A stretch of DNA of 64,000 bases, taken from assembly GCA_006218025.1 (NCBI GenBank), contig VBWA01000004.1, positions 1 through 64,000 of the forward strand, in the 5' to 3' direction. The DNA is from Rhodocyclaceae bacterium. GTDB taxonomy: Bacteria > Pseudomonadota > Gammaproteobacteria > Burkholderiales > Rhodocyclaceae. A model generated the notes under the pieces. The model searched no databases and was not told the DNA's origin. It worked only from the letters and a program-made list of their open reading frames with translations. Within the stretch, counting starts at the first letter, position 1; the number at the start of each line of letters is the position of its first letter. Below, piece after piece: positions 1 through 64,000 of this stretch. The position numbers and the translations under genes are program-made.

Positions 1-78
1 CCATAATCATACCAGTAATGCATATGGCATGTCAAGGAGTTTTTCAACAGAATAGGCCGAACTGAGACATCCCTCTGA

Positions 79-105
79 ACCGGCTTTACGCCGGCTCTTT
101 CTTGT
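79..105 (+). terminator. Possible rho-independent terminator
   Basis: A CCGGC/GCCGG hairpin with a 5-base loop (80-94) is followed by a pyrimidine-rich CTCTTTCTTG. It would end a plus-strand transcript coming from outside the window. The stem is short, so this is tentative. No gene is seen in 1-179. Confidence 0.4.
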
Positions 106-179
106 TCTCAGAACACCGTGCAATACCTGAGTGGCAACGGATTGCCATACCGAGATATTCACAACCTGACCTGGTGCCA

Positions 180-617
180 TCACGGCAACTGTTCGAGATC
201 GTCGATATCCCTTGGTCTGCCACTGGCGCGTTTATTGGCCTTGAGATCGGCAAGCCCGACAAAATGAATTGTCAGCCCATCGTGGATAGTGGTTTCGCGA
301 TTGGGCCAGGCGGCATCGAACTCCACGCCGTCGATATCGGTCAGCAGGTCGATGCGAAACGGCGGGTAGCCGAGCTGCACCACGTTCTCGCGGAGCTCGA
401 AATCCTGCTGCGAAAGCCCGACGTCGCCAAACCCGAATTCACTCAGCGCGACCATCAGTCGTTCGGCATTTTCCGGGCTGCGGCGAATCCAGATGTCGAG
501 ATCGCCGGTATGGCGTGGCCAGCCATGTAGCGCCATGGCTTAGCCGCCCACCACGAGGCACTCAATCGCCGTGGAGCTTGGTAACGCGACAAACTCTTTG
601 AAGTCCCTGGGCAGCAT
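180..617 (-). pseudogene. Nucleotidyltransferase-fold protein interrupted by an in-frame stop
   Basis: This encodes a small protein of the nucleotidyltransferase family often found with a roughly 60-residue partner gene. The likely start is the ATG at 615-617. The frame runs 25 codons to a strongly conserved VVGG, then meets TAA at 540-542, and continues in the same frame as AMALHGWPRHTGDLDIW to 180. The family usually has an aromatic residue (VVGGYA) where the stop lies, so one base change from TAT or TAC explains it. The GDLDIW segment after the stop carries the acidic DxD of the nucleotidyltransferase fold, so the upstream peptide alone cannot be active. Re-initiation at ATG 534-536 would give a 118-residue fragment without the VVGG loop. 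The frame overlaps the partner gene 562-750, the usual arrangement. A sequencing error is the main alternative. Confidence 0.72.
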
Positions 618-750
618 CTGGGTGGGATTCCAGCCAGGCCAGGCGCAGCATCTCGACGGCGTCGAGGCGCTGCGAGGGAGAGCGCGACAACCAGTACTCG
701 GTGTCGCGCGGCTGCTGATGAAGCAGGTGGCGGGCCACGACCTTTTCCAT
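562..750 (-). CDS. Small conserved protein paired with the nucleotidyltransferase
   Basis: A 62-residue protein starting MEKVVARHLL, with the core EYWLSRSPSQRLDAVEMLR. Short proteins with this YWLSRSPxxRxxAVExLR pattern commonly sit directly upstream of, and overlap, the nucleotidyltransferase gene that follows here. The pair has been suggested to be toxin-antitoxin-like, but its function is not established. The 56-base overlap (562-617) with the next gene implies translational coupling. This member looks intact while its partner has a premature stop. Confidence 0.6.
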   Translation of the reverse strand: MEKVVARHLLHQQPRDTEYWLSRSPSQRLDAVEMLRLAWLESHPDAAQGLQRVCRVTKLHGD

Positions 751-880
751 GCCGTCATGGTAACCCGACCGGACTGTGGCAATGCTGGCATCAAGTGGCG
801 GGCCACAGGCTAAACTGCCGGCCATGAATGCTTCATCCGCTTCCAAATCGGTACTCCGCCTGGCCCCGGTCGCCGTCTCG

Positions 881-892
881 CCAGCGCCGACT
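881..892 (+). repeat. Dispersed repeat, copy 1 (core CCAGCGCCGACT)
   Basis: Core preceded by CGCCGTCTCG; it lies 8 bases upstream of the murI start codon, so it may be in the murI leader. Confidence 0.65.
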
Positions 893-900
893 CCTGCGTC

Positions 901-1662
901 ATGATCGGCGTCTTCGATTCCGGCCTCGGCGGTCTCTCGGTGCTGGCGGCGCTGGTCGACGCGCTGCCGCACGCCGACTTCCGCTATTTCGCCGACACGG
1001 CCCATGTGCCCTACGGCAACAAAAGCGAAGAACAGATTCAGTGCCGCGTACTGGCGATCGGCGAAGAACTTGCAAGTCGCGGCTGCGGCCTGCTGGTGGT
1101 GGCTTGCAACACCGCCACCACAGCGGCGGTGCAGGCACTGCGTGCAGCGCATCCGGGTATGGCCGTGGTCGGCGTCGAGCCCGGCATCAAGCCCGCCGCG
1201 CAGGAAAGCAGGACTGGCCGCATCGCCGTGCTGGCGACGGAGGCCACCGCCAACAGCCAGCGCCTGAAGCACCTGATCCGCGACCACGCCGGCAATGTCG
1301 AGGTCTTCGTCGAGCCCTGCCCCGGCTGGGCTACCCATGTCGAGATGCTGCAACTCGACGATCCGGCACTCGCGGCCGATGTGCGTGCCAGGGTCGAACC
1401 CCTGCTGGAGCGGGGCGTCGACCGCATCGTGCTGGGCTGCACGCACTACAGCTTCCTCGCGCCGCTGCTGCGCGACGTCATCGGCTCGCGCGCCGAGCTG
1501 GTCGATGTCGCCGCCGCGGTGGCGCGCCAGACGCAGCGCCTCGCCGGAGGCCTCGCCCACGGCTCCGGCCGGCTGCAGCTGCACGCCTCGGCGCATCCGG
1601 AGCGCCTGCGCGCCGCCCTGCCGCGTCTGCATCTGGGGCACATCGCCGCGCGGATTGTCTGA
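901..1662 (+). CDS. murI: Glutamate racemase
   Basis: Interconverts L- and D-glutamate in the cytoplasm, supplying D-Glu for peptidoglycan. The 253-residue protein has the family pattern: DSGLGGLSVL near residues 6-15, PYGNKS, the first catalytic cysteine in VACNTAT (about residue 70) and the second in LGCTHY (about residue 180). Length is normal. The ATG at 901 is directly before the first family residues (IGVFDSGLGG); upstream ATGs at 824 and 828 are out of frame. The stop overlaps the next ATG by one base (TGATG), so the phosphoesterase downstream is probably co-translated. Confidence 0.95.
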   Translation: MIGVFDSGLGGLSVLAALVDALPHADFRYFADTAHVPYGNKSEEQIQCRVLAIGEELASRGCGLLVVACNTATTAAVQALRAAHPGMAVVGVEPGIKPAAQESRTGRIAVLATEATANSQRLKHLIRDHAGNVEVFVEPCPGWATHVEMLQLDDPALAADVRARVEPLLERGVDRIVLGCTHYSFLAPLLRDVIGSRAELVDVAAAVARQTQRLAGGLAHGSGRLQLHASAHPERLRAALPRLHLGHIAARIV

Positions 1663-2432
1663 TGCGCATCGCCGTCGTCTCCGACATTCACGGCAACCTC
1701 GCTGCGCTGCAGGCAGTGGTCGAGGATTTCGGCCGACGCGGCGTCGACGCGGTATTCAATCTCGGCGACAGCCTCTCGGGGCCGCTTCTGCCCAGGGAGA
1801 CCGCGCAATTCCTGATGGCGCAGGATTGGGCGCATCTGGGCGGCAATCACGAACGGCAGGTGCTGAACCTGAATCCGCAAACCTGCGATCCGTCGGACGC
1901 CTATACCCGGGGGCAGCTGGGCGCTGCGGAACTCGACTGGATCGCATTGCTGAAACCGTTTCATCGCTACAGCGAGGAAATCTTTCTCTGCCACGGCACG
2001 CCGGACCATGACGCCGAATATTTTCTGGAGTCGGTGGAACCGGGCCGACTGCGCGCGGCGACGCAGGAAGAAGTCGGGCAGCGCCTTGGCGCGATCAGTG
2101 CCGCCGTGGTTGTCTGCGGCCACACCCATGTGCCGCGCCTGATGCGTTCCGCCCGCGGGCAGATGCTGGTGAACCCCGGCAGCGTCGGCCAGCCGGCCTG
2201 GGACGACGACCAGCCCTGTTACCACGCGGTGGAAAACGGCGCGCCGGATGCACGCTACGCCATCATCGAGAAACAGGATTCGCGCTGGAGCGCGCAGCTG
2301 ATCGCAGTTTCCTACGATCACGAAGCCATGGCCGCCCTGGCGCGCCGCAACGGGCGCCCGGACTGGGAATACCTCCTCCGTACGGGCTACATGCCCAGAC
2401 CAGCGTCAAGCGCTAGCGGCGCTGTGCGCTGA
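1662..2432 (+). CDS. Calcineurin-type metallophosphoesterase, YfcE/MJ0936-like
   Basis: A 256-residue phosphoesterase with the full metal-binding set: DIHGN (about residue 8), NLGDSLSG, GGNHE, CHGTPDHD and CGHTHVPRL. These ligands bind two divalent metals in this superfamily. The substrate is unknown; relatives hydrolyse phosphodiesters or dinucleoside polyphosphates. The start ATG at 1662 overlaps the murI stop. Its last 20 bases overlap the convergent 3' end of relA, so no separate terminator exists between them. Confidence 0.88.
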   Translation: MRIAVVSDIHGNLAALQAVVEDFGRRGVDAVFNLGDSLSGPLLPRETAQFLMAQDWAHLGGNHERQVLNLNPQTCDPSDAYTRGQLGAAELDWIALLKPFHRYSEEIFLCHGTPDHDAEYFLESVEPGRLRAATQEEVGQRLGAISAAVVVCGHTHVPRLMRSARGQMLVNPGSVGQPAWDDDQPCYHAVENGAPDARYAIIEKQDSRWSAQLIAVSYDHEAMAALARRNGRPDWEYLLRTGYMPRPASSASGAVR

Positions 2433-4626
2433 TCACTCCCGGCACTTCGCGCAGCAGCGACAAAGCCTTCTGCAGCGCCGCGGTACCCGACAGTTCGACG
2501 GTGAAGCCCATGTGGGCGACGCCCGCCCGGGACTGGGTCTTGACCGCGGTGACGTTGATTTTTTCGCGCGACAGGATATCGGATATGTCGCGCAGCAAGC
2601 CTTGCCGGTCGCCGGCGTCGACCATCAGATCGACCGGATAGACGGCGCCGGACTGCGCCCCCCCCTCACCCCACTCCGCGCTGATGACCCGCTCGGGATT
2701 GCGCGCCGCCATGTTGCGGAAGTTGATGCATTCGACGCGATGGATCGAGATTCCCTTGCCGCGCGTGACGAAGCCTGTGATCGCATCGGGCGGCATCGGC
2801 TTGCAGCACTTCCCTACCTGGGTCAGCAACTTGTCCACGCCGACCACCAGAATCCGGCTGTCGCCGGCCTTGCTCTTGCGCGTATGGATTTCCGGCTCCG
2901 GCGGCAGAGGCTCGGCGCCGCCGCGCAAGGCGACGTCGATCGCCCGCATGCCGACTTCGCCGCGCGCCGCGGCGAGAAATAGCGCCTCGGCGCTCTTCAG
3001 CCCGAGCTTGACCGCCAGTTCGTCGAGATTGGCCTGTGTCTGCCCTTCGCGCTGCAATTCCTTGGTCACCAGGCTGCGCCCCTGCGCCAGCATCTCGGCT
3101 TCGTCCTGCGCCGCAAACCATTGCTTGGCCTTCGATCGAGCGCGCGAGGTGGCGAGATAGCCCTGCGCCGGATTCAGCCAGTCGCGCGACGGTCCGCCGC
3201 TCTTGACCGTGACGATTTCCACGCGCTGCCCGTTTTGCAGGGGCGTGTTGAGCGGCACCATGTGGCCGTCGATCTTCGCGCCGCGGCAGCGGTGGCCGAG
3301 ATCGGTATGCAGACGATAGGCAAAGTCCAGCGGCGTGGCGCCGCGCGGCAGATCGATCACCTTGTCCTGCGGCGTCAGCACATAAATCGTGTCATCCAGC
3401 GCGGCCCGCTTGAACTGCTGCACCCATTCGGCGGAATCCGCAATTTCATCGCGCCACGACAACAGTTGCCGCAGCCAGGAAATCTTGTCTTCGTAGGCTC
3501 CGCCGGCCTTCACCGAGCCGCCGGACTCCTTGTAGCGCCAGTGGGCGGCCACGCCCAGCTCGGCATGCTCGTGCATCTCGCGGGTGCGTATCTGCACTTC
3601 GAGCGAACGGCCGCTCTCGTCTTCCACCGCGGTATGCAGGGAACGATAGAAATTGCCCTTGGGATGGGCAATGTAGTCGTCGAATTCGCCGCGGATCGGC
3701 TGCCAGAGGTGATGCACGATGCCCAGCGCCGTGTAGCAATCCCTGATTTCATCGACGATGATGCGCACCGCGCGCACGTCATAGACTTCATCGAAGTCGA
3801 TGTCCTTGCCGCGCATCTTGTTCCAGATGCTGTAGATGTGCTTGGGCCTGCCGTAGATTTCGGCGCGAACGCCGACGGCGGCCATCTCCGCCTGCAGGCG
3901 CGCCACTGCCGCGTCGATGAAACTCGCACGCTCCGAGCGCTTTTCGTCCAGCATCTTCGCGATGCGCTTGTAGGTTTCCGGTTCCAGATAGCGGAAGGAA
4001 AGATCCTCGAGTTCCCACTTGACGTGCCAGATGCCCAGCCGGTTGGCCAGCGGGGCATAGATCAACAGGCTTTCCCTGGCCATTTCGTCGCGCTCGGCTC
4101 CCGGCCTGTCGTTGAGGAAGCGCAGGGTCTGGACGCGGCTGGCCAGCCGCAGCAGGACCACGCGGATGTCATCGACCATCGCCAGCAGCATCTTGCGCAG
4201 AATCTCGGTCTGCGCCCGCATGTCGGTCACGCCTTCGCCGGCTGCGCCGCTTCCCGCTGCGGCGCGCGTCAGCGGGCGCAGGCTGCCCAGCCGCTGCAGG
4301 CCAGCGACCAGCCCGGCCACCGTATCGCCAAAGCCGACTTTCAGGCGCTCGCCGCAATCCTCGACATGATCGTTGGCCGCAAACAGCAGGGCGGCGATCC
4401 GCGCATCGGCATCGAGATCGAGCGAGGCCACGATCAGGGCCATGCCCAGGGCGTGCTGCAGAATCGATTCGCCGGTCCCCAGGACCTTGTCGCCATAGGC
4501 CTCGCGCGCCAGTCCCAGCGCCTCGGCGGCACGGGCGGCGGCATCTGCGGGGAGACCGGAGCACAAGCGGGACAGCGCTTCGGCTTCGTCGCTCGACTGC
4601 TGGAGGGAATGCACAACTGAGACCAT
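2413..4626 (-). CDS. relA: RelA-type (p)ppGpp synthetase
   Basis: Makes the alarmone (p)ppGpp from ATP and GTP/GDP in the stringent response, normally on ribosomes with uncharged tRNA. Domain order: degenerate hydrolase domain (the HD motif is replaced, reading FAANDHVED), synthetase domain with the acidic EFDD signature of monofunctional RelA (GEFDDYIA), then RTREMHEHAELGVAAHWRYK, a TGS domain (DDTIYVLTPQDK), a helical region and a C-terminal ACT domain (LMVDAGDRQGLLRDIS). The hydrolase half is probably inactive and the synthetase active. The start at ATG 4624-4626 gives 737 residues; an earlier start at 4692 would add 22 poorly conserved residues. The divergent transporter gene begins 78 bases away, so the two share a short promoter region. 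Confidence 0.93.
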   Translation of the reverse strand: MVSVVHSLQQSSDEAEALSRLCSGLPADAAARAAEALGLAREAYGDKVLGTGESILQHALGMALIVASLDLDADARIAALLFAANDHVEDCGERLKVGFGDTVAGLVAGLQRLGSLRPLTRAAAGSGAAGEGVTDMRAQTEILRKMLLAMVDDIRVVLLRLASRVQTLRFLNDRPGAERDEMARESLLIYAPLANRLGIWHVKWELEDLSFRYLEPETYKRIAKMLDEKRSERASFIDAAVARLQAEMAAVGVRAEIYGRPKHIYSIWNKMRGKDIDFDEVYDVRAVRIIVDEIRDCYTALGIVHHLWQPIRGEFDDYIAHPKGNFYRSLHTAVEDESGRSLEVQIRTREMHEHAELGVAAHWRYKESGGSVKAGGAYEDKISWLRQLLSWRDEIADSAEWVQQFKRAALDDTIYVLTPQDKVIDLPRGATPLDFAYRLHTDLGHRCRGAKIDGHMVPLNTPLQNGQRVEIVTVKSGGPSRDWLNPAQGYLATSRARSKAKQWFAAQDEAEMLAQGRSLVTKELQREGQTQANLDELAVKLGLKSAEALFLAAARGEVGMRAIDVALRGGAEPLPPEPEIHTRKSKAGDSRILVVGVDKLLTQVGKCCKPMPPDAITGFVTRGKGISIHRVECINFRNMAARNPERVISAEWGEGGAQSGAVYPVDLMVDAGDRQGLLRDISDILSREKINVTAVKTQSRAGVAHMGFTVELSGTAALQKALSLLREVPGVISAQRR

Positions 4627-4704
4627 CGTCGAATTATCCCATGCGGCGAATTCCGCGTGGATACCGTCCCAGGCGCAGGCGCACTGGGACATAATCCCCC
4701 GTCC

Positions 4705-5595
4705 ATGAAAAAGCTACCTCACGTTTCCCCCTACCTGCTGCTGACGCTGACCAACCTGTTCTGGGCCGGCAACTGGATCATCAGCCGTGCCTTTCGCGGC
4801 GAGCTGCCGCCGATCGCGCTGTCCTTCTGGCGCTGGGTGGTGGCCCTGCTCTGCCTGTTGCCGTTCGCCTGGCCGCACGTGCGCCGCGACTGGCCGCAAC
4901 TGCGCGCCGCCTGGCCGTGGCTGCTGCTCTTCGGCGCGCTGGGCACCGGCGGCTACAACGTGCTGGTCTACGGCGGCCTGCAATACACCACAGCGATCAA
5001 CGGCACGCTGCTGAACTCCTTCGTGCCGATCATGATCGTGCTGATGGCCTGGATGCTGCAGGGCAAACGCCTGCACGGCCGCGAGGCGACGGGCATCATG
5101 GTCTCCTTCGTCGGCGTGCTCGGCATCGTCGCCCACGGCGAGCTGCAGCGCCTGCTCGACCTGACGCTGAATGTCGGCGACCTCTGGATCCTCGCCTCGG
5201 TGCTGGCGTGGTCGGCCTACACGCTGCTGCTGTCGCGCCGCCCACCGGTTCATGCGCTGTCCTTCGTCACCGCCATCAGCGTCACCGGCCTGATTGTCCT
5301 GTGCCCCCTCTACGTCTGGGAACTGGCTCAGGGCCGCCACATCGTGCCGACACCGGGGGCGATTGCGGGCATCGTCTATACGGGGGTATTCCCCGCTTTC
5401 CTCGGCTACATCCTGTGGAATCGCGGCGTCGCCGAAGTCGGCCCGGCGCGCGCCGGGCTCTTCATGCACCTGGTACCGGCCTTCGGCATCGTGCTGTCGA
5501 TGATCTTTCTCGACGAGAAGCCAGCCCTCTATCACGCCGTCGGCATCGGCCTGATCTTCACCGGCATCTGGCTCAACACCCGGCGCGTGAAATGA
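4705..5595 (+). CDS. EamA/DMT-family membrane transporter
   Basis: A 296-residue, ten-helix inner-membrane protein of the drug/metabolite transporter superfamily, with two EamA repeats; the opening LTLTNLFWAGNWIISR and the second-half FPAFLGYILWNRGV are typical. Members export amino acids or other metabolites; the substrate cannot be told. The start is the ATG at 4705 (MKKLPHVSPYLLL). Its stop overlaps the mtfA start (ATGA), so the two are co-translated. Confidence 0.88.
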   Translation: MKKLPHVSPYLLLTLTNLFWAGNWIISRAFRGELPPIALSFWRWVVALLCLLPFAWPHVRRDWPQLRAAWPWLLLFGALGTGGYNVLVYGGLQYTTAINGTLLNSFVPIMIVLMAWMLQGKRLHGREATGIMVSFVGVLGIVAHGELQRLLDLTLNVGDLWILASVLAWSAYTLLLSRRPPVHALSFVTAISVTGLIVLCPLYVWELAQGRHIVPTPGAIAGIVYTGVFPAFLGYILWNRGVAEVGPARAGLFMHLVPAFGIVLSMIFLDEKPALYHAVGIGLIFTGIWLNTRRVK

Positions 5596-6353
5596 TCCGC
5601 AAGCTGTTTGCATGGTGGCGGCAGCGGCAGGCCGACCGCCTCGAAATCCCCGCCGCACTATGGAATGAAGTCGAGGCCGGCCTGCCCTTTCTCGGCCACC
5701 TGACGCCGCCCGAGCGCATTCACCTGCGCCAGCTCGCCCGCCAGTTCATCGCCGAAAAGCAATGGAGCGGCGCGCAGGGCCTGCAACTGACGCCGCGCAT
5801 CCAGGTCGCCATCGCCCTCCAGGCTTGCCTGCCGATCCTCCATCTGGGCTTGGGCTGGTATGACGGCTGGGTCGGCATCGTGGTCTATCCGGGCGACTTC
5901 GTCATTCCGCGCAAGGTGATGGACGAAGATGGCGTGGTGCATGAGTACGACGATGAAGTCATGGGCGAGGCCTGGTATGGCGGCCCGGTCCTGGTCTCCT
6001 GGTACGAGCACCCGGAAGACGCCGACGGCATCAACGTGGTGATCCATGAATTCGCCCACAAGCTCGACATGAAAAGCGGCGACGCCAACGGCCTGCCGCC
6101 GATGCACGAGGGCATGTCGCGGCAACGCTGGAGCGAGGTCATGAGCCGGGCCTTCGATGACTTCCAGCGGCGCGTCGATCGCGGCGAGGACACGCCGCTC
6201 GATCCCTATGGCGCCGAGTTGCCGACCGAGTTCTTCGCCGTCGCCAGCGAAGCCTTTTTCGAAGCGCCGGAAATGCTCAGGAGCGAGTACCCGGAGGTCT
6301 ACGACCAGTTCCGGCTGTTCTACCGGCAGGACCCGGCCGCACCGGCGCGATAG
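5592..6353 (+). CDS. mtfA: MtfA-type zinc peptidase
   Basis: Cytosolic zinc metallopeptidase of the MtfA (M90) family. In E. coli MtfA binds the glucose repressor Mlc and has aminopeptidase activity. The 253-residue protein shows the zinc motif HEFAHKLD (about residues 155-162) and the downstream glutamate region VASEAFFEAPE. GPVLVSWYEHP before it is also conserved in the family. It starts at ATG 5592 inside the ATGA overlap with the transporter. The 3' end converges on the decayed oxidoreductase gene with a 31-base gap. Confidence 0.9.
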   Translation: MIRKLFAWWRQRQADRLEIPAALWNEVEAGLPFLGHLTPPERIHLRQLARQFIAEKQWSGAQGLQLTPRIQVAIALQACLPILHLGLGWYDGWVGIVVYPGDFVIPRKVMDEDGVVHEYDDEVMGEAWYGGPVLVSWYEHPEDADGINVVIHEFAHKLDMKSGDANGLPPMHEGMSRQRWSEVMSRAFDDFQRRVDRGEDTPLDPYGAELPTEFFAVASEAFFEAPEMLRSEYPEVYDQFRLFYRQDPAAPAR

Positions 6354-6384
6354 CGTCGAATTGCGCCGCGCCGGGAACGAGCGC

Positions 6385-8400
6385 CTAAGCCTGGCTGAGC
6401 TGACTCTTGAGCGGCAGCGAGCGCACGCGCTTGCCGGTCGCGGCGAAGATGGCGTTGCACACGGCAGGGACCAGCGGCAGGATGGCCGGCTCGCCGTGGC
6501 CGCCCCAGAATCCGCCGGTGGGCACCAGCACGGTTTCGACCTTGGGCATGTCCGAAATCTGCGGCAGCGGGAAATCATGGAAATTCGATTCCACGATGCG
6601 CCCGTTCTTGACGCGGTTCTCCTGATTGATGATGGTGCCGAGGCCATAGATGACATTGCCTTCGGCCTGCGCGCGACAGGTGTCGGGGTTCACGACGTGA
6701 CCCGAGTCGATCGCGACGACGATGCGGTGTACCTTGAGCGCGCCCTTCGCGCTGACCGACACCTCCGCCACCATCGCAGCGAAACTGCCGAAGCCGTCGG
6801 AGACCGCGACGCCGCGATGAATGCCCTGCGGCAGCGGTGTTCCCCACCCGGCGGCCTTTGCCGCGGCTTCGAGCACGAGGCGATTCCTGTCGTCCTGCTT
6901 CAGCATCGCCCGCCGGTACTCGACCGGGTCCTTGCCTGCCGCAACCGCCAGTTCGTCGATGAAGCACTCGCGGTAGAAGGAATTCTGCTGGCCCGGCGCC
7001 CGCCAGAAACCGACCGGCACATGGCCGTTGCGCATGGCGTAATCGACCTGCTGGTGCGGCACCACATAGGGCATGTCGGTGAAGGAGCGCACCGCAGTGA
7101 AGTCGATCGCCCCATTGCCCATCGCCTGCGGCATCAGCACCTTGAGGATCGACGGACAGGCGATCCGGGTGTGCATGGCGATGAGCTTGCCGCTGGCATC
7201 GAGGCCCGCCTTCATCCGCACCATGCTCGCCGGGCGGTAGAAGCCATGCTGCATGTCCTCTTCGCGCGACCACATCATTTTCACCGGCGTACCCGGCAGC
7301 GCCATCGCGATCCTGACGCCCTGCCTGACGAAATCCTGCGGGCCGCCGCGGCGGCCGAAGCCGCCGCCCAGCATCATCTTGTGCACCTCGACCTTCTCCA
7401 GCGGCAGTCCGGCCGTCGCGGCAGCCGTCTCCAGCGAGGCTTCGCCGTTCTGCGTCGAGGTCCACACTTCGAGGAAGCCCTCGGGCTTCAGCCAGGCCGT
7501 GCAGGTCTGCGGCTCCATGGTGGCGTGGTTGAGGTAGGGCGAGGAATATTCGGCCCGACTTTTCGCGCCTGCGGCAGCTTCGGATCGGCGAGTCCGTCGC
7601 GCAGCATGGCGGCGATGGTCTCGCTGGAGACGTTGCCGTTGGCGCCGGCATCCCACTCGATCCTGAGCTTCTGCAGCGCCTGGTCGGCGCGCCACCAGCT
7701 ATCGGCAACGACGGCGACGAAATCGCCTTCGCGCACCACCTTCTTCACGCCGCGCATCTTCTCGGCAACGCTGGCGTCGACGCTCTTCAGCTTGCCGCCG
7801 AACACCGGGCACTGCGCAATCGACGCATGCAGCATGCCGGGCAGCGCGACATCGACGCCGAATACCGGCCTGCCCATGACCTTGTCCGGAATGTCGAGGC
7901 GATGCATCGATTTGCCGGCGATCTTCCAGTCCTTCGGGTCGCGCAGGGGGATGTCCTGCGGCGGCTGGAGGCGCGCCGCCTCGGCCGCCACCTCGCCGTA
8001 GCGCAGTCTGCGCCTGCTGGGCCCGTGCGTGATCACGCCGCGCTCCACCGTGCATTCGGTCGCCGGCACCTTCCAGCGCGCAGCGGCGGCATTGACCAGC
8101 ATCATGCGCGCCGCGGCGCCGGCCTTGCGCACATAGTCCTGCGAGCTGCGCACGCCCTGGCTGCCGCCCCTCGGCCACCAGTTGCGCCAGCGCGGTATAG
8201 GTGCCCTGGCCCATTTCGGAACGCGCGATGCGCACCACCACCCGGTCATCCGGATGGATCACCACCCAGGCATTGACTTCGGTGACCGGCGCCTTCGTGA
8301 AAATTGCAGCCTTGGCGACCAGCGGAAAGGAAAATTCGAGCGAGAGTCCGCCGCCCAGCGCGACGGACGCCTTGAGAAATTCGCGACGATTGATGTTCAT
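6385..8400 (-). pseudogene. Molybdenum hydroxylase large subunit (IorB-like), two frame disruptions
   Basis: This was a periplasmic molybdopterin-binding subunit of the isoquinoline 1-oxidoreductase/aldehyde dehydrogenase type. The N-terminus has a Tat-type twin-arginine signal (NRREFLKAS). Three pieces lie in different frames: 8400 to about 8168 (ends TALAQLVAEG), about 8168 to 7560 (GSQGVRSSQDYVRKAG to LPQARK) and about 7560 to 6385 (RAEYSSPYLNHATMEPQTC to the end). At both joins, residues usual in the family are missing: several tens at the first and about 20 at the second. That points to small deletions and not simple sequencing slips. The third piece still carries the cofactor regions GGGFGRRGGPQDF and GFWRAPGQQNS. 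The neighbouring small subunit is intact. Confidence 0.82.
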
Positions 8401-8410
8401 GGCGTCCTCC

Positions 8411-8884
8411 CTAAGCCTTCTTCGCCGCTGCGGACGCCGAGCTCGCGGCGACAGCGTGGATCGCCTCGCGGACCCGGGTGTAGGTTCCGCAGCGACACAG
8501 GTTGGTCATCGCCCGGTCGATGTCGGCGTCCGAGGGTTTGGGCGTCTTCGCCAGCAGCGCCGCCGCCGACATGATCATGCCGGTCTGGCAGTAGCCGCAC
8601 TGCGGCACCTCATGCTCGATCCAGGCCTCCTGCAGGGGATGCAGGCCGCCCGCGGCCAGCCCCTCGATGGTCACCACGGCCTTGCCTACCGCCGCCGAGG
8701 CGGGGACGACACAGGAGCGCACCGGCGCACCGTCGACGTGCACTGTGCAGGCGCCGCACAAGGCAACGCCGCAGCCGTATTTGACGCCGAGCAGGCCGAG
8801 GTGATCGCGCAACACCCACAGGAGGGGCATGTCCGGCTCGACGTCGACCTGATGCTGCTTGCCATTCACGTTCAGTTTGAGCAT
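8411..8884 (-). CDS. [2Fe-2S] small subunit of a molybdenum hydroxylase (IorA-like)
   Basis: A 157-residue electron-transfer subunit with two 2Fe-2S clusters. The N-terminal plant-type cluster ligands are in [16 protein letters not shown] with a later cysteine in SCVVP; the C-terminal cluster ligands are in CGYCQTGMI and LCRCGTY. It passes electrons from the molybdenum subunit to an acceptor. The alanine/lysine-rich tail ([10 protein letters not shown]) is unusual. The large-subunit gene follows after 10 bases but is broken, so this subunit probably has no partner unless one lies elsewhere. Confidence 0.9.
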
Positions 8885-9047
8885 GTGACCTCCCTCGGAG
8901 ATGTGACGATGCCATGGATGCCGGGGCTACGGATTGGCTACGCTGCCTGATGCCACGAAAAATTGTACTCCCGGCACAATTGTGCGGCTGTTACCGCCAC
9001 GACCCGCCAATAGTCAATGCTTAATAGTCGAAAATGAGAATTTGATG

Positions 9048-9068
9048 GCGCGGCCGTGCAGGCCGCGC
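9048..9068 (+). other. GC-rich hairpin upstream of the GGDEF-EAL gene
   Basis: GCGCGGCC and GGCCGCGC form a perfect 8-bp stem with a 5-base loop, 32 bases upstream of the GTG at 9101. Adenines, not thymines, follow on the plus strand, so it is not a plus-strand terminator. It could be a leader structure. The rest of 8885-9100 shows no gene and no convincing promoter. Confidence 0.4.
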
Positions 9069-9100
9069 AAAAATTGACTGCGCCAAACTAAAATCCGGCA

Positions 9101-11395
9101 GTGCCAATGACAAACTTGATGACAGCAAAGAGTTCGCTCCAAATCGGGTGGTGGATCCTGGTTGGGGTGGCGTTGAGCCTCTTTGGCTGGGTCGGGTGGG
9201 ATCTGGCGCAGGCGAGCCAACTCGAACAGGCCGCCGCCGACTGGCGTCAACGCCGGGCAATCTATGCAATGCTGGGGCTGGGCCTGCTGGGGGCGTTGTC
9301 AGCCATCGCCTGGAGCTGGAAGCGCAGCTACCACCAGACGACCGACCTGGCCAAAAAGCTGACAGAGGCTTTCAACGAAAAGTCCCGCGAGAGCCGCGCA
9401 TTGCTCGACGCGATCCCGGATCCGGCCTGGCTGGTCGATACCCAGGGGCACTTCCTGGCAATCAACGAAGCCTTTTGCCGGCTGGTACACAGGCCCATGG
9501 ACCAAATCCTCGGTACGACCGCCCGGGAGCTCTGGTCGCCCGAAATCGCCGAAAAACTGCTGGAAAGCCAGGCAGCGGTCTTGAAGGAACGCCGGCCGCT
9601 GCGCGAGGAGCGCTGGTTCGACATCGGCAACGGCCCGCAACCCTTCGAATTCCTGCGCGCCCCGGTCTACGACGAAAACGGCGAGCCCAAGGGCATTGCC
9701 GGTGTTGTCTGGGACATCTCGGAACGCTATGTGGCGGAAGAGAGGCAGCGCCTGATCACCCACGTCTTCGATCACAGCAACGAGGCAGTGCTGATCATGG
9801 ATCCCGAAGGCAAGATCATTGCCCTCAACAAATCCTTCTCGACCATCACCGGCTACGTCATAGACGATGCAAAGGGCCACCTTCCCACCCTGATTGCCGC
9901 CGAGCGCCACGACACCAATTTCTTCGAGTCCATCGCCCGAAGCCTTGCCGCGCATAGCGTATGGCGCGGCGAAGCCTGGCTGCGCCGCAAGAACGGAGCG
10001 GATTGCCCGGTATGGTGCAATGTCAGCCTGATCAGGGACGAACAAGGCAGGATCGTCAACCTGATTGCATTCATCAACGATCTCTCCGAGCGCAAGGCGG
10101 CCGAAGCCCGCATCGAATCGCTGGCCAACATCGACCAGATGACACTGCTGCCGAACCGCCAGGGCTTCTCCCGCGCGCTGGACGAATGGCTGGCGACGGG
10201 TGCCAATGGTGCGCTGCTGGTGTTCGATCTCGACCAGCTGGGTCGCATCAACGATGCCTTCGGCCATGTGGCAGGCGACGAACTGCTGGGGACGATCTGC
10301 GTTCGTCTGCGCGCCTTGCTGCAGGATGGCGACCTCCTTGGCCGCCTCGGCGGTGGCCAGTTCGCCGTGCTGCTCAAGCAGGCGCGCGACCGGTCGGCGG
10401 TGGAAGCCGTGAGCGGGACCCTGATCAATGCGATCGCCCAGCCCGTGGCGATCCACGGCAGCGACGTGGTCACCAAGGCCAGTGCCGGAATCTGCCTGAT
10501 TCCCGAGGATGGCGGTGACAGCGCCATCCTGCTGCGCAATGCCGACACCGCCATGCACAATGCCAAGACCAACGGCCAGGGCGTCTATCGTTTCTTCGCC
10601 GCCGACATGAGCGAGGAGGCGGCGGAACGCGTGCGCCTGGAGAGCGACTTGCGCTGGGCTCTGCAGCGCAGGGAGCTGGTGATCCACTACCAGCCGCAAG
10701 TGGACATCGCCAGCGGAAAGATCATCGGCTTCGAGGGTCTGTTGCGCTGGCGTCATCCCGAACTGGGCATGCTCGCGCCCGACAGTTTCATTCCGCTGGC
10801 CGAGGAAAGCCGCCTGATCATTCCCATCGGCACCTGGGTTCTCGAAGAAGCCTGCCGGCAGAACCGCGCCTGGCAGGATGAAGGGTTGCCGGCCATGGTG
10901 GTGGCGGTCAACCTCTCCGCCGTGCAGTTCCACGAGAACGACATTGTCGCCATCGTGGCGAGGAGCCTCGTCGCGGCAAACCTCGAGCCGCGCTGGCTGG
11001 AACTCGAAATCACCGAAGGCGTGATCATGCAGGAGCCGGAACGGGTCGTCCGCGTCCTGCAGGAATTGCGCGATCTCGGCGTCAGGCTGTCGATCGACGA
11101 CTTCGGTACCGGCTATTCCAGCCTTTCCTATCTCAAACGCTTCCCGATCGACAAGATCAAGATCGACAAGTCCTTTGTCCGCGATCTCGATCGCAGCACC
11201 GGCGACGCCGCGATCGTGCGCATGGTGATTGCCATTGCCGGCGAACTGGAACACAAAGTCATCGCCGAGGGGGTCGAGACCGCGGAGCAACTGGAATTCC
11301 TGCGGCAGCACAACTGCCTCGAGTATCAAGGCTATCTTTGCAGCCAGGCAGTGCCGCCGGGCGAGGTGCGGCGCTTGCTCGGCCTCGGCCCTTGA
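9101..11395 (+). CDS. Membrane PAS-PAS-GGDEF-EAL protein
   Basis: A cyclic-di-GMP signalling protein of up to 764 residues. Two membrane helices (about 14-32 and 54-72) bracket a short outer loop. Two PAS domains follow (about 97-215 and 220-345), then GGDEF (about 350-500) and EAL (about 510-760). The GGDEF signature reads GGGQF, losing the acidic residues, so cyclase activity is unlikely. The EAL signature reads EGLLRW, keeping the metal-binding glutamate. Other EAL residues are present: NLSAVQF, ELEITEG, DDFGTGYSSLSYL, KIDKSF, AEGVET. It is therefore probably a phosphodiesterase or a c-di-GMP sensor. Starts at GTG 9101, ATG 9107 or ATG 9119 are all possible. Its 3' end is repeated at 18612-18812. 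Confidence 0.9.
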   Translation: MPMTNLMTAKSSLQIGWWILVGVALSLFGWVGWDLAQASQLEQAAADWRQRRAIYAMLGLGLLGALSAIAWSWKRSYHQTTDLAKKLTEAFNEKSRESRALLDAIPDPAWLVDTQGHFLAINEAFCRLVHRPMDQILGTTARELWSPEIAEKLLESQAAVLKERRPLREERWFDIGNGPQPFEFLRAPVYDENGEPKGIAGVVWDISERYVAEERQRLITHVFDHSNEAVLIMDPEGKIIALNKSFSTITGYVIDDAKGHLPTLIAAERHDTNFFESIARSLAAHSVWRGEAWLRRKNGADCPVWCNVSLIRDEQGRIVNLIAFINDLSERKAAEARIESLANIDQMTLLPNRQGFSRALDEWLATGANGALLVFDLDQLGRINDAFGHVAGDELLGTICVRLRALLQDGDLLGRLGGGQFAVLLKQARDRSAVEAVSGTLINAIAQPVAIHGSDVVTKASAGICLIPEDGGDSAILLRNADTAMHNAKTNGQGVYRFFAADMSEEAAERVRLESDLRWALQRRELVIHYQPQVDIASGKIIGFEGLLRWRHPELGMLAPDSFIPLAEESRLIIPIGTWVLEEACRQNRAWQDEGLPAMVVAVNLSAVQFHENDIVAIVARSLVAANLEPRWLELEITEGVIMQEPERVVRVLQELRDLGVRLSIDDFGTGYSSLSYLKRFPIDKIKIDKSFVRDLDRSTGDAAIVRMVIAIAGELEHKVIAEGVETAEQLEFLRQHNCLEYQGYLCSQAVPPGEVRRLLGLGP

Positions 11396-11424
11396 CCGCG
11401 CGATTCCGCATCGGGGAAATGTCG

Positions 11425-11450
11425 AAAAAAAACGGAGCCCGCGGGCTCCG
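11425..11450 (-). terminator. Minus-strand rho-independent terminator (left copy)
   Basis: On the minus strand a CGGAGCCC/GGGCTCCG hairpin is followed by eight T. It would end minus-strand transcripts, originally those of the tRNA-His locus and now perhaps those of the island operon. Confidence 0.7.
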
Positions 11451-11451
11451 T

Positions 11452-11475
11452 ACTGGAATCACAATCCAGGACTCT
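11452..11475 (-). pseudogene. tRNA-His anticodon-arm fragment (left)
   Basis: On the minus strand this reads as the complete anticodon stem-loop of a tRNA-His (CTGGA-TTGTGAT-TCCAG, anticodon GTG) plus the end of the D-arm. Both the 5' half and the T-arm are missing. It marks the left junction of the island. Confidence 0.65.
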
Positions 11476-11682
11476 TGCTAGTTGTTATACATCTGTTGGC
11501 ACGCTTTTAAAGATCACGAAATGCTCCCTATAATTTTCCGGAACAAAACGGGAACATTGGCGCGGTCAATGGCCAAATTCAAACAACGAGATTCTGGTTG
11601 GTGGCAAGCTGCAATAAGGCAAATTGATATTCGCGCAAAACTGTTACGTCACGCCCTATGGCAACCTTCAATGACGCCGGCC

Positions 11683-12846
11683 CTAGCTGATTCCGCCATC
11701 GCCTAATACTTCATCCAGGATTTCGTGCTCGTCCAGATACGAGATATCGACCTGCTGCGAACTTGGGTCGAGCCCAGCGAGTCGCACCTCTTCCAACACT
11801 TCCTGCATCGTATTCACAATTTTTCTTGGAGTAATTTGCCTAAGCTGAGCGACGACGGCCTCCACCGCACTCTCCTCAAATGGAAAATAGCCAGCCTTTC
11901 GAGGGTCTGCCGTCGCCCTTGACCCATCAAGAATTTTGCACACGAACTCCATCGCATCCTCTTTACCCAACTCCTCCATTTGGATCTGCCGCTGGATGCG
12001 CCCCAAAATATATTGCTCGAATATTGCGGAGAAACTAGCACTTTCTGCAGAAAGTGCTATGACGAGACCAAAGCAATTTGGGCACCAATCATAGATATGC
12101 CGAAGCATGTCGTTCACGTCACGAGCTTCTTTTGCGCTGACATTGAGAAGTTCATCTAGCTCGTCGATCATTAGATAGACAGCCTTCTTAAATCGGGTTA
12201 CCTGTCCGCTGATTTCGACACCAAACACAAACAAATTTACTAATCGTGAAAACAACGCAGTTGCTTGGTAGTCTGTAAGACCACGCGGCATAAGAAGTTC
12301 ATTGATAAGTGGAACCGTCGACGCCCTGTAAATTTCCTTAGCAAGAGTTCCCAGCTCTGCAGGGAATCCGAGCCTATCTACAATCTCATCGTTTGTAACC
12401 GTAGCTCCCGCATGATTTGCGTCGCGATATCGCAGGATGGACATATCCAAGAAATTTCGAAATTCACGTACATCATTGTGAAGACCACAGCGATCTACCA
12501 AGTCATCAACAAACGCACCCGCAAAAGTGAGTTTTCCTTTGTCCTTCTTCAGGGTAGGGATCAGGTAGCAAAGCGCATCAAATTCTTCTTGTTGATGTTG
12601 AAGTATTTGGTACCTAGCCCAAAGCAACGCGTGAGACTTTCCAACTCCATAGTCTCCATAGATCATTATGAAATTCGAGTTGCCGACTTGATCAGCTCTT
12701 GAGCGTGAAAGATATTTAATTAGCTGATGCCGTTGCTTCTCATAACCAACCCAAATGTTCATGCGCGGATCGGCCCCATATACCGGGTTGGAGCGAAACG
12801 GGTTTTCTATAAGGTTCGATTGTCTATAAAACTCTTGCGGTGTCAT
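11683..12846 (-). CDS. AAA+ ATPase, ORC/Cdc6- or BREX-ATPase-like
   Basis: A 387-residue P-loop ATPase. After an N-terminal NPFRSNPVYG segment comes Walker A YGDYGVGKSH (63-72), Walker B VYLMIDELDELL (223-234), and a sensor-1-like strand LVIALSAES (261-269). The C-terminal 100 residues look helical and may be a winged-helix lid. The layout resembles ATPases of the ORC/Cdc6 or DUF2791 group seen in several defence systems, including BREX; the match is by pattern only. It is the last gene of the five-gene operon, 33 bases after the PLD gene. A role as DNA-loading or regulatory ATPase is inference. Confidence 0.72.
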   Translation of the reverse strand: MTPQEFYRQSNLIENPFRSNPVYGADPRMNIWVGYEKQRHQLIKYLSRSRADQVGNSNFIMIYGDYGVGKSHALLWARYQILQHQQEEFDALCYLIPTLKKDKGKLTFAGAFVDDLVDRCGLHNDVREFRNFLDMSILRYRDANHAGATVTNDEIVDRLGFPAELGTLAKEIYRASTVPLINELLMPRGLTDYQATALFSRLVNLFVFGVEISGQVTRFKKAVYLMIDELDELLNVSAKEARDVNDMLRHIYDWCPNCFGLVIALSAESASFSAIFEQYILGRIQRQIQMEELGKEDAMEFVCKILDGSRATADPRKAGYFPFEESAVEAVVAQLRQITPRKIVNTMQEVLEEVRLAGLDPSSQQVDISYLDEHEILDEVLGDGGIS

Positions 12847-12879
12847 TTTTTTGTCCCCAAGGAATATCTATGTTTTTTG

Positions 12880-13785
12880 CTATTTGCGCCGAATTAGTCG
12901 TACTCGTTCCTTTGGTATGTCTGTAGCTGCGAGAGACAAGTAGCAAGCAAAGTCGAGCGCATGTTCAAATTGATGTTCTGGGAGTTCGTAAGCAAGCTCT
13001 TCGTTTGGCATTTTCACTTCATTTGAATCTGCACCGATCGCGAGGCCCATAACAGTGAGGTTCGCCGAGCCGATTAGCGCAACACGCTTCGCTGGTCGCA
13101 CATTGTCCGCCGTTTCCTCAAAAAGATAGAGCTTTGCATGAACCCTGCTGTGGAACAGGATACTAATACCATCCTTTTCAAGCATCGAGAAGAAAGCTAA
13201 CCCCTCCAACGACTGAGGGGGGCGCGTTATCAAAGTTAGTTTGGTACCTTCTTCCTTTAGGTCGTGGAGCACCTTCCCGAAAGGAGAAAAAATAGAAAAT
13301 AACTCCTCGGACAAGTATGGGCTAATCAATGTAATTGCGTCATGCTTGATAAATCGCCTACTTAGAAGGGCCATTCGAATGTAGGTGGGCTGATAATTCT
13401 GTAGCAGCTGCCCGTCCAAAACCGCCGCCCTGCTTGCCGGACTCGATGCGCTTGATGTAACGGAGCTTCCAGCGGAAAATGGAATGATGGGTATTAGCGT
13501 TGCTCCAAGCAGCGGCGGAGACAGGTGATCCTCAACCGAGTGCGGACCGGCTCTATATAGAAAGATGTCCGCACCTTTCTGAATGTAAATGACACGAATT
13601 GCGGCGCCCCCCATACTCACATAACGAATCCATGCATCATCAATCCCATGGTAGCGGTGGTCGGTGGTTGAGGATGGAAACTTACATGTCGAGTCTAGGA
13701 TTTTTGAAAGTACGCGTCTTGCAAACTTGGAATCCCCTTCTGTCCTCAAGTCCGTTAAGAATTCTTCATAAAAGAATATCGCCAT
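12880..13785 (-). CDS. PLD-family nuclease domain with a RelE-like N-terminal region
   Basis: A 301-residue protein in two parts. Residues 1-90 resemble a RelE/ParE toxin fold: an N-terminal helical stretch, then YHGIDDAWIRYV and AAIRVIYIQKGADIFLYRAG-PHSVED, matching the yRviY...i.ll...gHd.vy pattern of that family. A Ser/Ala-rich linker follows (about 104-122). Residues 135-300 are a phospholipase D/HKD domain with H216-A-K218-LY and GSANLT (239-244). Only one HKD half-site is present, so an active enzyme would need to dimerise. PLD domains in such operons usually cut nucleic acid. It begins 7 bases after the preceding gene. The RelE reading is my inference from pattern and needs structure prediction. 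Confidence 0.75.
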   Translation of the reverse strand: MAIFFYEEFLTDLRTEGDSKFARRVLSKILDSTCKFPSSTTDHRYHGIDDAWIRYVSMGGAAIRVIYIQKGADIFLYRAGPHSVEDHLSPPLLGATLIPIIPFSAGSSVTSSASSPASRAAVLDGQLLQNYQPTYIRMALLSRRFIKHDAITLISPYLSEELFSIFSPFGKVLHDLKEEGTKLTLITRPPQSLEGLAFFSMLEKDGISILFHSRVHAKLYLFEETADNVRPAKRVALIGSANLTVMGLAIGADSNEVKMPNEELAYELPEHQFEHALDFACYLSLAATDIPKERVRLIRRK

Positions 13786-13792
13786 AATTAGC

Positions 13793-14992
13793 TCATGCTC
13801 TAAGCGAAATCGTTGCTTCGAAATTCTTTGAGTTTCGGTAAATTATTGACCCGCTACTATCCGAACCGAGAGCCTCCATTGTGCTGCGCAAGTCAGGCAA
13901 CGGACGGCACTTTGCGATGTAACACGCGACGACTGCGTGGAAAAACACGCCGATGGGAATTTCACGCCTTAGAAGATCGCGTTTTGGACAAAGTCTTCTA
14001 TAAGACGCATACATGCTTTCAAACTGTGTGAATACCTCCTGGGTGGCAGACCCAGCCTCTGTAGTGCCTGCCGCATCAAATTTCAACCCCTCCCTCACAG
14101 TACAGATGTGATCCCATAGCGAAATCCTAGGGATTGATAACTTCTCAGGTAAGAGATGTAAGCGTTCTAGGTCAAGCGAAAGCGGCCAACAGGTAATTGG
14201 TCCGTCATCCGAGCAGCCCATTGCCCTTCTAAAGCAAGACAAGAGTGTGGTACCAACCTTTGTCAATGCTAAGTCGTTGTCAATGAGTCCAAGAGATCGA
14301 GCCCAGTCCCTTCTTCGGCCAGTCACCTTCCGAAAGTAGTCATCCGAGATTTCCACCTTTTGCGGGTCCAATCGACTCGAGAGAGGCGCAGTTCTTGAGG
14401 CAAGGGGAGTAGTTCGCTTCGTTTCAGAGAGTGACTTTCCTACAGCCGCTCCCCCCATATTCGTGTGCTGGACATCGATTGAAATGGAACGAATGACCCG
14501 CTCTGATAGCTGAGGAGCCCTGACAACATTCAATAGTCTGGCACGCTTTTCGAGGATCATCCCACGCAAGAGAGGCTCGACCTTCTCCCGTGCAAATTGA
14601 CCCGCGAGGAAGTTTAAGAAAATATCACCATCTGCCAAGATCAATTGGCTGCCCAAGATGAACTTCAAGGCATCCGAGAACTGCTGATCGTTTTCGATAT
14701 CCAAATAAGCTAGGGCTAGGGCGTCCAAGCACGGTAAAACATGAACCTCGCGTTTTTGGACTTTTATGAGTTGGAGAGCGTTGAAGAAATCGGCAATATT
14801 GTTGGTCTGCAGACCCCATCCATTTTTTTCATCACGAACCAAGCGGTCCCAAGACGCAGGGGATATTTCTTTATCGGCAACGTAGAGTTGCACCAGATCG
14901 CGCACTCTCGAAAACGTATCCTCGAGCCCGACGGACCAACCGATCTTCCTTATGAAAATGCTATACGGTTCAGACGGGGCTATAGCCGCCAT
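13793..14992 (-). CDS. Unknown protein of the island operon
   Basis: A 399-residue protein that I do not recognise. It begins SEPYSIFIRKIGWSVGLEDTFSRVRDLVQLY and is mostly helical by composition, with no membrane segment or catalytic motif visible. The region about 215-260 (DYFRKVTGRRRDWARSLGLIDNDLALTKVGTTLL) looks like a winged helix, as in DNA-binding or effector proteins of multi-gene defence systems. Its start overlaps the end of the HerA-like gene by 23 bases and its end is 7 bases from the PLD gene, so it is a tightly coupled member of the operon. Confidence 0.7.
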   Translation of the reverse strand: MAAIAPSEPYSIFIRKIGWSVGLEDTFSRVRDLVQLYVADKEISPASWDRLVRDEKNGWGLQTNNIADFFNALQLIKVQKREVHVLPCLDALALAYLDIENDQQFSDALKFILGSQLILADGDIFLNFLAGQFAREKVEPLLRGMILEKRARLLNVVRAPQLSERVIRSISIDVQHTNMGGAAVGKSLSETKRTTPLASRTAPLSSRLDPQKVEISDDYFRKVTGRRRDWARSLGLIDNDLALTKVGTTLLSCFRRAMGCSDDGPITCWPLSLDLERLHLLPEKLSIPRISLWDHICTVREGLKFDAAGTTEAGSATQEVFTQFESMYASYRRLCPKRDLLRREIPIGVFFHAVVACYIAKCRPLPDLRSTMEALGSDSSGSIIYRNSKNFEATISLRA

Positions 14993-16367
14993 GGGCTGTT
15001 ATCCTCGGGCGAATTTTTACCATTACGGTCCGACTCGTCGAGTGATCCCCAAGAAAACACTCCCCTGACTCCAAGAGCCGTAGCATGTCGCTGAAATCGT
15101 TTAACTGTGTTCCCGATACCTTTAGACAAGAAAGTGGCTTGGTGGGAACCCTAGCGACTGCGGCTGCGATATCTGTTTGGAAAGCTAGGCGATGGTTGAA
15201 GCTCAAATTGACTTGGCTCAAAATTCGATCATCAACAGCGGAGGGCTGTTGGGTCGCAAGAACCAATGAAAGCCCTGCATCGCGCCCGCGCTTGACGTAT
15301 TCAACCAGCGCGTCCCGAGCGGGCGAGTCCACATCTTTTGGTGCCACCACGTGTGCTTCGTCGATGAGCAGCCATACCTTGCTCGGCACATCCATTACTT
15401 TGCTTGGCTGCTTAAAGAAATCAGCCACTTTCTTCTGTCTATGGTACTCCCCCATTACTGTGAATAGCTTTCGAGCAATCAGTGCGGTTACAAGCGACTT
15501 ATCTTCATCCCGTAGATCACGCAACATAAGCACGCTACACTGCCCAGGTTTCAACAAATCAGAAATATCTAAGCCATCTTTGTGAAACAGTTTGGATTCG
15601 TTGTACTCCAGGAGACGATAGTGAATCGCGTTTCTTGAAGCATCAGGGATATTTGGAAAGTTACGCGCATTTCCAATGTAATTAAGCATATCCTCAATTG
15701 AAAATGCTTGATCAGAGAGGTATCGCAGCGTTTCTCCTAGCACATGGCCTTGCGGGCTATAGATTTGTTGCCCAAGCAATCTGCACCAATCTTCATGCGG
15801 GACATCTCTTGGCCTTATCTGCAAAGTTTTTTCGTCACCGAGAAAACCTTGCCCCCCCTCTGGAACATAGATCACACAATTCGAGAGCGAATTGGGTTGA
15901 ATATTCCACTCCTTCAATGCATCAAGTTGGCCTTTGTTTTGTTCTACATCGTGTCTCGGGGCATAACGTAGCGTCCAGAATTGGCTCTGCATATCAATAA
16001 GCACCGTAGAAACTGGCTCTACATCAATGCTCACATTTGACGGGTTTGTGAGTGAAGAGAGACCCTCAACCAACACCCCCAGATCAAAGCTCTTTCCGCT
16101 TCCCCTCGTCCCAGATACATAGATTACGTGCGGGAAGCTGACGTTGACCCAAGCATCGGCGCCCAGATAGCTCTTAGCTTGTGCCCCCTCAAAAATCTTG
16201 CCGATGTATATCAAGTTATGGGGTGACTGACCCACTCCATGACCACCAAAAATTACATTGTTTCCCTTTGCAATATAGTTAATTTTGACTATGGGGTCGA
16301 CGGCCGTATAGGGCGTCGAATCAATTACCTTGCCAAAACTGTCAGCTAATTTTGTAGAGAAACTCAT
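14970..16367 (-). CDS. HerA/FtsK-superfamily ATPase
   Basis: A DNA-translocase-type ATPase of the HerA branch, 465 residues from the preferred ATG at 16365-16367 (MSFSTKLADSF); an ATG at 16391 adds 8. An N-terminal beta-rich HerA-like domain is followed by Walker A VSGTRGSGKSFDLG (about 85-97), Walker B VWLLIDEAHVV (about 331-341) and the HerA sensor block KRGRDAGLSLVLATQQPSAV (about 359-378). HerA proteins form hexameric rings that pump DNA and often work with a nuclease (NurA, Sir2 or PLD). Here the PLD protein two genes on is the obvious candidate. It overlaps the upstream gene by 26 bases and the downstream gene by 23. Confidence 0.88.
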   Translation of the reverse strand: MSFSTKLADSFGKVIDSTPYTAVDPIVKINYIAKGNNVIFGGHGVGQSPHNLIYIGKIFEGAQAKSYLGADAWVNVSFPHVIYVSGTRGSGKSFDLGVLVEGLSSLTNPSNVSIDVEPVSTVLIDMQSQFWTLRYAPRHDVEQNKGQLDALKEWNIQPNSLSNCVIYVPEGGQGFLGDEKTLQIRPRDVPHEDWCRLLGQQIYSPQGHVLGETLRYLSDQAFSIEDMLNYIGNARNFPNIPDASRNAIHYRLLEYNESKLFHKDGLDISDLLKPGQCSVLMLRDLRDEDKSLVTALIARKLFTVMGEYHRQKKVADFFKQPSKVMDVPSKVWLLIDEAHVVAPKDVDSPARDALVEYVKRGRDAGLSLVLATQQPSAVDDRILSQVNLSFNHRLAFQTDIAAAVARVPTKPLSCLKVSGTQLNDFSDMLRLLESGECFLGDHSTSRTVMVKIRPRITAHGGYSPV

Positions 16368-18213
16368 TGCGGTAGTCTTTGTACGTAACAAATTTAGGAT
16401 GAGCCCCAGCAGAGAGAACGAGCACTGAAGTCGGTCGGAGGACGTCTATGTAATGTGAGTGATTTGCCGCTGCAACAAAACAGATTCGACCGGTACGAAG
16501 AACGTGTCGCCGAAGATTATGCGAAAGAATTTTGGCGCTCAATGGATCAAGATCAGAGCAAAACTCATCTATTAGCCATACTGGCTCATCTCGAAGCAAT
16601 AGATCTGCAAGCATCGCCCTATACCGCTGGCCACGGCTCAGGAAGTTGAATGGCTTCAGAAAAACGAATGCCTCCGAAAGTCCAACATTGCTTAGTGCCG
16701 CGAATGTAGCTTCCGGAGAATAGCGTTCAGAAAAATAGTCAAAGATGGGTTTGTCTGAATTAATGGGCTTTAACCATGCAACCGAATAATCCTGCTTTCC
16801 TTTGAAGGACAGAATGAGGCTCTCATTGTCTGAAACACCATCTGGATCAAGCGCGCGAAGCAAGACGCTTTTCCCACTTCCGCTTGCGCCGGCCACAAAG
16901 ATCAGATTTCCGGCTGACGCTTCAAAATCAATTGGGCCAAATACAAGTTGCTGCAATAAATCGCCCTTGATTCCAAAGGCATCCATAATCAGCCGGGTGT
17001 AGCGCGTGTGTGGAATTTTGTAGTTTGTACTAACGCGCATTCCCTTAAGCCTTAAGGAAGCCGCGCTGCCACGAAATCTCTTTCGACTTTGCTCCCGAGA
17101 TGATTTGTAATTTGCAAACTTCGCTAGATACTCTTCAGTCGCATCGTCGAGCCCACACATATAGTATGGGAGGGGAAATCGAATCACATTTCGAAATGAC
17201 AACCACTCCGTTGGCGATAGTGATGCGGCAGGGTTCTCTGTGTTAACGACATCTTCGAGTCTCCGCAATACGTCATCAAAATCCTTCCCACTGTCCCTGC
17301 AATATTTTTCTAAAGAGCGAAGATATTTTTGTTGCAGCGTCATGATGCCTGAGTTTATCTTCTGACCCTTTCGCATCTGGATAAGGTCAGATACGATTCT
17401 CTGAAGGTTCCCTTCGGTTTTTCCGACAAGAACAAAGCCAGCCGCCGAAACGAAGTCAATGTAATTTAGCATCTCTGCAGAAATCTCAAGGAACAGCGGG
17501 CGCCTTCCTGCAATGTGCCAACGGGTGCGTGAGAAACGCTTTGCGGCCTCTATTAGAGTACGCGCAAGCCCAAGCCCTCGAAATTCCGGGGCCACAACTA
17601 CCCGAGCTATCCGCGCAATCAAGTTAACATTCTGACGCATCGCATCTTGGTCCCAACAAGTCCAGGATACTGGCCGGGTTGGATGCGTGAATGGGTTTGC
17701 GAATAAGTCATGCCGCGGCTTCACCATGAGCAACGGCATTTGGATCTCAACGTAACCGACCGGAACCGTTGTGTCTTCAAGGCGCAAATAACACAATAAA
17801 ATCGCCTTGCGTCCCCCGCCTTCGGGCGCACGCTTTTTTGGGTCGGCGTCGTCAGCCGCGGGAGCTTCAAACGTCTTGTAGTGAAATTGCTCCAGATAAT
17901 GGAGTGAAGCGAAATCATCTGGACGGTGCGGTTCATGTACATCGTATGCAACCTGAAAACTACCCAACGTTACCTTCCCACTTTCGCTGAAGACAGGTAA
18001 CACAGGAATGAGGTCATTTGCGTCCTCAGTCGAGACGATGGAAATACTTGGGGAATGGCCCACCGAGATATTCAATTCGGTTTTCGGCCCTACAAGCGAA
18101 TACCTTGGAAGCATGACAACAAGTTGCCCCTTTTCGCCTTCTTGGCGAAGGGAAATGCGACGCTGGTTATCCTTGAGTGCACTGGTCGCTACGACGTAGT
18201 TCTTGTTCCGCAT
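16342..18213 (-). CDS. GNAT acetyltransferase fused to an ABC-type ATPase
   Basis: A 623-residue fusion. The middle (about 135-285) is a GNAT acetyltransferase domain with the acetyl-CoA motif VVVAPEFRGLGLARTL (205-220). The C-terminal third is a soluble ABC ATPase: Walker A VAGASGSGKSVLL (440-452), signature LSRGQRYRAM (525-534), Walker B PVWLIDEFCSDLD (545-557) and a switch histidine in AAANHSHYID. No membrane segments are present, so it is not a transporter. Fusions of this design are known (COG2401, predicted acetyltransferase-ABC ATPase), mainly from archaea and mobile elements, with no settled function. It is the first gene of the five-gene operon. Confidence 0.85.
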   Translation of the reverse strand: MRNKNYVVATSALKDNQRRISLRQEGEKGQLVVMLPRYSLVGPKTELNISVGHSPSISIVSTEDANDLIPVLPVFSESGKVTLGSFQVAYDVHEPHRPDDFASLHYLEQFHYKTFEAPAADDADPKKRAPEGGGRKAILLCYLRLEDTTVPVGYVEIQMPLLMVKPRHDLFANPFTHPTRPVSWTCWDQDAMRQNVNLIARIARVVVAPEFRGLGLARTLIEAAKRFSRTRWHIAGRRPLFLEISAEMLNYIDFVSAAGFVLVGKTEGNLQRIVSDLIQMRKGQKINSGIMTLQQKYLRSLEKYCRDSGKDFDDVLRRLEDVVNTENPAASLSPTEWLSFRNVIRFPLPYYMCGLDDATEEYLAKFANYKSSREQSRKRFRGSAASLRLKGMRVSTNYKIPHTRYTRLIMDAFGIKGDLLQQLVFGPIDFEASAGNLIFVAGASGSGKSVLLRALDPDGVSDNESLILSFKGKQDYSVAWLKPINSDKPIFDYFSERYSPEATFAALSNVGLSEAFVFLKPFNFLSRGQRYRAMLADLLLRDEPVWLIDEFCSDLDPLSAKILSHNLRRHVLRTGRICFVAAANHSHYIDVLRPTSVLVLSAGAHPKFVTYKDYRNEFLYKIS

Positions 18214-18611
18214 TGTTCTTCTTCGCTAGGGATAAATGCAACGCATCAACTCGGCTTGATTGGCGCTGAGATGTCCAAATTGCTTCAGCGCTAAGGCTTA
18301 TAGGATGGCTGGTGGGTGTTGCTGGCATTATTGCACCAAACTCCTTGGACCAAGCCGGATGACCAAAATGTTGCGTTTGACATCGACCACCCTCCGCTTT
18401 TTTGCGCACGTCGTTTTTGCAGTGAATATTTGGTGGCGTTCCAACCGCACGCTCGCACGAATTGCGGACTAAAGAAGAGCCCAACGTGACATCTATCCTA
18501 TGCCTGTATCTTTGTCATAAAGCGCGAGCATACAATTGTTCGTCAATCACGCCTTGCACTCGGGTGCCACCGCAAGGCTGCCTATCGAGCTGCTGGTTAC
18601 TCAAAAATGCC
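18214..18611. other. Island leader region without a gene
   Basis: About 400 bases between the first island gene and the right flanking repeat. It must hold the promoter of the minus-strand operon. Short open frames on both strands have no recognisable features. I see no terminal inverted repeat matching the left end. Confidence 0.5.
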
Positions 18612-18812
18612 AGCTCTAGCACCATCGCTATCGTGCGCATGGTGATCGCCATTGCCAGCGAACTGGAACACAAGGTCATTGCCGAGGGCGTCGAGACTCC
18701 GGAGCAACTGGAATTCCTGCGGCAGCACCACTGCCTCGAATATCAGGGCTATCTTTGCAGCCAGGCAGTGCCGCCGGGCGAGGCCCGGCGCCTGCTCGGC
18801 CTCGGCCCCTGA
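18612..18812 (+). pseudogene. 3' fragment of an EAL-domain gene
   Basis: Encodes the last roughly 65 residues of an EAL domain (IVRMVIAIASELEHKVIAEG to ARRLLGLGP), nearly the same as the C-terminus of the protein at 9101-11395 but with scattered substitutions. The 5' part is missing and the region before it is island DNA, so it has no start of its own. It is part of the right flanking repeat. Confidence 0.88.
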
Positions 18813-18887
18813 CCGCGCGATTCCGCATCGGGGAAATGTCGAAAAAAAACGGAGCCCGCGGGCTCCGTAATCACAATCCAGGACTCT
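18630..18887 (+). repeat. Right flanking repeat of the foreign island
   Basis: Direct copy of 11213-11475 lacking 5 bases of the tRNA anticodon stem. The substitutions (13-14 by eye, mostly third-codon positions) mean it is not a fresh duplication. Confidence 0.85.
18842..18867 (-). terminator. Minus-strand rho-independent terminator (right copy)
   Basis: Same CGGAGCCC/GGGCTCCG hairpin plus T8 as at 11425-11450, placed just 3' of the truncated tRNA-His. It was probably the natural terminator of that tRNA. Confidence 0.72.
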
Positions 18888-18908
18888 ACCAACTGAGCTA
18901 CGGCCACC
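18869..18908 (-). pseudogene. tRNA-His(GTG), 5' half only
   Basis: On the minus strand the sequence has the extra G at position -1 typical of tRNA-His, the acceptor strand GTGGCCG, the D-arm GCTCAGTTGGTAGAGT and the anticodon loop TTGTGAT. It then jumps straight into the terminator. The 3' side of the anticodon stem, the T-arm and the 3' acceptor strand are absent, so it cannot be a working tRNA. A functional tRNA-His must exist elsewhere. Confidence 0.82.
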
Positions 18909-19040
18909 ACCGAAACTGCACGCCGTCCGGAAAGAAGACCCGGCTCGGCAGGGGGCGAATTATGGAAGATGGCAGCAAAAGAATCAAGCAATCAACCATC
19001 CTGAGCTTGTCACCCCATCTGAACTCGCGTAAGATATTTG

Positions 19041-19063
19041 CAGAACATTGTTCCACTATGCAG
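19041..19063 (+). promoter_or_regulatory. Candidate IclR operator, operon 1
   Basis: CAGAAC-ATT-GTTCC followed by ACTATGCAG, 53 bases upstream of the first acyl-CoA dehydrogenase gene. The core GAAC-N3-GTTC is a palindrome. The same 23-base motif with four changes occurs at 40288-40310 before the second catabolic operon. Confidence 0.6.
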
Positions 19064-19115
19064 TTCTGCAGGCTTTTCAGCCGCAAGACGGCACCCATCA
19101 TAGGACCCGACATCC

Positions 19116-20336
19116 ATGGATCTCAATTTCACTGCCGAGGAGCAGTCGTTCAGGGAAGACGTGCGCCGCTTTCTGCGGGCGAAACTGCCTGCCGAAATCA
19201 GCCGCAAAGTGCTCGGCGGCAAGCGCCTGGAAAAGGACGATTTCGTCCGCTGGCAACAGATACTGCACGCGCAGGGATGGGGTGCGGTGGGATGGCCCAC
19301 GGCCTTCGGCGGCACCGGCTGGAATGCCGTGCAGCAGCATATCTTCGACGAGGAATGCTCTGATGCGGGAGCGCCGCTGCAACTGCCCTTCGGCCTCAAG
19401 ATGGTGGCGCCGGTGATCATGGCCTTCGGCAATCCGGCGCAGCAGCAACGCTTCCTGCCACGCATCATCGACGGCAGCGACTGGTGGTGCCAGGGCTATT
19501 CCGAGCCCGGCTCGGGCTCCGATCTCGCCTCGCTCAAGATGCGCGCTGTCCGGGTCAACTCACCTGAGGGCGACCATTACGTGGTGAACGGCCAGAAAAC
19601 CTGGAACACCCTCGGCCAGTACGCCGACTGGATCTTTTGCCTGGTGCGTACCAGCACCGAAGGACGCCAGCAGGAAGGCATTTCCTTCCTGCTGATCGAC
19701 ATGAAGACGCCGGGCATCACGGTGCGCCCGATCATCATGCTGGACGGCGAACACGAGATCAACGAAGTCTGGTTCGAGGACGTCCGGGTTCCCGTGCAGA
19801 ATCTGATCGGCGAAGAGAACAAGGGCTGGACCTATGCCAAGTTCCTGCTCGGCCACGAGCGCACCGGCATCGCCGGCGTCGGCCGCTCCAAGCGCGAGCT
19901 GAAGAAGCTGAAGGAAATCGCCCGCAAGGAGACCGCCAACGGCCGGCCGCTCATCGAGGATCAGCGCTTTCGCGACCGCATCGCGCAGGTCGAGCTCGAA
20001 CTCATGGCGCTGGAGATCACCAACCTGCGCGTGATTTCGGCTGAGGGAGAGAAGAAGCTCGCGCCCGGACCCGAGGCCTCCATCCTCAAGATCAAGGGTT
20101 CCGAAATCCAGCAGATGCTGACCGAGCTGCAAATGCAGGCACTGGGCCACTACGCCCTGCCCTGGATCGAGGAGGCGCTGGATGCGGCCTGGACCGGCGA
20201 CGCGCTGATGGAAGCCTATGCCGACCATGCCGCGCCGCTCTCCGGCCGCTACTTCAACTTCCGCAAGACCACCATCTACGGCGGTTCCAACGAAATCCAG
20301 AAAAACATCATCTCGCAGATGATTCTCGGCCTGTAA
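19116..20336 (+). CDS. Acyl-CoA dehydrogenase, large subunit of a heteromeric enzyme
   Basis: A FAD-dependent acyl-CoA dehydrogenase of 406 residues, similar in pattern to PimC of pimeloyl-CoA breakdown and to the FadE-type alpha subunits of steroid side-chain degradation. Key segments: QGYSEPGSGSDLAS (about residues 129-142, flavin/substrate contact), GQKTWNTLGQYADW, and YGGSNEIQKNII at the end. The usual YEGT near the C-terminus, which carries the catalytic glutamate in many homotetrameric enzymes, reads YGGS here; heteromeric members place their base elsewhere. The small-subunit gene follows 12 bases later. It introduces a double bond next to the CoA thioester, passing electrons to ETF. 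Confidence 0.88.
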   Translation: MDLNFTAEEQSFREDVRRFLRAKLPAEISRKVLGGKRLEKDDFVRWQQILHAQGWGAVGWPTAFGGTGWNAVQQHIFDEECSDAGAPLQLPFGLKMVAPVIMAFGNPAQQQRFLPRIIDGSDWWCQGYSEPGSGSDLASLKMRAVRVNSPEGDHYVVNGQKTWNTLGQYADWIFCLVRTSTEGRQQEGISFLLIDMKTPGITVRPIIMLDGEHEINEVWFEDVRVPVQNLIGEENKGWTYAKFLLGHERTGIAGVGRSKRELKKLKEIARKETANGRPLIEDQRFRDRIAQVELELMALEITNLRVISAEGEKKLAPGPEASILKIKGSEIQQMLTELQMQALGHYALPWIEEALDAAWTGDALMEAYADHAAPLSGRYFNFRKTTIYGGSNEIQKNIISQMILGL

Positions 20337-20348
20337 GGAAAGCACCCC

Positions 20349-21482
<1,134 letters not shown>

Positions 21483-21483
21483 G

Positions 21484-23289
21484 ATGACGGGAATCATCAA
21501 TCGCCGCGACCTCGAATTTCAGCTCTTTGAAGTCCTCGACACCGAAGCCCTGACTTCGCGCCCGCGCTACGCCGAGCACAGCAAGGAAACCTTCCTCGCC
21601 GTGCTCGATACGGCCGAGGCGATGGCAACCGAGAAGTTCGCGCCGCACAACCGCAAGGCGGACGAGAACGAACCGACCTTCGACGGCAGCAGTGTGCGCA
21701 TGATCCCCGAGGTCAAGGAGGCGCTGAAGCATTTCTGCGAGGCCGGCTTCATCGCCGCGGCGCACGATTTCGAGCGCGGCGGCATGCAGTTGCCGGTGGT
21801 CATGACCCAGGCCGCCTTCTCGCTGTTCAAGAGCGCCAACGTCGGCACCGCCGCCTATCCCTTCCTCACCATCGGCAACGCCAACGTCATTCACCGCTTC
21901 GGAACCGAAGCGCAGCACCGGAAGTATCTCGGCCCGCTGCTGGCCGGCCGTTTCTTCGGCACCATGGCGCTGACCGAGCCGCAAGCCGGGTCGAGCCTGT
22001 CCGACATCACGACCAGCGCCACGCCCAATCCCGACGGCAGCTATTCGATCAGCGGCAACAAGATTTTCATTTCCGCCGGCGATCACGAACTGTCCGAAAA
22101 CATCGTGCATCTGGTGCTGGCGAAAATTCCCGGCGGGCCGCCCGGGGTCAAGGGAATTTCGCTGTTCATCGTGCCGAAATTCCGCGTCAATGAGGACGGC
22201 ACTCTGGGCCAGCGCAATGACGTGACGCTGACCGGCCTGATCCACAAGATGGGCTATCGCGGAACCACCTCGACCATGCTGGCTTTCGGCGAGCAGGGCC
22301 AATGCGTCGGCGAACTGGTGGGCGAGGCGCACAAGGGCCTGTCCTACATGTTCCACATGATGAACGAGGCGCGCATCGGCGTCGGCATGGGCGCCGTGAT
22401 GCTCGGCTACCGCGGCTACCTCGCCTCGCTCGACTACGCGCGGGAGCGCCCGCAGGGACGGGCGCCGACCAACAAGAATCCCGCCGCGCCGCAAGTGCCG
22501 ATCATCGAGCATGCCGACGTCAAGCGCATGCTGCTGGCACAGAAAGCCTATGTCGAAGCCGGCTACGCGCTGTGCCTGTATTGCGCACGGCTGGTCGATG
22601 AAACAAAAGTCGGCGCTGGTGATACGGCGAAGCAGGAGGCCGGAATGCTGCTCGACCTGCTGACCCCGATCGCCAAGTCCTGGCCCTCGCAGTGGTGCCT
22701 CGAAGCCAACAGCCTCGCCATCCAGATCCACGGCGGCTACGGCTATACCCGCGAATATCCGGTCGAGCAGTTCTACCGCGACAATCGCCTCAATCCCATT
22801 CACGAAGGCACGCACGGCATCCAGGCGCTGGACTTGCTGGGCCGCAAGGCGGTGATGAACGGCGGCGCGGCGATGAAGCTGTTCGTGCGCGAGGCGCAGG
22901 AGACTATCGCCGCAGCGAAGGCGGACGAGGCCCTCGCTGGCTACGCCGCCGAACTGGATGCCGCGCTGGGCGAGATTGCGATCACGCTGCAGGCGCTCGG
23001 CCCCGTGCTGGCGAGCAATCCGACGCTTGCGCTGGCCAACGCCGTGCTGTTCCTCGAAGCCTTCGGGCATACGGTCATCGCCTGGATCTGGCTGCGTCAG
23101 GCGCTGGCGGCGCAGCGCGGGCTGCAACGGGGCGCGCTTGCCCACGTAACGGACGCGGCCTTTTATCGTGGCAAACTGGCGGCCTGTCGCTGGTTCTACC
23201 GCTGGGAACTGCCCAAGACGAGGCAGTGGCACGAACTGCTGCGCAGCCTCGACGACACCACGCTGACCATGCCCCACGAAAGTTTCTAA
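21484..23289 (+). CDS. Long-form acyl-CoA dehydrogenase
   Basis: A 601-residue acyl-CoA dehydrogenase with an extra N-terminal segment and a C-terminal extension, as in FadE-type enzymes of about 600 residues. Flavin contact ALTEPQAGSSLSDI (about residues 162-175), the catalytic glutamate region NPIHEGTHGIQALDLL (about 437-452), and QIHGGYGYTREYPVEQFYRD before it. Unlike the heteromeric pair it keeps the usual EGT. A copy of the dispersed repeat (22608-22619) encodes the loop KVGAGDT in it. One base separates it from the preceding gene. Confidence 0.9.
   Translation: MTGIINRRDLEFQLFEVLDTEALTSRPRYAEHSKETFLAVLDTAEAMATEKFAPHNRKADENEPTFDGSSVRMIPEVKEALKHFCEAGFIAAAHDFERGGMQLPVVMTQAAFSLFKSANVGTAAYPFLTIGNANVIHRFGTEAQHRKYLGPLLAGRFFGTMALTEPQAGSSLSDITTSATPNPDGSYSISGNKIFISAGDHELSENIVHLVLAKIPGGPPGVKGISLFIVPKFRVNEDGTLGQRNDVTLTGLIHKMGYRGTTSTMLAFGEQGQCVGELVGEAHKGLSYMFHMMNEARIGVGMGAVMLGYRGYLASLDYARERPQGRAPTNKNPAAPQVPIIEHADVKRMLLAQKAYVEAGYALCLYCARLVDETKVGAGDTAKQEAGMLLDLLTPIAKSWPSQWCLEANSLAIQIHGGYGYTREYPVEQFYRDNRLNPIHEGTHGIQALDLLGRKAVMNGGAAMKLFVREAQETIAAAKADEALAGYAAELDAALGEIAITLQALGPVLASNPTLALANAVLFLEAFGHTVIAWIWLRQALAAQRGLQRGALAHVTDAAFYRGKLAACRWFYRWELPKTRQWHELLRSLDDTTLTMPHESF
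22608..22619 (-). repeat. Dispersed repeat, copy 2
   Basis: Minus-strand orientation, preceded by CGCCGTATCA. It lies inside the long acyl-CoA dehydrogenase gene and encodes KVGAGDT on the plus strand. Confidence 0.6.
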
Positions 23290-23293
23290 TGCC

Positions 23294-24076
23294 ATGAGCC
23301 ACCCCAATATCCTCGTCACCGACAGCGACGGCATTTTCTGCATCGAGATCAGCCGCCGCGACAAGAAGAACGCCATCACCAGCGACATGTATCGCGCGAT
23401 GAGCGATGCCCTGTGCCACGCCCGCGAGCAGCACCACGTCAGGGTCGTGCTCATCAGGGGGCAGAGCGACCTGTTCACCGCCGGCAACGATCTCGGCGAT
23501 TTCCTGCATCGCAAGGTAAACGACCCGAGCGCGGCGATTCCCTTCCTGCACCTCCTGGCCGCTTTCGAAAAGCCTTTGGTAGCCGCCGTCGCCGGCAATG
23601 CGGTGGGCATCGGCACGACAATGCTGCTGCATTGCGACCTGGTCTATGCCGCCGACAACGCAAAGTTCCAACTGCCCTTCGTCAATCTCGCGCTCTGCCC
23701 CGAGGCCGGCTCCAGCCTGCTGCTGCCGCGCCTTGCCGGCCACCAGCGCGCGGCCGAACTGCTGCTGCTCGGCGAACCCTTCGATGCCGCAACGGCGCGC
23801 GAGGCAGGATTCGTCAATCGCGTGGTCGCTGCCGATCAGTTGATGGAGACGGCCATGGCCGCCGCCAGGAAACTCGCCGCGCTGCCGAGCCAGTCGCTGG
23901 CCGTCACCAAGGCGCTGATGAAGCGTCCGCCGGACCGCAGCGCCATCGAGACCATCGACGAAGAAGCGATCTACTTCGCCGACCTCGTCGCCGCCCCGGC
24001 GGCCAAAGAAATCATCAGTGCCTTCCTTGAGAAGCGCGCGCCCGATCCCGGGAAGATTCACGGAGCCAAGCCATGA
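23294..24076 (+). CDS. Crotonase-family enzyme, delta3-delta2-enoyl-CoA isomerase-like
   Basis: A 260-residue crotonase. The oxyanion-hole segments are LFTAGNDLGDF and AVAGNAVGIGTT. The residues after the second hole read LALCPEAGSS, matching the ECI2/PECI isomerase pattern (SxE-G-SS region with one glutamate) better than the two-glutamate pattern of hydratases. It would move a 3,4 double bond to the 2,3 position so that beta-oxidation can continue. Its stop overlaps the next ATG (ATGA). A plain hydratase is possible but less likely. Confidence 0.78.
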   Translation: MSHPNILVTDSDGIFCIEISRRDKKNAITSDMYRAMSDALCHAREQHHVRVVLIRGQSDLFTAGNDLGDFLHRKVNDPSAAIPFLHLLAAFEKPLVAAVAGNAVGIGTTMLLHCDLVYAADNAKFQLPFVNLALCPEAGSSLLLPRLAGHQRAAELLLLGEPFDAATAREAGFVNRVVAADQLMETAMAAARKLAALPSQSLAVTKALMKRPPDRSAIETIDEEAIYFADLVAAPAAKEIISAFLEKRAPDPGKIHGAKP

Positions 24077-24525
24077 GCCTGAACATCCCGGTCGGCTTCA
24101 CGCCGCTCAAGCGCGGCGGCGGCTACCTGAGCAGTCTCGGCCCCTGGTATTACCGCATCGATAAAGCGAAGGGCGAAAAAGGCCAACTGGTGCTCGCCAT
24201 CCGCATCGAGGATCGCCACACCAACATCCGCCACATCGCCCACGGCGGCTTCCTCGTCACCATTGTCGACACGGCCCTGGGCATTGTCGTCTCCAGCTCG
24301 CGCGAGCCGGCGCAGCCCATCGTCACGGTGAGCCTTACCACCAATTTCATCGCCTCAGCCTCCCCCGGTGACTGGGTCGAAGCCCATGTCGACATCGACC
24401 GCATGGGCGGCCGCCTGGCCTATGCCAGTTGCCGCTTGCTGGTCGGCGAGCGCTGCATCATGACCGGCAGCGGCGTCTTTGCACTGATGAAACCGGTGGT
24501 ACCCAAAGAACAAACCGATGGCTGA
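24073..24525 (+). CDS. PaaI-type hotdog thioesterase
   Basis: A 150-residue single-hotdog protein with the family core RHIAHGGFLVTIVDTALGIV (about residues 55-75). Such proteins hydrolyse stalled acyl-CoA esters and free CoA during catabolism. It overlaps the previous gene by four bases. It is short and soluble with no signal. Confidence 0.82.
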   Translation: MSLNIPVGFTPLKRGGGYLSSLGPWYYRIDKAKGEKGQLVLAIRIEDRHTNIRHIAHGGFLVTIVDTALGIVVSSSREPAQPIVTVSLTTNFIASASPGDWVEAHVDIDRMGGRLAYASCRLLVGERCIMTGSGVFALMKPVVPKEQTDG

Positions 24526-24569
24526 GTTGTCACCACTACCGCGTCCTCCAAACCAGAAACAAGGCCCCC

Positions 24570-25031
24570 ATGTCCGCCAGAGACCCCCTGATTCCCGCCG
24601 ATCCCGATTTCGCCGCGACCATACGCCGCGGCACGCTGGGCATGCCGATCGCGCGCTTCTTCGGCGTCGAGTTCACCGACATCCGCCCGGGTCATCTCGA
24701 AGCGGTGTTGCCCTACCGCGATGAACTGAGCTACCGGCCCGGCCACTTCCAGGGCACGGCCGTTTCCGCCGTCGCCTATTTCGCCGCGACCTCGGCTCTG
24801 GGCACCCTGCTCGCGGCCGACCGCATCGGCCTGACGCTGGACCAGAACGTGAAATTCCTCGCTCCGGCGGTGGGCGAACGGCTGGTCGCGCGCGGCCGCG
24901 TTATCAGCGCCGGCTACTCCGTCGGCGTCGGCACATCCGATGTGTTTGCCGTGCGCGACGGCAAGGAAACTCTGTGCGCCACGGCGCAAGTCACCGTGCG
25001 CAATGTCGACCGCAAGAAGCTGGAGGGTTGA
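24570..25031 (+). CDS. Second hotdog-fold thioesterase-like protein
   Basis: A 153-residue hotdog protein (RFFGVEFTDIRPGHLEAVLP; QGTAVSAVAYFAATSALG; VKFLAPAVGERLVARGRVI). The central helix reads FQGTAVSAVAYFAA, where PaaI proteins usually have HGG and an aspartate or glutamate, so the active site may differ and the activity is uncertain. It starts at ATG 24570, 44 bases after the first thioesterase. Related to the protein at 40331-40765, which keeps HGG. Confidence 0.75.
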   Translation: MSARDPLIPADPDFAATIRRGTLGMPIARFFGVEFTDIRPGHLEAVLPYRDELSYRPGHFQGTAVSAVAYFAATSALGTLLAADRIGLTLDQNVKFLAPAVGERLVARGRVISAGYSVGVGTSDVFAVRDGKETLCATAQVTVRNVDRKKLEG

Positions 25032-25032
25032 C

Positions 25033-25764
25033 GTGCAAAAAATTCACGTCCTGCTGAAGAAAGAAGAACTCGACGCCCAGCGCCTCGAAGGCAAGGTGGT
25101 GGTGGTGCTCGACATCCTGTTCGCCACTTCGTCCATCGTCACCGCACTGGCCCACGGCACCACGGAAGTCATTCCGACGCTGGACGGCCGCGCGGCACAG
25201 GCGGCAGCCGAGAAATATCCGGCGGGCTCCTACGTGCTGTCCGGCGAACTCAACGCCGACACGCTGGAGGGCTTCGTCCATCCGACGCCGAAGGCGCTGC
25301 TGGCGGAAGGCATCGCCGGCCGCCGCCTGATCTACTGCACCACCAACGGTACCGTGGCGCTGGCCAAGTCGAAGGGTGCCGCCCATGTCTATGCCGCGGC
25401 CTTGCTCAACGGCCGCGCCGTGGTCGAGCGCATCGTCGCCGACCACCCTGAGAGCACCATCCTGATCGTCTGTTCCGGCTCGGCCGATAACTTCAACCTG
25501 GAAGACTTCTACGGCGCCGGCTACCTGGTTTCGCTGTTCCGTCGCCGCTTATTGGCCAACGCGGCCAGCGCCGACTATTCGGATGCGGCGCTCGCCGCCG
25601 AACTGCTGCACGACCATTGCGACGGCCTCGATGCGCTGCGCCGCGCTCGCGTCGGCCGCATGATGCTGGCGCGCCGGCTCGACGCCGAAGTGGCCTTCGC
25701 CGCGCAGGAAAGCTGTTACGACGTGGTGCCGCTGCTGCAGGACGGCGCCCTGCGTCCCGTCTGA
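25033..25764 (+). CDS. ComB-like 2-phosphosulfolactate phosphatase family protein
   Basis: A 243-residue protein of the ComB family, starting at GTG 25033, one base after the previous stop. Family segments: VVVLDILFATSSIVTAL (about 23-39), LSGELN, YCTTNGTVAL and IVCSGSADNFNLEDFYGAG. ComB dephosphorylates 2-phosphosulfolactate in coenzyme M synthesis, but this organism shows no such pathway and bacterial members often occur in unrelated operons. The DVLRATTTI of classical ComB reads DILFATSSI. Its job in acyl-CoA breakdown is unknown. Confidence 0.75.
   Translation: MQKIHVLLKKEELDAQRLEGKVVVVLDILFATSSIVTALAHGTTEVIPTLDGRAAQAAAEKYPAGSYVLSGELNADTLEGFVHPTPKALLAEGIAGRRLIYCTTNGTVALAKSKGAAHVYAAALLNGRAVVERIVADHPESTILIVCSGSADNFNLEDFYGAGYLVSLFRRRLLANAASADYSDAALAAELLHDHCDGLDALRRARVGRMMLARRLDAEVAFAAQESCYDVVPLLQDGALRPV
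25565..25576 (+). repeat. Dispersed repeat, copy 3 (core only)
   Basis: Inside the ComB-like gene, encoding ASADYS. Only the 12-base core matches; the upstream extension is absent, so this one may be chance. Confidence 0.35.
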
Positions 25765-25782
25765 TCCATCCCGAGGCAAGCC

Positions 25783-26259
25783 ATGAGCAAGACATACAAG
25801 TACTACTGGGAAGATTTTCCGGTCGGCAAGATCAGCGAATTCGGCGGCATCACCGTCACTGCCGAAGAGATCATCGACTTCGCGAAGAAGTTCGATCCGC
25901 AGCCCTTCCACCTCTCCGAAGAAGGCGGCAGGAACAGCCTGTTCGGCGGGCTGTGCGCCAGCGGCTGGCACACCTGCGCACTTGCGATGCGCATGATGTG
26001 CGACGAATATCTGCTGGAAACCGCCAGCCTCGGTTCGCCCGGCCTCGAAAACATCCGCTGGCTGAAACCGGTGCGCCCCGGCGATACGCTGCGCGTGCGC
26101 TCGGTCGTGATCGAGGCGCGACCGATGGAAAGCAAGCCCCACGTCGGCCTGGTCCTCGTGCGCTGGGAAGTGCTGAACCAGAACAACGAGGAAGTCGCAC
26201 AAATGGAAGGCTACGGCATGTACCGCCGGCGCAACCCCGGAGCGCCGAAGGAAGAATGA
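25783..26259 (+). CDS. MaoC-family enoyl-CoA hydratase
   Basis: A 158-residue (R)-specific hydratase-type hotdog protein. It opens YYWEDFPVGKISEFGGITVT, continues EEIIDFAKKFDPQPFHLSEE (the aspartate and histidine of the hydratase 2 motif) and has LCASGWHTCALAMRM. It would add water to a 2-enoyl-CoA. The stop overlaps the ligase start (ATGA), so the two are coupled. Confidence 0.86.
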   Translation: MSKTYKYYWEDFPVGKISEFGGITVTAEEIIDFAKKFDPQPFHLSEEGGRNSLFGGLCASGWHTCALAMRMMCDEYLLETASLGSPGLENIRWLKPVRPGDTLRVRSVVIEARPMESKPHVGLVLVRWEVLNQNNEEVAQMEGYGMYRRRNPGAPKEE

Positions 26260-27821
26260 AAGCCGCCGAACTGATCGAGCTGCCCTTCGGCACCTATGGC
26301 GAGTTGATTCGTGCCCAGGCTCGCAGTCGCCCAAATCATCTCGCGCTGATCCAGGACCAGCGCAGCGTCTCCTTCGCCACGCTGGATGCCATGATGGATC
26401 GCGTCGCGGCCACGCTGCAGCGCGACGGCATCCGGCCCACCGAAGCCGTGGCGATCTGCGCCGGCACTTCGCTCGAATATGCGGCCGTGTTTCTCGGCGC
26501 CCTGCGCGCCGGCGTCGCCGTGGCGCCGCTGGCCCCTTCCTCGACGGCGCAAAGCCTGGTCGACATGGCTGCCAATGCGGAAGCACGGCTGATGTTCGTC
26601 GATGCCGCCACGGCGCAGCAGCTGGCCGCAGTCCGCTCCGACATCGCGGCGCGCTTTATCACCCTCGACGATGACGCCGCCGGCGAAGCGTTTTCGCGCT
26701 GGCTGGAGCCCGCCGGCGCCGTGCCGAAACGGGTGGACATCCGCCCCGAGTGGCCGTTCAACATCATCTATTCCTCGGGCACCACCGGCACGCCCAAGGG
26801 CATCGTGCAGCCCCATGGCATGCGCTGGTCGCACGTGCAGCGCGCGCGGCCGCAGGGCTACGGCCCCGATGCGGTGACCCTGATCGCCACCCCGCTCTAC
26901 TCCAACACCACGCTGGTCAGCGTCTTCCCCACCGTCACGCTGGGCGGCACGGTCATCCTGATGGCGAAGTTCGACGCCGCGAAATATCTGGCCCTCGCCG
27001 AGAAGCACCGCGCCACTCACACCATGCTGGTGCCGGTGCAATACCAGCGCCTGATGGCCCATCCCGACTTCGACCGCTACGACCTTTCCAGCTTCCGCAT
27101 GAAGCTGTGCACCAGCGCACCCTTCTCCGCTGCGCTCAAGGCCGACATCCTCAAGCGCTGGCCCGGCGGCCTGGTCGAGTACTACGGCATGACCGAAGGC
27201 GGCGGCACCTGCATCCTCGCCGCGCACGAACACCCCGACAAGCTGGCCACCGTCGGCGCGCCGGCCGAGGGCCACGACATCCGCCTGATCGACGAAGCCG
27301 GCCGCGAAGTGCAGCGCGGCGAAATCGGCGCGATTGGTGAAATCGTCGGTCATTCGCCGGCCATGATGAGCGGCTACCACCGCCAGCCCGACAAGACCCG
27401 CGAGGCCGAGTGGTACGCGCCCGACGGCAAGCGCTTCATCCGCACCGGCGATGTCGGCCGCTTCGACGCCGACGGCTTTCTGACGCTGATGGACCGTAAG
27501 AAGGACATGATCATTTCGGGCGGCTTCAACGTCTATCCGAGCGACCTCGAAGCGGTGCTGATCCGGCATCCCGCCGTGAATGAGGCCGCCGTGGTCGGCG
27601 TCGCCTCGGAACGCTGGGGCGAAACGCCGGTGGCTTTCGTTGTCTTGAAAGTCGGCGCTGGCGAGACGCCGACGCAGCTTCAAAACTGGACCAACGAACG
27701 CCTCGGCAAGACCCAGCGCCTCGCCGCCGTCGAGATCGTCGACGCCCTGCCGCGCAGCGCGATCGGCAAGATTCTCAAGCGCGAACTGCGCGATTTGTTC
27801 CATCCCGCCGCACCCATCTGA
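26256..27821 (+). CDS. AMP-forming acyl-CoA ligase
   Basis: A 521-residue ANL-family ligase that activates a carboxylic acid with ATP and CoA. Motifs: P-loop IYSSGTTGTPKGIVQPH (about 167-183), YYGMTEGGG (about 308), TGDVGRFDADGFL and the C-terminal catalytic-lysine segment PRSAIGKILKREL. The start ATG lies in the ATGA overlap with the MaoC gene. It would start the pathway by loading the substrate acid onto CoA. Dispersed-repeat copy 4 encodes KVGAGET in its C-terminal domain. Confidence 0.9.
   Translation: MKAAELIELPFGTYGELIRAQARSRPNHLALIQDQRSVSFATLDAMMDRVAATLQRDGIRPTEAVAICAGTSLEYAAVFLGALRAGVAVAPLAPSSTAQSLVDMAANAEARLMFVDAATAQQLAAVRSDIAARFITLDDDAAGEAFSRWLEPAGAVPKRVDIRPEWPFNIIYSSGTTGTPKGIVQPHGMRWSHVQRARPQGYGPDAVTLIATPLYSNTTLVSVFPTVTLGGTVILMAKFDAAKYLALAEKHRATHTMLVPVQYQRLMAHPDFDRYDLSSFRMKLCTSAPFSAALKADILKRWPGGLVEYYGMTEGGGTCILAAHEHPDKLATVGAPAEGHDIRLIDEAGREVQRGEIGAIGEIVGHSPAMMSGYHRQPDKTREAEWYAPDGKRFIRTGDVGRFDADGFLTLMDRKKDMIISGGFNVYPSDLEAVLIRHPAVNEAAVVGVASERWGETPVAFVVLKVGAGETPTQLQNWTNERLGKTQRLAAVEIVDALPRSAIGKILKRELRDLFHPAAPI
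27650..27661 (-). repeat. Dispersed repeat, copy 4
   Basis: Minus-strand orientation, preceded by CGGCGTCTCG. Inside the acyl-CoA ligase gene, encoding KVGAGET. Confidence 0.6.
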
Positions 27822-27842
27822 TCCGCCCCGAAAGGACAGCAC

Positions 27843-28655
27843 ATGGAATTCACCACCCTCGAAGTCACGCTCGACGCCGGCGTCGCCACCATTGCGCTGA
27901 ACCGGCCCGACAAGGCCAACGCCATGAGCGAGCCGATGTGGTACGAAATCGAGCAGGCCATGGAGTGGCTCGACACGACGCCCGAAGCCCGCGTCGGCGT
28001 GCTCGTCGGGCGCGGCAAGTATTTCACTTCGGGCATCGATCTCTCGCTCTTGATGGGCCTCGGCTCCAAGATCGAGGACGAAGACGACGGCCGTCGCCGC
28101 GAAAAGCTGCGCCGCCTGATCCTCAGGCTGCAGGACACCCTGACGTCCATCGAGCGCTGCCGCAAGCCCGTGCTGGCCGCCGTGCACGGCGCCTGCATCG
28201 GCGGCGGCATGGACCTGATCACCGCCTGCGACATGCGCTACTGCTCGTCCAATGCGTACTTCACGGTCAAGGAAATCGATGTCGGCATGACCGCCGACGT
28301 CGGCACCCTGCAGCGCCTGCCGCGCCTGATCGGCGAAGGCATGGCGCGCGAGCTGGCCTACACCGGACGTCGCGTCGAAGGCGCCGAGGCGCAGCAGATG
28401 CATCTGGTCAATCGCTGCTTCGAAACCCCCGAGGCGCTCGAGGCCGGCGTCATGGAAATCGCGCGGACCATCGCCGCCAAGTCGCCACTTTCGATTCGCG
28501 GCTGCAAGGAAATGATCACCTACGGCCGCGATCACTCGGTGGCCGACGGCCTCAACTACATCGCCACATGGAACGCAGCGATGCTGCTGTCGAAGGATCT
28601 CTTCGAGGCCGGCGCCGCGAACATGCAGAAGCGAGACCCCGTGTTCAAGGACTGA
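27843..28655 (+). CDS. delta3,5-delta2,4-dienoyl-CoA isomerase-like crotonase
   Basis: A 270-residue crotonase that closely follows the ECH1 dienoyl-CoA isomerase pattern: KYFTSGIDLSLLM, ITACDMRYCSSNAYF, VKEIDVGMTADVGTLQRLPR and YGRDHSVADGLNYIATWN. The glutamate in KEIDVG, the aspartate in ADVGT and the aspartate in CDMRYC match the three acidic active-site residues of ECH1. It would shift a 3,5-diene to 2,4. Together with the ECI2-like enzyme in this operon it points to an unsaturated or ring-derived substrate. 21 bases separate it from the ligase. Confidence 0.84.
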   Translation: MEFTTLEVTLDAGVATIALNRPDKANAMSEPMWYEIEQAMEWLDTTPEARVGVLVGRGKYFTSGIDLSLLMGLGSKIEDEDDGRRREKLRRLILRLQDTLTSIERCRKPVLAAVHGACIGGGMDLITACDMRYCSSNAYFTVKEIDVGMTADVGTLQRLPRLIGEGMARELAYTGRRVEGAEAQQMHLVNRCFETPEALEAGVMEIARTIAAKSPLSIRGCKEMITYGRDHSVADGLNYIATWNAAMLLSKDLFEAGAANMQKRDPVFKD

Positions 28656-28659
28656 TTGC

Positions 28660-29559
28660 GTGGAACATTTCTATGCTGAACTGCCCAGCGGCATCAAGCT
28701 GCACTGCGCGGCCGAGGGCGCGGCAGACGCCCCGCTGATGCTCTTCATCCATGGCTTTCCCGAGTTCTGGTATGCGTGGAAAAGCCAGCTCGAGGAGTTC
28801 GGCAAGGACCACCGTGCGGTCGCCTTCGACCTGCGCGGCCACAATCTCTCCGACAAGCCCGAAGGCGTCGATGCCTATCGCGTCAAGCCGCTGCTGCAGG
28901 ACCTGCGGCAACTGATCGAGCATCTGCAGGCCGATCGCGCCGACAAGTCCTGCATCCTCGTCGCCCACGACTGGGGCGGCGCCATCGCCTGGACCTTCGC
29001 CGCCGCGTATCCGCAGTACGTGAAGAAACTCGTCATCATCAATGCCCCGCACACCGTGCCCTTCGCCCGCGCCCTGGCCAGCGACCCGGTACAGCAGGAA
29101 GCCAGCCACTACATGCTGCTGCTGCGCCACCCCAAGGCCGAGCGCGTGCTGGAAGCCAACGACTACGAACGCCTGCTGAAGATGTTCAGCCGCACGGCGG
29201 ACGGCCACTGCGCGCTGAGCGACGAGGAAATCCCGCTGTATCGCGCCGCCTGGTCGCAGCCCGGCGCACTGAGCTGCGCGCTCAACCTCTACCGCGCCTC
29301 GCCGCTGTATCCGCCGACACCCGAAGACCCCGGCGCCGCAGCGCTCAAGCTCGATCCGGTGGCGCTCACGGTGCGGGTGCCGACGCTGGTGATCTGGGGC
29401 GAAGCCGATACCGCGCTGGGCATCGTGCTGCTCGACGGACTCGAAGAACTCGTCCCCGACCTGCGCATCGAGCGCATCCCCGAAGGCAGCCATTGGGTCA
29501 TCCACGAGCAGCCGCAAAAAGTCAGCGCGGCGATCCGGGAATTTCTGGCCGAGGACTGA
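28660..29559 (+). CDS. Alpha/beta hydrolase, epoxide-hydrolase-like
   Basis: A 299-residue soluble alpha/beta hydrolase starting at GTG 28660, right after the isomerase gene. Oxyanion motif HGFPEFWYAW (about 30-39), nucleophile elbow AHDWGGAIAW with aspartate as nucleophile (about 103-112), acid in WGEADTAL and histidine in GSHWVIHEQP. An aspartate nucleophile is typical of epoxide hydrolases and haloalkane dehalogenases, not of esterases. It is the last gene of the operon, facing the hemerythrin gene 15 bases away. Confidence 0.86.
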   Translation: MEHFYAELPSGIKLHCAAEGAADAPLMLFIHGFPEFWYAWKSQLEEFGKDHRAVAFDLRGHNLSDKPEGVDAYRVKPLLQDLRQLIEHLQADRADKSCILVAHDWGGAIAWTFAAAYPQYVKKLVIINAPHTVPFARALASDPVQQEASHYMLLLRHPKAERVLEANDYERLLKMFSRTADGHCALSDEEIPLYRAAWSQPGALSCALNLYRASPLYPPTPEDPGAAALKLDPVALTVRVPTLVIWGEADTALGIVLLDGLEELVPDLRIERIPEGSHWVIHEQPQKVSAAIREFLAED

Positions 29560-29574
29560 GCCCGGCAGCCAATC

Positions 29575-30102
29575 TCACGCCCGGCGGACCGCCTGCTCCT
29601 TCGACAGCCGCTCGACGAGCAGGCGACGATCCGATTCGCTCAATTCATCGGTAAGGTGCTGCAGCCTCGCGGCCGCCACGCGTGTCGCCAGATCCGGCTC
29701 GGCGGCATTGAGCTGATGCGTCATCGCCCGGTCGACGACCACGATGTGGTGCAGGAACCAATGCACCAGATATTCAATCAGCGGAATGGTGACGTTGCGC
29801 CGCCCTTTCTCGAAATCGGTCGTCAGATCCTTGAGCACGCTGCGAAAGTAGGCATGTTCCGCGAAATGCCGGCCAACCAGGTCGGGAGAACAACCACCGC
29901 TACCCATCAAACGTTCCTCGAGGCCGAAGTGATCCCGCACGTAGTGACTGAGTTGCGCCAGCAGGCGGCGCATCGTTTCGGGCTCCGAATCGCAATGAGT
30001 CCTCGCATCGAGTGCGTTGATCATGCCGACCAAAGTCCGATGCTGCTCGTCGATCTCGTCGATGCCGAGCGCGAAATCATTCGTCCACTCAATGACGCGC
30101 AA
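29575..30102 (-). CDS. Bacteriohemerythrin
   Basis: An oxygen-binding di-iron protein of 175 residues. Iron ligands fit the family: DEIDEQHRTLVGMIN (about 13-27), HYVRDHFGLEERLM (about 50-63), GRHFAEHAYF (about 75-84) and a later LVHWFLHHIVVVDRAM. I chose the TTG start at 30100-30102 (MRVIEWTNDF) because AGGAG lies 7 bases upstream and it gives the usual family N-terminus. The C-terminal 45 residues are a charged extension not seen in minimal hemerythrins. It may carry or sense O2. Confidence 0.88.
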   Translation of the reverse strand: MRVIEWTNDFALGIDEIDEQHRTLVGMINALDARTHCDSEPETMRRLLAQLSHYVRDHFGLEERLMGSGGCSPDLVGRHFAEHAYFRSVLKDLTTDFEKGRRNVTIPLIEYLVHWFLHHIVVVDRAMTHQLNAAEPDLATRVAAARLQHLTDELSESDRRLLVERLSKEQAVRRA

Positions 30103-30211
30103 TTCCTGTCTCCTCAAAGGACTGATTGCAGCTCTGTCCCGGCCGCTTCAGTCGTCGCAGTCAAGTTCCAAATAACCATGCCACCTAAATGGATAATACA
30201 CTTACCGCCTG

Positions 30212-30691
30212 TCAGTCCGCAAGCCGCACCGTCGGCTCGATGCGCACGGGGAAATTCACGGAGTTGGCAACGAAGCACAGTCGATGAGCCTCCTCGTGCA
30301 GCGCCGTCGCCCGTGCCGCATCGCCGCCGGCCGCGAGCGTCGCCACCGGCCGCAGCGTGGCTGCCGAAAACCGGCCGCCGCCACCGGCGTCCTCCACCAT
30401 CGTCCCGACCGCATCGTCGTGGTAGGCCAGCACAACGATCTTCGCCTGCGCACAGAGGTGCAGGTACCAGAGCATGTGGCAGGACGACAGCGAGGCGATG
30501 AGCAAGTCCTCTGGATTCCAGCGCGACGCGTCGCCGCGAAACGCCGGATCGGACGACCCCGGCAGGTCCGGTCTGCCCGCCGCCGACATCACGTGGTCGC
30601 GCGAATAGGCGCGGTAGTTCGTCGTGCCCTCGCCGAGGTTGCCGGTCCATTCGGTGCGGATGGCGTAGCTGTGCTGTTTGTCGTGGGACAT
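30212..30691 (-). CDS. OsmC/Ohr-family protein
   Basis: A 159-residue OsmC-fold protein, usually thiol peroxidases acting on organic hydroperoxides. The first peroxidatic cysteine is in SLSSCHMLWYLHLCA (about residue 61) and the second in HRLCFVANSVNFPV (about residue 136). Start at ATG 30691 (MSHDKQHSYAIRTEWTG). It stands alone between hemerythrin and the methyltransferase gene. Confidence 0.87.
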   Translation of the reverse strand: MSHDKQHSYAIRTEWTGNLGEGTTNYRAYSRDHVMSAAGRPDLPGSSDPAFRGDASRWNPEDLLIASLSSCHMLWYLHLCAQAKIVVLAYHDDAVGTMVEDAGGGGRFSAATLRPVATLAAGGDAARATALHEEAHRLCFVANSVNFPVRIEPTVRLAD

Positions 30692-30771
30692 GAGGGCAAT
30701 CGTTTCGTTATGGACAGGGGCGTATCGCGATATTGCCCTGTTTCGTCCCGCCGCCGAACAGCCTTCCCGCC

Positions 30772-31536
30772 CTACTTGACGGAAATGAGATGGTCGGCCC
30801 AAGGTGGCACCTTGGCAAACAGCACATGAAAGCCATCCGAGAAACTGCCGAAACGAAACCCGTATTGCTGGGCAAGAATGGCCAGACTACTCCTCGAGAA
30901 CAAGCTGATGTGTCCATTGCGGGGAGACGCGTACCACCAGCTTATCCTTTGGCGAGGTTGAAGGTTCCCGTCCGACAACAAGGTCGAGAACACTACAAGA
31001 CCATTCGGCGCCAACAATGAACGCAAATTCCCCATCAATCCCTGCACGTCGGGAACATGTTCGAAAACTTCGAATGCCGTCACCAGATCGAATTCCCCGA
31101 TCTGCTCCACACTCATGCTTCGATCCACAAAAGGATCGTAGGAGACGGATTGCCAGCCGGATTCTCTCAGGAGACCGGCAAGCAGCCCGCTACCGCCACC
31201 ATAATCAAGATGCCTGATCGAATGCGCCCGATCACCGAACATCGCAATCAGATTTCCGGCATTTGCCCGCGGTCTCGCATCGACGTAGTCCGGGTCCACG
31301 TTGACATACTGATCGTTATAGATTTCTTCCTCGAACTTCTCCAAAGGCCATGCCGCGAGTTCGGGAGCGAAACAGAAGCCGCATTTGCCGCAAAGGGCGT
31401 AGTAGACGGGAATGCCTGCAAGGCCGAGGAATTTGCCTCGTGCCTCCTCGCATGATTTGTTGAAGTCAACAACATCGAGCAGCGAACACGCGTCGCTACA
31501 AACCGGACAGCTCAACTCCTGGTCTGGATTCGCCAT
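30772..31536 (-). CDS. Class I SAM-dependent methyltransferase with an N-terminal zinc-ribbon
   Basis: A 254-residue protein. The N-terminus has cysteines in SCPVCSDACS and ALCGKCGFCF spaced like a zinc ribbon. The SAM-binding motif I reads HLDYGGGSGLLAGLL (about 103-117), followed by DLVTAFEVFEHVPD, a layout found in methyltransferases of sugar or lipid modification (Methyltransf_23 type). The substrate is unknown. The DNA is a little less GC-rich than its neighbours and a higBA remnant lies immediately upstream, so it may have been imported. Confidence 0.8.
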   Translation of the reverse strand: MANPDQELSCPVCSDACSLLDVVDFNKSCEEARGKFLGLAGIPVYYALCGKCGFCFAPELAAWPLEKFEEEIYNDQYVNVDPDYVDARPRANAGNLIAMFGDRAHSIRHLDYGGGSGLLAGLLRESGWQSVSYDPFVDRSMSVEQIGEFDLVTAFEVFEHVPDVQGLMGNLRSLLAPNGLVVFSTLLSDGNLQPRQRISWWYASPRNGHISLFSRSSLAILAQQYGFRFGSFSDGFHVLFAKVPPWADHLISVK

Positions 31537-31544
31537 CACAGGGC

Positions 31545-31760
31545 CAATCAATTGCGGTTACCCTTGATGGCATGCGACACCCCAATGGGCGAAACGCCAA
31601 CTACCCTGGCAAATTGCGCCTGCGACCCGGCAAACTCTTTCAGCGCCGCGGCCGGATACTTGCCTGGATCGATGGCGGACAACCCACTCTTGATCATGAG
31701 ATCACTCCCTGGCGGAAATCGACGCATTCAAGCTCGAAGACAATTTTGCGCGGCCTTGTC
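31545..31760 (-). pseudogene. higBA toxin-antitoxin remnant
   Basis: On the minus strand, 31760-31700 encodes the last residues of a HigB toxin (VFELECVDFR, compare FEVEIVDYH of the intact copy). From ATG 31695-31697 it encodes a truncated HigA: SAIDPGKYPAAALKEF, then SQAQFARVVGVSPIGVSHAI, aligning with the intact HigA at 35934-36230. The fragment ends within the helix-turn-helix, about 50 residues in. Most of higB and the second half of higA are gone. Confidence 0.75.
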
Positions 31761-32127
31761 CCGCAAGGACCGGTTGGCGACAGGGCTTGCCAGCTTTCCC
31801 CGTCGAGGATTGGCGGGAACGAGTTCCATTTTCAACGTGCAACCAGCGGCGGCAGCGTATTACTTCAACGACGCCACCGACCGAGTGTGCCTTTCTGCGG
31901 CCTCGACGCGGGAATGGATCTGCTCAAAAAGAACGCCATGAGCAAAGGTTAGCAATAGTGCAAACCGCCGTCAATGCGGCCAGCGCGTTACTGATGTGCT
32001 CACGGGAGAAAGCGGGATCTGCGACTGCAAATTTCTCACGACCAGGAAAATATTGCGATGCTGACCCGGTTGGCGCGGCCGGCGGTTTGGCTTATTTGGC
32101 GAATGGAGTTGAAAGCAATGACCGCGC
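31761..32127. other. Gene-free stretch
   Basis: About 370 bases between the higBA remnant and the DUF2784 gene. Short open frames overlap on both strands but none has a recognisable motif, a ribosome site or gene-like codon use. Confidence 0.4.
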
Positions 32128-32520
32128 CTAAGGCTTTGCGGAACCATGGCGCCGCCGGGACAGCAGCCATCCATAGACCGCAAGATTGACGACAAGGACC
32201 AGCGTGCCGAGAACATACTGGACCCGCTGATCCAGCCCGGAAGGATAGATGATCGGCATCAGATAGTGGTCGATGAAGCTGCCCGAGTAACCCGCATCCC
32301 CGGCCGCCGCCCTGAGCCTCTGCTCAAGCGGCGTCAGCGGGCAGACGCCGTGACGAAACTCGATCGCCGCCCCCCAAATCGCGGCAGGCACATGCAGCCA
32401 CGCGGCCCGCTTCCAGCGCAGCGTCAGGAAAGCACCGAGACCGACGAAAAGGATGAAGCCGAAATGCACAATGACAATGAGGTCCGCTGCGACGCGCTCG
32501 ATCATCGAAACCGGCTCCAC
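32128..32520 (-). CDS. DUF2784 membrane protein
   Basis: A 130-residue protein with about three to four membrane helices, matching DUF2784: ADLIVIVHFGFILFVGLG, then AAIWGAAIEFRHGVCPLTPLE with a conserved cysteine, and SFIDHYLMPIIYP. The function is unknown. The start may be M1 (32520) or M6. Nothing in the context suggests a pathway. Confidence 0.85.
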   Translation of the reverse strand: MEPVSMIERVAADLIVIVHFGFILFVGLGAFLTLRWKRAAWLHVPAAIWGAAIEFRHGVCPLTPLEQRLRAAAGDAGYSGSFIDHYLMPIIYPSGLDQRVQYVLGTLVLVVNLAVYGWLLSRRRHGSAKP

Positions 32521-32564
32521 ACCCCCCGCAAGAGGCCTCCGCCTATTCGCAACTCGCCGTCCCG

Positions 32565-32576
32565 CCAGCGCCGACT
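32565..32576 (+). repeat. Dispersed repeat, copy 5
   Basis: Intergenic, preceded by CGCCGTCCCG and followed by TTCG; between the DUF2784 gene and the exported hydrolase. Confidence 0.65.
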
Positions 32577-32643
32577 TTCGAAAACGCGAGCCTGAGCGTT
32601 GCCGGTGTCGAATAGGGAGTCGCTGACCACGAAGCCGGCCCGT

Positions 32644-33432
32644 TCAGCTCCCTTTCGCAGCCCCTGACTGATAGCGCTTGATCCAGTCGGCAATGTCTTT
32701 GGTGACTGCCGCCTCGGTCCCCAGAAACTGATGGTAGCCCGTGTGGCAGGGATTGCCGATCGCCGAGCCTCCATCCTCGGTAATCAATTCAACCTTCTTT
32801 GCCGACTTGAGCGCAGCCATGAGTCCCGGCATTGCGTCGTAGGGCGTGACCCTGCAGCCATCCTGCTTGTGGTGAACCAGCAGTATCGGCACTTTGACTT
32901 CATGCAGGGGAGCCAGCATGACGGAATGCGCTGCCACCACAGGGGCACTGGTAACCGTGGAGGTGAGCACCAGTCCGTCCGGCCCCTTTTCCTTCAGGTG
33001 GGTCGACGCCGCGGCAGCCGACAGCGAACCGTTGCTGGTGCCGATCGCCCACACGGGGACCTTCGATTGCTCGCGGAGAAATGCGATCAATGCGGCGTTG
33101 TCCTGCGCATGCTCGGGCGAATCCCGAAATTCGTCGAGCGTGCGCCGGTCCGAGGGAACATCGGGGATCACGACGCTGATACCGTTCTGGGTGAATCTGT
33201 GAGCGCCGCCCGAAAGGAAACTTTCGACACGCATCGAGCCATTGGGGAAGATTCCGATAGCGCCGGGACCGCCCTGGAACAGCACCGCGGCAGCAACCGG
33301 ATTTTCTGCCTTCGCATAAACAAAGCGCAAGGTGACGCCCGGGCGCGGACTGATCTCCTTGACTTCGACCTGCGCCTGGCTCGCCATTGGCATCAGTGAC
33401 AAAGACAAGACAACAATCGCAATTCTATTCAT
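32644..33432 (-). CDS. Exported alpha/beta hydrolase-fold protein
   Basis: A 262-residue protein with a signal peptide (MNRIAIVVLSLSLMPMASQA). The nucleophile elbow is WAIGTSNGSLSA (G-T-S-N-G), the likely acid is in VHHKQDGCRV and the histidine in CHTGYHQFLG. The substrate is unknown; it is probably a periplasmic esterase or peptidase-like hydrolase. The start ATG at 33432 is chosen because the signal peptide begins there. Confidence 0.78.
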   Translation of the reverse strand: MNRIAIVVLSLSLMPMASQAQVEVKEISPRPGVTLRFVYAKAENPVAAAVLFQGGPGAIGIFPNGSMRVESFLSGGAHRFTQNGISVVIPDVPSDRRTLDEFRDSPEHAQDNAALIAFLREQSKVPVWAIGTSNGSLSAAAASTHLKEKGPDGLVLTSTVTSAPVVAAHSVMLAPLHEVKVPILLVHHKQDGCRVTPYDAMPGLMAALKSAKKVELITEDGGSAIGNPCHTGYHQFLGTEAAVTKDIADWIKRYQSGAAKGS

Positions 33433-33499
33433 GGCGCATAAGCTTTCTGCTGTGGGGAGAAGTCCGGGAGGCACTTCGCTGCCCAGGGCTGACAGCGAC

Positions 33500-34126
33500 T
33501 CAGATTTTCGGAAACCGTATGCGACTGACCATGAGCGAGCCGGAAACCGCGAAAACGAGGACCAGCGGATGCAGCACGAAGCCCGCGAACTCGACCTGCC
33601 CGAACCAGAGAGACTCGCGCAATGCACCCTGCCAGGCCGCGACGAACATCAGCGCCACCAGCAACAGGGACGTCGGGATCGGAGTTCCCTCGAAGTACTT
33701 CACCTTGCTGCCACCCTCGGACAGCGCCTCGGCCGTAATGTTGTAGCGCGCCAGGCGAGATACGCCGCAGGCGACAAAATAGACCAGGACGATCCGGTCG
33801 TACAAGCCCTGCATGCCGCAACCGTACGCGATCGCCGCCGGCGCGACGCCGAAGGAGATGACATCCGCAAGCGAGTCGAGCTCGCGGCCCATGGTCGAAG
33901 CCTCCTGCCGCCAGCGGGCAATTCGCCCGTCCAGAACGTCGAAGACAAGAGCGGCCAGCACCATGCCGCACGCAAAGTAGACATGCATGACCTCGCTCGT
34001 CTGCAGGTAGGTCATGACCGAAAACAACGCCCCCATGCCGCAGACCGCGTTGCCCAGCGTGAACCAGTCGGCGAGGTGGAACTCGCGGATCATGGCAAAA
34101 GGCTTGTTCAGTCTGGGTATCTTCAT
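33500..34126 (-). CDS. pssA: CDP-alcohol phosphatidyltransferase, PssA-like
   Basis: A 208-residue membrane enzyme with the CDP-alcohol phosphotransferase signature DVLDGRIARW...GRELDSLADVISFG (about 62-92). In this family the pattern with FG-APA following points to phosphatidylserine synthase (CDP-diacylglycerol plus serine). About six to seven membrane helices. Start ATG 34124-34126. The usual neighbours of pssA in biosynthetic operons (ilvC, psd) are not here, so it may be a second copy. Confidence 0.82.
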   Translation of the reverse strand: MKIPRLNKPFAMIREFHLADWFTLGNAVCGMGALFSVMTYLQTSEVMHVYFACGMVLAALVFDVLDGRIARWRQEASTMGRELDSLADVISFGVAPAAIAYGCGMQGLYDRIVLVYFVACGVSRLARYNITAEALSEGGSKVKYFEGTPIPTSLLLVALMFVAAWQGALRESLWFGQVEFAGFVLHPLVLVFAVSGSLMVSRIRFPKI

Positions 34127-34207
34127 GGCGGACAGGATACCCCACTGCATCAGAACGTGGCGGCGTCGATCAAGCGCCAGCAATCGCAATCCGGCTCGGC
34201 ATCAGAT

Positions 34208-34633
34208 TCATCTTCCGGCCTGCCGCCGGGACAGTCCGTTCGACGGAAAGCCCGGAAGCATGCTCGTCAAGCAAACCTGCCGAGCGTCTTGCTCCCAGTG
34301 GAACTTGTGCATCAGGCGGTGCACTATCGGCGCGAAGAGGAGGCTCCCAGCGACAATGAATACCAGGCCCGCATAGAGCGCGTAGAGGCCGACAAACACC
34401 TTGCCTCCATCGGTCAGTGGCGCATCGACAGGACCCATGTCGCCCATGAGCATCGCAGAATTCAGGAATGCATCGCGCCATGGGAGTTGCTCGAAGTGCT
34501 CGTAGCCAAGCATGCCGGGCATCAGCGAGAACAACAGCAGGACAAGCGCCGCCGCGGCGTGGAGCAGGACTCGCCGGACAAACGGATGGCGCGGGATCGG
34601 TGGACGCGCTTTTGGCCCGTACCTGGGGTTCAA
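34208..34633 (-). CDS. Small membrane protein of unknown function
   Basis: The conserved-looking part has two to three membrane helices: VLLHAAAALVLLLFSLMPGM, then FLNSAMLMGDMGPVDAPLTD and GLYALYAGLVFIVAGSLLFA, ending LMHKFHWEQD. I do not recognise the family. The start is unclear: TTG 34631-34633 is the first reasonable codon, while the frame stays open to 34747 with un-protein-like sequence. No link to neighbours can be seen. Confidence 0.5.
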   Translation of the reverse strand: MNPRYGPKARPPIPRHPFVRRVLLHAAAALVLLLFSLMPGMLGYEHFEQLPWRDAFLNSAMLMGDMGPVDAPLTDGGKVFVGLYALYAGLVFIVAGSLLFAPIVHRLMHKFHWEQDARQVCLTSMLPGFPSNGLSRRQAGR

Positions 34634-34731
34634 ACCTCTGGTTGGACCTCCAGCGAGTCGCTTTCGGGGTTCGCAGACCCGTAGGGGTTGTATTGCTGAG
34701 CCGTACCACCGGCGCCGACTTCGACCGAATG

Positions 34732-35280
34732 CTACAGCGTGCCGCAAAGCTCGTCGACGGACTGCACCCTGGCGAACAAGCCGTTGAGCGCCGCGAGGAA
34801 GGCGGTTTGCACGCTCGCCGCGGGAACTGCCACGCCGCCGAACGAAAGCGATTTGGTGGCACAGGCGTCATGCGCCAGAAGGCACTCGAAGCCGAGGTCG
34901 GCGGCGGCGCGCACGGTCGAATCGATGCACATCTGCGTCATCATGCCGGCCACGACGAGCCGCGTGATCTTTTTGTCGCGCAGATGCTGCAGCAGCGGCG
35001 TATCGCGGAAGCTGTTGGGGAAGTTCTTCTGGATGACGGCTTCCCCTTCGCGGGGCGCCACGCAGGGGTGAATTTCCACTCCCTTCGTCCCGGGCACGAA
35101 GAAAGTGGCACCGGGCCGCGTGGACAGGTGCTGCACGTGAATGACGGGCAACGCTTTGCTGCGGAAGGCCTCTGCCAACTTCTCCGCCCGCTCGCCGGCT
35201 TCGATGCTGCCCGCCAGTTCCATGGCGCCGCCCGGAAAGTAGTCATTCTGAATGTCGACAATTACCAGCGCTGTACTCAT
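34732..35280 (-). CDS. Isochorismatase-family cysteine hydrolase
   Basis: A 182-residue hydrolase with the triad layout of the family: aspartate in VIVDIQNDYFPGGAM (residue 9), lysine in VIQKNFPNSF, and cysteine in GMMTQMCIDSTVRAA. Relatives cleave amides such as nicotinamide or N-carbamoyl compounds; the substrate is unknown. Its ATG overlaps the stop of the upstream membrane protein gene (ATGA), so the two form an operon. Confidence 0.88.
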   Translation of the reverse strand: MSTALVIVDIQNDYFPGGAMELAGSIEAGERAEKLAEAFRSKALPVIHVQHLSTRPGATFFVPGTKGVEIHPCVAPREGEAVIQKNFPNSFRDTPLLQHLRDKKITRLVVAGMMTQMCIDSTVRAAADLGFECLLAHDACATKSLSFGGVAVPAASVQTAFLAALNGLFARVQSVDELCGTL

Positions 35281-35714
35281 TGAAAACCTCCGATGGATGT
35301 TTGATTGACCACCAGCGCGACGACATACAGCGCGGTCGCCAGCGTGATGCCGCGAAACGGAATGCTGAACCAATAGGTCCTGGCGAGGAAGACATAGCCG
35401 ACCAGCATGGCCAGCCCCACCAGCAGCAGGAACGGCGACTGGAACAGGAAAGAAGCATGGGCCAGCGCCAGGTAGCCGTAGACCAGGCCGAAGAAGATGG
35501 CGCCGTTGCTGTGACTCGCGTTGAAGCCGATCCAGGCTTTCCACATCGTCGTTTGGCGCGTCAGCACGGGCGAAACTTCCTTCATTCTCGCGGTGAGCGT
35601 CGCATCGCGCGGATGCAGCTTCGGCCCGCGAAACGTAAACAGGAGATGAGCGATGCCGAGCAGCAGAATGATGGCCGCGCTCGCGGCAAGAAGCAACGGT
35701 GCAATGGTGTTCAT
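35277..35714 (-). CDS. Conserved four-helix membrane protein
   Basis: A 145-residue integral membrane protein with four predicted helices and the conserved-looking motif TMWKAWIGFNASHSNGAIFFG. It resembles uncharacterised LIC_13387-type membrane proteins. It is co-translated with the isochorismatase gene through a four-base overlap. The function is unknown. Confidence 0.75.
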   Translation of the reverse strand: MNTIAPLLLAASAAIILLLGIAHLLFTFRGPKLHPRDATLTARMKEVSPVLTRQTTMWKAWIGFNASHSNGAIFFGLVYGYLALAHASFLFQSPFLLLVGLAMLVGYVFLARTYWFSIPFRGITLATALYVVALVVNQTSIGGFQ

Positions 35715-35933
35715 AGGCGCCCTTCCATAAATAATGCAACAGGCTTCGGATTGAAGCTGCGGTCCCTGCTGCGCAATTCGAAATCCGGTTTCGTCCAGCC
35801 CGGCAGCCCCAGAACGCCATTGGGGCCGGCATTACATTCACTTACTATCCGTCGCTCATTGCGCTGACTTGCCGGGCGGCGTGAGCTGGGTAGCCTTGAA
35901 TTAAGCGAAGCTGCCCCGTTTGGCTACACCGGA

Positions 35934-36230
35934 TCAAGCATGCGCAACAGCATGAATCGAACCCAGACGCGCGCCGATACTGGCCTCGGCGTTCTTCAAG
36001 TCGAATTCAGCCTGCAAATTCAGCCAGTACTGCGGCGTCTGCTCAAAGGCGCGGCCAAAGAGCAAAGCCAGTTCAGCCGTCACCGGGCGCATACCATTGA
36101 TGACATGCGACACCCGCATCGGCGACACACCAATCGTCCGGGCAAACTGCGCCTGCGACATGCCCAACTCTGCCAGCGTCTCCGCCAGATACTCGCCTGG
36201 ATGAATGGCAGGCAACCCATTTTTAGCCAT
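35934..36230 (-). CDS. higA: HigA-type antitoxin
   Basis: A 98-residue XRE/HigA antitoxin. The helix-turn-helix is GMSQAQFARTIGVSPMRVSH (about 23-42), preceded by the HPGEYLAETL segment typical of HigA. It neutralises HigB and represses its own operon. It follows higB by 11 bases. Toxin first, antitoxin second is the usual higBA order. Confidence 0.92.
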   Translation of the reverse strand: MAKNGLPAIHPGEYLAETLAELGMSQAQFARTIGVSPMRVSHVINGMRPVTAELALLFGRAFEQTPQYWLNLQAEFDLKNAEASIGARLGSIHAVAHA

Positions 36231-36241
36231 GACAAAACCCC

Positions 36242-36523
36242 TCAGTGGTAATCGACGATTTCAACTTCGAAGGCATGGCCGCCCTCGAACCGGAAACATA
36301 CCCGCCACTGCCCGTTGATGCGAATGCTCCATTGACCTTCCCGATCACCGGAAAGCTTTTCCAGTTGATTGGACGGTGGCAGACGCAAATCCTCGATCCG
36401 CGTGGCGGCATTTATCTGACTCATGCGCATCGCCGCCCGCTTCAGGATTTCTATTGGCAGCCGCCGCGACTTTCCCGTAGCGAAGAAGCGCTCAGTTTCG
36501 GCATCGGCGAATGCTTGAATCAC
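36242..36523 (-). CDS. higB: HigB-type mRNA interferase toxin
   Basis: A RelE-fold toxin that cleaves mRNA on the ribosome. I chose the GTG at 36521-36523, giving 93 residues starting MIQAFADAETERFFATGKSR, the normal HigB N-terminus. ATG at 36535 or TTG at 36541 would lie inside the promoter and operator. Core: INAATRIEDLRLPPSNQLE, WSIRINGQWRVCFRFEGG and FEVEIVDYH. The predicted transcription start is almost at the GTG, so the mRNA may be leaderless. Confidence 0.9.
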   Translation of the reverse strand: MIQAFADAETERFFATGKSRRLPIEILKRAAMRMSQINAATRIEDLRLPPSNQLEKLSGDREGQWSIRINGQWRVCFRFEGGHAFEVEIVDYH

Positions 36524-36527
36524 GAAG

Positions 36528-36560
36528 CAAAGCATAAACAATATGTTTATGCTTTGTCAA
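36528..36560 (-). promoter_or_regulatory. higBA promoter and operator
   Basis: A perfect 12-bp inverted repeat, CAAAGCATAAAC - AATAT - GTTTATGCTTTG (36528-36556), overlaps a minus-strand -35 TTGACA (36555-36560) and, after an 18-base spacer, a -10-like TATGCT (36531-36536). HigA binding here would block the promoter. Confidence 0.75.
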
Positions 36561-36703
36561 GCCGATTCGTCAGGACGGCCTTGAAACGGGCTTTGACTGC
36601 TCACTCGATGGAGCACTGAACATTGACGCAAAGCCGACCCGTGTGGCCGGGGTCTTCCGCGCGATCTTTTACCTGCCGCCGGAGTGATCTGCTCACCGTG
36701 TCG

Positions 36704-36715
36704 CCAGCGCCGACT
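36704..36715 (+). repeat. Dispersed repeat, copy 6
   Basis: Intergenic, preceded by CACCGTGTCG; between higB and the IclR gene, whose 3' end is about 110 bases away. Confidence 0.6.
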
Positions 36716-36827
36716 CTTGACTCAGGCGGATCGTCTCTTCCCTCCAGCAAGCGAAAATCACTATTTCCTGCCGCGCGTGGCCTGACGCCTTGGGCCGCAA
36801 GCGTGGGGCAGTCGGCAAGCCGGGGCG

Positions 36828-37691
36828 CTACCCCCGCATCCCCAGCGAAGCCTCCAGCTGCCTCACCAGTTCGATCAGTTTCGGCCGCACCTCGCCCAGC
36901 AGAAACTCCTTCGACAGCGTAAACGCCGGGCCGCCGCAGTTGATCGCCATCGGCGGCAGGCCGCCGCCGGGGCGCAGCGGCACGGCGATGGCATTGACAT
37001 CGGACTGCCATTCGCCGAAGGAGCTGACGCAACCGGTTTCGCGGTATTCCTGCAGCGCACGCTCGATGCCTGCACGGATCGTCGGCCAGGCCACTTCGTC
37101 GAGTTCCTTGACGCGCTCCATGATGTCTTCGCGCTCGCGCTCCGGAATCATCGCCAGATAGGCGCGGCCCATCGCCGTGGTGGCGATCGGAATACGCGAG
37201 CCGACATCGAGCGACAGCGTCAGCGCCGCCGAACTGCGCGCGTTGCCGACATAGATCATCGACAGCCGGTCGCGGCTGCCGAGCGACACCATGGCCTTGG
37301 AGAAATCGGCGAGTTCCTGCATCAACGGCCGCGACAAATCGCGCACGTCGAGTCGTGCCAGCATCGCGCTGCCCAGCGCCAGCGTCGAGGTACCCAGGCG
37401 GTATTTGCCGTTCTCCTCGACGAACACCAGGTAGCCGAGCTTGGTCAACGTGTAGGTCAGGCGCGAGACGGTGGATTTGGGCAGCTTGCAGCGCTTGGCG
37501 ATGTCGAGGTTACCCAGCAGCTTCTCGCCGGAACTGAAGCAGGAAAGCACCGACAGCCCCCGCGCCAGCGCGGTGACGAAATGGCGATCTTCCTTGCCGG
37601 CGGTCTTGTCTGCAAGCTTGGTTGCAACCTGGGTGATAACTGCGGCGGGCACAGTGGCAACCGCAGCAGCGACCTTGTTCTGTTTGCTCAT
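36828..37691 (-). CDS. IclR-family transcriptional regulator
   Basis: A 287-residue regulator. The N-terminal winged helix includes LGNLDIAKRCKLPKSTVSRL (about 66-85) and YLVFVEENGKYRLGTSTLAL; the C-terminal IclR effector domain includes TTAMGRAYLAMIPERER and AIAVPLRPGGG. A 40-residue Ala/Lys/Thr-rich N-terminal tail precedes the DNA-binding domain. It is the third gene of the operon after the MFS and flavoprotein genes (gaps of 8 and 10 bases). It is the obvious candidate regulator of both catabolic operons; see the motifs at 19041 and 40288. Confidence 0.9.
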   Translation of the reverse strand: MSKQNKVAAAVATVPAAVITQVATKLADKTAGKEDRHFVTALARGLSVLSCFSSGEKLLGNLDIAKRCKLPKSTVSRLTYTLTKLGYLVFVEENGKYRLGTSTLALGSAMLARLDVRDLSRPLMQELADFSKAMVSLGSRDRLSMIYVGNARSSAALTLSLDVGSRIPIATTAMGRAYLAMIPEREREDIMERVKELDEVAWPTIRAGIERALQEYRETGCVSSFGEWQSDVNAIAVPLRPGGGLPPMAINCGGPAFTLSKEFLLGEVRPKLIELVRQLEASLGMRG

Positions 37692-37701
37692 GTCATTCCT
37701 T

Positions 37702-38664
37702 TTATGCAGGCAGCGCGCATAGCGCTTCACGGGCCGCCCGGTATTCTCGTCCAAGGCGCGCCACCACTTCACTTACGGGAAGAATTTCGTCGATCGAGCC
37801 GATGCCCTGGCCGACGCCCCAGATGTCGCGCCAGGCCTTGGTCCGGTCGGAGCCGAAGCTCATGCTGGTCTTGTCGCGCACGGGCAGATTGTCCGGGTCC
37901 AGCCCCTGCGCCACGATGCTCGGCCGCAGGTAATTGCCATGCACGCCGGTGAAGTAGGGTGTGTAGACCACGTCCGCCGCGGCGCTGTCGAGAATCATCT
38001 GCTTGTAGCCGTCGACCGCATTGGCTTCCGGAGTCGGGATGAAGCGCGTGCCCATGTAGGCCAGATCGGCGCCCATGGCCTGCGCCGCCAGTATCTGCCC
38101 GCCGCGCGTGATCGATCCCGACAGCGCGATCGGCCCGTCCCAGAAGCGCCGCACCTCGGACACCAGCGCGAAAGGGCTCAGCGTGCCGGCATGGCCGCCG
38201 GCGCCGGCCGCCACCAGGATCAGGCCATCGACACCGGCTTCGAGGGCCTTCTGCGCATGGCGCACGTTGATCACGTCGTGAAACACGATGCCACCATAGC
38301 CATGCACTTCCTTGACCACGTCGCCCGGCGCACGCAGGCTGGTGATGATCATCGGCGCCTTGTGCTTGACGCACAGCGCGATGTCGTGATCGAGCCGGTC
38401 GTTGGAGTGATGCACGATCTGGTTCACCGCATACGGCCCGATCTTGCGGCCCGGCTCGGCGCGGCGCGCGGCGTCGATTTCGGCCGTCATGGTTGCCAGC
38501 CATTCGTCGAGCAGTTCGCGCGGCCGGGCGTTCAGCGCCGGAAACGACCCGACGATGCCGGCCTTGCATTGCGCCAGCACCAGTTGCGGCTGGGAGACGA
38601 TGAACATCGGCGCGCCGATCACCGGCAGCGCGAGATTGTCTTGCAGGACTTTGGGCAGGGGCAT
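37702..38664 (-). CDS. Nitronate-monooxygenase-family FMN protein
   Basis: A 320-residue TIM-barrel flavoprotein of the 2-nitropropane dioxygenase/enoyl-reductase group. FMN contacts: LPVIGAPMFIVSQPQLVLAQ, IITSLRAPGDV, GLILVAAGAGGHAGTLSPF (the AGGHAG phosphate loop) and YMGTRFIPTPEA. Family members oxidise nitronates, but relatives in steroid and cyclic-acid degradation (IpdC type) act on CoA esters. The location between an exporter and an IclR gene in a catabolic region favours the second role. Confidence 0.85.
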   Translation of the reverse strand: MPLPKVLQDNLALPVIGAPMFIVSQPQLVLAQCKAGIVGSFPALNARPRELLDEWLATMTAEIDAARRAEPGRKIGPYAVNQIVHHSNDRLDHDIALCVKHKAPMIITSLRAPGDVVKEVHGYGGIVFHDVINVRHAQKALEAGVDGLILVAAGAGGHAGTLSPFALVSEVRRFWDGPIALSGSITRGGQILAAQAMGADLAYMGTRFIPTPEANAVDGYKQMILDSAAADVVYTPYFTGVHGNYLRPSIVAQGLDPDNLPVRDKTSMSFGSDRTKAWRDIWGVGQGIGSIDEILPVSEVVARLGREYRAAREALCALPA

Positions 38665-38672
38665 GGATTCTC

Positions 38673-40106
38673 CTAAACGGATAGTGGGCGCTGTGTCCGG
38701 CCGGTCATCATCCAGGCGGGAATCAGGGCAAGGCAATAGACGAAGGCGATCAGGAAGAAACCCTCCTGCATGGGCTGCAGCCCATGCAGGGCATCCAGAT
38801 GGCGTTCGCGCCCTTCGAGGAACAGCGCCAGCAGTGTGACGCCGAGCGCGCCGCCGAGCTGGCGAAAGAAATTGATCGAGGCCGAGCCCGCGGCCTCGGT
38901 GCCGTGGGGCAGCAGGCGCAGGGCGCCGGCATTGAGGCCCGGAATGATCAGGCCGAGGCCGATGCGCCCGATCGCCACCCAGAGCGCCAGCATCCAGAAG
39001 CCGGTCGCGCGCGAGGAAAATCCCATGAGGATGGCCGAAACCGCAAAGAAGGCCAGCCCCGCCATCGCCACCCGGTTGGGCGGAAAGCGATCCGCCAGCC
39101 GTCCCGAGAGCAGCAGCACGATGGCCAGCACGATGCCGCCCGGCACCAGCATCACGCCGGCCTCATAGGCGGAGAAGCCGGCGCCGATCTGGGCGAAGAT
39201 CGGCGCCAGATAGGTCGAGCCATAAATGCCGACGCCATAGGCCGCCGCCACCAGCACCGCCGCGCCGAAGCCCGCCTCGCGGAAGATGCTCAAATCCAGC
39301 AGCGGATGCAGCGTGCTGCGCTCCCACACGACGAAGGCCACCGCCAGTCCGATGCCGAGCGCGATGGCCGCACTGCCCAGCGCCGGCGCGCGGATCAGCG
39401 CCGCCAAGCCGCCCAGCAGCGCGCATAACGCGGCCACCACCAGCACCAGGCCGATCGGGTCGAAGGGGCGCTTGTGCGCTCCGGGCAGCGGCCGGCCGGC
39501 GATGACGAAGCGCGGCGCCAGCGCAATGGCCGCCAGGCACAGCGGCACGGTCACCAGGAATACCGCGCGCCAGCCGTAGTGATCGACCAGCAGGCCGCCC
39601 AGCACCGGCCCCACGGCGGGCGACAGCACGATGCCGAGGCCATAGGCGCCCATCGCCCGGCCGCGTTCGTGGATCGGGAAGACGTCGATGATGACCAGCA
39701 TCGCCAGCGGCTGGATCAGGCCGGCGATGCTGCCCTGGCCGATGCGGCACAGCGCCAGCAGTTCGAAGCGATCGGAGAGCGCGGCAAGCACCGAGAACAT
39801 CACCAGCAGCAGCAGCGCGCCGACAAAGGTGCGGCGGATGCCGAAGCGCTGCATGGCCCAGGTCGCGAGCAGCATCGAGGCCGTGGTGGCGGCGAGAAAG
39901 CCGGTGGACAGCAGCTGCACCTGATCGTGGCCGAGATGAAAGGCGCGGATGATTTCAGGCAGCGCGACATTGACCACGGTGGCTTCCATAATCGCCGAGA
40001 CGGTGCCGAGCATCACGGTGAGCACCGCCCACCAGCGATAGCCCGGACCGTGGCGGTCGAACATGCCCGCCACTTCCTGCTGCCGGGCTTCGGTTTCGGC
40101 GCTCAT
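38673..40106 (-). CDS. MFS exporter, DHA2 (EmrB/QacA) type
   Basis: A 477-residue, 14-helix major facilitator protein. It opens TVMLGTVSAIMEATVVNVAL (DHA2 motif), has the RGRAMGAYGLGIVLSPAVGP motif C of antiporters and a LADRFPPNRVAM cytoplasmic loop. It probably exports a toxic substrate or intermediate by proton antiport. First gene of the minus-strand operon with the flavoprotein and the IclR regulator. Upstream (40120-40160) are two copies of GTGTTCC spaced about 20 bases apart. Confidence 0.9.
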   Translation of the reverse strand: MSAETEARQQEVAGMFDRHGPGYRWWAVLTVMLGTVSAIMEATVVNVALPEIIRAFHLGHDQVQLLSTGFLAATTASMLLATWAMQRFGIRRTFVGALLLLVMFSVLAALSDRFELLALCRIGQGSIAGLIQPLAMLVIIDVFPIHERGRAMGAYGLGIVLSPAVGPVLGGLLVDHYGWRAVFLVTVPLCLAAIALAPRFVIAGRPLPGAHKRPFDPIGLVLVVAALCALLGGLAALIRAPALGSAAIALGIGLAVAFVVWERSTLHPLLDLSIFREAGFGAAVLVAAAYGVGIYGSTYLAPIFAQIGAGFSAYEAGVMLVPGGIVLAIVLLLSGRLADRFPPNRVAMAGLAFFAVSAILMGFSSRATGFWMLALWVAIGRIGLGLIIPGLNAGALRLLPHGTEAAGSASINFFRQLGGALGVTLLALFLEGRERHLDALHGLQPMQEGFFLIAFVYCLALIPAWMMTGRTQRPLSV

Positions 40107-40287
40107 GGGTGAAATTAGTGTGTTCCAGAATCAGTATCGTGTTCCGGATAGTGGCACAGCACGGAAAGCAGCGTCAAGCCACGTGGGGTCGTGGGCAGCC
40201 CCTCAATCAAGCATAAGGAACTCAATTGGCAGCGATCATTGACTTTTGCGACGCACGCGGGAAGAATTCACATCTTGCCGTACTTAA

Positions 40288-40310
40288 CAGAACTATGTTC
40301 CGCCATGCAG
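40288..40310 (+). promoter_or_regulatory. Candidate IclR operator, operon 2
   Basis: CAGAAC-TAT-GTTCC followed by GCCATGCAG, 20 bases upstream of the thioesterase ATG and within the divergent MFS/thioesterase interval. 19 of 23 bases match 19041-19063. Confidence 0.6.
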
Positions 40311-40330
40311 ACCTACAAGAAGCCGTTACG

Positions 40331-40765
40331 ATGAATTCCGACCTCCTGAAACTCGGCCGCCGCATCCTCGCGGAACAGCCCTTCAGCGTTCTGCTCGGCG
40401 CCGAACTCACCGCATTCGAACCCGGCCGCGCCGAGCTGCGGCTGCCGGTCCGCCAGGAACTCAAGCAGCAGCACGGCTTCGTGCACGGCGGCGTCGTAAG
40501 CTATCTGGCCGACAACGCGCTGACCTACGCCGGCGGCAGCGCCAATCCGGGCCAGGGCGTCGTCACCTCCGAATTCAAGATCAATTACCTGCGCCCCGCC
40601 ATCGGCGACGTGCTGATCGCCCGCGCCAGCGTGCTCTACGCCGGCAAGACCCAGATCGTCTGCCGCTGCGACATCTTCGCCGTCACCGGCACCGAGGAAA
40701 AACTCTGCGCCACGGCGCAAGGCACGATCGCGCCGCTCGGCGCGCCCTCCAAATCCGACGCCTGA
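40331..40765 (+). CDS. PaaI-type hotdog thioesterase
   Basis: A 144-residue hotdog thioesterase with the family core QQHGFVHGGVVSYLADNALT (about 47-66), where HGG and the aspartate of LADNA are the usual catalytic-site residues. Likely releases CoA from dead-end acyl-CoAs. Start at ATG 40331. First gene of the second plus-strand catabolic operon; 2 bases before the dehydrogenase large subunit. Confidence 0.86.
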   Translation: MNSDLLKLGRRILAEQPFSVLLGAELTAFEPGRAELRLPVRQELKQQHGFVHGGVVSYLADNALTYAGGSANPGQGVVTSEFKINYLRPAIGDVLIARASVLYAGKTQIVCRCDIFAVTGTEEKLCATAQGTIAPLGAPSKSDA

Positions 40766-40767
40766 CC

Positions 40768-41934
40768 ATGGACCTGAACTTCAGCCCCGAAGAGAATGCC
40801 TTCCGCGAGGAAGTCCGCAACTTCGTCGCGGAGAAGCTGCCCGCGCCCATTCGTCACAAGGTGATGAACGGCGTGCACCTGAATCGCGACGAGCACGTGC
40901 AATGGCAGCGCATCCTGCACCAGCGCGGCTGGGGCGGCCCCGGCTGGCCGAAGGAATTCGGCGGCCCCGGCTGGACGCCGACCGAGCAGTACATTTTCGA
41001 GGAGGAATGCGCAGCCGGCGGCGCGCCGCGGCTGATCTCCTTCGGCCTCAAGATGATCGCGCCGGTGCTGATGGCCTTCGGCAGCCCGGCGCAGCAGCAG
41101 CGCTACCTGCCGACAATCCTGTCGGCCGAGGAATGGTGGTGCCAGGGCTATTCCGAGCCCGGCGCCGGCTCGGACCTCGCCTCGGTCAAGACCAGTGCAG
41201 TGCGAATTAACTCAACCGAAGGCGACCACTACATCGTCAATGGCCAGAAGACCTGGACCACGCTCGGCCAATACGCCGACTGGATATTCTGTCTGGTCCG
41301 CACCGACCCGGAGGCCAAAAAGCAGAGCGGAATTTCCTTCCTGCTGATCGACATGAAGACGCCGGGCGTCACGGTGCGCCCGATCATCACGCTGGACGGC
41401 GCGCACGAAGTCAATGAAGTCTGGCTCGAGGAGGTCAGGGTCCCGGTCGAAAACCTGATCGGCGAAGAGAACAAGGGCTGGACCTACGCCAAGTTCCTGC
41501 TCGGCCACGAGCGCACCAACATCGCCGGCATCGGCATCGCCAAGCGCGAGCTGGCGCGCCTGAAGCGCATCGCCGCAGCCGAGGGCCGGCTCGACGAGCC
41601 GCTGTTCGCAGCGCGCGTGGCGCAGGTGGAAATCGACCTGATCGCGCTGGAAATCACCAACCTGCGTGTGCTCTCCGCGGAACGCGCCAGGAAAGCGCCG
41701 GGCCCGGAGGCCTCGATCCTCAAGATCAAGGGCACCGAAATCCAGCAGGCGATTTCGGAGCTGATGATGCAGGCGGTCGGCGCCTATGCCCTGCCCTTCA
41801 GGCAGGCCGACGTCGGCCCCGACTATGCCGCCAACCTCGGTGCCGGCTACTGCAACCTGCGCAAGCTGTCGATCTTCGGCGGCTCCAACGAAATCCAGAA
41901 GAACATCATTTCGCAGATGATCATGGGCTTGTGA
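40768..41934 (+). CDS. Acyl-CoA dehydrogenase, large subunit (second pair)
   Basis: A 388-residue paralogue of the protein at 19116-20336, sharing long identical stretches such as WWCQGYSEPG, QYADWIFCLVRT, LIGEENKGWTYAKFLLGHER and NEIQKNIISQMI. It lacks about 20 residues near the C-terminus relative to that copy. As there, the terminal motif is YGGS-like (FGGSNEIQ) and not YEGT. The small subunit follows after a 141-base gap filled with a repeat. Confidence 0.88.
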   Translation: MDLNFSPEENAFREEVRNFVAEKLPAPIRHKVMNGVHLNRDEHVQWQRILHQRGWGGPGWPKEFGGPGWTPTEQYIFEEECAAGGAPRLISFGLKMIAPVLMAFGSPAQQQRYLPTILSAEEWWCQGYSEPGAGSDLASVKTSAVRINSTEGDHYIVNGQKTWTTLGQYADWIFCLVRTDPEAKKQSGISFLLIDMKTPGVTVRPIITLDGAHEVNEVWLEEVRVPVENLIGEENKGWTYAKFLLGHERTNIAGIGIAKRELARLKRIAAAEGRLDEPLFAARVAQVEIDLIALEITNLRVLSAERARKAPGPEASILKIKGTEIQQAISELMMQAVGAYALPFRQADVGPDYAANLGAGYCNLRKLSIFGGSNEIQKNIISQMIMGL

Positions 41935-41949
41935 TATGAACTTGCAAAG

Positions 41950-42062
41950 AGCATTTGATCCGCAGATTTCACCGATTGACGCAGATGGGTCTGCGCATTC
42001 GCAGGACACTGCGTTGTTCGCTCTGCGTAATCTGCGTAATCTGCGTCATCTGCGGATTGAAC
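41950..42062. repeat. Intergenic TCTGCG-type repeat cluster
   Basis: Several copies of ATCTGCG(T/G) and its complement CGCAGAT in head-to-tail and inverted order (for example AATCTGCGTAATCTGCG near 42023 and ATCCGCAGATT near 41958). The two ends can pair into a long stem. It splits the two dehydrogenase subunit genes. Confidence 0.7.
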
Positions 42063-42075
42063 TGAGGTTTCCAGG

Positions 42076-43197
42076 ATGAACTTCGACTTCAACGAAGAAC
42101 AACGCGCGCTGGCCGACACGGTGCAGCGCTTCATCGCCAGGGACTACAGCTTCGAGAAGCGCCGCGCCATCCGCGATTCCGGCGCCGGCTGGAGCCGCGA
42201 CGTCTGGCAGGCGCTGGCCGATCTAGGCGTGCTGGCGCTCAACATCGACGAGGAGCACGGCGGCCTCGGCTACGGCCCGCAGGAAACCGGGCTGGTAATG
42301 GCCGCTTTCGGCGCCGGGCTGCTGCTGGAGCCGTATCTCGCCGGCGCAGTGATCGCGCCGGCGCTGATTCGCCGTACCGCCAGCGCCGACTATCAGCGCG
42401 AATGGTTGCCGAAGATCGCAACCGGCGAAGCCATCGTCGTGCTGGCGCATGCCGACGCGCGTGGCGAAGCGGTCACCGAGAACAAAGGCAAGCTCAGCGG
42501 CCGCAAAGCCGTCGTCGCCCACGGCGCCTGCGCCGATCTGCTGCTGGTCTCGGCGCGAACCGCCGGCGGCGGTATTGGGCTCTTCGCCGTCACGCCCGGT
42601 GCGGAAGGCGTCGCGCTGCGCGACTACCCGACCCTCGACGGCCAGCGCGCGGCTGACCTGGTGTTGAACAACGCGCCGGCGATAAAAGTCGGCGCTGGCT
42701 CGCTCTGCGTACCTGGAAATCCGCTTCGCGGGCAGGTAACGGCGAATGCCATCGAGGCCGCGCTCGACATCGGCCTCGCCGCACTCTGCGCCGAGGCCGT
42801 CGGTATCATGGACGCCACCATCGCCGCCACCACGGAATACCTCAAGACGCGCCAGCAGTTCGGCCAGCCCATCGGCCGCTTCCAGGCGTTGCAGCACCGC
42901 ATGGCCGACATGCTGCTGCATCTGGAACAGGCGCGCTCGATGAGCTATCTCGCCGCCATGCATTGCGCCAGCGAAGACAGGCCCGCACGCCAGCGCACAC
43001 TGTCTGCCGCCAAGGTGACCGTCGGCCAGGCCTGCCGCTTCATCGCGCAGAATGCGGTGCAACTGCACGGCGGCATGGGCATGACGGACGAGCTGATGCT
43101 CAGCCACTGGTTCAAGCGCCTCACCGCCATCGAAATGAGCTTCGGCGACACCGACATGCATCTGCAGCGTTTCGTCCGACTCGCGCGCGCGGCATGA
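42076..43197 (+). CDS. Acyl-CoA dehydrogenase, small subunit (second pair)
   Basis: A 373-residue paralogue of the protein at 20349-21482 (MNFDFNEEQRALADTVQRFI; TRQQFGQPIGRFQALQHRMA; LHGGMGMTDELMLSHWFKRL). It pairs with the large subunit upstream. Two dispersed-repeat copies lie within it (42380 and 42687), encoding TASADY and KVGAGS. Its stop overlaps the ligase start (ATGA). Confidence 0.87.
   Translation: MNFDFNEEQRALADTVQRFIARDYSFEKRRAIRDSGAGWSRDVWQALADLGVLALNIDEEHGGLGYGPQETGLVMAAFGAGLLLEPYLAGAVIAPALIRRTASADYQREWLPKIATGEAIVVLAHADARGEAVTENKGKLSGRKAVVAHGACADLLLVSARTAGGGIGLFAVTPGAEGVALRDYPTLDGQRAADLVLNNAPAIKVGAGSLCVPGNPLRGQVTANAIEAALDIGLAALCAEAVGIMDATIAATTEYLKTRQQFGQPIGRFQALQHRMADMLLHLEQARSMSYLAAMHCASEDRPARQRTLSAAKVTVGQACRFIAQNAVQLHGGMGMTDELMLSHWFKRLTAIEMSFGDTDMHLQRFVRLARAA
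42380..42391 (+). repeat. Dispersed repeat, copy 7
   Basis: Inside the second dehydrogenase small-subunit gene, preceded by CGCCGTACCG; encodes RTASADY. Confidence 0.55.
42687..42698 (-). repeat. Dispersed repeat, copy 8
   Basis: Minus-strand orientation, 300 bases after copy 7 in the same gene; encodes KVGAGS. The upstream extension is degraded. Confidence 0.5.
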
Positions 43198-44675
43198 CGG
43201 CGAAGCTGATCTTCGGCGCGCTGGAACGTTCCGGCACCGAGATCGACGAACGCGCGGCGCGGCTGGCCGGCGGACTGGCCCGCCACGGCCTGGCGGACGG
43301 CGACGTGGTCGCAGTGATGCTGAGGAACGACCCGGCCTACGTGGACATCATTCAGGGCTGCCGCATCGCCGGGGCGTACTACTGTCAGATCAACTGGCAC
43401 TTCAAGTCGGACGAGGCCGGTTTCATCCTCGCCGACTGCGGCGCGAAAGTGCTGTTCGTTCAGCCCGACCTGCTGGCATCAATTGCCGGCGCGATTCCGT
43501 CGCAGGTGCGGGTGATCGTCGTTGGCCAAACGCAAAGCGACGCCGCCGCCTTCGAAACCTGGCTCGCGGCACAGCAGCCCTATGCCGGCCCGCCGCGCAC
43601 GCCGCGCGGACACATGGCCTACACCTCGGGCACCACCGGCCGGCCGAAGGGCGTGCGCCGCCTGCCGCCGACGCCGGAGCAGCAGGTGCTGACCGCACAA
43701 GTGGCGAAGGATGCGCTCGGCATCTATCCCGGCGTCCGCAGCCTGCTCTCGGCGCCGCTGTATCACAGCGCCCCCAGCTCTTTCGCCCAGCAGTCGCTGC
43801 TGCAGGGCTCGCTCTTCGTACTGGAGGAGAAGTTCGACGCCGAAGCCACGCTGGCGCTCATCGAACGCCACCGCATCGATACCGCCTACCTGGTGCCGGT
43901 GATGTATGTGCGCCTGCTGCGGCTGCCGGCTGACGTGCGTGCGCGCTACGATCTGTCCTCGCTCACCTTCGTCGCCTCGACCGGATCGCCCTGCGCACCG
44001 GACGTGAAGAAGGCCATGATCGACTGGCTGGGACCGGTGATTTTCGAGGCCTATGCGTCGAGCGAAACCGGGTATATCACCGTGATGCGCCCGCAAGACG
44101 CAGCGCGCAAGCCCGGCAGCGCCGGCAAGGCCGTCGGCAGCGCACAGATACGCATTTTCGACGACAACGGCCAGGTCCTGCCCGCCGGCGAAATCGGCAC
44201 CATCTACGCGCACCAGCCGGCCTATTCGGACTTCAGCTATCACGGCAATGACGCCGCCCGCCGCGCCGTCGAGCGCGACGGACTGGTCAGCGTCGGCGAC
44301 ATGGGCTACCTCGACGACGAGGGCTTCCTGTTCGTCTGCGATCGCGCCTCGGACATGGTGATCTCGGGCGGCGTGAACATCTATCCGGCCGAGATCGAGC
44401 ATGTGCTGATCACCCTGCCCGGCATCATCGACTGCGCCGTGGTCGGCATCCCCGACGATGAATACGGCGAGTCGCTGGCGGCGCAGGTGGTCGCCGAAGC
44501 CGGCGCCACGCTCGACGCCGAAGCGATCCGCCGTGCCTTGAGCGAACGCATCGCCGGCTACAAGGTACCGCGGCAAATCGACATCGTGGCGGCGTTGCCG
44601 CGCGACGACAACGGCAAGGTGCAGAAGCGCAAGATCCGCGATGCGTATTGGAACGGCCGTGAGCGCAAAATATGA
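43194..44675 (+). CDS. AMP-forming acid-CoA ligase
   Basis: A 493-residue ANL ligase: MAYTSGTTGRPKGVRRLP (about 140-157), YASSETGYITVM, VGDMGYLDDEGFLFVCDR and the catalytic-lysine end LPRDDNGKVQKRKI. It is shorter at the N-terminus than the ligase at 26256, starting directly at TAKLIFGALERSG. It overlaps the small-subunit gene by four bases. Likely activates the substrate acid of operon 2. Confidence 0.88.
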   Translation: MTAKLIFGALERSGTEIDERAARLAGGLARHGLADGDVVAVMLRNDPAYVDIIQGCRIAGAYYCQINWHFKSDEAGFILADCGAKVLFVQPDLLASIAGAIPSQVRVIVVGQTQSDAAAFETWLAAQQPYAGPPRTPRGHMAYTSGTTGRPKGVRRLPPTPEQQVLTAQVAKDALGIYPGVRSLLSAPLYHSAPSSFAQQSLLQGSLFVLEEKFDAEATLALIERHRIDTAYLVPVMYVRLLRLPADVRARYDLSSLTFVASTGSPCAPDVKKAMIDWLGPVIFEAYASSETGYITVMRPQDAARKPGSAGKAVGSAQIRIFDDNGQVLPAGEIGTIYAHQPAYSDFSYHGNDAARRAVERDGLVSVGDMGYLDDEGFLFVCDRASDMVISGGVNIYPAEIEHVLITLPGIIDCAVVGIPDDEYGESLAAQVVAEAGATLDAEAIRRALSERIAGYKVPRQIDIVAALPRDDNGKVQKRKIRDAYWNGRERKI

Positions 44676-44689
44676 AGCCTGATTGGCCA

Positions 44690-45082
44690 TGAAGATAGGC
44701 CGCCCAGCGCCTGCCAATGCACCCCTCCCCCCTTCACGGGGGGGCGAGGCGGGAATTCGCGACGCATGCGTCGCGCCGCCTGAGCCGGCTGGCTGTGCAA
44801 AGCCAGCCGTGGGCCGCGCAGCGGTGGAGGGGGGAGCACAGCATCGGGAAGCTCCTACGCTCGCGCCACCCTCTCCCCAGCCCTCTTCCGTCAAGGGAGA
44901 GGGAGATCGCGTTTGGCTGAACGTCATGGCAGATCAGCCGTGAAGTCAAACCGTCCAGCGCCTGCCAACAGTGCCCTCCCCCCTTCACGGGGGGAGACGG
45001 AGGGGGGACGGTATCGAGAAGCTCATACGGTCACGTCACCCCATCCCCTCCCCGACCCTCCCCTTGAAGGAGAGGGAGAAAA
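44690..45082. repeat. Two imperfect tandem copies of a G/C-tract repeat
   Basis: Copy 1 (about 44690-44910) and copy 2 (about 44940-45082) share CAGCGCCTGCCAA, the CCCTCCCCCC-TTCA-CGGGGGG hairpin, a CGG(G)AAGCTC segment and a CTCCCC...AAGGAGAGGGAG hairpin. Copy 1 also holds an extra section of about 80 bases with two further hairpins (GCGACGCATGCGTCGC; GGCTGGC...GCCAGCC). Copy 2 runs into the start of the next gene. Confidence 0.75.
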
Positions 45083-45872
45083 CCCGCACCCCTTCGATAT
45101 CGCCATCGCGCTGACGGCGGAAACGCCGAACCGCTGGCACGGCCACACCAGCGAAGACTACTGGAACATGGTCAGCCCCTACGGCGGCGTCACGGCGGGC
45201 GCCATGATGCAGGCGATGCTCGACCATCCCGAGCGGCGCGGCACGCCGCTGGCCTTCACGCTCAATTTCCTCGCCCCGATCGAAGCCGGCGACTATGTGA
45301 TCGAGACCGAACTGGTGCGCGCCAACCGCAACAGCCAGCACTGGGCGATCCGCCTGTCGCAGGCCGGTCGCGTGCTGGCCCAGGCGATCGCCATCTGTGC
45401 CCAGCGCCGCGAAACCTGGAGCCTCGTCGAAGCCGCGCCGCCCGAGGTGCCGCCCGCCGAAGCTTGCGCGGTGGCGCCGCCGCGCAAAGCCACCGGCTTT
45501 CTCCAGCGCTATGAATTCCGCATCGTGCGCGGCAAGCCCTTCGCCGTGAACGAAGACAGCCTGAGCCAGGTCTGGGTCTCCGACATTCCGCCGCGCCCGC
45601 TCGATTTCGCTTCGCTGACCGCGCTGTGCGACAGCTTCCTGCCGCGCATCTTCCTGCGCCGGCCCGAATTCGTGCCGATCGGCACGGTGTCGATCAACAT
45701 CTATTTCCATGCCGGCGAAGACGCCCTGCTCCGCCAGGGCGCCGCACCGGTGCTGGCGGTCGCCCAGGCCCAGGCCTTCAGCGACGGCCACTTCGATCAT
45801 CACGGCCACGTCTGGAGCACCGACGGCACGCTGCTGGCGACCACTCAGCAACTGGTCTGGTACAAGGAATAG
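44940..45872 (+). CDS. Acyl-CoA thioesterase-like protein with a repeat-derived N-terminus
   Basis: From about residue 46 the protein follows the TesB-like thioesterase family: PFDIAIALTAETPNRWHGHT, DYWNMVSPYGGVTAGAMMQA and, near the end, HFDHHGHVWSTDGTLLATT. The family normally starts right at HPFD. Here no ATG, GTG or TTG lies near that point; the only in-frame starts are GTG 44940 and TTG 44913, both inside the tandem repeat. The N-terminal residues (SALPPSRGETEGG, LPDPPLEGEGEN) are plain translation of repeat DNA. Either the repeat replaced the native start and supplies a new one, or the gene is poorly expressed. It sits between the ligase and the alcohol dehydrogenase. Confidence 0.72.
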   Translation: MKSNRPAPANSALPPSRGETEGGRYREAHTVTSPHPLPDPPLEGEGENPHPFDIAIALTAETPNRWHGHTSEDYWNMVSPYGGVTAGAMMQAMLDHPERRGTPLAFTLNFLAPIEAGDYVIETELVRANRNSQHWAIRLSQAGRVLAQAIAICAQRRETWSLVEAAPPEVPPAEACAVAPPRKATGFLQRYEFRIVRGKPFAVNEDSLSQVWVSDIPPRPLDFASLTALCDSFLPRIFLRRPEFVPIGTVSINIYFHAGEDALLRQGAAPVLAVAQAQAFSDGHFDHHGHVWSTDGTLLATTQQLVWYKE

Positions 45873-45911
45873 CGGTTTACGCAGTTTCATCTCTTCCATG
45901 AAGGAGTCATC

Positions 45912-47018
45912 ATGACCCAGCAAGCCCGTGCAGTCGTTTGCCGCGAAATCGGCAAGCCCGTCGTCGTCGAGACCGTCAGCGTCGATGCGCCACAACGCGG
46001 CGAAGTGATGATCAAGCTGGCGGCCTGCGGCGTCTGCCACAGCGATCTTTCCGCAACCAACGGCACCATCCCCTTCCCCCCGCCGGTGGTGCTCGGCCAT
46101 GAAGGTGCCGGCGAGATCATCGCGATCGGCGAAGGCGTCACGGGTTTCGCGATTGGCGACCACGTCGTCAGTTCCTTCGTCAGCATGTGCGGCAAGTGCC
46201 GCTACTGCCAGACCGGCCGCCCGCAGCTGTGCGACCAGGCGGCCAAGGCCGCCTACACGCTGCCCGACGGCACGAACCGCTTCAAGGATGCCGCCGGCAA
46301 TCCGCTGAACATCTTTTCCGGCTGCGGCGTGATGGCCGAGTACGCCACGCTGCACATCGACAACGTGGTCAAGATCGACGCCGCGGTGCCGCTCGACAAG
46401 GCCGCGCTGATCGGCTGCGGCGTGATGACCGGCGTCGGCGCCGCGGTCAACACGGCGAAAGTCGAGCCGGGCTCGGCCACCGTGGTCTTCGGCTGCGGCG
46501 GCGTCGGCCTCAACGCGATCCAGGGTTGCGCGATTGCCGGCGCCCGCATCATCGTCGCGGTCGACACCTCCGATGCCAAGCTCGAAATGGCGAAGCAGTT
46601 CGGCGCCACCCACACCGTGAACCCGAAGAACGAAGAGAACATCGTCAAGTCCCTGAAGAAGCTGACCGAAGGCGGTGCCGACTACGCCTTCGAATGCGTG
46701 GGCCTCGGCGAGATTGCGGCACAGGCCTACGGCTGCCTGCGCAAGGGCGGCACGGCGGTGGTAGTGGGCGTGGCCGGGCCGAAGGACACGACGACCATCC
46801 GCACTTCCAGCCTCACCTTCGAGGAAAAGACGCTCAAGGGCAGCTACTTCGGTTCGGCCCGTCCGCAGCAGGATTTCCCGCGCCTGATCGGCCTCTATCG
46901 CAGCGGCCGGCTCAAGCTCGACGAACTCATCACGCGCACCTACACCATCGAGGAAGCGCCGCAGGCCTTCGCCGATCTGGCCGAAGGGCGCAATGCGCGC
47001 GGCGTGATACTGTTCTGA
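45912..47018 (+). CDS. Zinc-dependent alcohol dehydrogenase, class III-like
   Basis: A 368-residue medium-chain dehydrogenase. Catalytic zinc ligands: ACGVCHSDL (C38) and GHEGAGEI (H, E about 63-64); structural zinc cysteines in MCGKCRYCQTGRPQLC (about 93-108); NAD-binding GCGGVGLNAIQG (about 193-204). The pattern is that of the long NAD/factor-dependent alcohol dehydrogenases. It would oxidise an alcohol intermediate or side chain. It has a good GGAG ribosome site 8 bases upstream. Confidence 0.88.
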   Translation: MTQQARAVVCREIGKPVVVETVSVDAPQRGEVMIKLAACGVCHSDLSATNGTIPFPPPVVLGHEGAGEIIAIGEGVTGFAIGDHVVSSFVSMCGKCRYCQTGRPQLCDQAAKAAYTLPDGTNRFKDAAGNPLNIFSGCGVMAEYATLHIDNVVKIDAAVPLDKAALIGCGVMTGVGAAVNTAKVEPGSATVVFGCGGVGLNAIQGCAIAGARIIVAVDTSDAKLEMAKQFGATHTVNPKNEENIVKSLKKLTEGGADYAFECVGLGEIAAQAYGCLRKGGTAVVVGVAGPKDTTTIRTSSLTFEEKTLKGSYFGSARPQQDFPRLIGLYRSGRLKLDELITRTYTIEEAPQAFADLAEGRNARGVILF

Positions 47019-47047
47019 GCGGAATTCCCCGCATCAGGAGCACGCCC

Positions 47048-47869
47048 TTGACCACCCGCAAACTCAACACCCTCCGTCGCCTCGCGAAGAAACGCAACGG
47101 ACAGCCGCCGCTGGTCTTCGTCCATGGCGGCTATGTCCACGCCGGCTGCTGGGAGCTGAACTTCCTGCCCCACTTCAGCGCCCTCGGCTACGACTGCCAC
47201 GCGATCGATCTTTCGGGCCACGGCGCCAGCGAAGGGCGCGAGAACCTGGACAGTTTCGACATCGACCATTACGCCGCCGATGTCGCCCAGCTGGTGGCGG
47301 AACTGCCGAGCCTGCCCGTGCTGATCGGGCATTCGATGGGTGCGCTGGTGGTACAGCGCTACCTCGAAAAAGGGCAGGCGGCCGGAGTGATCATGATGGC
47401 GCCGGTGCCGACCACCGGACTCTCTGCCTGCACCATTCAGCTGACCCAGCGGCAGCCGGATTTCCTGCGGGAGGCCGCCTACGCAGTGCGCGGCAAGTAC
47501 ACCGAGAACACCGCCAGGGTCATGCGCGAAGTGTATTTCTCGCCCGATGTGACGCACGAGCAATTCGAATCCTTCAAGCCGCTGGTTCAGGATGAATCGA
47601 CCACCGCGATCACGGAAATGATGGCGCTGGCCTGGCGCCCGCCGAAGCGGCGGCCGAAGATTCCGGCGCTGGTCATGGGCGGCGAACTCGACGCGCTGTT
47701 CCCGTCCAACCTGCTGCACTTCACCGCTTCCGGCTGGAACGCGGAAACCTGCGTCATACCGCGCGCCGGCCATATGCTGATGATGGAACCGCAATGGACA
47801 ACGGCTGCGGCGAAGATAGACAATTGGCTGGACCGCCGCCTCGGACTGAAAGCTTCGGCGACGGCCTGA
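47048..47869 (+). CDS. Alpha/beta hydrolase
   Basis: A 273-residue serine hydrolase: oxyanion FVHGGYVHAGCW (about 22-33), nucleophile elbow LIGHSMGALVVQRYL (serine about 96), acid in MGGELDALFP and histidine in RAGHMLMMEP. The start is TTG at 47048-47050: AGGAG lies 7 bases upstream and no ATG or GTG occurs near. It is the last gene of operon 2. It probably cleaves an ester, lactone or C-C bond; the substrate is unknown. Confidence 0.83.
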   Translation: MTTRKLNTLRRLAKKRNGQPPLVFVHGGYVHAGCWELNFLPHFSALGYDCHAIDLSGHGASEGRENLDSFDIDHYAADVAQLVAELPSLPVLIGHSMGALVVQRYLEKGQAAGVIMMAPVPTTGLSACTIQLTQRQPDFLREAAYAVRGKYTENTARVMREVYFSPDVTHEQFESFKPLVQDESTTAITEMMALAWRPPKRRPKIPALVMGGELDALFPSNLLHFTASGWNAETCVIPRAGHMLMMEPQWTTAAAKIDNWLDRRLGLKASATA

Positions 47870-47897
47870 ATCGATCGTCGCACAGGGGAGCAACGCC

Positions 47898-48572
47898 ATG
47901 TTCAGCAAAGCCACTTTCAATTTCCTCGACGAACTGGCCGCCAACAACGACCGCGCCTGGTTCGAAACCAACAAGCCGCGCTACGAAGCGCTGGTGCGCG
48001 AGCCGGCGCTGGAATTCATCGCGGCGATGGCGACCCCGCTGGAAAAATTCGCCCCGCACTTTCGCGCCGAGCCGCGCAAGATGGGCGGCTCGCTGATGCG
48101 AGTGTTCCGCGACACGCGCTTCGCCCGCGACAAGAGCCCCTACAAGACCAACATCGGCATCCAGTTCCGCCACGAACTGGGCAAGGATGTCCATGCGCCC
48201 GGCTTCTACCTGCATATCGCGACCGACGAATGCTTCTTCGGCGCCGGCTGCTGGCATCCCGAGGCCGACATGCTCGGGCACATCCGCGACCTCGTCGCGG
48301 CGCAGCCGAAACGCTGGTTCGCCGTGCGCAACGACAAGACGTTCGCCGCACACTGGGCTCTGGCCGGCGACAGCCTGACGCGGCCGCCACGCGGCTATGC
48401 CGCCGAGCACCCGGCGATCGAGGATCTCAAGCGCAAGGACTTCATCGGCCTCGCGCCGCTGTCCTTCGCCGAAGCCACGGGACCCGGACTGGTCAAGCTC
48501 GCGGCCGAGCGTTTCGCCACCGCGGCACCGCTGATGAAGTTTCTCTGCGAGGCGCAGGGCGTCCAGTACTAG
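47898..48572 (+). CDS. DUF2461 (TIGR02453) family protein
   Basis: A 224-residue cytoplasmic protein of a widespread uncharacterised family: FLDELAANNDRAWFETNKPRYE at the start (two parts: FLDELAANNDRAWF and ETNKPRYE), MRVFRDTRFARDKSPYKTNI and PGFYLHIATDECFFGAGCWH. The function is unknown. It is 28 bases after the hydrolase and 25 before the pseudouridine synthase, so it may be co-transcribed with either. Confidence 0.88.
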   Translation: MFSKATFNFLDELAANNDRAWFETNKPRYEALVREPALEFIAAMATPLEKFAPHFRAEPRKMGGSLMRVFRDTRFARDKSPYKTNIGIQFRHELGKDVHAPGFYLHIATDECFFGAGCWHPEADMLGHIRDLVAAQPKRWFAVRNDKTFAAHWALAGDSLTRPPRGYAAEHPAIEDLKRKDFIGLAPLSFAEATGPGLVKLAAERFATAAPLMKFLCEAQGVQY

Positions 48573-48597
48573 CCGGGGGCCGCAGCAGCCGCGCCGC

Positions 48598-49332
48598 ATG
48601 CTCGACATCCTTTACCGCGACGACTTCCTCGTCGCGATCAACAAGCCCGCCGGGCTGCTGGTTCATCGCAGCAACATCGATCGCCACGAAACGCGCTTCG
48701 CCGTGCAATTGCTGCGCGACCAGATCGGGCAGCGCGTGCACCCGGCACACCGGCTCGACAAGGCCACCTCGGGCGTGCTGCTGTTCGCGCTCGACGCCGA
48801 CAGCGCGCGCGAAGTCGGCGGGCAGTTCGAGCGCAACGAAGTGCGCAAGCGCTATCTCGCCGTGGTACGCGGCTGGCCGCCGGAAACCGGCGTGATCGAC
48901 CATCCGCTGTCGCGCCAGTTCGACGACTACGGCCGCAAGTTCACGGCCGGCAGCCCACCCCCGGCGTTGCCCGCCGTGACCGAATACCGCCGCCTGGCCG
49001 CCGTCGAACTGCCCGAAGCGGTCGACCGCTACCCGACCTCGCGCTATGCGCTGGTGATGCTGACGCCGCAGTCCGGCCGCCAGCACCAGTTGCGCCGCCA
49101 TATGAAGCACATCGCCCACCCCATCATCGGCGACGCCAATTGGGGCAAGGGAATCCACAACCGTTTCTTCCAGCAACGCTTCGGCTGCCACCGCCTGCTG
49201 CTGGCCTGCACCCGCCTCGAACTGCGCCACCCGCGGGACGGCCGTGCGCTATCGATTGCCGCGCCGCTGGAGGACAGCTTCGCCAACGTGATCCTTGCTC
49301 TCGACTGGAGCCCGGTCTGCAGCGAAGCCTGA
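48598..49332 (+). CDS. truC: tRNA pseudouridine synthase, TruC/RluA family
   Basis: A 244-residue RluA-type synthase that isomerises uridine in RNA. The catalytic aspartate is in HRLDKATSGVLLFALD (about 51-66). LVAINKPAGLLVHRS near the N-terminus and LTPQSGRQHQLRRHMKHI in the C-terminal half are family motifs. Length and lack of an S4 domain fit TruC (U65 of tRNAs), but RluA-type alternatives cannot be ruled out. Confidence 0.85.
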   Translation: MLDILYRDDFLVAINKPAGLLVHRSNIDRHETRFAVQLLRDQIGQRVHPAHRLDKATSGVLLFALDADSAREVGGQFERNEVRKRYLAVVRGWPPETGVIDHPLSRQFDDYGRKFTAGSPPPALPAVTEYRRLAAVELPEAVDRYPTSRYALVMLTPQSGRQHQLRRHMKHIAHPIIGDANWGKGIHNRFFQQRFGCHRLLLACTRLELRHPRDGRALSIAAPLEDSFANVILALDWSPVCSEA

Positions 49333-49906
49333 AGCCGGCCAAAAGTCGGCGCTGGCGGGACGGCGACCAAGCCGATTTCCCGGCTCCGAAAGACCGCGAA
49401 GGCGGTCAGGCCTGACGGGCGGCTGGTCGGCCTTGGCTGGCAATCGCTCGGTTTGGATGAACTACCGCTCGGTGCCCTTCTGCCGGTGGCGGAAAATGGA
49501 ACCGGACCTTCGCGGCGAATGCCGAAAATGCCGAAGCAGTCGTTCGTCATGCGACGATGATTCTTTTCATTGCTCGGGCGGTCGTGTCGCGTTTCCGGTC
49601 TTGCCGGCTTGATGAGTCGCCGGCAAGTCCCGCCATAACGGCCGCTACTGTATTTCAGATGCACATCAGCAACGACCGTGCACTGCGCGCTCTGAGCCCC
49701 AGCCGGAGAATCGAAGTGACCGCCGGATAAATGCTTTGCGGGACGCGCGCCTTGAATTGCGCAGGCAGGCGCCGCCCGGCTTCGCGCAACTTTCTGGTGA
49801 GCCTCGATGACAGGACGCGGCTTGTCACAGTGTGTTACCAAAGTGGCCGCGGCAGACGACGGCGATAGCGGACAATTCGCTCCATCCTTTCTTCCGGAGT
49901 ATCGCC
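49333..49906. other. Gene-free stretch with one dispersed repeat
   Basis: About 570 bases between the pseudouridine synthase and the cytochrome b561 gene. Apart from dispersed-repeat copy 9 and a few short inverted repeats such as GCCGGC pairs near 49600-49625, no RNA gene or coding pattern is recognised. The promoter of the b561 gene must be at its right end. Confidence 0.45.
49344..49355 (-). repeat. Dispersed repeat, copy 9
   Basis: Intergenic, 12 bases after the pseudouridine synthase stop; minus-strand orientation, preceded by CGCCGTCCCG. Confidence 0.65.
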
Positions 49907-50425
49907 ATGCAGAACTTTCGTTACGCCCTGCCGCGGATTGCCATTCATTGGCTCGCCGCGGCCCTGATCCTGTTCCTGCTCGGCGCCGGCAGCCTGGTGC
50001 TGGCCGAAATGCCAAACACAACGGAGAAGATCGGCAATCTGCGCATCCACATGATTCTCGGCGGCCTGGCCGGCCTGCTGGTGCTGACCCGTCTCGGTCT
50101 CGGGCGCGTCCATCCGGCGCCGGCGCCCGCCGCCGGCGACACAATGGGCAAAGTCGGCCACGTCGGTCATGTCCTGCTCAATCTGACCATCCTGTTCATG
50201 GCCATGAGCGGCATGTTGCTGGTCCTGCAAAGTGGTGCTCTGGATGCGGCATTCTTCGGCGGTGTGCTGCCCGAGGACTTCAAGGCCTACATCCCGCGCA
50301 AGGTTCACGGCCTGCTTTCCCGCATTGCCATGGGGCTGATCGCCCTGCACGTGCTGGCCGCGGCGTATCACCAGTTCATCATCAAGGATGGATTGCTGTC
50401 ACGCATGGGGCTGGGTAGCCGCTAA
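49907..50425 (+). CDS. Cytochrome b561 family protein
   Basis: A 172-residue four-helix membrane haem protein. Candidate haem histidines: AIHWLAAAL (about 18), LRIHMILGG (about 49), and the pair KVHGLLSRIAMGLIALHVLA (about 130-147). Transfers electrons from quinol to an acceptor or superoxide. It starts at ATG 49907 (MQNFRYALPRIAIHW). It precedes the export operon by 37 bases and may belong to it. Confidence 0.85.
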   Translation: MQNFRYALPRIAIHWLAAALILFLLGAGSLVLAEMPNTTEKIGNLRIHMILGGLAGLLVLTRLGLGRVHPAPAPAAGDTMGKVGHVGHVLLNLTILFMAMSGMLLVLQSGALDAAFFGGVLPEDFKAYIPRKVHGLLSRIAMGLIALHVLAAAYHQFIIKDGLLSRMGLGSR

Positions 50426-50462
50426 ACCGGACTGCCCAATCCAAATTTTCGACGAATCGATC

Positions 50463-51647
50463 ATGAAACTACCCTCCATACGAAATCTCGGCGTGATTCT
50501 TGCCGGTATTGCACTGCTTGCCGGCCTGATCTGGGTGGTGGTTCGCAGTGGCCCGCTGGCGCCGCCACGGGCGACGGTGACGATATTGGGTCGGGCCGAT
50601 GTCGCCCCGATTCTGTTCGGCGTCGGCGTAGTCGAGGCGCGGCGCAGCTATCTGGTGGGGCCGACGGCGGCCGGCCGGATCAAACAGGTGCATGTCGATG
50701 TCGGCGACACGGTTCGCGCCGGGCAATTGCTGGCGGAAATGGAGCCGGTCGATCTCGACCAGCGTATGGTCTCGTCCGCCGCCGCCGTGACGCGGGCGCA
50801 GAGCGCCATCGATGCGGCCCAGGCGCAGCTCGCGGACAACCAGAGCCGGCATCGGGTCGCGGCCGCCAATGCGCACCGCTATGAGGATCTCGGCCGCAAG
50901 GGCTTCGTCAGCTCCAGCGTGGTCGAAGGCAAGGCGCAGGAAGAAAAATCTGCCGCGGCCCAGGTGGCCGCTGCCGGCGCGACCCTGGCCGGCGCTCGCC
51001 AGGACCTGCTGCGGCTGGGCGCCGAGCGCGAAGGCGTCGGCCAGTTGCGCGCCAACATCCGCCTGTTGGCGCCGATCGATGGCGTGGTCACCGCGCGCGA
51101 TGCCGAGCCGGGGTCAACCGTCATCGCCGGACAGGGCGTAGTGAGACTGATCGCGCCCGACAGCCTGTGGATCAGGACGCGATTCGACCAGAACCGTTCC
51201 GCCGGTTTGCAGCCGGGCCTTGCCGCCGAGATCGCCCTGCGCTCGCGGCCCGGAGCGCCGCTGCCGGGAACGGTGGCGCGCATCGAACTCCTGAGCGACA
51301 GCGTGACCGAGGAGCGCATTGCGCAGGTGGCTTTCGACACACCGCCCGCCGGCGTGTCGGTCGGCGAGATGGCCGAGGTGACGCTGCGCCGGCCGGTCGC
51401 CAGGAATGTGCTGGTCCTGCCCAACGCCGCACTGCGCATGCGCGGCGGCAAGGCCGGCGTCTGGCGGTACGACGGCGACAGCCTGAGTTTCGTGCCGGTC
51501 AGGCGGGGCGTGACCGGGGTCGACGGCAAGGTCGAGATCGTCGAGGGGCTCAAGGAGGGCGATACGGTCGTCGTGCATAGCGAGCGCGAGATCGACGGCA
51601 GCAGTCGCATCAAGGTGGTTTCCTCGCTCGTCGCGCCGGGCTCTTGA
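50463..51647 (+). CDS. Periplasmic adaptor (HlyD/MacA/DevB type) of an ABC exporter
   Basis: A 394-residue membrane-fusion protein with one N-terminal anchor (LGVILAGIALLAGLIWVVV). Lipoyl halves: VGPTAAGRIKQVHVDVGDTV and NIRLLAPIDGVVTARDAEPG; a coiled-coil hairpin of about 100 residues rich in Ala/Gln lies between; a barrel domain follows. It links the inner-membrane permease to the TolC protein encoded two genes later. First gene of the set 50463-54992. Confidence 0.88.
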   Translation: MKLPSIRNLGVILAGIALLAGLIWVVVRSGPLAPPRATVTILGRADVAPILFGVGVVEARRSYLVGPTAAGRIKQVHVDVGDTVRAGQLLAEMEPVDLDQRMVSSAAAVTRAQSAIDAAQAQLADNQSRHRVAAANAHRYEDLGRKGFVSSSVVEGKAQEEKSAAAQVAAAGATLAGARQDLLRLGAEREGVGQLRANIRLLAPIDGVVTARDAEPGSTVIAGQGVVRLIAPDSLWIRTRFDQNRSAGLQPGLAAEIALRSRPGAPLPGTVARIELLSDSVTEERIAQVAFDTPPAGVSVGEMAEVTLRRPVARNVLVLPNAALRMRGGKAGVWRYDGDSLSFVPVRRGVTGVDGKVEIVEGLKEGDTVVVHSEREIDGSSRIKVVSSLVAPGS

Positions 51648-51683
51648 CCATCGGGCCATGACAATAGCCATGGTGAATCGCTC

Positions 51684-52886
51684 ATGATCAGCCTCGCCGG
51701 TCGCGACATTCTGCATTCCTGGGGCAAATTCGTCCTCACCGGATTCGGCCTGGGCCTGCTGATAGGCGTCACGCTGACCATGGCCGGCGTCTATCGCGGC
51801 ATGGTCGATGATGCCAAGGTGCTGCTGACCAACAGCGGCGCCGATCTGTGGGTAGTGCAGAAAGATACGCAGGGACCCTACGCCGAATCATCCAGCATCA
51901 AGGACGATGTCTATCGGCAGATCCTCGGACTCTCCGGGGTGGCGCAGGCCGCCAACGTGACCTACCTCACCATGCAGGTACGCAATGCCAGCCGCGGCGG
52001 CCGGGAGGAGCGCACCATGGTCGTCGGCTTCGAGCCCGGCCAACCTGGCGAGCCGGGCTATCTAATGGCCGGTCGACGCTTGGTGCGCAGCCATTACGAA
52101 GCCATCGCCGATATTGGGACCGGCGCCCGCCTGGGCGATCGCCTCACAATTCGGCGCCACGAATACGAAGTGGTTGGTCTCACGCGCCGCATGGTGTCCT
52201 CGGGAGGTGACCCGATGGTCTTCATTCCGCTCAAGGATGCGCAGGAGGCCCAGTTTCTCAAGGACAACGACGCCGTCATCGCGGATCGAGCGCGCACCGC
52301 CGCCAATCCTGCACTCAACCGCCCGAGCGTGCCGGGCCTGCTGGAGGCGATCAACGCCTCGCAGTCCAGCAATCGCAACGTCAACGCAGTTCTGGTGCGG
52401 GTTGCCGACGGCATCGCGGCGGAATCCGTGGCGCGCGACATCCGCCGCTGGAAGCATCTGGAGGCCTTCACCCGCGCGCAAATGGAAGACATCCTGATCG
52501 CCAAGCTGATCGCCACCGCGGCCAAGCAGATCGGCATGTTCCTGGCGATTCTGGTGATCGTCAGCGCGGCCATCGTGGCCTTCATCATCTACACCATGAC
52601 CCTGGGCAAGATCCGCGAGATCGCGGTGCTGAAACTGATCGGCACGCGCAACCGCACCATCGCCAGCATGATCCTGCAACAGGCGATGGGGCTCGGCCTG
52701 ATCGGCTTCGTGGTGGGCAAGATCGCGGCGACCGTCTGGGCGCCCGCGTTTCCCAAATTCGTGCTGCTCGAACCGGCCGATGCGATCAGCGGCTTCATGA
52801 TCGTGATGGTGGTCTGCGCGCTGGCCAGCACCCTGGCGATTCGCGCCGCGCTGAAGGTCGATCCGGCCGAGGCCATCGGAGGCTGA
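51684..52886 (+). CDS. ABC exporter permease, FtsX/MacB/DevC type
   Basis: A 400-residue permease with one N-terminal helix (KFVLTGFGLGLLIGVTLTMA), a large periplasmic domain (about 45-270) and three C-terminal helices including FLAILVIVSAAIVAFIIYTM and GKIREIAVLKLIGTRNRTI, the FtsX-family coupling segment. The single permease plus separate ATPase and adaptor match the DevBCA layout more than fused MacB. 36 bases after the adaptor gene. Confidence 0.87.
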   Translation: MISLAGRDILHSWGKFVLTGFGLGLLIGVTLTMAGVYRGMVDDAKVLLTNSGADLWVVQKDTQGPYAESSSIKDDVYRQILGLSGVAQAANVTYLTMQVRNASRGGREERTMVVGFEPGQPGEPGYLMAGRRLVRSHYEAIADIGTGARLGDRLTIRRHEYEVVGLTRRMVSSGGDPMVFIPLKDAQEAQFLKDNDAVIADRARTAANPALNRPSVPGLLEAINASQSSNRNVNAVLVRVADGIAAESVARDIRRWKHLEAFTRAQMEDILIAKLIATAAKQIGMFLAILVIVSAAIVAFIIYTMTLGKIREIAVLKLIGTRNRTIASMILQQAMGLGLIGFVVGKIAATVWAPAFPKFVLLEPADAISGFMIVMVVCALASTLAIRAALKVDPAEAIGG

Positions 52887-52891
52887 CACTC

Positions 52892-53611
52892 ATGACAGCG
52901 ACGACGGACACCGGCATCCACATCGCGGGGCTGAGCAAACGCTACGGCGCGGGCGATACCGCCGTCGACGCGCTGAAGGACGTGAACATGAGCGTCACGC
53001 CCGGCGAAGTCATCGGGCTGGTGGGCCCCAGCGGCTCCGGCAAGACCACCTTGCTCAAGTGTCTGGGCGCGGTGATCGAGCCGACGCGCGGACAGATGAC
53101 GCTGGGCGGCGAAGTGATCTACGACCAAGGCTGGAAAATTCCCGACCTGCGCACCCTGCGCCGCGACCGCATCGGCTTCGTCTTCCAGGCGCCCTACCTG
53201 ATTCCCTTTCTCGACGTGACCGACAACGTGGCGCTGCTGCCCATGCTGGCCGGCCGCCCGAATGGCGAATCGCGCGCGCGGGCGCTGGAACTGTTGCAGG
53301 CACTCGACGTCGCGCACCGCGCCAGGGCGCAGGTTTCGGAGCTTTCCGGCGGCGAGCAGCAGCGCGTGTCGATCGCCCGCGCGCTGGCCAACCAGCCGCC
53401 GGTCATCCTCGCCGACGAACCCACGGCGCCGCTCGACAGCGAACGCGCACTGGCGGTGATGCGCATCCTCAATCAAATGGCGCGCCAGTACCAGACGGCG
53501 ATCATTGTCGTCACCCACGACGAGAAGATCATTCCGACCTTCAAGCGCATTTATCACATTCGCGACGGGCGAACGGTGGAAGAGGCCGGCGAGGGACGGG
53601 AAATCGAATGA
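52892..53611 (+). CDS. ABC exporter ATPase, LolD/DevA type
   Basis: A 239-residue ATPase: Walker A GLVGPSGSGKTTLLKC (about 42-57), Q-loop FVFQAPYLIPFL, signature SELSGGEQQRVSIARAL (about 150-166), Walker B VILADEPTAPLDS and switch histidine VVTHDEKII. It energises the permease encoded 5 bases upstream. This family (LolD/MacB) drives mechanical transport of substrates from the periplasm, not across the inner membrane. Confidence 0.92.
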   Translation: MTATTDTGIHIAGLSKRYGAGDTAVDALKDVNMSVTPGEVIGLVGPSGSGKTTLLKCLGAVIEPTRGQMTLGGEVIYDQGWKIPDLRTLRRDRIGFVFQAPYLIPFLDVTDNVALLPMLAGRPNGESRARALELLQALDVAHRARAQVSELSGGEQQRVSIARALANQPPVILADEPTAPLDSERALAVMRILNQMARQYQTAIIVVTHDEKIIPTFKRIYHIRDGRTVEEAGEGREIE

Positions 53612-53645
53612 AGCTTTCAAGTCCGGCCACTGCGCCATCAAATCC

Positions 53646-54992
53646 ATGAGTGATATTTCGATGAACAAGGCCCTGAAGTTGATATTCGCGGCAGCCCTTG
53701 CCGGCACGGTGGCCAGCGCGGTCCACGGCGCCGATCTGCTGGCGGTCTACCGCGACGCCCTGGTCCATGACGCCCAGTTCAGCGCGGCGCGCGCGGCTCT
53801 CGCGGCGGGACGCGAAAAAGCGCCGCAAGCTCGCGCCGGCCTGCTGCCGAACATCGGCCTCGCCGCCGGCACGACCTGGAACGAAACCGAAAGCACGCCA
53901 CGGCTCAATGGCGCCACGGCCACGCCGGCGGATTACAACAGCAATGGCTGGACCATCACCCTGACGCAGCCGCTGTTCCGCTGGCAGAACTGGCTTGCCT
54001 ACGATCAGGCGCAGCTTGCCGTGCTCGCCGCCGAGGCGCAGTTCGGCGCCGCCAGGATGGATCTGATCGCGCGCACGACGCAAGCCTACTTCGACGTGCT
54101 TCTGGCGCGGGAAGTCCTTGCCACGGCGCAGGCGCAAAAAGCCGCGACCGCCGAGCAGCTCGAATCGGCCAGACGCAACTTCGAAGTCGGCACCGCGACG
54201 ATTACCGACAGCCACGAAGCGCAGTCCCGTTTCGACCTGGTCGTCGCACAGGAAATCGCCGCGCAGAACGAACTCCAGGTCAAGGAGCATGCGCTTCAGA
54301 TGCTGACCGGCAAGCCGCCCGAAACGCTCGGGCGTTTGCGGCACGGCGTCACCCTGGCGTCGCCGCAACCGGCCGACATGAACCGTTGGGTCGATCTGGC
54401 CGAGACCGGCGCGGCGACCGTGCAGGTGGCACAGGTCGGCCTCGAAATCGCGCGGCGCGAAATCGAAAGGCAGCGTGCCGGCCATTACCCGACGCTCGAC
54501 CTGGTCGCCACGCGCGGCAACAGTGCGCAGAGCTACAGCGCGACGGCCGGCACCGGGGTCGATGGCAAAACCGCCACCATCGGCCTGCAGCTGAGCATTC
54601 CCCTGTTTTCCGGCGGTGGCGTAGCGTCGAAGGATCGCGAGGCCGTGGCGCTGAAGGAAAAAGCCGCAGCCGACCTCGACAATGCCCGACGCAGCGCGGC
54701 GCTGGCGGCGCGACAAGCTTACCTGGGCGTCACCTCCGGCCTGTCACAGGTCAGGGCGTATGAAGCCGCGGTGGTCTCCTCGCAATCCGCGCTGGATTCG
54801 AACAAGCTCGGTTACGATGTCGGCGTGCGCATCAATATCGACGTACTGAACGCGCAGACCCAACTCTACGATACCGCACAAAAACTCGCCAGGGCGCGTC
54901 TCGACACCCTTGCGGCGCTGCTGAGGCTCAAGCTGGCGGCCGGAAATCTGGGCGAAGAGGATGTGGCGGCGATCAACGGCTTGCTGGAGTGA
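53646..54992 (+). CDS. TolC-family outer-membrane channel
   Basis: A 448-residue outer-membrane efflux protein with a signal peptide (ALKLIFAAALAGTVASAVHG). Two repeated helical halves: DLLAVYRDALVHDAQFSAAR near the start and YLGVTSGLSQVRAYEAAVVS later; the second-half LGYDVGVRINIDVLNAQTQL is a typical TolC segment. It completes the tripartite export system. ATG at 53646 or 53661 are both possible; the second starts directly at the signal peptide. Confidence 0.9.
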   Translation: MSDISMNKALKLIFAAALAGTVASAVHGADLLAVYRDALVHDAQFSAARAALAAGREKAPQARAGLLPNIGLAAGTTWNETESTPRLNGATATPADYNSNGWTITLTQPLFRWQNWLAYDQAQLAVLAAEAQFGAARMDLIARTTQAYFDVLLAREVLATAQAQKAATAEQLESARRNFEVGTATITDSHEAQSRFDLVVAQEIAAQNELQVKEHALQMLTGKPPETLGRLRHGVTLASPQPADMNRWVDLAETGAATVQVAQVGLEIARREIERQRAGHYPTLDLVATRGNSAQSYSATAGTGVDGKTATIGLQLSIPLFSGGGVASKDREAVALKEKAAADLDNARRSAALAARQAYLGVTSGLSQVRAYEAAVVSSQSALDSNKLGYDVGVRINIDVLNAQTQLYDTAQKLARARLDTLAALLRLKLAAGNLGEEDVAAINGLLE

Positions 54993-55023
54993 ACTGCATT
55001 GACGGATGAATGACAGGAGCATC

Positions 55024-55737
55024 ATGCCGGAACATCTGCTGGTGGTCGATGACGATCGCGAGATACGCAAGCTGCTCACGGAATATCTGGAGCAGGCCGG
55101 CTACCGCGTCACCGCCGTGGCCGACGGCAAGGCGATGCGGCGGATGCTCGACGGCCATCGCGTCGACCTGGTGGTACTCGACCTGATGCTGCCCGGCGAG
55201 AACGGACTGGCGCTGTGTCGTGACCTGCGCGCGCGCTCCAATCTGCCGGTGTTGATGCTTACCGCACGCGGCACGGAAGTCGACCGCATCATCGGCCTGG
55301 AGATGGGCGCCGACGACTACCTGGCCAAGCCCTTCAATCCCCGCGAACTGCTGGCGCGCATCAAGAGCATCCTGCGGCGCGCCCAGTCCCTGCCGCCGAA
55401 CCTCGAAGCCGAGAATATCGCCGCCTTTCGTTTCGCCGACTGGACGCTGGACGTGGGCGCCCGCCATCTCGTGGCGCCGGACGGTCTGGTGGTGCCCCTG
55501 TCCGGCGCCGAGTACCGCCTGCTGCGGGTGTTCCTCGAACACGCACAGTGCGTGCTATCGCGCGACCAGTTGCTCGAACTAGCGAATGGCCGCGAGGCCA
55601 TCCTGTTCGACCGCAGCATCGACGTGCTGGTCGGGCGCCTGCGCAAGCGCCTGCGCGACGACGGGCGCGAACCGCAACTGGTGAAGACCGTGCGCGGCGA
55701 AGGTTACGTGCTGGCGGCCGCGGTCGCCGAGGCCTGA
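55024..55737 (+). CDS. OmpR-family response regulator
   Basis: A 237-residue regulator. Receiver domain: acidic DDD (about 10-12), phospho-acceptor in DLVVLDLMLPGENG (about residue 53), lysine in YLAKPFNP. The C-terminal winged helix includes LSRDQLLELANGREAILFDR and VGRLRKRLRDD. ATG 55024 is chosen because AGGAG lies 6 bases upstream. Its stop overlaps the kinase start (TGATG). It probably controls the adjacent export operon. Confidence 0.92.
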   Translation: MPEHLLVVDDDREIRKLLTEYLEQAGYRVTAVADGKAMRRMLDGHRVDLVVLDLMLPGENGLALCRDLRARSNLPVLMLTARGTEVDRIIGLEMGADDYLAKPFNPRELLARIKSILRRAQSLPPNLEAENIAAFRFADWTLDVGARHLVAPDGLVVPLSGAEYRLLRVFLEHAQCVLSRDQLLELANGREAILFDRSIDVLVGRLRKRLRDDGREPQLVKTVRGEGYVLAAAVAEA

Positions 55738-57041
55738 TGGCCTGGCTACCGCGCACCCTGTTCGGCCGCCTGGTGCTGCTCATGGCGGCAGGCCTGCTGC
55801 TGGCGCAGTTGCTCGGCGCAGCATTGCACCTGAGCGAACTGCGGCGTACCGTGGGGCGCACCGTCAGCCAGGAACTGGCGCAGCGGATTACGGCCGTCTA
55901 TCATGCGATCGACAGTCAGACCGGAGCGGAGCGCGAGCGCCTGGCCAGGCTGCTGTCGACCCCGCGCCAGCAACTGACGCTGGAGACGTTGGCGCCGCGG
56001 GCGAGCGAAGAAGCCCCGACGTTCCCCGAGATTCTCGATGGCATCGCCGCCCTGCTGGGACCGGGCGTCGAAGTCCGCGCAGTACGCATGCCGCGCATCG
56101 GCGACTTCGTCTTCGATTTCCATATCCGGCTTGCCGCCGGCGACTGGCTGCGTATCCAGGGCAATGCGCCGACCGAAATCTTCGCCTGGCCCTGGCACCT
56201 GCTGGTCAATCTCGGCGTCATGCTGGCGGCGGTGATCCTGCTGGTCTGGTTTGCCGCGCGCAGCACAGTGCGACCGCTAACCGACCTGGCGCGGGCGGCG
56301 CGCGATCTCGGCGAGAACCTGCGGCGACCGCCGCTGGCCGAGGACGGACCGAGCGAAGTGCGCCAGGCCGCGCATGCCTTCAATGCCATGCAGATGCGCA
56401 TTCGCCACGACATCGAGGAGCGGGAACGCTTTCTCGCCGCGGTGTCCCACGACCTCAAGACGCCGGTGACCCGCCTGCGGTTGCGCAGTGAACTGCTGGC
56501 CGACCCCGAGCTACGCCAACGCTTCCTGCACGATCTGGACGACATGCAGGACCTGCTCGGCGGCGCGCTGGATTTCCTGCAAGGCAAGGCCGTCGAGGAA
56601 GCCATGCAGCCGGTGGACCTGGTGGCCATGGCCGAAAGTCTCGCCGACGACTTCAACGAAGCGGGAGGGATCGTGACGCTTCGGGAACCGGAGTCCTTGC
56701 GCGTTGTCGCCCGCCCGCGGGCCTTGCGCCGCGCGTTTGCCAACCTGATCGACAATGCCCTCAAGTACGGCGGGCGAGCAGATGTCAGCTTGTCCGCCGC
56801 CAACGGCGAACTGCTCATCGCCATCGCCGACGACGGGCCGGGGCTGCCGCAGGGCGAACTGGAGCGGGTGTTCGAACCCTTCTATCGAATCGAAACATCC
56901 CGCAACCGCGGCACCGGCGGCGTCGGCCTCGGTCTGGCCATCGTCCGCCAGATCGCCCGCAGCCACGGCGGCACCGTGTCGCTGGAGAATCGTGCCGAAC
57001 GCGGCTTGCGCGCCGTGCTGCGCTTGCCGCTCGTTGCCTGA
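55737..57041 (+). CDS. Sensor histidine kinase, EnvZ type
   Basis: A 434-residue membrane kinase: helix 1 (LFGRLVLLMAAGLLLAQLLG), a periplasmic domain (about 40-150), helix 2 (LLVNLGVMLAAVILLVWFAA), HAMP, the phospho-histidine in AVSHDLKTPVTRLRL (about residue 240), N-box LIDNALKYGG, and G-boxes DDGPGLP and GVGLGLAIV. Partner of the regulator just upstream. The signal is unknown; envelope stress or an export substrate is likely given the neighbours. Confidence 0.92.
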   Translation: MAWLPRTLFGRLVLLMAAGLLLAQLLGAALHLSELRRTVGRTVSQELAQRITAVYHAIDSQTGAERERLARLLSTPRQQLTLETLAPRASEEAPTFPEILDGIAALLGPGVEVRAVRMPRIGDFVFDFHIRLAAGDWLRIQGNAPTEIFAWPWHLLVNLGVMLAAVILLVWFAARSTVRPLTDLARAARDLGENLRRPPLAEDGPSEVRQAAHAFNAMQMRIRHDIEERERFLAAVSHDLKTPVTRLRLRSELLADPELRQRFLHDLDDMQDLLGGALDFLQGKAVEEAMQPVDLVAMAESLADDFNEAGGIVTLREPESLRVVARPRALRRAFANLIDNALKYGGRADVSLSAANGELLIAIADDGPGLPQGELERVFEPFYRIETSRNRGTGGVGLGLAIVRQIARSHGGTVSLENRAERGLRAVLRLPLVA

Positions 57042-57327
57042 GCGGCACGGCCCGCGATTCCACCGCGCCGCGCCGAACTGCATGCGGCATGAGCGGAAAT
57101 CGTAGTCCCTTGTCCCATGCTACGAAAACCGTCTGAAACAATTGGAAACATATTGAATCCATGAAGACATGAAGACATGGCGCTGCTACAGCACACTGCG
57201 AAAATGCTCGGACCAAGATCGAAATAGCAAATTGGTCGGGTATCGGTATTGTTGCGGCACCTACCGCTGACCCTTTTCCTGACGCTGTCGTTCCCGGCAG
57301 AAACCGACCTCTTCAAGAAGGCAAAGC

Positions 57328-58101
57328 ATGAGCGCGAAACCCGATGTGGACGAAGTATTGGCCGACCAGCCTGTTTGCAGCACGGAGCGGAAATGTACTT
57401 TGCTGATTGTCGACGACGATGCGGAATTACGGGATCTTCTGGTGCGCTACCTGCAAACCAACGGGTTTGATGTTGTCGCGGTTGCCGACGGTCTGGCAAT
57501 GGAAAAGTATCTCAAGAGCCAACCCGCTGATCTAGTCATCCTGGATCTCATGCTGCCCGGTAAAGACGGCCTGACTATTGCACGGGAACTGCGAAGCGGC
57601 CGCGATTTGCCGGTCATCATGCTGTCTGCTCGGGGCGACGATGTCGACCGCATCGTCGGCCTGGAAGTTGGCGCCGACGATTATCTAGCCAAGCCTTTCA
57701 ATTCGAGAGAGCTGCTGGCGCGAATTCGTGCCATGCTGCGCCGCAGGATGACCGACAAGACGTGCGGAACGCGCGCGGTGGAAATGCAGACGCATCTGTT
57801 CGGACCCTACCGGCTGAATATGCAAACACACTATTTAACCAGAAGCGGCCAGGACGTTGCTCTGACCACCGCTGATTTCAAGTTGCTCTGCCTGTTTGCT
57901 CTTCACCCCAACCAGCTGTTGAGCCGCGATACTTTAATGGACATGCTGAAGGGCTACGAGCGTGCCTCGTTCGATCGTAGCATCGACGTACGCGTGACCA
58001 GACTGAGGAGAAAGATCGAGGACAATCCTGCCGCACCGGTATTTATCCGTACCGTGAGAGGTGAGGGATATATGTTTACACCCGACCGCGAGGCCGGGTA
58101 G
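57328..58101 (+). CDS. OmpR-family response regulator
   Basis: A 257-residue regulator with a 27-residue N-terminal tail. Receiver: DDDAELRDLLVRYL, phospho-acceptor in DLVILDLMLPGKDG, lysine in YLAKPFNS. Winged helix: LLSRDTLMDMLKGYERASFD, RVTRLRRKIEDNP. The receiver is close to that at 55024, suggesting the two systems arose by duplication. A 286-base gap (57042-57327) before it holds its promoter but no gene. Confidence 0.92.
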   Translation: MSAKPDVDEVLADQPVCSTERKCTLLIVDDDAELRDLLVRYLQTNGFDVVAVADGLAMEKYLKSQPADLVILDLMLPGKDGLTIARELRSGRDLPVIMLSARGDDVDRIVGLEVGADDYLAKPFNSRELLARIRAMLRRRMTDKTCGTRAVEMQTHLFGPYRLNMQTHYLTRSGQDVALTTADFKLLCLFALHPNQLLSRDTLMDMLKGYERASFDRSIDVRVTRLRRKIEDNPAAPVFIRTVRGEGYMFTPDREAG

Positions 58102-59411
58102 TGGGTATCCGCTTTCCCGCCACCCTGTTCGGCAAGACCGCACTCACCATTGCCGTAGTGTTGGTTCTGTTTCAAGTATTTACCACACTGGTGATCGCCT
58201 ATTACCTGCTAATCCCTGTCGCCCGTCGATCCGCGAATGACATGGCCGATTTCGTGCTGCTTTCTTCCCGAACGTGGGCTGCTCTGCCGGTCAGCGGCCG
58301 GGCCGAGTTCCAAGAAGTGTTGCGGAAGGACGCGGGCCTGATTTTGTTGCCGACAGATGACAACGCCAACTTGCCTGGGTCCGCCGTGTACCTGCCGTAT
58401 GTGCTGTTTCTGGGCAAGGCACTTGCGGAGCGCACGCAGCGACCAATTCAGATGAAGGCGGAACATTCTGATGGAATCGACTGGTACTGGGTCGACTTCG
58501 ATTCCGAGGGCCAACGGCTACGGGCTGGCTTCTCCGGACAGCGAATCAACATTCAGGCCCCCCCAGCCATTTTTCTGATACTCGTGCTGGGTACCATGCT
58601 TACCCTCGTGACCACACTCATCCTGGTACGCCGGCTGACGCGACCTCTTTCCCTGCTATCGGATGCAGCCGAGCGTATCGGCCGAGGGGGAATCGTGGAA
58701 CCATTGCCGGAAATTGGACCAAGCGAACTCGTTACTCTTGTGCGCGCATTCAACAAAATGGCACACCAGGTAGAAACCCTGCTCGCCAGCCGCTCCACCC
58801 TGCTGGCCGGTATCGCCCATGATTTGCGCACTCCCATCGCGCGAATGAGGCTGGCCTTGGAAGTACTTCCGCCGTCAGCCGATCCGGAACTATTGGAACG
58901 GATGCTGCGAGGACTGGACAACATGACCCGGCTGGTCAACCAGTCTATCGAGTTCAGCCGTGGCCTGGGGCGTGACCCTAGCCATGAAGTGGATGTGGCC
59001 GAACTCATCGAGGAACTGGCCGAGGAGGCCGAGCGGGGTGGCGCAGAAATTCACCTGCAACCGGGACGCGCATACGTGCGCCTGGTAGCACCAATGGCGC
59101 TACGCCGCATCCTGACCAATCTGCTCGATAACGCGGTCCGCTATCGCGAAGGCAGGCCGATCGACCTTACCTGCGTATGCGAAGGTGAAAAGCTGAGGAT
59201 AAGCATTGCCGACCGCGGGCCCGGGATTCCGGTTGGCGAACTGGAAGCGGTGTTCGAGCCGTTCTATAGAGTCGATAAGTCGCGTAATAGCATAACTGGC
59301 GGCAGCGGACTGGGCTTGGCGATCGCCAAGCAGTTGGCCGACAGTAACGGTTGGTCGTTGGTGCTTAACCCACGCGATGGGGGCGGCCTTGTGGCGAGCC
59401 TGGTGTTTTAG
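58101..59411 (+). CDS. Sensor histidine kinase
   Basis: A 436-residue kinase starting at GTG 58101, overlapping the regulator stop by one base. Helix 1 (ALTIAVVLVLFQVFTTLVIA), periplasmic domain (about 35-155), helix 2 (IFLILVLGTMLTLVTTLILV), HAMP, phospho-histidine in AGIAHDLRTPIARMRLAL, N-box LLDNAVRY, G-boxes DRGPGIP and GGSGLGLAIA. It converges with the cytochrome cluster, which it may control. Confidence 0.92.
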   Translation: MGIRFPATLFGKTALTIAVVLVLFQVFTTLVIAYYLLIPVARRSANDMADFVLLSSRTWAALPVSGRAEFQEVLRKDAGLILLPTDDNANLPGSAVYLPYVLFLGKALAERTQRPIQMKAEHSDGIDWYWVDFDSEGQRLRAGFSGQRINIQAPPAIFLILVLGTMLTLVTTLILVRRLTRPLSLLSDAAERIGRGGIVEPLPEIGPSELVTLVRAFNKMAHQVETLLASRSTLLAGIAHDLRTPIARMRLALEVLPPSADPELLERMLRGLDNMTRLVNQSIEFSRGLGRDPSHEVDVAELIEELAEEAERGGAEIHLQPGRAYVRLVAPMALRRILTNLLDNAVRYREGRPIDLTCVCEGEKLRISIADRGPGIPVGELEAVFEPFYRVDKSRNSITGGSGLGLAIAKQLADSNGWSLVLNPRDGGGLVASLVF

Positions 59412-59448
59412 AAAAGGAAAAAAGACTGGCAACCGGATGGATTGCCAG
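59411..59448 (-). terminator. Minus-strand terminator of the cytochrome cluster
   Basis: On the minus strand CTGGCAA and TTGCCAG form a 7-bp stem with a 9-base loop, followed by TCTTTTTTCC. It lies between the two convergent operons and ends the cytochrome c' transcript. Confidence 0.8.
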
Positions 59449-59473
59449 CAAGCCGAGGAGCCTATGCCTTGAA

Positions 59474-59980
59474 TCAGTGTGAATGGCCTTCCGGTTGCGC
59501 GCCGGAGAAGGCTGGAAATTTATCAGTGGCGTACTGGCTGTGGCAATTCTGGCAGCTATCTACCAAGCGTGAGTAGTAGAAACGTTGCAGCTCATAATCC
59601 TTACGCAATGCCGAATCGGCCAGCTTTTTGGCGGTCAAGTGGAATTCGCCGTCCAGTTTGAGGAACTCTGGTGTCGCCGCCTTCATCAAATCTTTCTTGT
59701 CCTGCTCCGTAAGACCGCGCGCCAAGATGAAACTATCGTGAATCTGTTGCGCCTGGGTGGCCACCAGAGGGTGGTCACCGACGATCAGGCCATCAAGGAT
59801 CATCTTGACAGCCTGTTTCACCGATAACATTTCCTCGGATAGCATCTGCTTCAGGCGTGGTGTCAGCTTTGGGCCGATCGGTTGGAGGTCTTCCGCGGCT
59901 ATGGCCTCGAGTGTGATACCTGCCATGATGATCATAGCTGCAACGTACGCGGCAAGGCGTTTGCTGGTGATAAATTTCAT
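59474..59980 (-). CDS. Cytochrome c'-like monohaem protein
   Basis: A 168-residue exported protein with a signal peptide (YVAAMIIMAGITLEAIAAED). A single haem site SCQNCHSQYA lies near the C-terminus (about residues 147-151), as in the cytochrome c' fold, and the rest is helical. A histidine tail (GHSH) ends it. Cytochromes c' bind NO or act in electron transfer; the role here is not known. 20 bases after the DUF3365 gene. Confidence 0.82.
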   Translation of the reverse strand: MKFITSKRLAAYVAAMIIMAGITLEAIAAEDLQPIGPKLTPRLKQMLSEEMLSVKQAVKMILDGLIVGDHPLVATQAQQIHDSFILARGLTEQDKKDLMKAATPEFLKLDGEFHLTAKKLADSALRKDYELQRFYYSRLVDSCQNCHSQYATDKFPAFSGAQPEGHSH

Positions 59981-60000
59981 TATCTGCCTTTCTTGCTTGG

Positions 60001-60561
60001 TTAATCCAGCTTGATCTTGACCGACAGAGCGCCGCGCACGTCACCCACTTTGTAGCCGCGGGCGGTATCGTGCGGATATTGTTCAGACAGCTTCTGCTCT
60101 ACATTCGGTGGCACCTCGCTGCCACCGTGGCAGGTTAGGCACAGCGGTTCGATTCGGACGGCTTTCATGAAGCGTGCGTATCGCAGTCCTCCCTCGCGCA
60201 CGACTTCGTAGCGGCTGGCGTCTTCCTTGCCACCGGCGATTTCCTTCTCGAACCCATTGAGCACTTCCTGCTCATAGGCATCCGGCAGGGCCAGGGGATT
60301 TCTGGCCTTGGAGGACACCCGCTTGACCGCCCAACCCGTCTGGGTCGAAGTTTCGGCACTCAGCTGAGCTGCTTTTACCGAGCAGGCAGCTATGCCGCCT
60401 TCGGGACCGTTCTTGCTCATCTGTTCGATTAGGCCGGATTTCATCTGCTTGGCATAGCCGCCAGCCACCACCTTGACGCTGTCCAGGGGTGGCGCGTCCG
60501 CACTCCACGCAGAGGTGTGAAGCGTCGCTGCGACAAACGTGGTCAACACCAACCGTTTCAT
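60001..60561 (-). CDS. DUF3365 (Tll0287-like) haem-domain protein
   Basis: A 186-residue exported protein from ATG 60561 (signal LVLTTFVAATLHTSAWSA). The DUF3365 domain carries one haem c site, EPLCLTCHGGSEVPP (about residues 142-147), and ARNPLALPDAYEQEVL upstream of it. Such domains are sensor or electron-transfer modules. The ribosome site and start codon are duplicated in tandem just upstream, so an in-frame start at 60585 would add eight residues (MVRTRRNT). Confidence 0.85.
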   Translation of the reverse strand: MKRLVLTTFVAATLHTSAWSADAPPLDSVKVVAGGYAKQMKSGLIEQMSKNGPEGGIAACSVKAAQLSAETSTQTGWAVKRVSSKARNPLALPDAYEQEVLNGFEKEIAGGKEDASRYEVVREGGLRYARFMKAVRIEPLCLTCHGGSEVPPNVEQKLSEQYPHDTARGYKVGDVRGALSVKIKLD

Positions 60562-60606
60562 GGTGTTTCTCCTTGTTCTTACCATGGTGTTTCTCCTTGT
60601 TCTTAC
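60559..60606 (-). repeat. Perfect 24-bp tandem duplication of a ribosome site and start codon
   Basis: Two identical 24-base units (60559-60582 and 60583-60606) each carry, on the minus strand, AAGGAGAAACACC followed by ATG. Both ATGs are in the same frame. Confidence 0.92.
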
Positions 60607-60646
60607 GTTTGCGGGCCGTCCCGGACGGGACGGCCCCTGCTCCATG

Positions 60647-61849
60647 TCAGTAAGCGGTCTGGTAGTTGCGCGCGATATGCCAATCCATCATGCCATCGCT
60701 CAGATAGCTGGTCTTGTAACCTGCCTTGGCCAGCGCGGCGGCCGGTACCAGCCCCTGCGAACCGAACATGTCGATGACGATGATTTCCTTGTCTTTCGGC
60801 AGCGTTTTCATCTTTCCGTCAAATTCCTCCGGCCGGATGTGCCGGGAGCCGGGGATATGGCCCATGATGCGGAAAGCGATGTCGCTCTGCAGGTCCAGAA
60901 GCAGCACATTGGGATTCTTGGCTTTCCATATGGCCAGTAGCTCAGGGGTGCTGTAGAACTTCACACCCGCTGCCCTGGCTTCGGCTTCGCCGCGACGCAC
61001 ATTCTTCGGACCGGTCCATGCCTTCTCCCAAGTGCGCAGATATTTCACAATCGACCAAATCTGGTCCTGGTTGAGCTTATCTCCGAAGGTCGGCATCACG
61101 ATGGGTGAGCCGGGTTTTTGCGGTGGCCCGCCCTTGACGATCTCAAAGTGCTCGTGATCACTGTGCAGCGTCAGGTAGGATTTCATTACGATCGGCGGGA
61201 AACGCCCCTGGCCATCCATGCCGTGGCACGCAGAGCAAGCACCCTCGAACAGCTTCTTGCCATCGCCCGGATTCTTGCCGCTGATGCTCTTTATGCTGTC
61301 GGCGATGAAGTAATCAGGCTTGTCTTTTGCCGCGATGGTGTTCGGTGGGGCAATTTGCTCGTGGAAATCGTTCACCGCGAACTCAAGCAAGGCGAAGGTC
61401 GGTGTCTTTTTCCGGTCCACGCCAAATAGCCCGCCGTGCTTCTCCAGATAATTATCCATGTCCTTCCGTGTCAACTTCATCGCGCCGATGCGCGTAACCA
61501 GTTCCGGCTTGAGCACGTTCCGGATGCGATCCATATACACCTTCTCGATATGCTGCGGGTCTTCGTCGATCCTCACCAAGTCCGGACTGGGGTCATACTG
61601 GCGGCGTAGCGGTCGCAAGTAGAGCGCCAGACGGAAAACCTGTTGCATTTCGAACTTGTCTCGCTCGTTGGCTAGCAACAGTGCGGTACCCAAGGCCAGA
61701 TTTTCCACCGCGGAGAGCGCTTCCGTGGGGGAACCAGCCTTGTTCATGGCTATTACCATTTTCGATGCGGTCGGCGACGGTGGGTCCGCTGCCCAGACCG
61801 AGACTGGCAGCATGATTGCGGCAAGGGTGGCTAACGTGTATTTCTTCAT
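60647..61849 (-). CDS. c-type cytochrome fused to an inactive rhodanese domain
   Basis: A 400-residue periplasmic protein with a signal peptide. Residues 30-180 are helical and unrecognised. A monohaem cytochrome domain follows with FEGACSACHGMDGQG (about 201-215) and the likely methionine ligand in PIVMPTFGD. The C-terminal 110 residues are a rhodanese domain (VLLLDLQSDIAFRIMGHIPG; EIIVIDMFGSQGLVPAAALA; YLSDGMMDWH) in which the active-site cysteine position reads aspartate, so sulfur transfer is unlikely. AGGAGG lies 5-8 bases before the ATG. A decayed copy of the rhodanese end lies upstream at 61963-62082. Confidence 0.85.
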   Translation of the reverse strand: MKKYTLATLAAIMLPVSVWAADPPSPTASKMVIAMNKAGSPTEALSAVENLALGTALLLANERDKFEMQQVFRLALYLRPLRRQYDPSPDLVRIDEDPQHIEKVYMDRIRNVLKPELVTRIGAMKLTRKDMDNYLEKHGGLFGVDRKKTPTFALLEFAVNDFHEQIAPPNTIAAKDKPDYFIADSIKSISGKNPGDGKKLFEGACSACHGMDGQGRFPPIVMKSYLTLHSDHEHFEIVKGGPPQKPGSPIVMPTFGDKLNQDQIWSIVKYLRTWEKAWTGPKNVRRGEAEARAAGVKFYSTPELLAIWKAKNPNVLLLDLQSDIAFRIMGHIPGSRHIRPEEFDGKMKTLPKDKEIIVIDMFGSQGLVPAAALAKAGYKTSYLSDGMMDWHIARNYQTAY

Positions 61850-61962
61850 TTGTTCCTCCTTTGATTATTGGATTTCCGAGTCGATTTCTTGGTTGAAGCC
61901 GTTCCAGGTCGGCCCCTGTTGCAACTTAGGCGTAGGAAAACGGTAAATATTTTTCGATAGTT

Positions 61963-62082
61963 CAATCCTTAAAGTAGGCATTGAAATAGGTGGACTTGCA
62001 GGCCGCCTTGGTCAGTGGGATAGCCAGTGCTCGATTTGCGAATCGAACACGCCGATGGCGATAATTTCCTGTCGTTCGCTTG
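61963..62082 (-). pseudogene. Rhodanese C-terminal remnant
   Basis: On the minus strand 62077-62015 encodes ERQEIIAIGVFDSQIE, matching KEIIVIDMFGSQG of the neighbouring fusion protein. After a frame change it continues as ALAIPLTKAACKSTYF-NAYFKD, matching AAALAKAGYKTSYLSDG. It has no start or haem domain and lies directly after the lipoprotein stop codon. It is the relic of a second cytochrome-rhodanese gene. Confidence 0.72.
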
Positions 62083-62577
62083 CTATTTATTCAGCGCCTC
62101 CACCGCCTTGGTCGCAGCAACGTGATCGGGGTTGAGGCTCGCCATGCCACCCTTGGGAATCCTTACGCCGCTCGACATCATGAATCCCATCAGGTCACCC
62201 CGGGTCGTCTGCTCGGCCTTGATCTTGGTGACCAAGTTGTCACCCAGGGCATGTTCCACCTCAAGCCGGGCACGGTTGATATCCGCCGGAAGTGCCTTGG
62301 ACTCAATCAGGTTGGCAAGCTTCTGCCAGTGGCGTGCTATTTCGGGGCGGCTGCCGGATGGAACCGTATCGGGGTCGTCCTTGAGTGCCTGCATGACACC
62401 CAGTGCCAATTGGGTATGTGGACTCAAGGCGTCCTCATAGCTGGTGTTCCAGCCCGCATCGGACACAACCGGCCCCATCGTTGGCCCCATACAACCGGCT
62501 GTCGCCAGAGCCAGCGTGCCGGCCAGTGCCACGGGGAACAGGGTCTTGCGCAACAATTGAAATGTGCGATATTTCAT
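62083..62577 (-). CDS. Lipoprotein of unknown function
   Basis: A 164-residue protein with a lipoprotein signal (FPVALAGTLALATAGC, cysteine at residue 29). The mature part is helical: LSPHTQLALGVMQALKDDPD and PEIARHWQKLANLIESKALP, with MGFMMSSGVRIPKGG near the end. I do not recognise a family. It lies between the FadL-type gene (48 bases) and the cytochrome-rhodanese gene, so it is probably part of that envelope cluster. Confidence 0.75.
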   Translation of the reverse strand: MKYRTFQLLRKTLFPVALAGTLALATAGCMGPTMGPVVSDAGWNTSYEDALSPHTQLALGVMQALKDDPDTVPSGSRPEIARHWQKLANLIESKALPADINRARLEVEHALGDNLVTKIKAEQTTRGDLMGFMMSSGVRIPKGGMASLNPDHVAATKAVEALNK

Positions 62578-62625
62578 CGTGTTCTTCAGCTCCTCTGGTG
62601 ATAAGTGCGCAAGAACTCTTGGTCT

Positions 62626-63813
62626 TTAGTGGCGGTAGGTAAACTGCATGGTCACGAGATTGGTCTCGAAGCTCACCCTGGTCGGAGCACCGACGCTCGC
62701 GGTCATCTCGTTCTTGAGGCCATGACTGAGCGAAAAGGTGAGTGCCGAATTTTTGCTGACCTTGGCTGTTATCCCGGCCGATAGATGATGTTCGACGATG
62801 GCGGTGACGCCGGCATTGTTGTTGATGTCTTTTTCGCCGATCGGCGATTTGCCATAGTTGTAGCCGGCCAGCAGCGAGATGTTGTCGGAGAAACGGTACT
62901 TGGCGCCCAGCGCCAGTACGTTCTGATCCGTCCAGTTGTAGGCCAGATTCTTGGTTTTTGCAGCGGTCGGGCCAACAAGCGTGGCTGTAGTACGCACATC
63001 GCTGAAATTGAGCCACTTGAGGTCGGCCTCCAGAAGCAGCTTCTCGGTTAGCTGGTGGGAAATGCCGACCGAGACGGTCTGAGGATCCTGAAATGAAAGA
63101 CGCCATTTGCCGTCATCCATGTTCCACTCCAGATCCTCGTTGTATGAACGGCTGGTGTAAGCAGCGCCGAAGTTCGTGCGGTCGTTGATCCGATAGATCG
63201 TCCCAAGCACGAAAGAGCCGCCATAAGCGACATCGTTCGGAAAGTTCATGGATTTTGGCGGCAGGGTTGACGTATCGAAGTTCTTGATCGACATCTGATT
63301 GACCACGAGGCTCAGATTGGCGCCGACCGACAGTCGGTCGTTGACTCTGTACGCGATGGCAGGGCCGATGCGCACCGACACCCGACTGGCAACAACCGCC
63401 GCATTGGCAGGTCCCAACTTGAATGCCTCTGCCGGGAAGTCCACACCGCCGCCGGATATCGGATAGGCGCCGACGCTGACGGTATAGTCCCGTCCGAACA
63501 ATTCACTCTGGAAGGCAAAACCACCGGTTGCCATGATGTATGCGTTGCTGTCGCTATCCACTCCGTTCATGCTGCGCTTCGGGTTAAGTAGCGACAGATT
63601 CATGTCGAAACGGGTATGACTTTCCCCCATGTTCAAATAGGACAGTCCAGCCGGGTTGCTGAGTGCCGTGGTGACATCCTGAGGCATGGCGACAACCGCC
63701 CCTCCCATGGCATTGGCAATGGCGCTATAGCCGACCATCTGGTCGCCGTTGTTGGCCATGGCCCCGCTCGAGATGAGCGCGCTGGCGCAGATTGCTGCGG
63801 CTTTCTGTTTCAT
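62626..63813 (-). CDS. FadL/TodX-family outer-membrane porin
   Basis: A 395-residue outer-membrane beta-barrel with a signal peptide (KAAAICASALISSGAMA). The N-terminal hatch region reads SAIANAMGGAVVAMPQDVTT and ALSNPAGLSYL, the NPA-G-L motif of FadL proteins; the barrel ends with FETNLVTMQFTYRH, a typical C-terminal strand with aromatic residues. Members carry hydrophobic compounds such as fatty acids or aromatics. AGGAGG lies upstream of the ATG. It fits uptake of the hydrophobic substrates the window's catabolic genes would use, but no direct link is shown. Confidence 0.87.
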   Translation of the reverse strand: MKQKAAAICASALISSGAMANNGDQMVGYSAIANAMGGAVVAMPQDVTTALSNPAGLSYLNMGESHTRFDMNLSLLNPKRSMNGVDSDSNAYIMATGGFAFQSELFGRDYTVSVGAYPISGGGVDFPAEAFKLGPANAAVVASRVSVRIGPAIAYRVNDRLSVGANLSLVVNQMSIKNFDTSTLPPKSMNFPNDVAYGGSFVLGTIYRINDRTNFGAAYTSRSYNEDLEWNMDDGKWRLSFQDPQTVSVGISHQLTEKLLLEADLKWLNFSDVRTTATLVGPTAAKTKNLAYNWTDQNVLALGAKYRFSDNISLLAGYNYGKSPIGEKDINNNAGVTAIVEHHLSAGITAKVSKNSALTFSLSHGLKNEMTASVGAPTRVSFETNLVTMQFTYRH

Positions 63814-64000
63814 TGTTTCCCCTCCTTTTGTGGTTGAACAAAACGATGCTTTTTGCCAGCAACCATGCCGGCATAATTCTTATTCTTTGAACTTCGGCAA
63901 AATATATAGCGTGGCAGCCCACCCGTTATTTCCCGGATGAAACTGTTTGGTGACAGTTGGTTACGGTGATCGAGGAAGGCGCTGAGTTCGAAAATCTGAC

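Follow-up and report, generated by a model that had tools for sequence, protein, structure and literature searches.

We found that a unit of five genes, coding for a GNAT acetyltransferase-ABC ATPase fusion, a HerA ATPase, a protein without a domain match (gene 3), a PLD-family protein and an AAA+ ATPase, recurs and is transferred between genomes. This recurring mobile unit looks like an undescribed machine that we predict to sort foreign from own DNA and to cut the foreign DNA. In a more specific form, to which we give an even chance, it would be a self-contained, horizontally moving, restriction-modification-like anti-invader cassette driven by HerA.

A recurring five-gene unit and its transfer between genomes

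In the 64,000-nt stretch of a Rhodocyclaceae genome analyzed here (the window), five intact ORFs, all on the minus strand, lie within 11476-18610 and are transcribed in the above order, with junctions that are successively a 26-nt overlap, a 23-nt overlap, a 7-nt gap and a 33-nt gap; an earlier sequence-only reading had placed the same five genes here, separated by gaps or overlaps of 7-33 bases. Pseudogenes were ruled out, as the ORFs are intact and align over nearly their full length with relatives. The unstranded leader region upstream of gene 1 (18214-18610) was covered by an Rfam search of 10900-19200 and a scan of 18100-18900 for sigma-70-like promoters, both of which returned no match.

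One motif scan of 84,980 genomes yielded 51 HerA loci, 23 of which group with the window locus and divide into 12 close (clade A) and 11 more distant (clade B) loci, hosted by members of several proteobacterial classes and by MAGs from other phyla. The order is complete, with all five genes, in 10 of the 12 clade A loci (one of the others is cut by a contig end and one has a shortened ORF that joins the PLD part to the AAA+ C-terminus), and nine of the 11 clade B loci are collinear, with two being rearranged, so that the set proposed from one sequence is found together in unrelated genomes. A break in L043 was ruled out, the stop lying upstream of the likely start, and L054 has not lost its middle gene, an unbroken 76% identical homologue of which lies at 7265-8416. 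Pairwise distances between loci are correlated from one of the five proteins to another (r 0.942-0.978 for 10 clade A loci, i.e., the window and nine of the 12 clade A loci, without L039, L040 and L048). The HerA proteins of Pseudomonas carbonaria, a gammaproteobacterium, and Stappia, an alphaproteobacterium, are 92.5% identical; therefore, the unit moves. The protein alignments comprise A6 for gene 1 (without the partial L040 and L043), A3 for gene 3 (without L039), A4 for gene 4 (without the cut L039, L043 and L048) and A5 for gene 5 (without L039 and L048), together with A7 (without L054, L057 and L058) and A8 (without L056 and L058).

The segment 11476-18610 is an inserted unit at a tRNA-His gene. 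Its GC content is 0.482 vs. 0.637 outside it in the 64-kb window, and 85 other 7.1-kb segments of the window (sliding and mutually overlapping) gave values between 0.574 and 0.666; this bears out the earlier description of an AT-rich operon between GC-rich flanks, the coordinates of which (11476-18611) match the insert boundaries. In the same-genus genome G1113, the tRNA-His gene is intact, without the insert, and is adjoined by the end of a GGDEF/EAL-type gene. The insert in the window is bounded by pieces of tRNA-His and by two copies of the 3′ end of this neighbor gene. At the left edge, a 24-nt piece of the anticodon region (11452-11475, minus strand) is 100% identical to positions 21-44 of the same-genus tRNA-His, and at the right edge, a tRNA-His 5′ half (18869-18907, minus strand) is 97% identical to positions 1-39; within these pieces, 18869-18887 repeats 11457-11475 (AATCACAATCCAGGACTCT). 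A direct repeat of 259 nt with 92% identity links 11194-11452 to 18611-18869 (plus strand), the latter being the second copy of the EAL-type gene 3′ end and terminator, and the complete resident GGDEF/EAL-type ORF (named by eye) occupies 9101-11395 (plus strand) in the left flank. An integrase inside the unit was ruled out, as none is found among the five genes, and no integrase family was matched by name in 10 flank proteins of relatives that were scanned; L059:3374-5200, beside a tRNA-Leu gene, matches DUF6538, which we take to be an integrase N-terminus. The flank neighbors in the window are the EAL-type gene and acyl-CoA dehydrogenase-like genes, again with names given by eye. The 259-nt repeat, the tRNA-His target and the RelE/YoeB-like part of gene 4 (see below) were absent from the sequence-only reading.

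The GNAT-ABC, HerA, gene 3 and AAA+ proteins

The GNAT, ABC and HerA domains that had been named from the letters alone score above the Pfam cut-off, whereas PLD and AAA+ fall below it, with the PLD fold being backed by a structure model (see below). Gene 1 (16342-18213, minus strand; 623 aa) is the GNAT-ABC fusion (PF00583, PF00005), with PHROGs matches for both its ABC (phrog_11143, 5.2e-25) and GNAT (phrog_886, 3.6e-5) parts. In all 10 aligned rows, the ABC part has Walker A/B and an LSxGQ signature, and the GNAT part has EISAEML. GNAT enzymes carry an acyl-CoA motif, R/Q-x-x-G-x-G/A, which is strictly present in the window protein (RGLGLA) and in none of the other rows (10 rows in all); seven of the 10 rows keep RGLG but end the motif with S or T, and the glycine is gone in L038 (RGANLS) and L046 (RGGSLS).

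In phages, the ABC and GNAT-like parts are encoded as near neighbors beside ParB-like genes or are fused in the ABC-GNAT order, the reverse of the GNAT-ABC order of gene 1; blastp gives weak matches to the phage GNAT parts, at 4e-6 and 2e-4 in a five-sequence set. The fused protein of phage P12024S is 53.9% identical to a protein of Tenacibaculum phage pT24. The portion of PMC7824862 used here gives pT24 as an example of a GNAT linked to an ABC ATPase and predicted to acyl-modify a nucleobase, cites Iyer 2013 for this combination as a predicted DNA acyl-modifier and calls its chemistry uncharacterised. The pT24 protein is tied to that example by the phage name, the identity of the gene being an assumption. 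Gene 1 shares both domains with this family and is related to its phage members but differs from them in domain order and in being accompanied by the HerA/PLD/AAA+ set; Iyer 2013 may already show operons of this kind. By its relation to these proteins, DNA is the predicted substrate of the gene 1 GNAT. When gene 1, gene 3 or the whole HerA pair served as the query for a locus search of viral contigs, no locus was confirmed.

Gene 2 (14970-16367, minus strand; 465 aa, ATG at 16367) is a HerA/FtsK-type pumping ATPase (PF01935, 1.4e-9) that matches the PADLOC models mad8 (1.5e-14) and HerA (3.8e-14). A search with a HerA fragment recovered 19 viral loci at 33-47% identity, and tblastn of gene 2 against phages gave no match.

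Gene 3 (13793-14992, minus strand; 399 aa) has no match in Pfam, PADLOC, NCBIfam or PHROGs, and its profile returned one chance-like match (E 0.77) in a PDB sequence search. The secondary structure of its model (pLDDT 83.9, pTM 0.85), the fold of which has no PDB or viral match at E ≤ 0.001, leads us to predict a DNA-binding protein with winged-helix-like units. It is homologous to the middle protein of clade B (hhalign 98.9%), and its DUF4007-like matches are short and weak (9.5% for gene 3 and 51.7% for the clade B counterpart).

Gene 5 (11683-12846, minus strand; 387 aa) is an AAA+ ATPase with AAA_16 and BrxC_BrxD matches below the Pfam cut-off and Walker A/B in 10 of 10 aligned rows, and is perhaps Orc/Cdc6-BrxD-SspC-like. 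Its relatives show weak matches to BrxD (3/11), SspC (2/11) and DpdH (1/11), with a best E of 0.0036; the window protein has none to these three at E ≤ 0.01, and its profile none to PDB sequences at E ≤ 0.1. A tblastn search of plasmids with genes 3 and 5 gave no match.

The PLD and RelE-like parts and the predicted mode of action

Gene 4 (12880-13785, minus strand; 301 aa) combines a RelE/YoeB-like part (residues ~1-90) with a PLD-family domain (~136-290), as delineated by a structure model, Foldseek and motif. The PLDc_2 score is 26.3 bits, below the Pfam cut-off of 27; the PLD fold is supported by the model (pLDDT 81.2, pTM 0.55), in which the C-terminal part resembles the restriction nuclease SauUSI (Foldseek, 1e-5) and also Zucchini and NucT. 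The N-terminal part retrieves YoeB, YafQ and RelE at E ~0.01 (target TM 0.55-0.68) and nothing at E ≤ 0.001. The HxK...GSxN motif is intact in the window protein (RVHAKLYLF and IGSANLT), with HxK being present in eight of 12 clade A copies (window included) and all 11 of clade B. Because HxK is lost in the other four clade A copies, in which the RelE-like part is largely kept, PLD cutting is not required in all copies. In the RelE-like part, R54, R64 and R78 are invariant and H82 nearly so across 10 clade A rows. Clade B offers a comparison case with a simpler PLD protein, 177-196 aa in 8/11 loci and too short for the RelE-like part (L056, with an unsure start, and L057 and L058, at 299 aa, are left out of this comparison); since these short proteins go with a motif intact in 11/11, PLD cutting probably came first as an effector.

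The earlier proposal that the unit recognizes and processes invading DNA is one to which its relatives point by analogy: it is suggested by a HerA sister found in BREX-related capture (BRC) loci, an AAA+ family with weak BrxD/SspC matches and a GNAT-ABC protein of a family predicted to modify DNA. On these grounds, we infer a role in defense, a discrimination of self from non-self and each of the steps that follow, including the part played by the RelE-like region. Gene 3, with its winged-helix-like units, and the AAA+ ATPase of gene 5 would recognize or load on DNA, which the HerA hexamer would pump and the PLD domain of gene 4 would cut. The GNAT-ABC protein might serve as the licensing or modifying arm, its ABC ATPase scanning DNA and an acyl mark on bases sparing the cell's own DNA, while the RelE-like part could have been added in clade A as an effector that cuts RNA or regulates. 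Counting against this reading are the acyl-CoA motif, strict only in the window protein, the HxK loss in four clade A copies, the lack of a fold match for gene 3 and the weakly matching, order-reversed phage GNAT relatives. The most far-reaching form of this reading, a new type of restriction-modification in which GNAT-ABC acyl-marks bases, HerA and PLD capture and cut unmarked DNA, and phages with a split writer pass as self, is put forward tentatively and is somewhat unlikely as it stands. The GNAT-ABC protein is here coupled to a putative HerA/PLD cutting module, which opens a way to test for an acyl base modification, other than the one made by Mom, that is common to bacteria and phages.

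An alternative that we regard as unlikely is abortive infection, with HerA, AAA+ and gene 3 sensing invading DNA or its packaging and, without any DNA mark, unleashing toxin-like effectors, namely the RelE-like RNase, PLD and a GNAT acetylating an RNA or protein target. The conserved arginines and near-invariant histidine of the RelE/YoeB-like part, its retention where the PLD motif is gone and the lack of a methyltransferase among the five genes are consistent with this, but clade B, with its uniformly intact PLD motif and proteins mostly too short for a RelE-like part, argues against it.

Quite unlikely, in our assessment, is that the unit is cargo serving a mobile element, through entry exclusion, plasmid/ICE competition or processing of the element's own DNA, rather than anti-phage defense of the host. 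The window copy does occupy a tRNA gene in the manner of an integrated element, and trbI-type conjugation genes adjoin the units of L041 and L043; however, trb-type genes are seen beside at least two of the 12 clade A units (among the 25 of 100 Pfam families listed), and no flank gene family is shared by more than three of the 22 loci having flanks.

Relation to named systems

Returning to the predicted anti-invader cassette, PADLOC finds no complete named system among the five proteins, which agrees with the earlier failure to name the whole set. Weak similarity links some gene 5 relatives to SspC and BrxD, the ATPases of Ssp and BREX; those systems employ phosphorothioation or methylation, whereas a Pfam search detected no methyltransferase, methylation or phosphorothioation domain in the five proteins. 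The HerA/FtsK capture systems, in the part of PMC10853773 considered, unite HerA, an Orc/CDC6 AAA+ ATPase, a nuclease and a wHTH in one mobile neighborhood; in the present unit, HerA is clear, the AAA+ family is weakly BrxD/SspC-like and the wHTH of gene 3 is predicted from secondary structure. The Orc/CDC6 ones described there pair an active REase with an inactive one, where the present unit has PLD; PLD or phospholipase is absent from the main text of that paper, and its two mentions of GNAT concern DndF.

The BRC systems, all of which have a HerA/FtsK translocase, come closest in HerA: in a tree built with a quick method (26 BRC rows, i.e., 25 of the 28 BRC-like loci and Haloplanus), clades A and B are sister to BRC HerA (A+B 97*, BRC 93). 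In the section of PMC12839542 considered, a GNAT is present in some BRC loci, and an Orc/Cdc6-type ATPase with wHTH partners is a theme. BRC differs in its PglZ-like, BrxC-like and DUF4007-like partners, which are replaced here by GNAT-ABC, PLD and gene 3. The Haloplanus BrxC-like, PglZ-like, DUF4007-like and GNAT proteins match in 0 of 23 clade A/B loci, whereas at least one Haloplanus partner matches in 22 of 28 BRC-like loci (tblastn, E ≤ 1e-4; some loci end at contig ends); of the first three queries, only BrxC-like is matched by a Pfam family, and the PglZ and DUF4007 labels come from gene order and PMC12839542.

The likeness to MADS lies in two models, with the ABC-type mad3 matching gene 1 (6.7e-10, best stretch 55 of 374 positions) and the HerA-type mad8 matching gene 2 as noted above. 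No other MADS model matches the five proteins at E ≤ 0.1 in PADLOC; the remaining mad genes presumably include a methylation component. In the scanned flank ORFs (≥140 aa, within 6 kb; 87 of 124 in clade A and 68 of 95 in clade B), mad1, mad2, mad3 and mad8 each hit a single protein among the 87 and, among the matches listed, mad3 hit three and mad8 one of the 68, these being raw counts without a control and no measure of a defense-island setting. Despite the sister HerA, the two mad models and the GNAT of some BRC loci, the missing Haloplanus partners and further mad genes make a divergent branch of BRC or MADS improbable.

In archaea, HerA and a nuclease form a repair pairing, but a housekeeping role in DNA repair or segregation is highly improbable for a unit with low GC and recent transfer that is rare and patchy, being found in 1/399, 1/398 and 1/369 sampled genomes, each time as the window's own copy.

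The five-gene block and its insertion at tRNA-His

The five consecutive minus-strand ORFs that the sequence-only reading had described as a foreign operon are present at 11476-18611, and its contrast of an AT-rich block with GC-rich flanks is borne out by a GC content of 0.482 inside against 0.637 outside; further lower-GC stretches (0.54-0.59) lie at 31001-32000 and 57001-64000. The domain names it gave hold for gene 1 (ABC_tran and Acetyltransf_1) and gene 2 (DUF87/HerA), which reach the Pfam cut-off, whereas genes 4 and 5 match below the cut-off and gene 3 has no Pfam match. Against PADLOC, gene 1 matches mad3 (6.7e-10), mad8 (1.7e-5) and AriA (3.7e-5), gene 2 matches mad8 (1.5e-14) and HerA (3.8e-14), gene 4 ZacB (4.4e-5) and gene 5 DpdH alone (0.047), with nothing matched by gene 3. 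The ATG at 16367, giving 465 aa, is the best choice of HerA start, because relatives keep the same overlaps as the window, namely 26 nt between GNAT-ABC and HerA (10 of the 12 close relatives forming clade A) and 23 nt between HerA and gene 3 (10/11 loci), as counted from script-chosen starts.

The block is bracketed by a 259-nt direct repeat (11194-11452 and 18611-18869; 92%) made up of the 3′ end of an EAL-type gene and a terminator, and both its edges carry the 19-nt sequence AATCACAATCCAGGACTCT (11457-11475 and 18869-18887), which belongs to the tRNA-His anticodon region. A same-genus genome lacks the insert: there the same gene end, the terminator, a single intact tRNA-His(gtg) and an acyl-CoA dehydrogenase-like gene stand side by side; the EAL and acyl-CoA dehydrogenase labels were assigned by eye from translations. 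Integration at tRNA anticodon sites is a familiar pattern, which this arrangement resembles, and no integrase is found within the five-gene unit. The 3′ half of tRNA-His is missing on both sides of the insert, and DNA search of the 4.44-Mb, 141-contig assembly finds no intact copy, the sole pieces being window positions 11452-11475 and 18869-18907, despite a completeness score of 99.97% for the source genome. The gene may be truly disrupted, or the assembly may be wrong locally at the palindromic terminator.

Recurrence and movement of the unit

Sampled searches return gene 3 (1/399 genomes of the order), gene 1 (1/398 of the phylum, E<=1e-20) and gene 4 (1/369 of the class, E<=1e-8) from their own genome alone. 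A wider scan of contigs from 84,980 species with a HerA motif fragment, aligned with a Haloplanus relative, gave 96 stretches fitting one of two patterns, of which 51 coded for relatives, a lower bound. By tblastn with all five proteins, these 51 loci split into clade A (12 loci), the more distant clade B (11) and a third group of 28 with a HerA match alone. The five genes do recur together, as the coupled system proposed in the sequence-only reading would have it: the same order is found in 10/12 clade A loci (including L040, its start lost to a contig end) and, as GNAT-ABC, HerA, middle protein, PLD and AAA+, in 9/11 of clade B. In clade A, L039 meets a contig end directly after HerA and L048 has a shortened ORF fusing PLD to the AAA+ C-terminus; in clade B, the collinear L050 has one extra gene, and in the two Acidovorax loci the other strand encodes PLD and AAA+. 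Gene 3 and the clade B middle protein are homologous (hhalign 98.9%, E 1.3e-17, 347 columns, Acidovorax and L054 copies left out), as are the PLD parts of the two clades (99.1%).

Named hosts of clade A are Pseudothauera, Luteimonas, Pseudomonas carbonaria, Halieaceae, Rhodanobacteraceae, Stappia, Rhodovulum and Acidithiobacillus, alongside uncultured or MAG records, one labelled Planctomycetota, a kind of label that mis-binning can make wrong. Judged by sequence, the five genes travel as one unit; the ten correlations between pairwise distances of the five proteins are 0.942-0.978 (10 loci). HerA is 92.5% identical between Pseudomonas carbonaria and Stappia, and 87-89% between Acidithiobacillus and these two; we take this as transfer from class to class. 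Core GC is below that of the flank in 11/12 clade A loci (exception L039), flank ORF similarity between loci (E<=1e-8) never joins more than three of the 22 that have flanks, and trbI-type conjugation genes adjoin the unit in L041 and L043. In PADLOC searches, clade A flanks match 14 models, one protein each, among 87 proteins (E<=1e-8), and clade B flanks match 36 models among 68 proteins, the 25 models listed including many HerA models that may fall on one protein; as these counts have no control set, we claim no enrichment.

Just upstream of the unit in Rhodovulum (clade A; 391 aa, L045:5674-6849) and Actibacterium (clade B; 422 aa, L053:5634-6902) lies a protein 48% identical between the two, with no Pfam match at 1e-4 and, for the Rhodovulum copy, none in PDB. 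A tRNA-Thr(cgt) is found a few kb away in both, and these surroundings are possibly one hotspot swapping variants. Elsewhere in clade B, a tRNA-Leu is followed by a 608-aa protein about 2 kb from the unit (L059:3192-5200) with a DUF6538 match, which we take to be an integrase N-terminus, and a small gene just upstream of GNAT-ABC (L054:3533-3898 and L055:6585-7049; 72% identical over 98 aa) is a possible regulator.

Components and predicted mechanism

We infer that the most coherent account is one in which genes 3 and 5 would provide recognition, gene 2 pumping, gene 4 cutting and gene 1 licensing or marking. The gene 3 model (pLDDT 83.9, pTM 0.85) has a helix-helix-helix-hairpin near 26-85 and 313-397 and a helical part with LGL...LTxxG near 217-258, which we would read as three winged-helix-like units; fold searches of PDB and viral structures give none at E<=0.001, and a DUF4007-like profile gives short, weak matches. 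Relatives of gene 5 weakly match BrxD (3/11), SspC (2/11) and DpdH (1/11), with a best E of 0.0036, and the window copy has no such match at E<=0.01. HerA retains Walker A and Walker B in 10/10 rows.

The gene 4 model (pLDDT 81.2, pTM 0.55) combines a PLD part resembling SauUSI, Zucchini and NucT with an N-terminal part resembling YoeB, YafQ and RelE at E about 0.01. The PLD HxK is intact in 8/12 clade A and 11/11 clade B copies; it is replaced in L038 (NVR), L040 (QSR), L041 (NSK) and L046 (NAR), where the RelE-like region is largely conserved, and the loss in L041 seems recent because its close relative L044 is intact. In the main rival reading, the unit would be an abortive complex with RNA or protein as the target of its GNAT and RelE-like parts. 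The recognition, pumping, cutting and marking account would explain how a nuclease unit can spare its host while lacking a methyltransferase, why GNAT-ABC opens the operon with a conserved HerA overlap, and why the GNAT-ABC pair occurs by itself in phages.

In gene 1 the GNAT domain comes first and the ABC domain second. The acyl-CoA motif of GNAT enzymes is R/Q-x-x-G-x-G/A; among 10 rows the window alone meets it strictly, seven have RGLG and then S or T at the end, and L038 and L046 have lost the motif glycine, while EISAEML is present in 10/10. In phages, the ABC and GNAT-like parts are near neighbours with ParB-like genes alongside. Two such clusters (L008:1316-4797 and L009:3119-7375), where a small ABC ATPase and a GNAT-like gene accompany ParB-like genes, hold a split counterpart of gene 1, and in the second a terminase gene follows the GNAT-like gene within 1.1 kb. 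Within a set of five sequences, gene 1 matches the phage ABC parts clearly (5e-23 and 7e-23) and the GNAT parts weakly (4e-6 and 2e-4). The other phage form is a single ABC-GNAT protein with 53.9% identity over 93% coverage to a protein of Tenacibaculum phage pT24, a candidate for the GNAT that PMC7824862 reports from this phage as linked to an ABC ATPase and predicted to add an acyl group to a nucleobase.

Relation to known systems

The sequence-only reading could not match the whole set to a named system, and in PADLOC the five proteins fit no complete named system either. BREX-Related Capture (BRC; PMC12839542) has HerA and sometimes GNAT in common with the unit, but the BrxC-like, PglZ-like and DUF4007-like proteins of the Haloplanus locus are matched in 0/23 clade A and B loci, against a match to at least one Haloplanus partner protein in 22/28 loci of the BRC-like group; these three labels are our reading, with a Pfam match for BrxC-like alone. 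A quick HerA tree groups clade A (100*) and A with B (97*), adjoining BRC HerA (93), with clade B not a single branch and the outgroup attached by a long branch. MADS has only the mad3 and mad8 matches in common with the unit. The nearest theme is that of the HerA/FtsK capture systems (PMC10853773), in which HerA and an Orc/CDC6 ATPase are joined by a nuclease and wHTH proteins. We recognised no description of this five-gene set in titles and abstract starts of the open-licence papers that literature searches listed, and it may be in print elsewhere.

Upstream of the Haloplanus BRC locus lie 7-deazaguanine-type queC, queE and 6-pyruvoyl tetrahydropterin synthase genes (L100:5385-7406). Three plasmid operons (L012, L013 and L014) pair a large protein kinase and a middle protein with one of ~1850 aa that has a HerA-like ATPase at its end, and PP2C or Fic genes are present in some of these operons.
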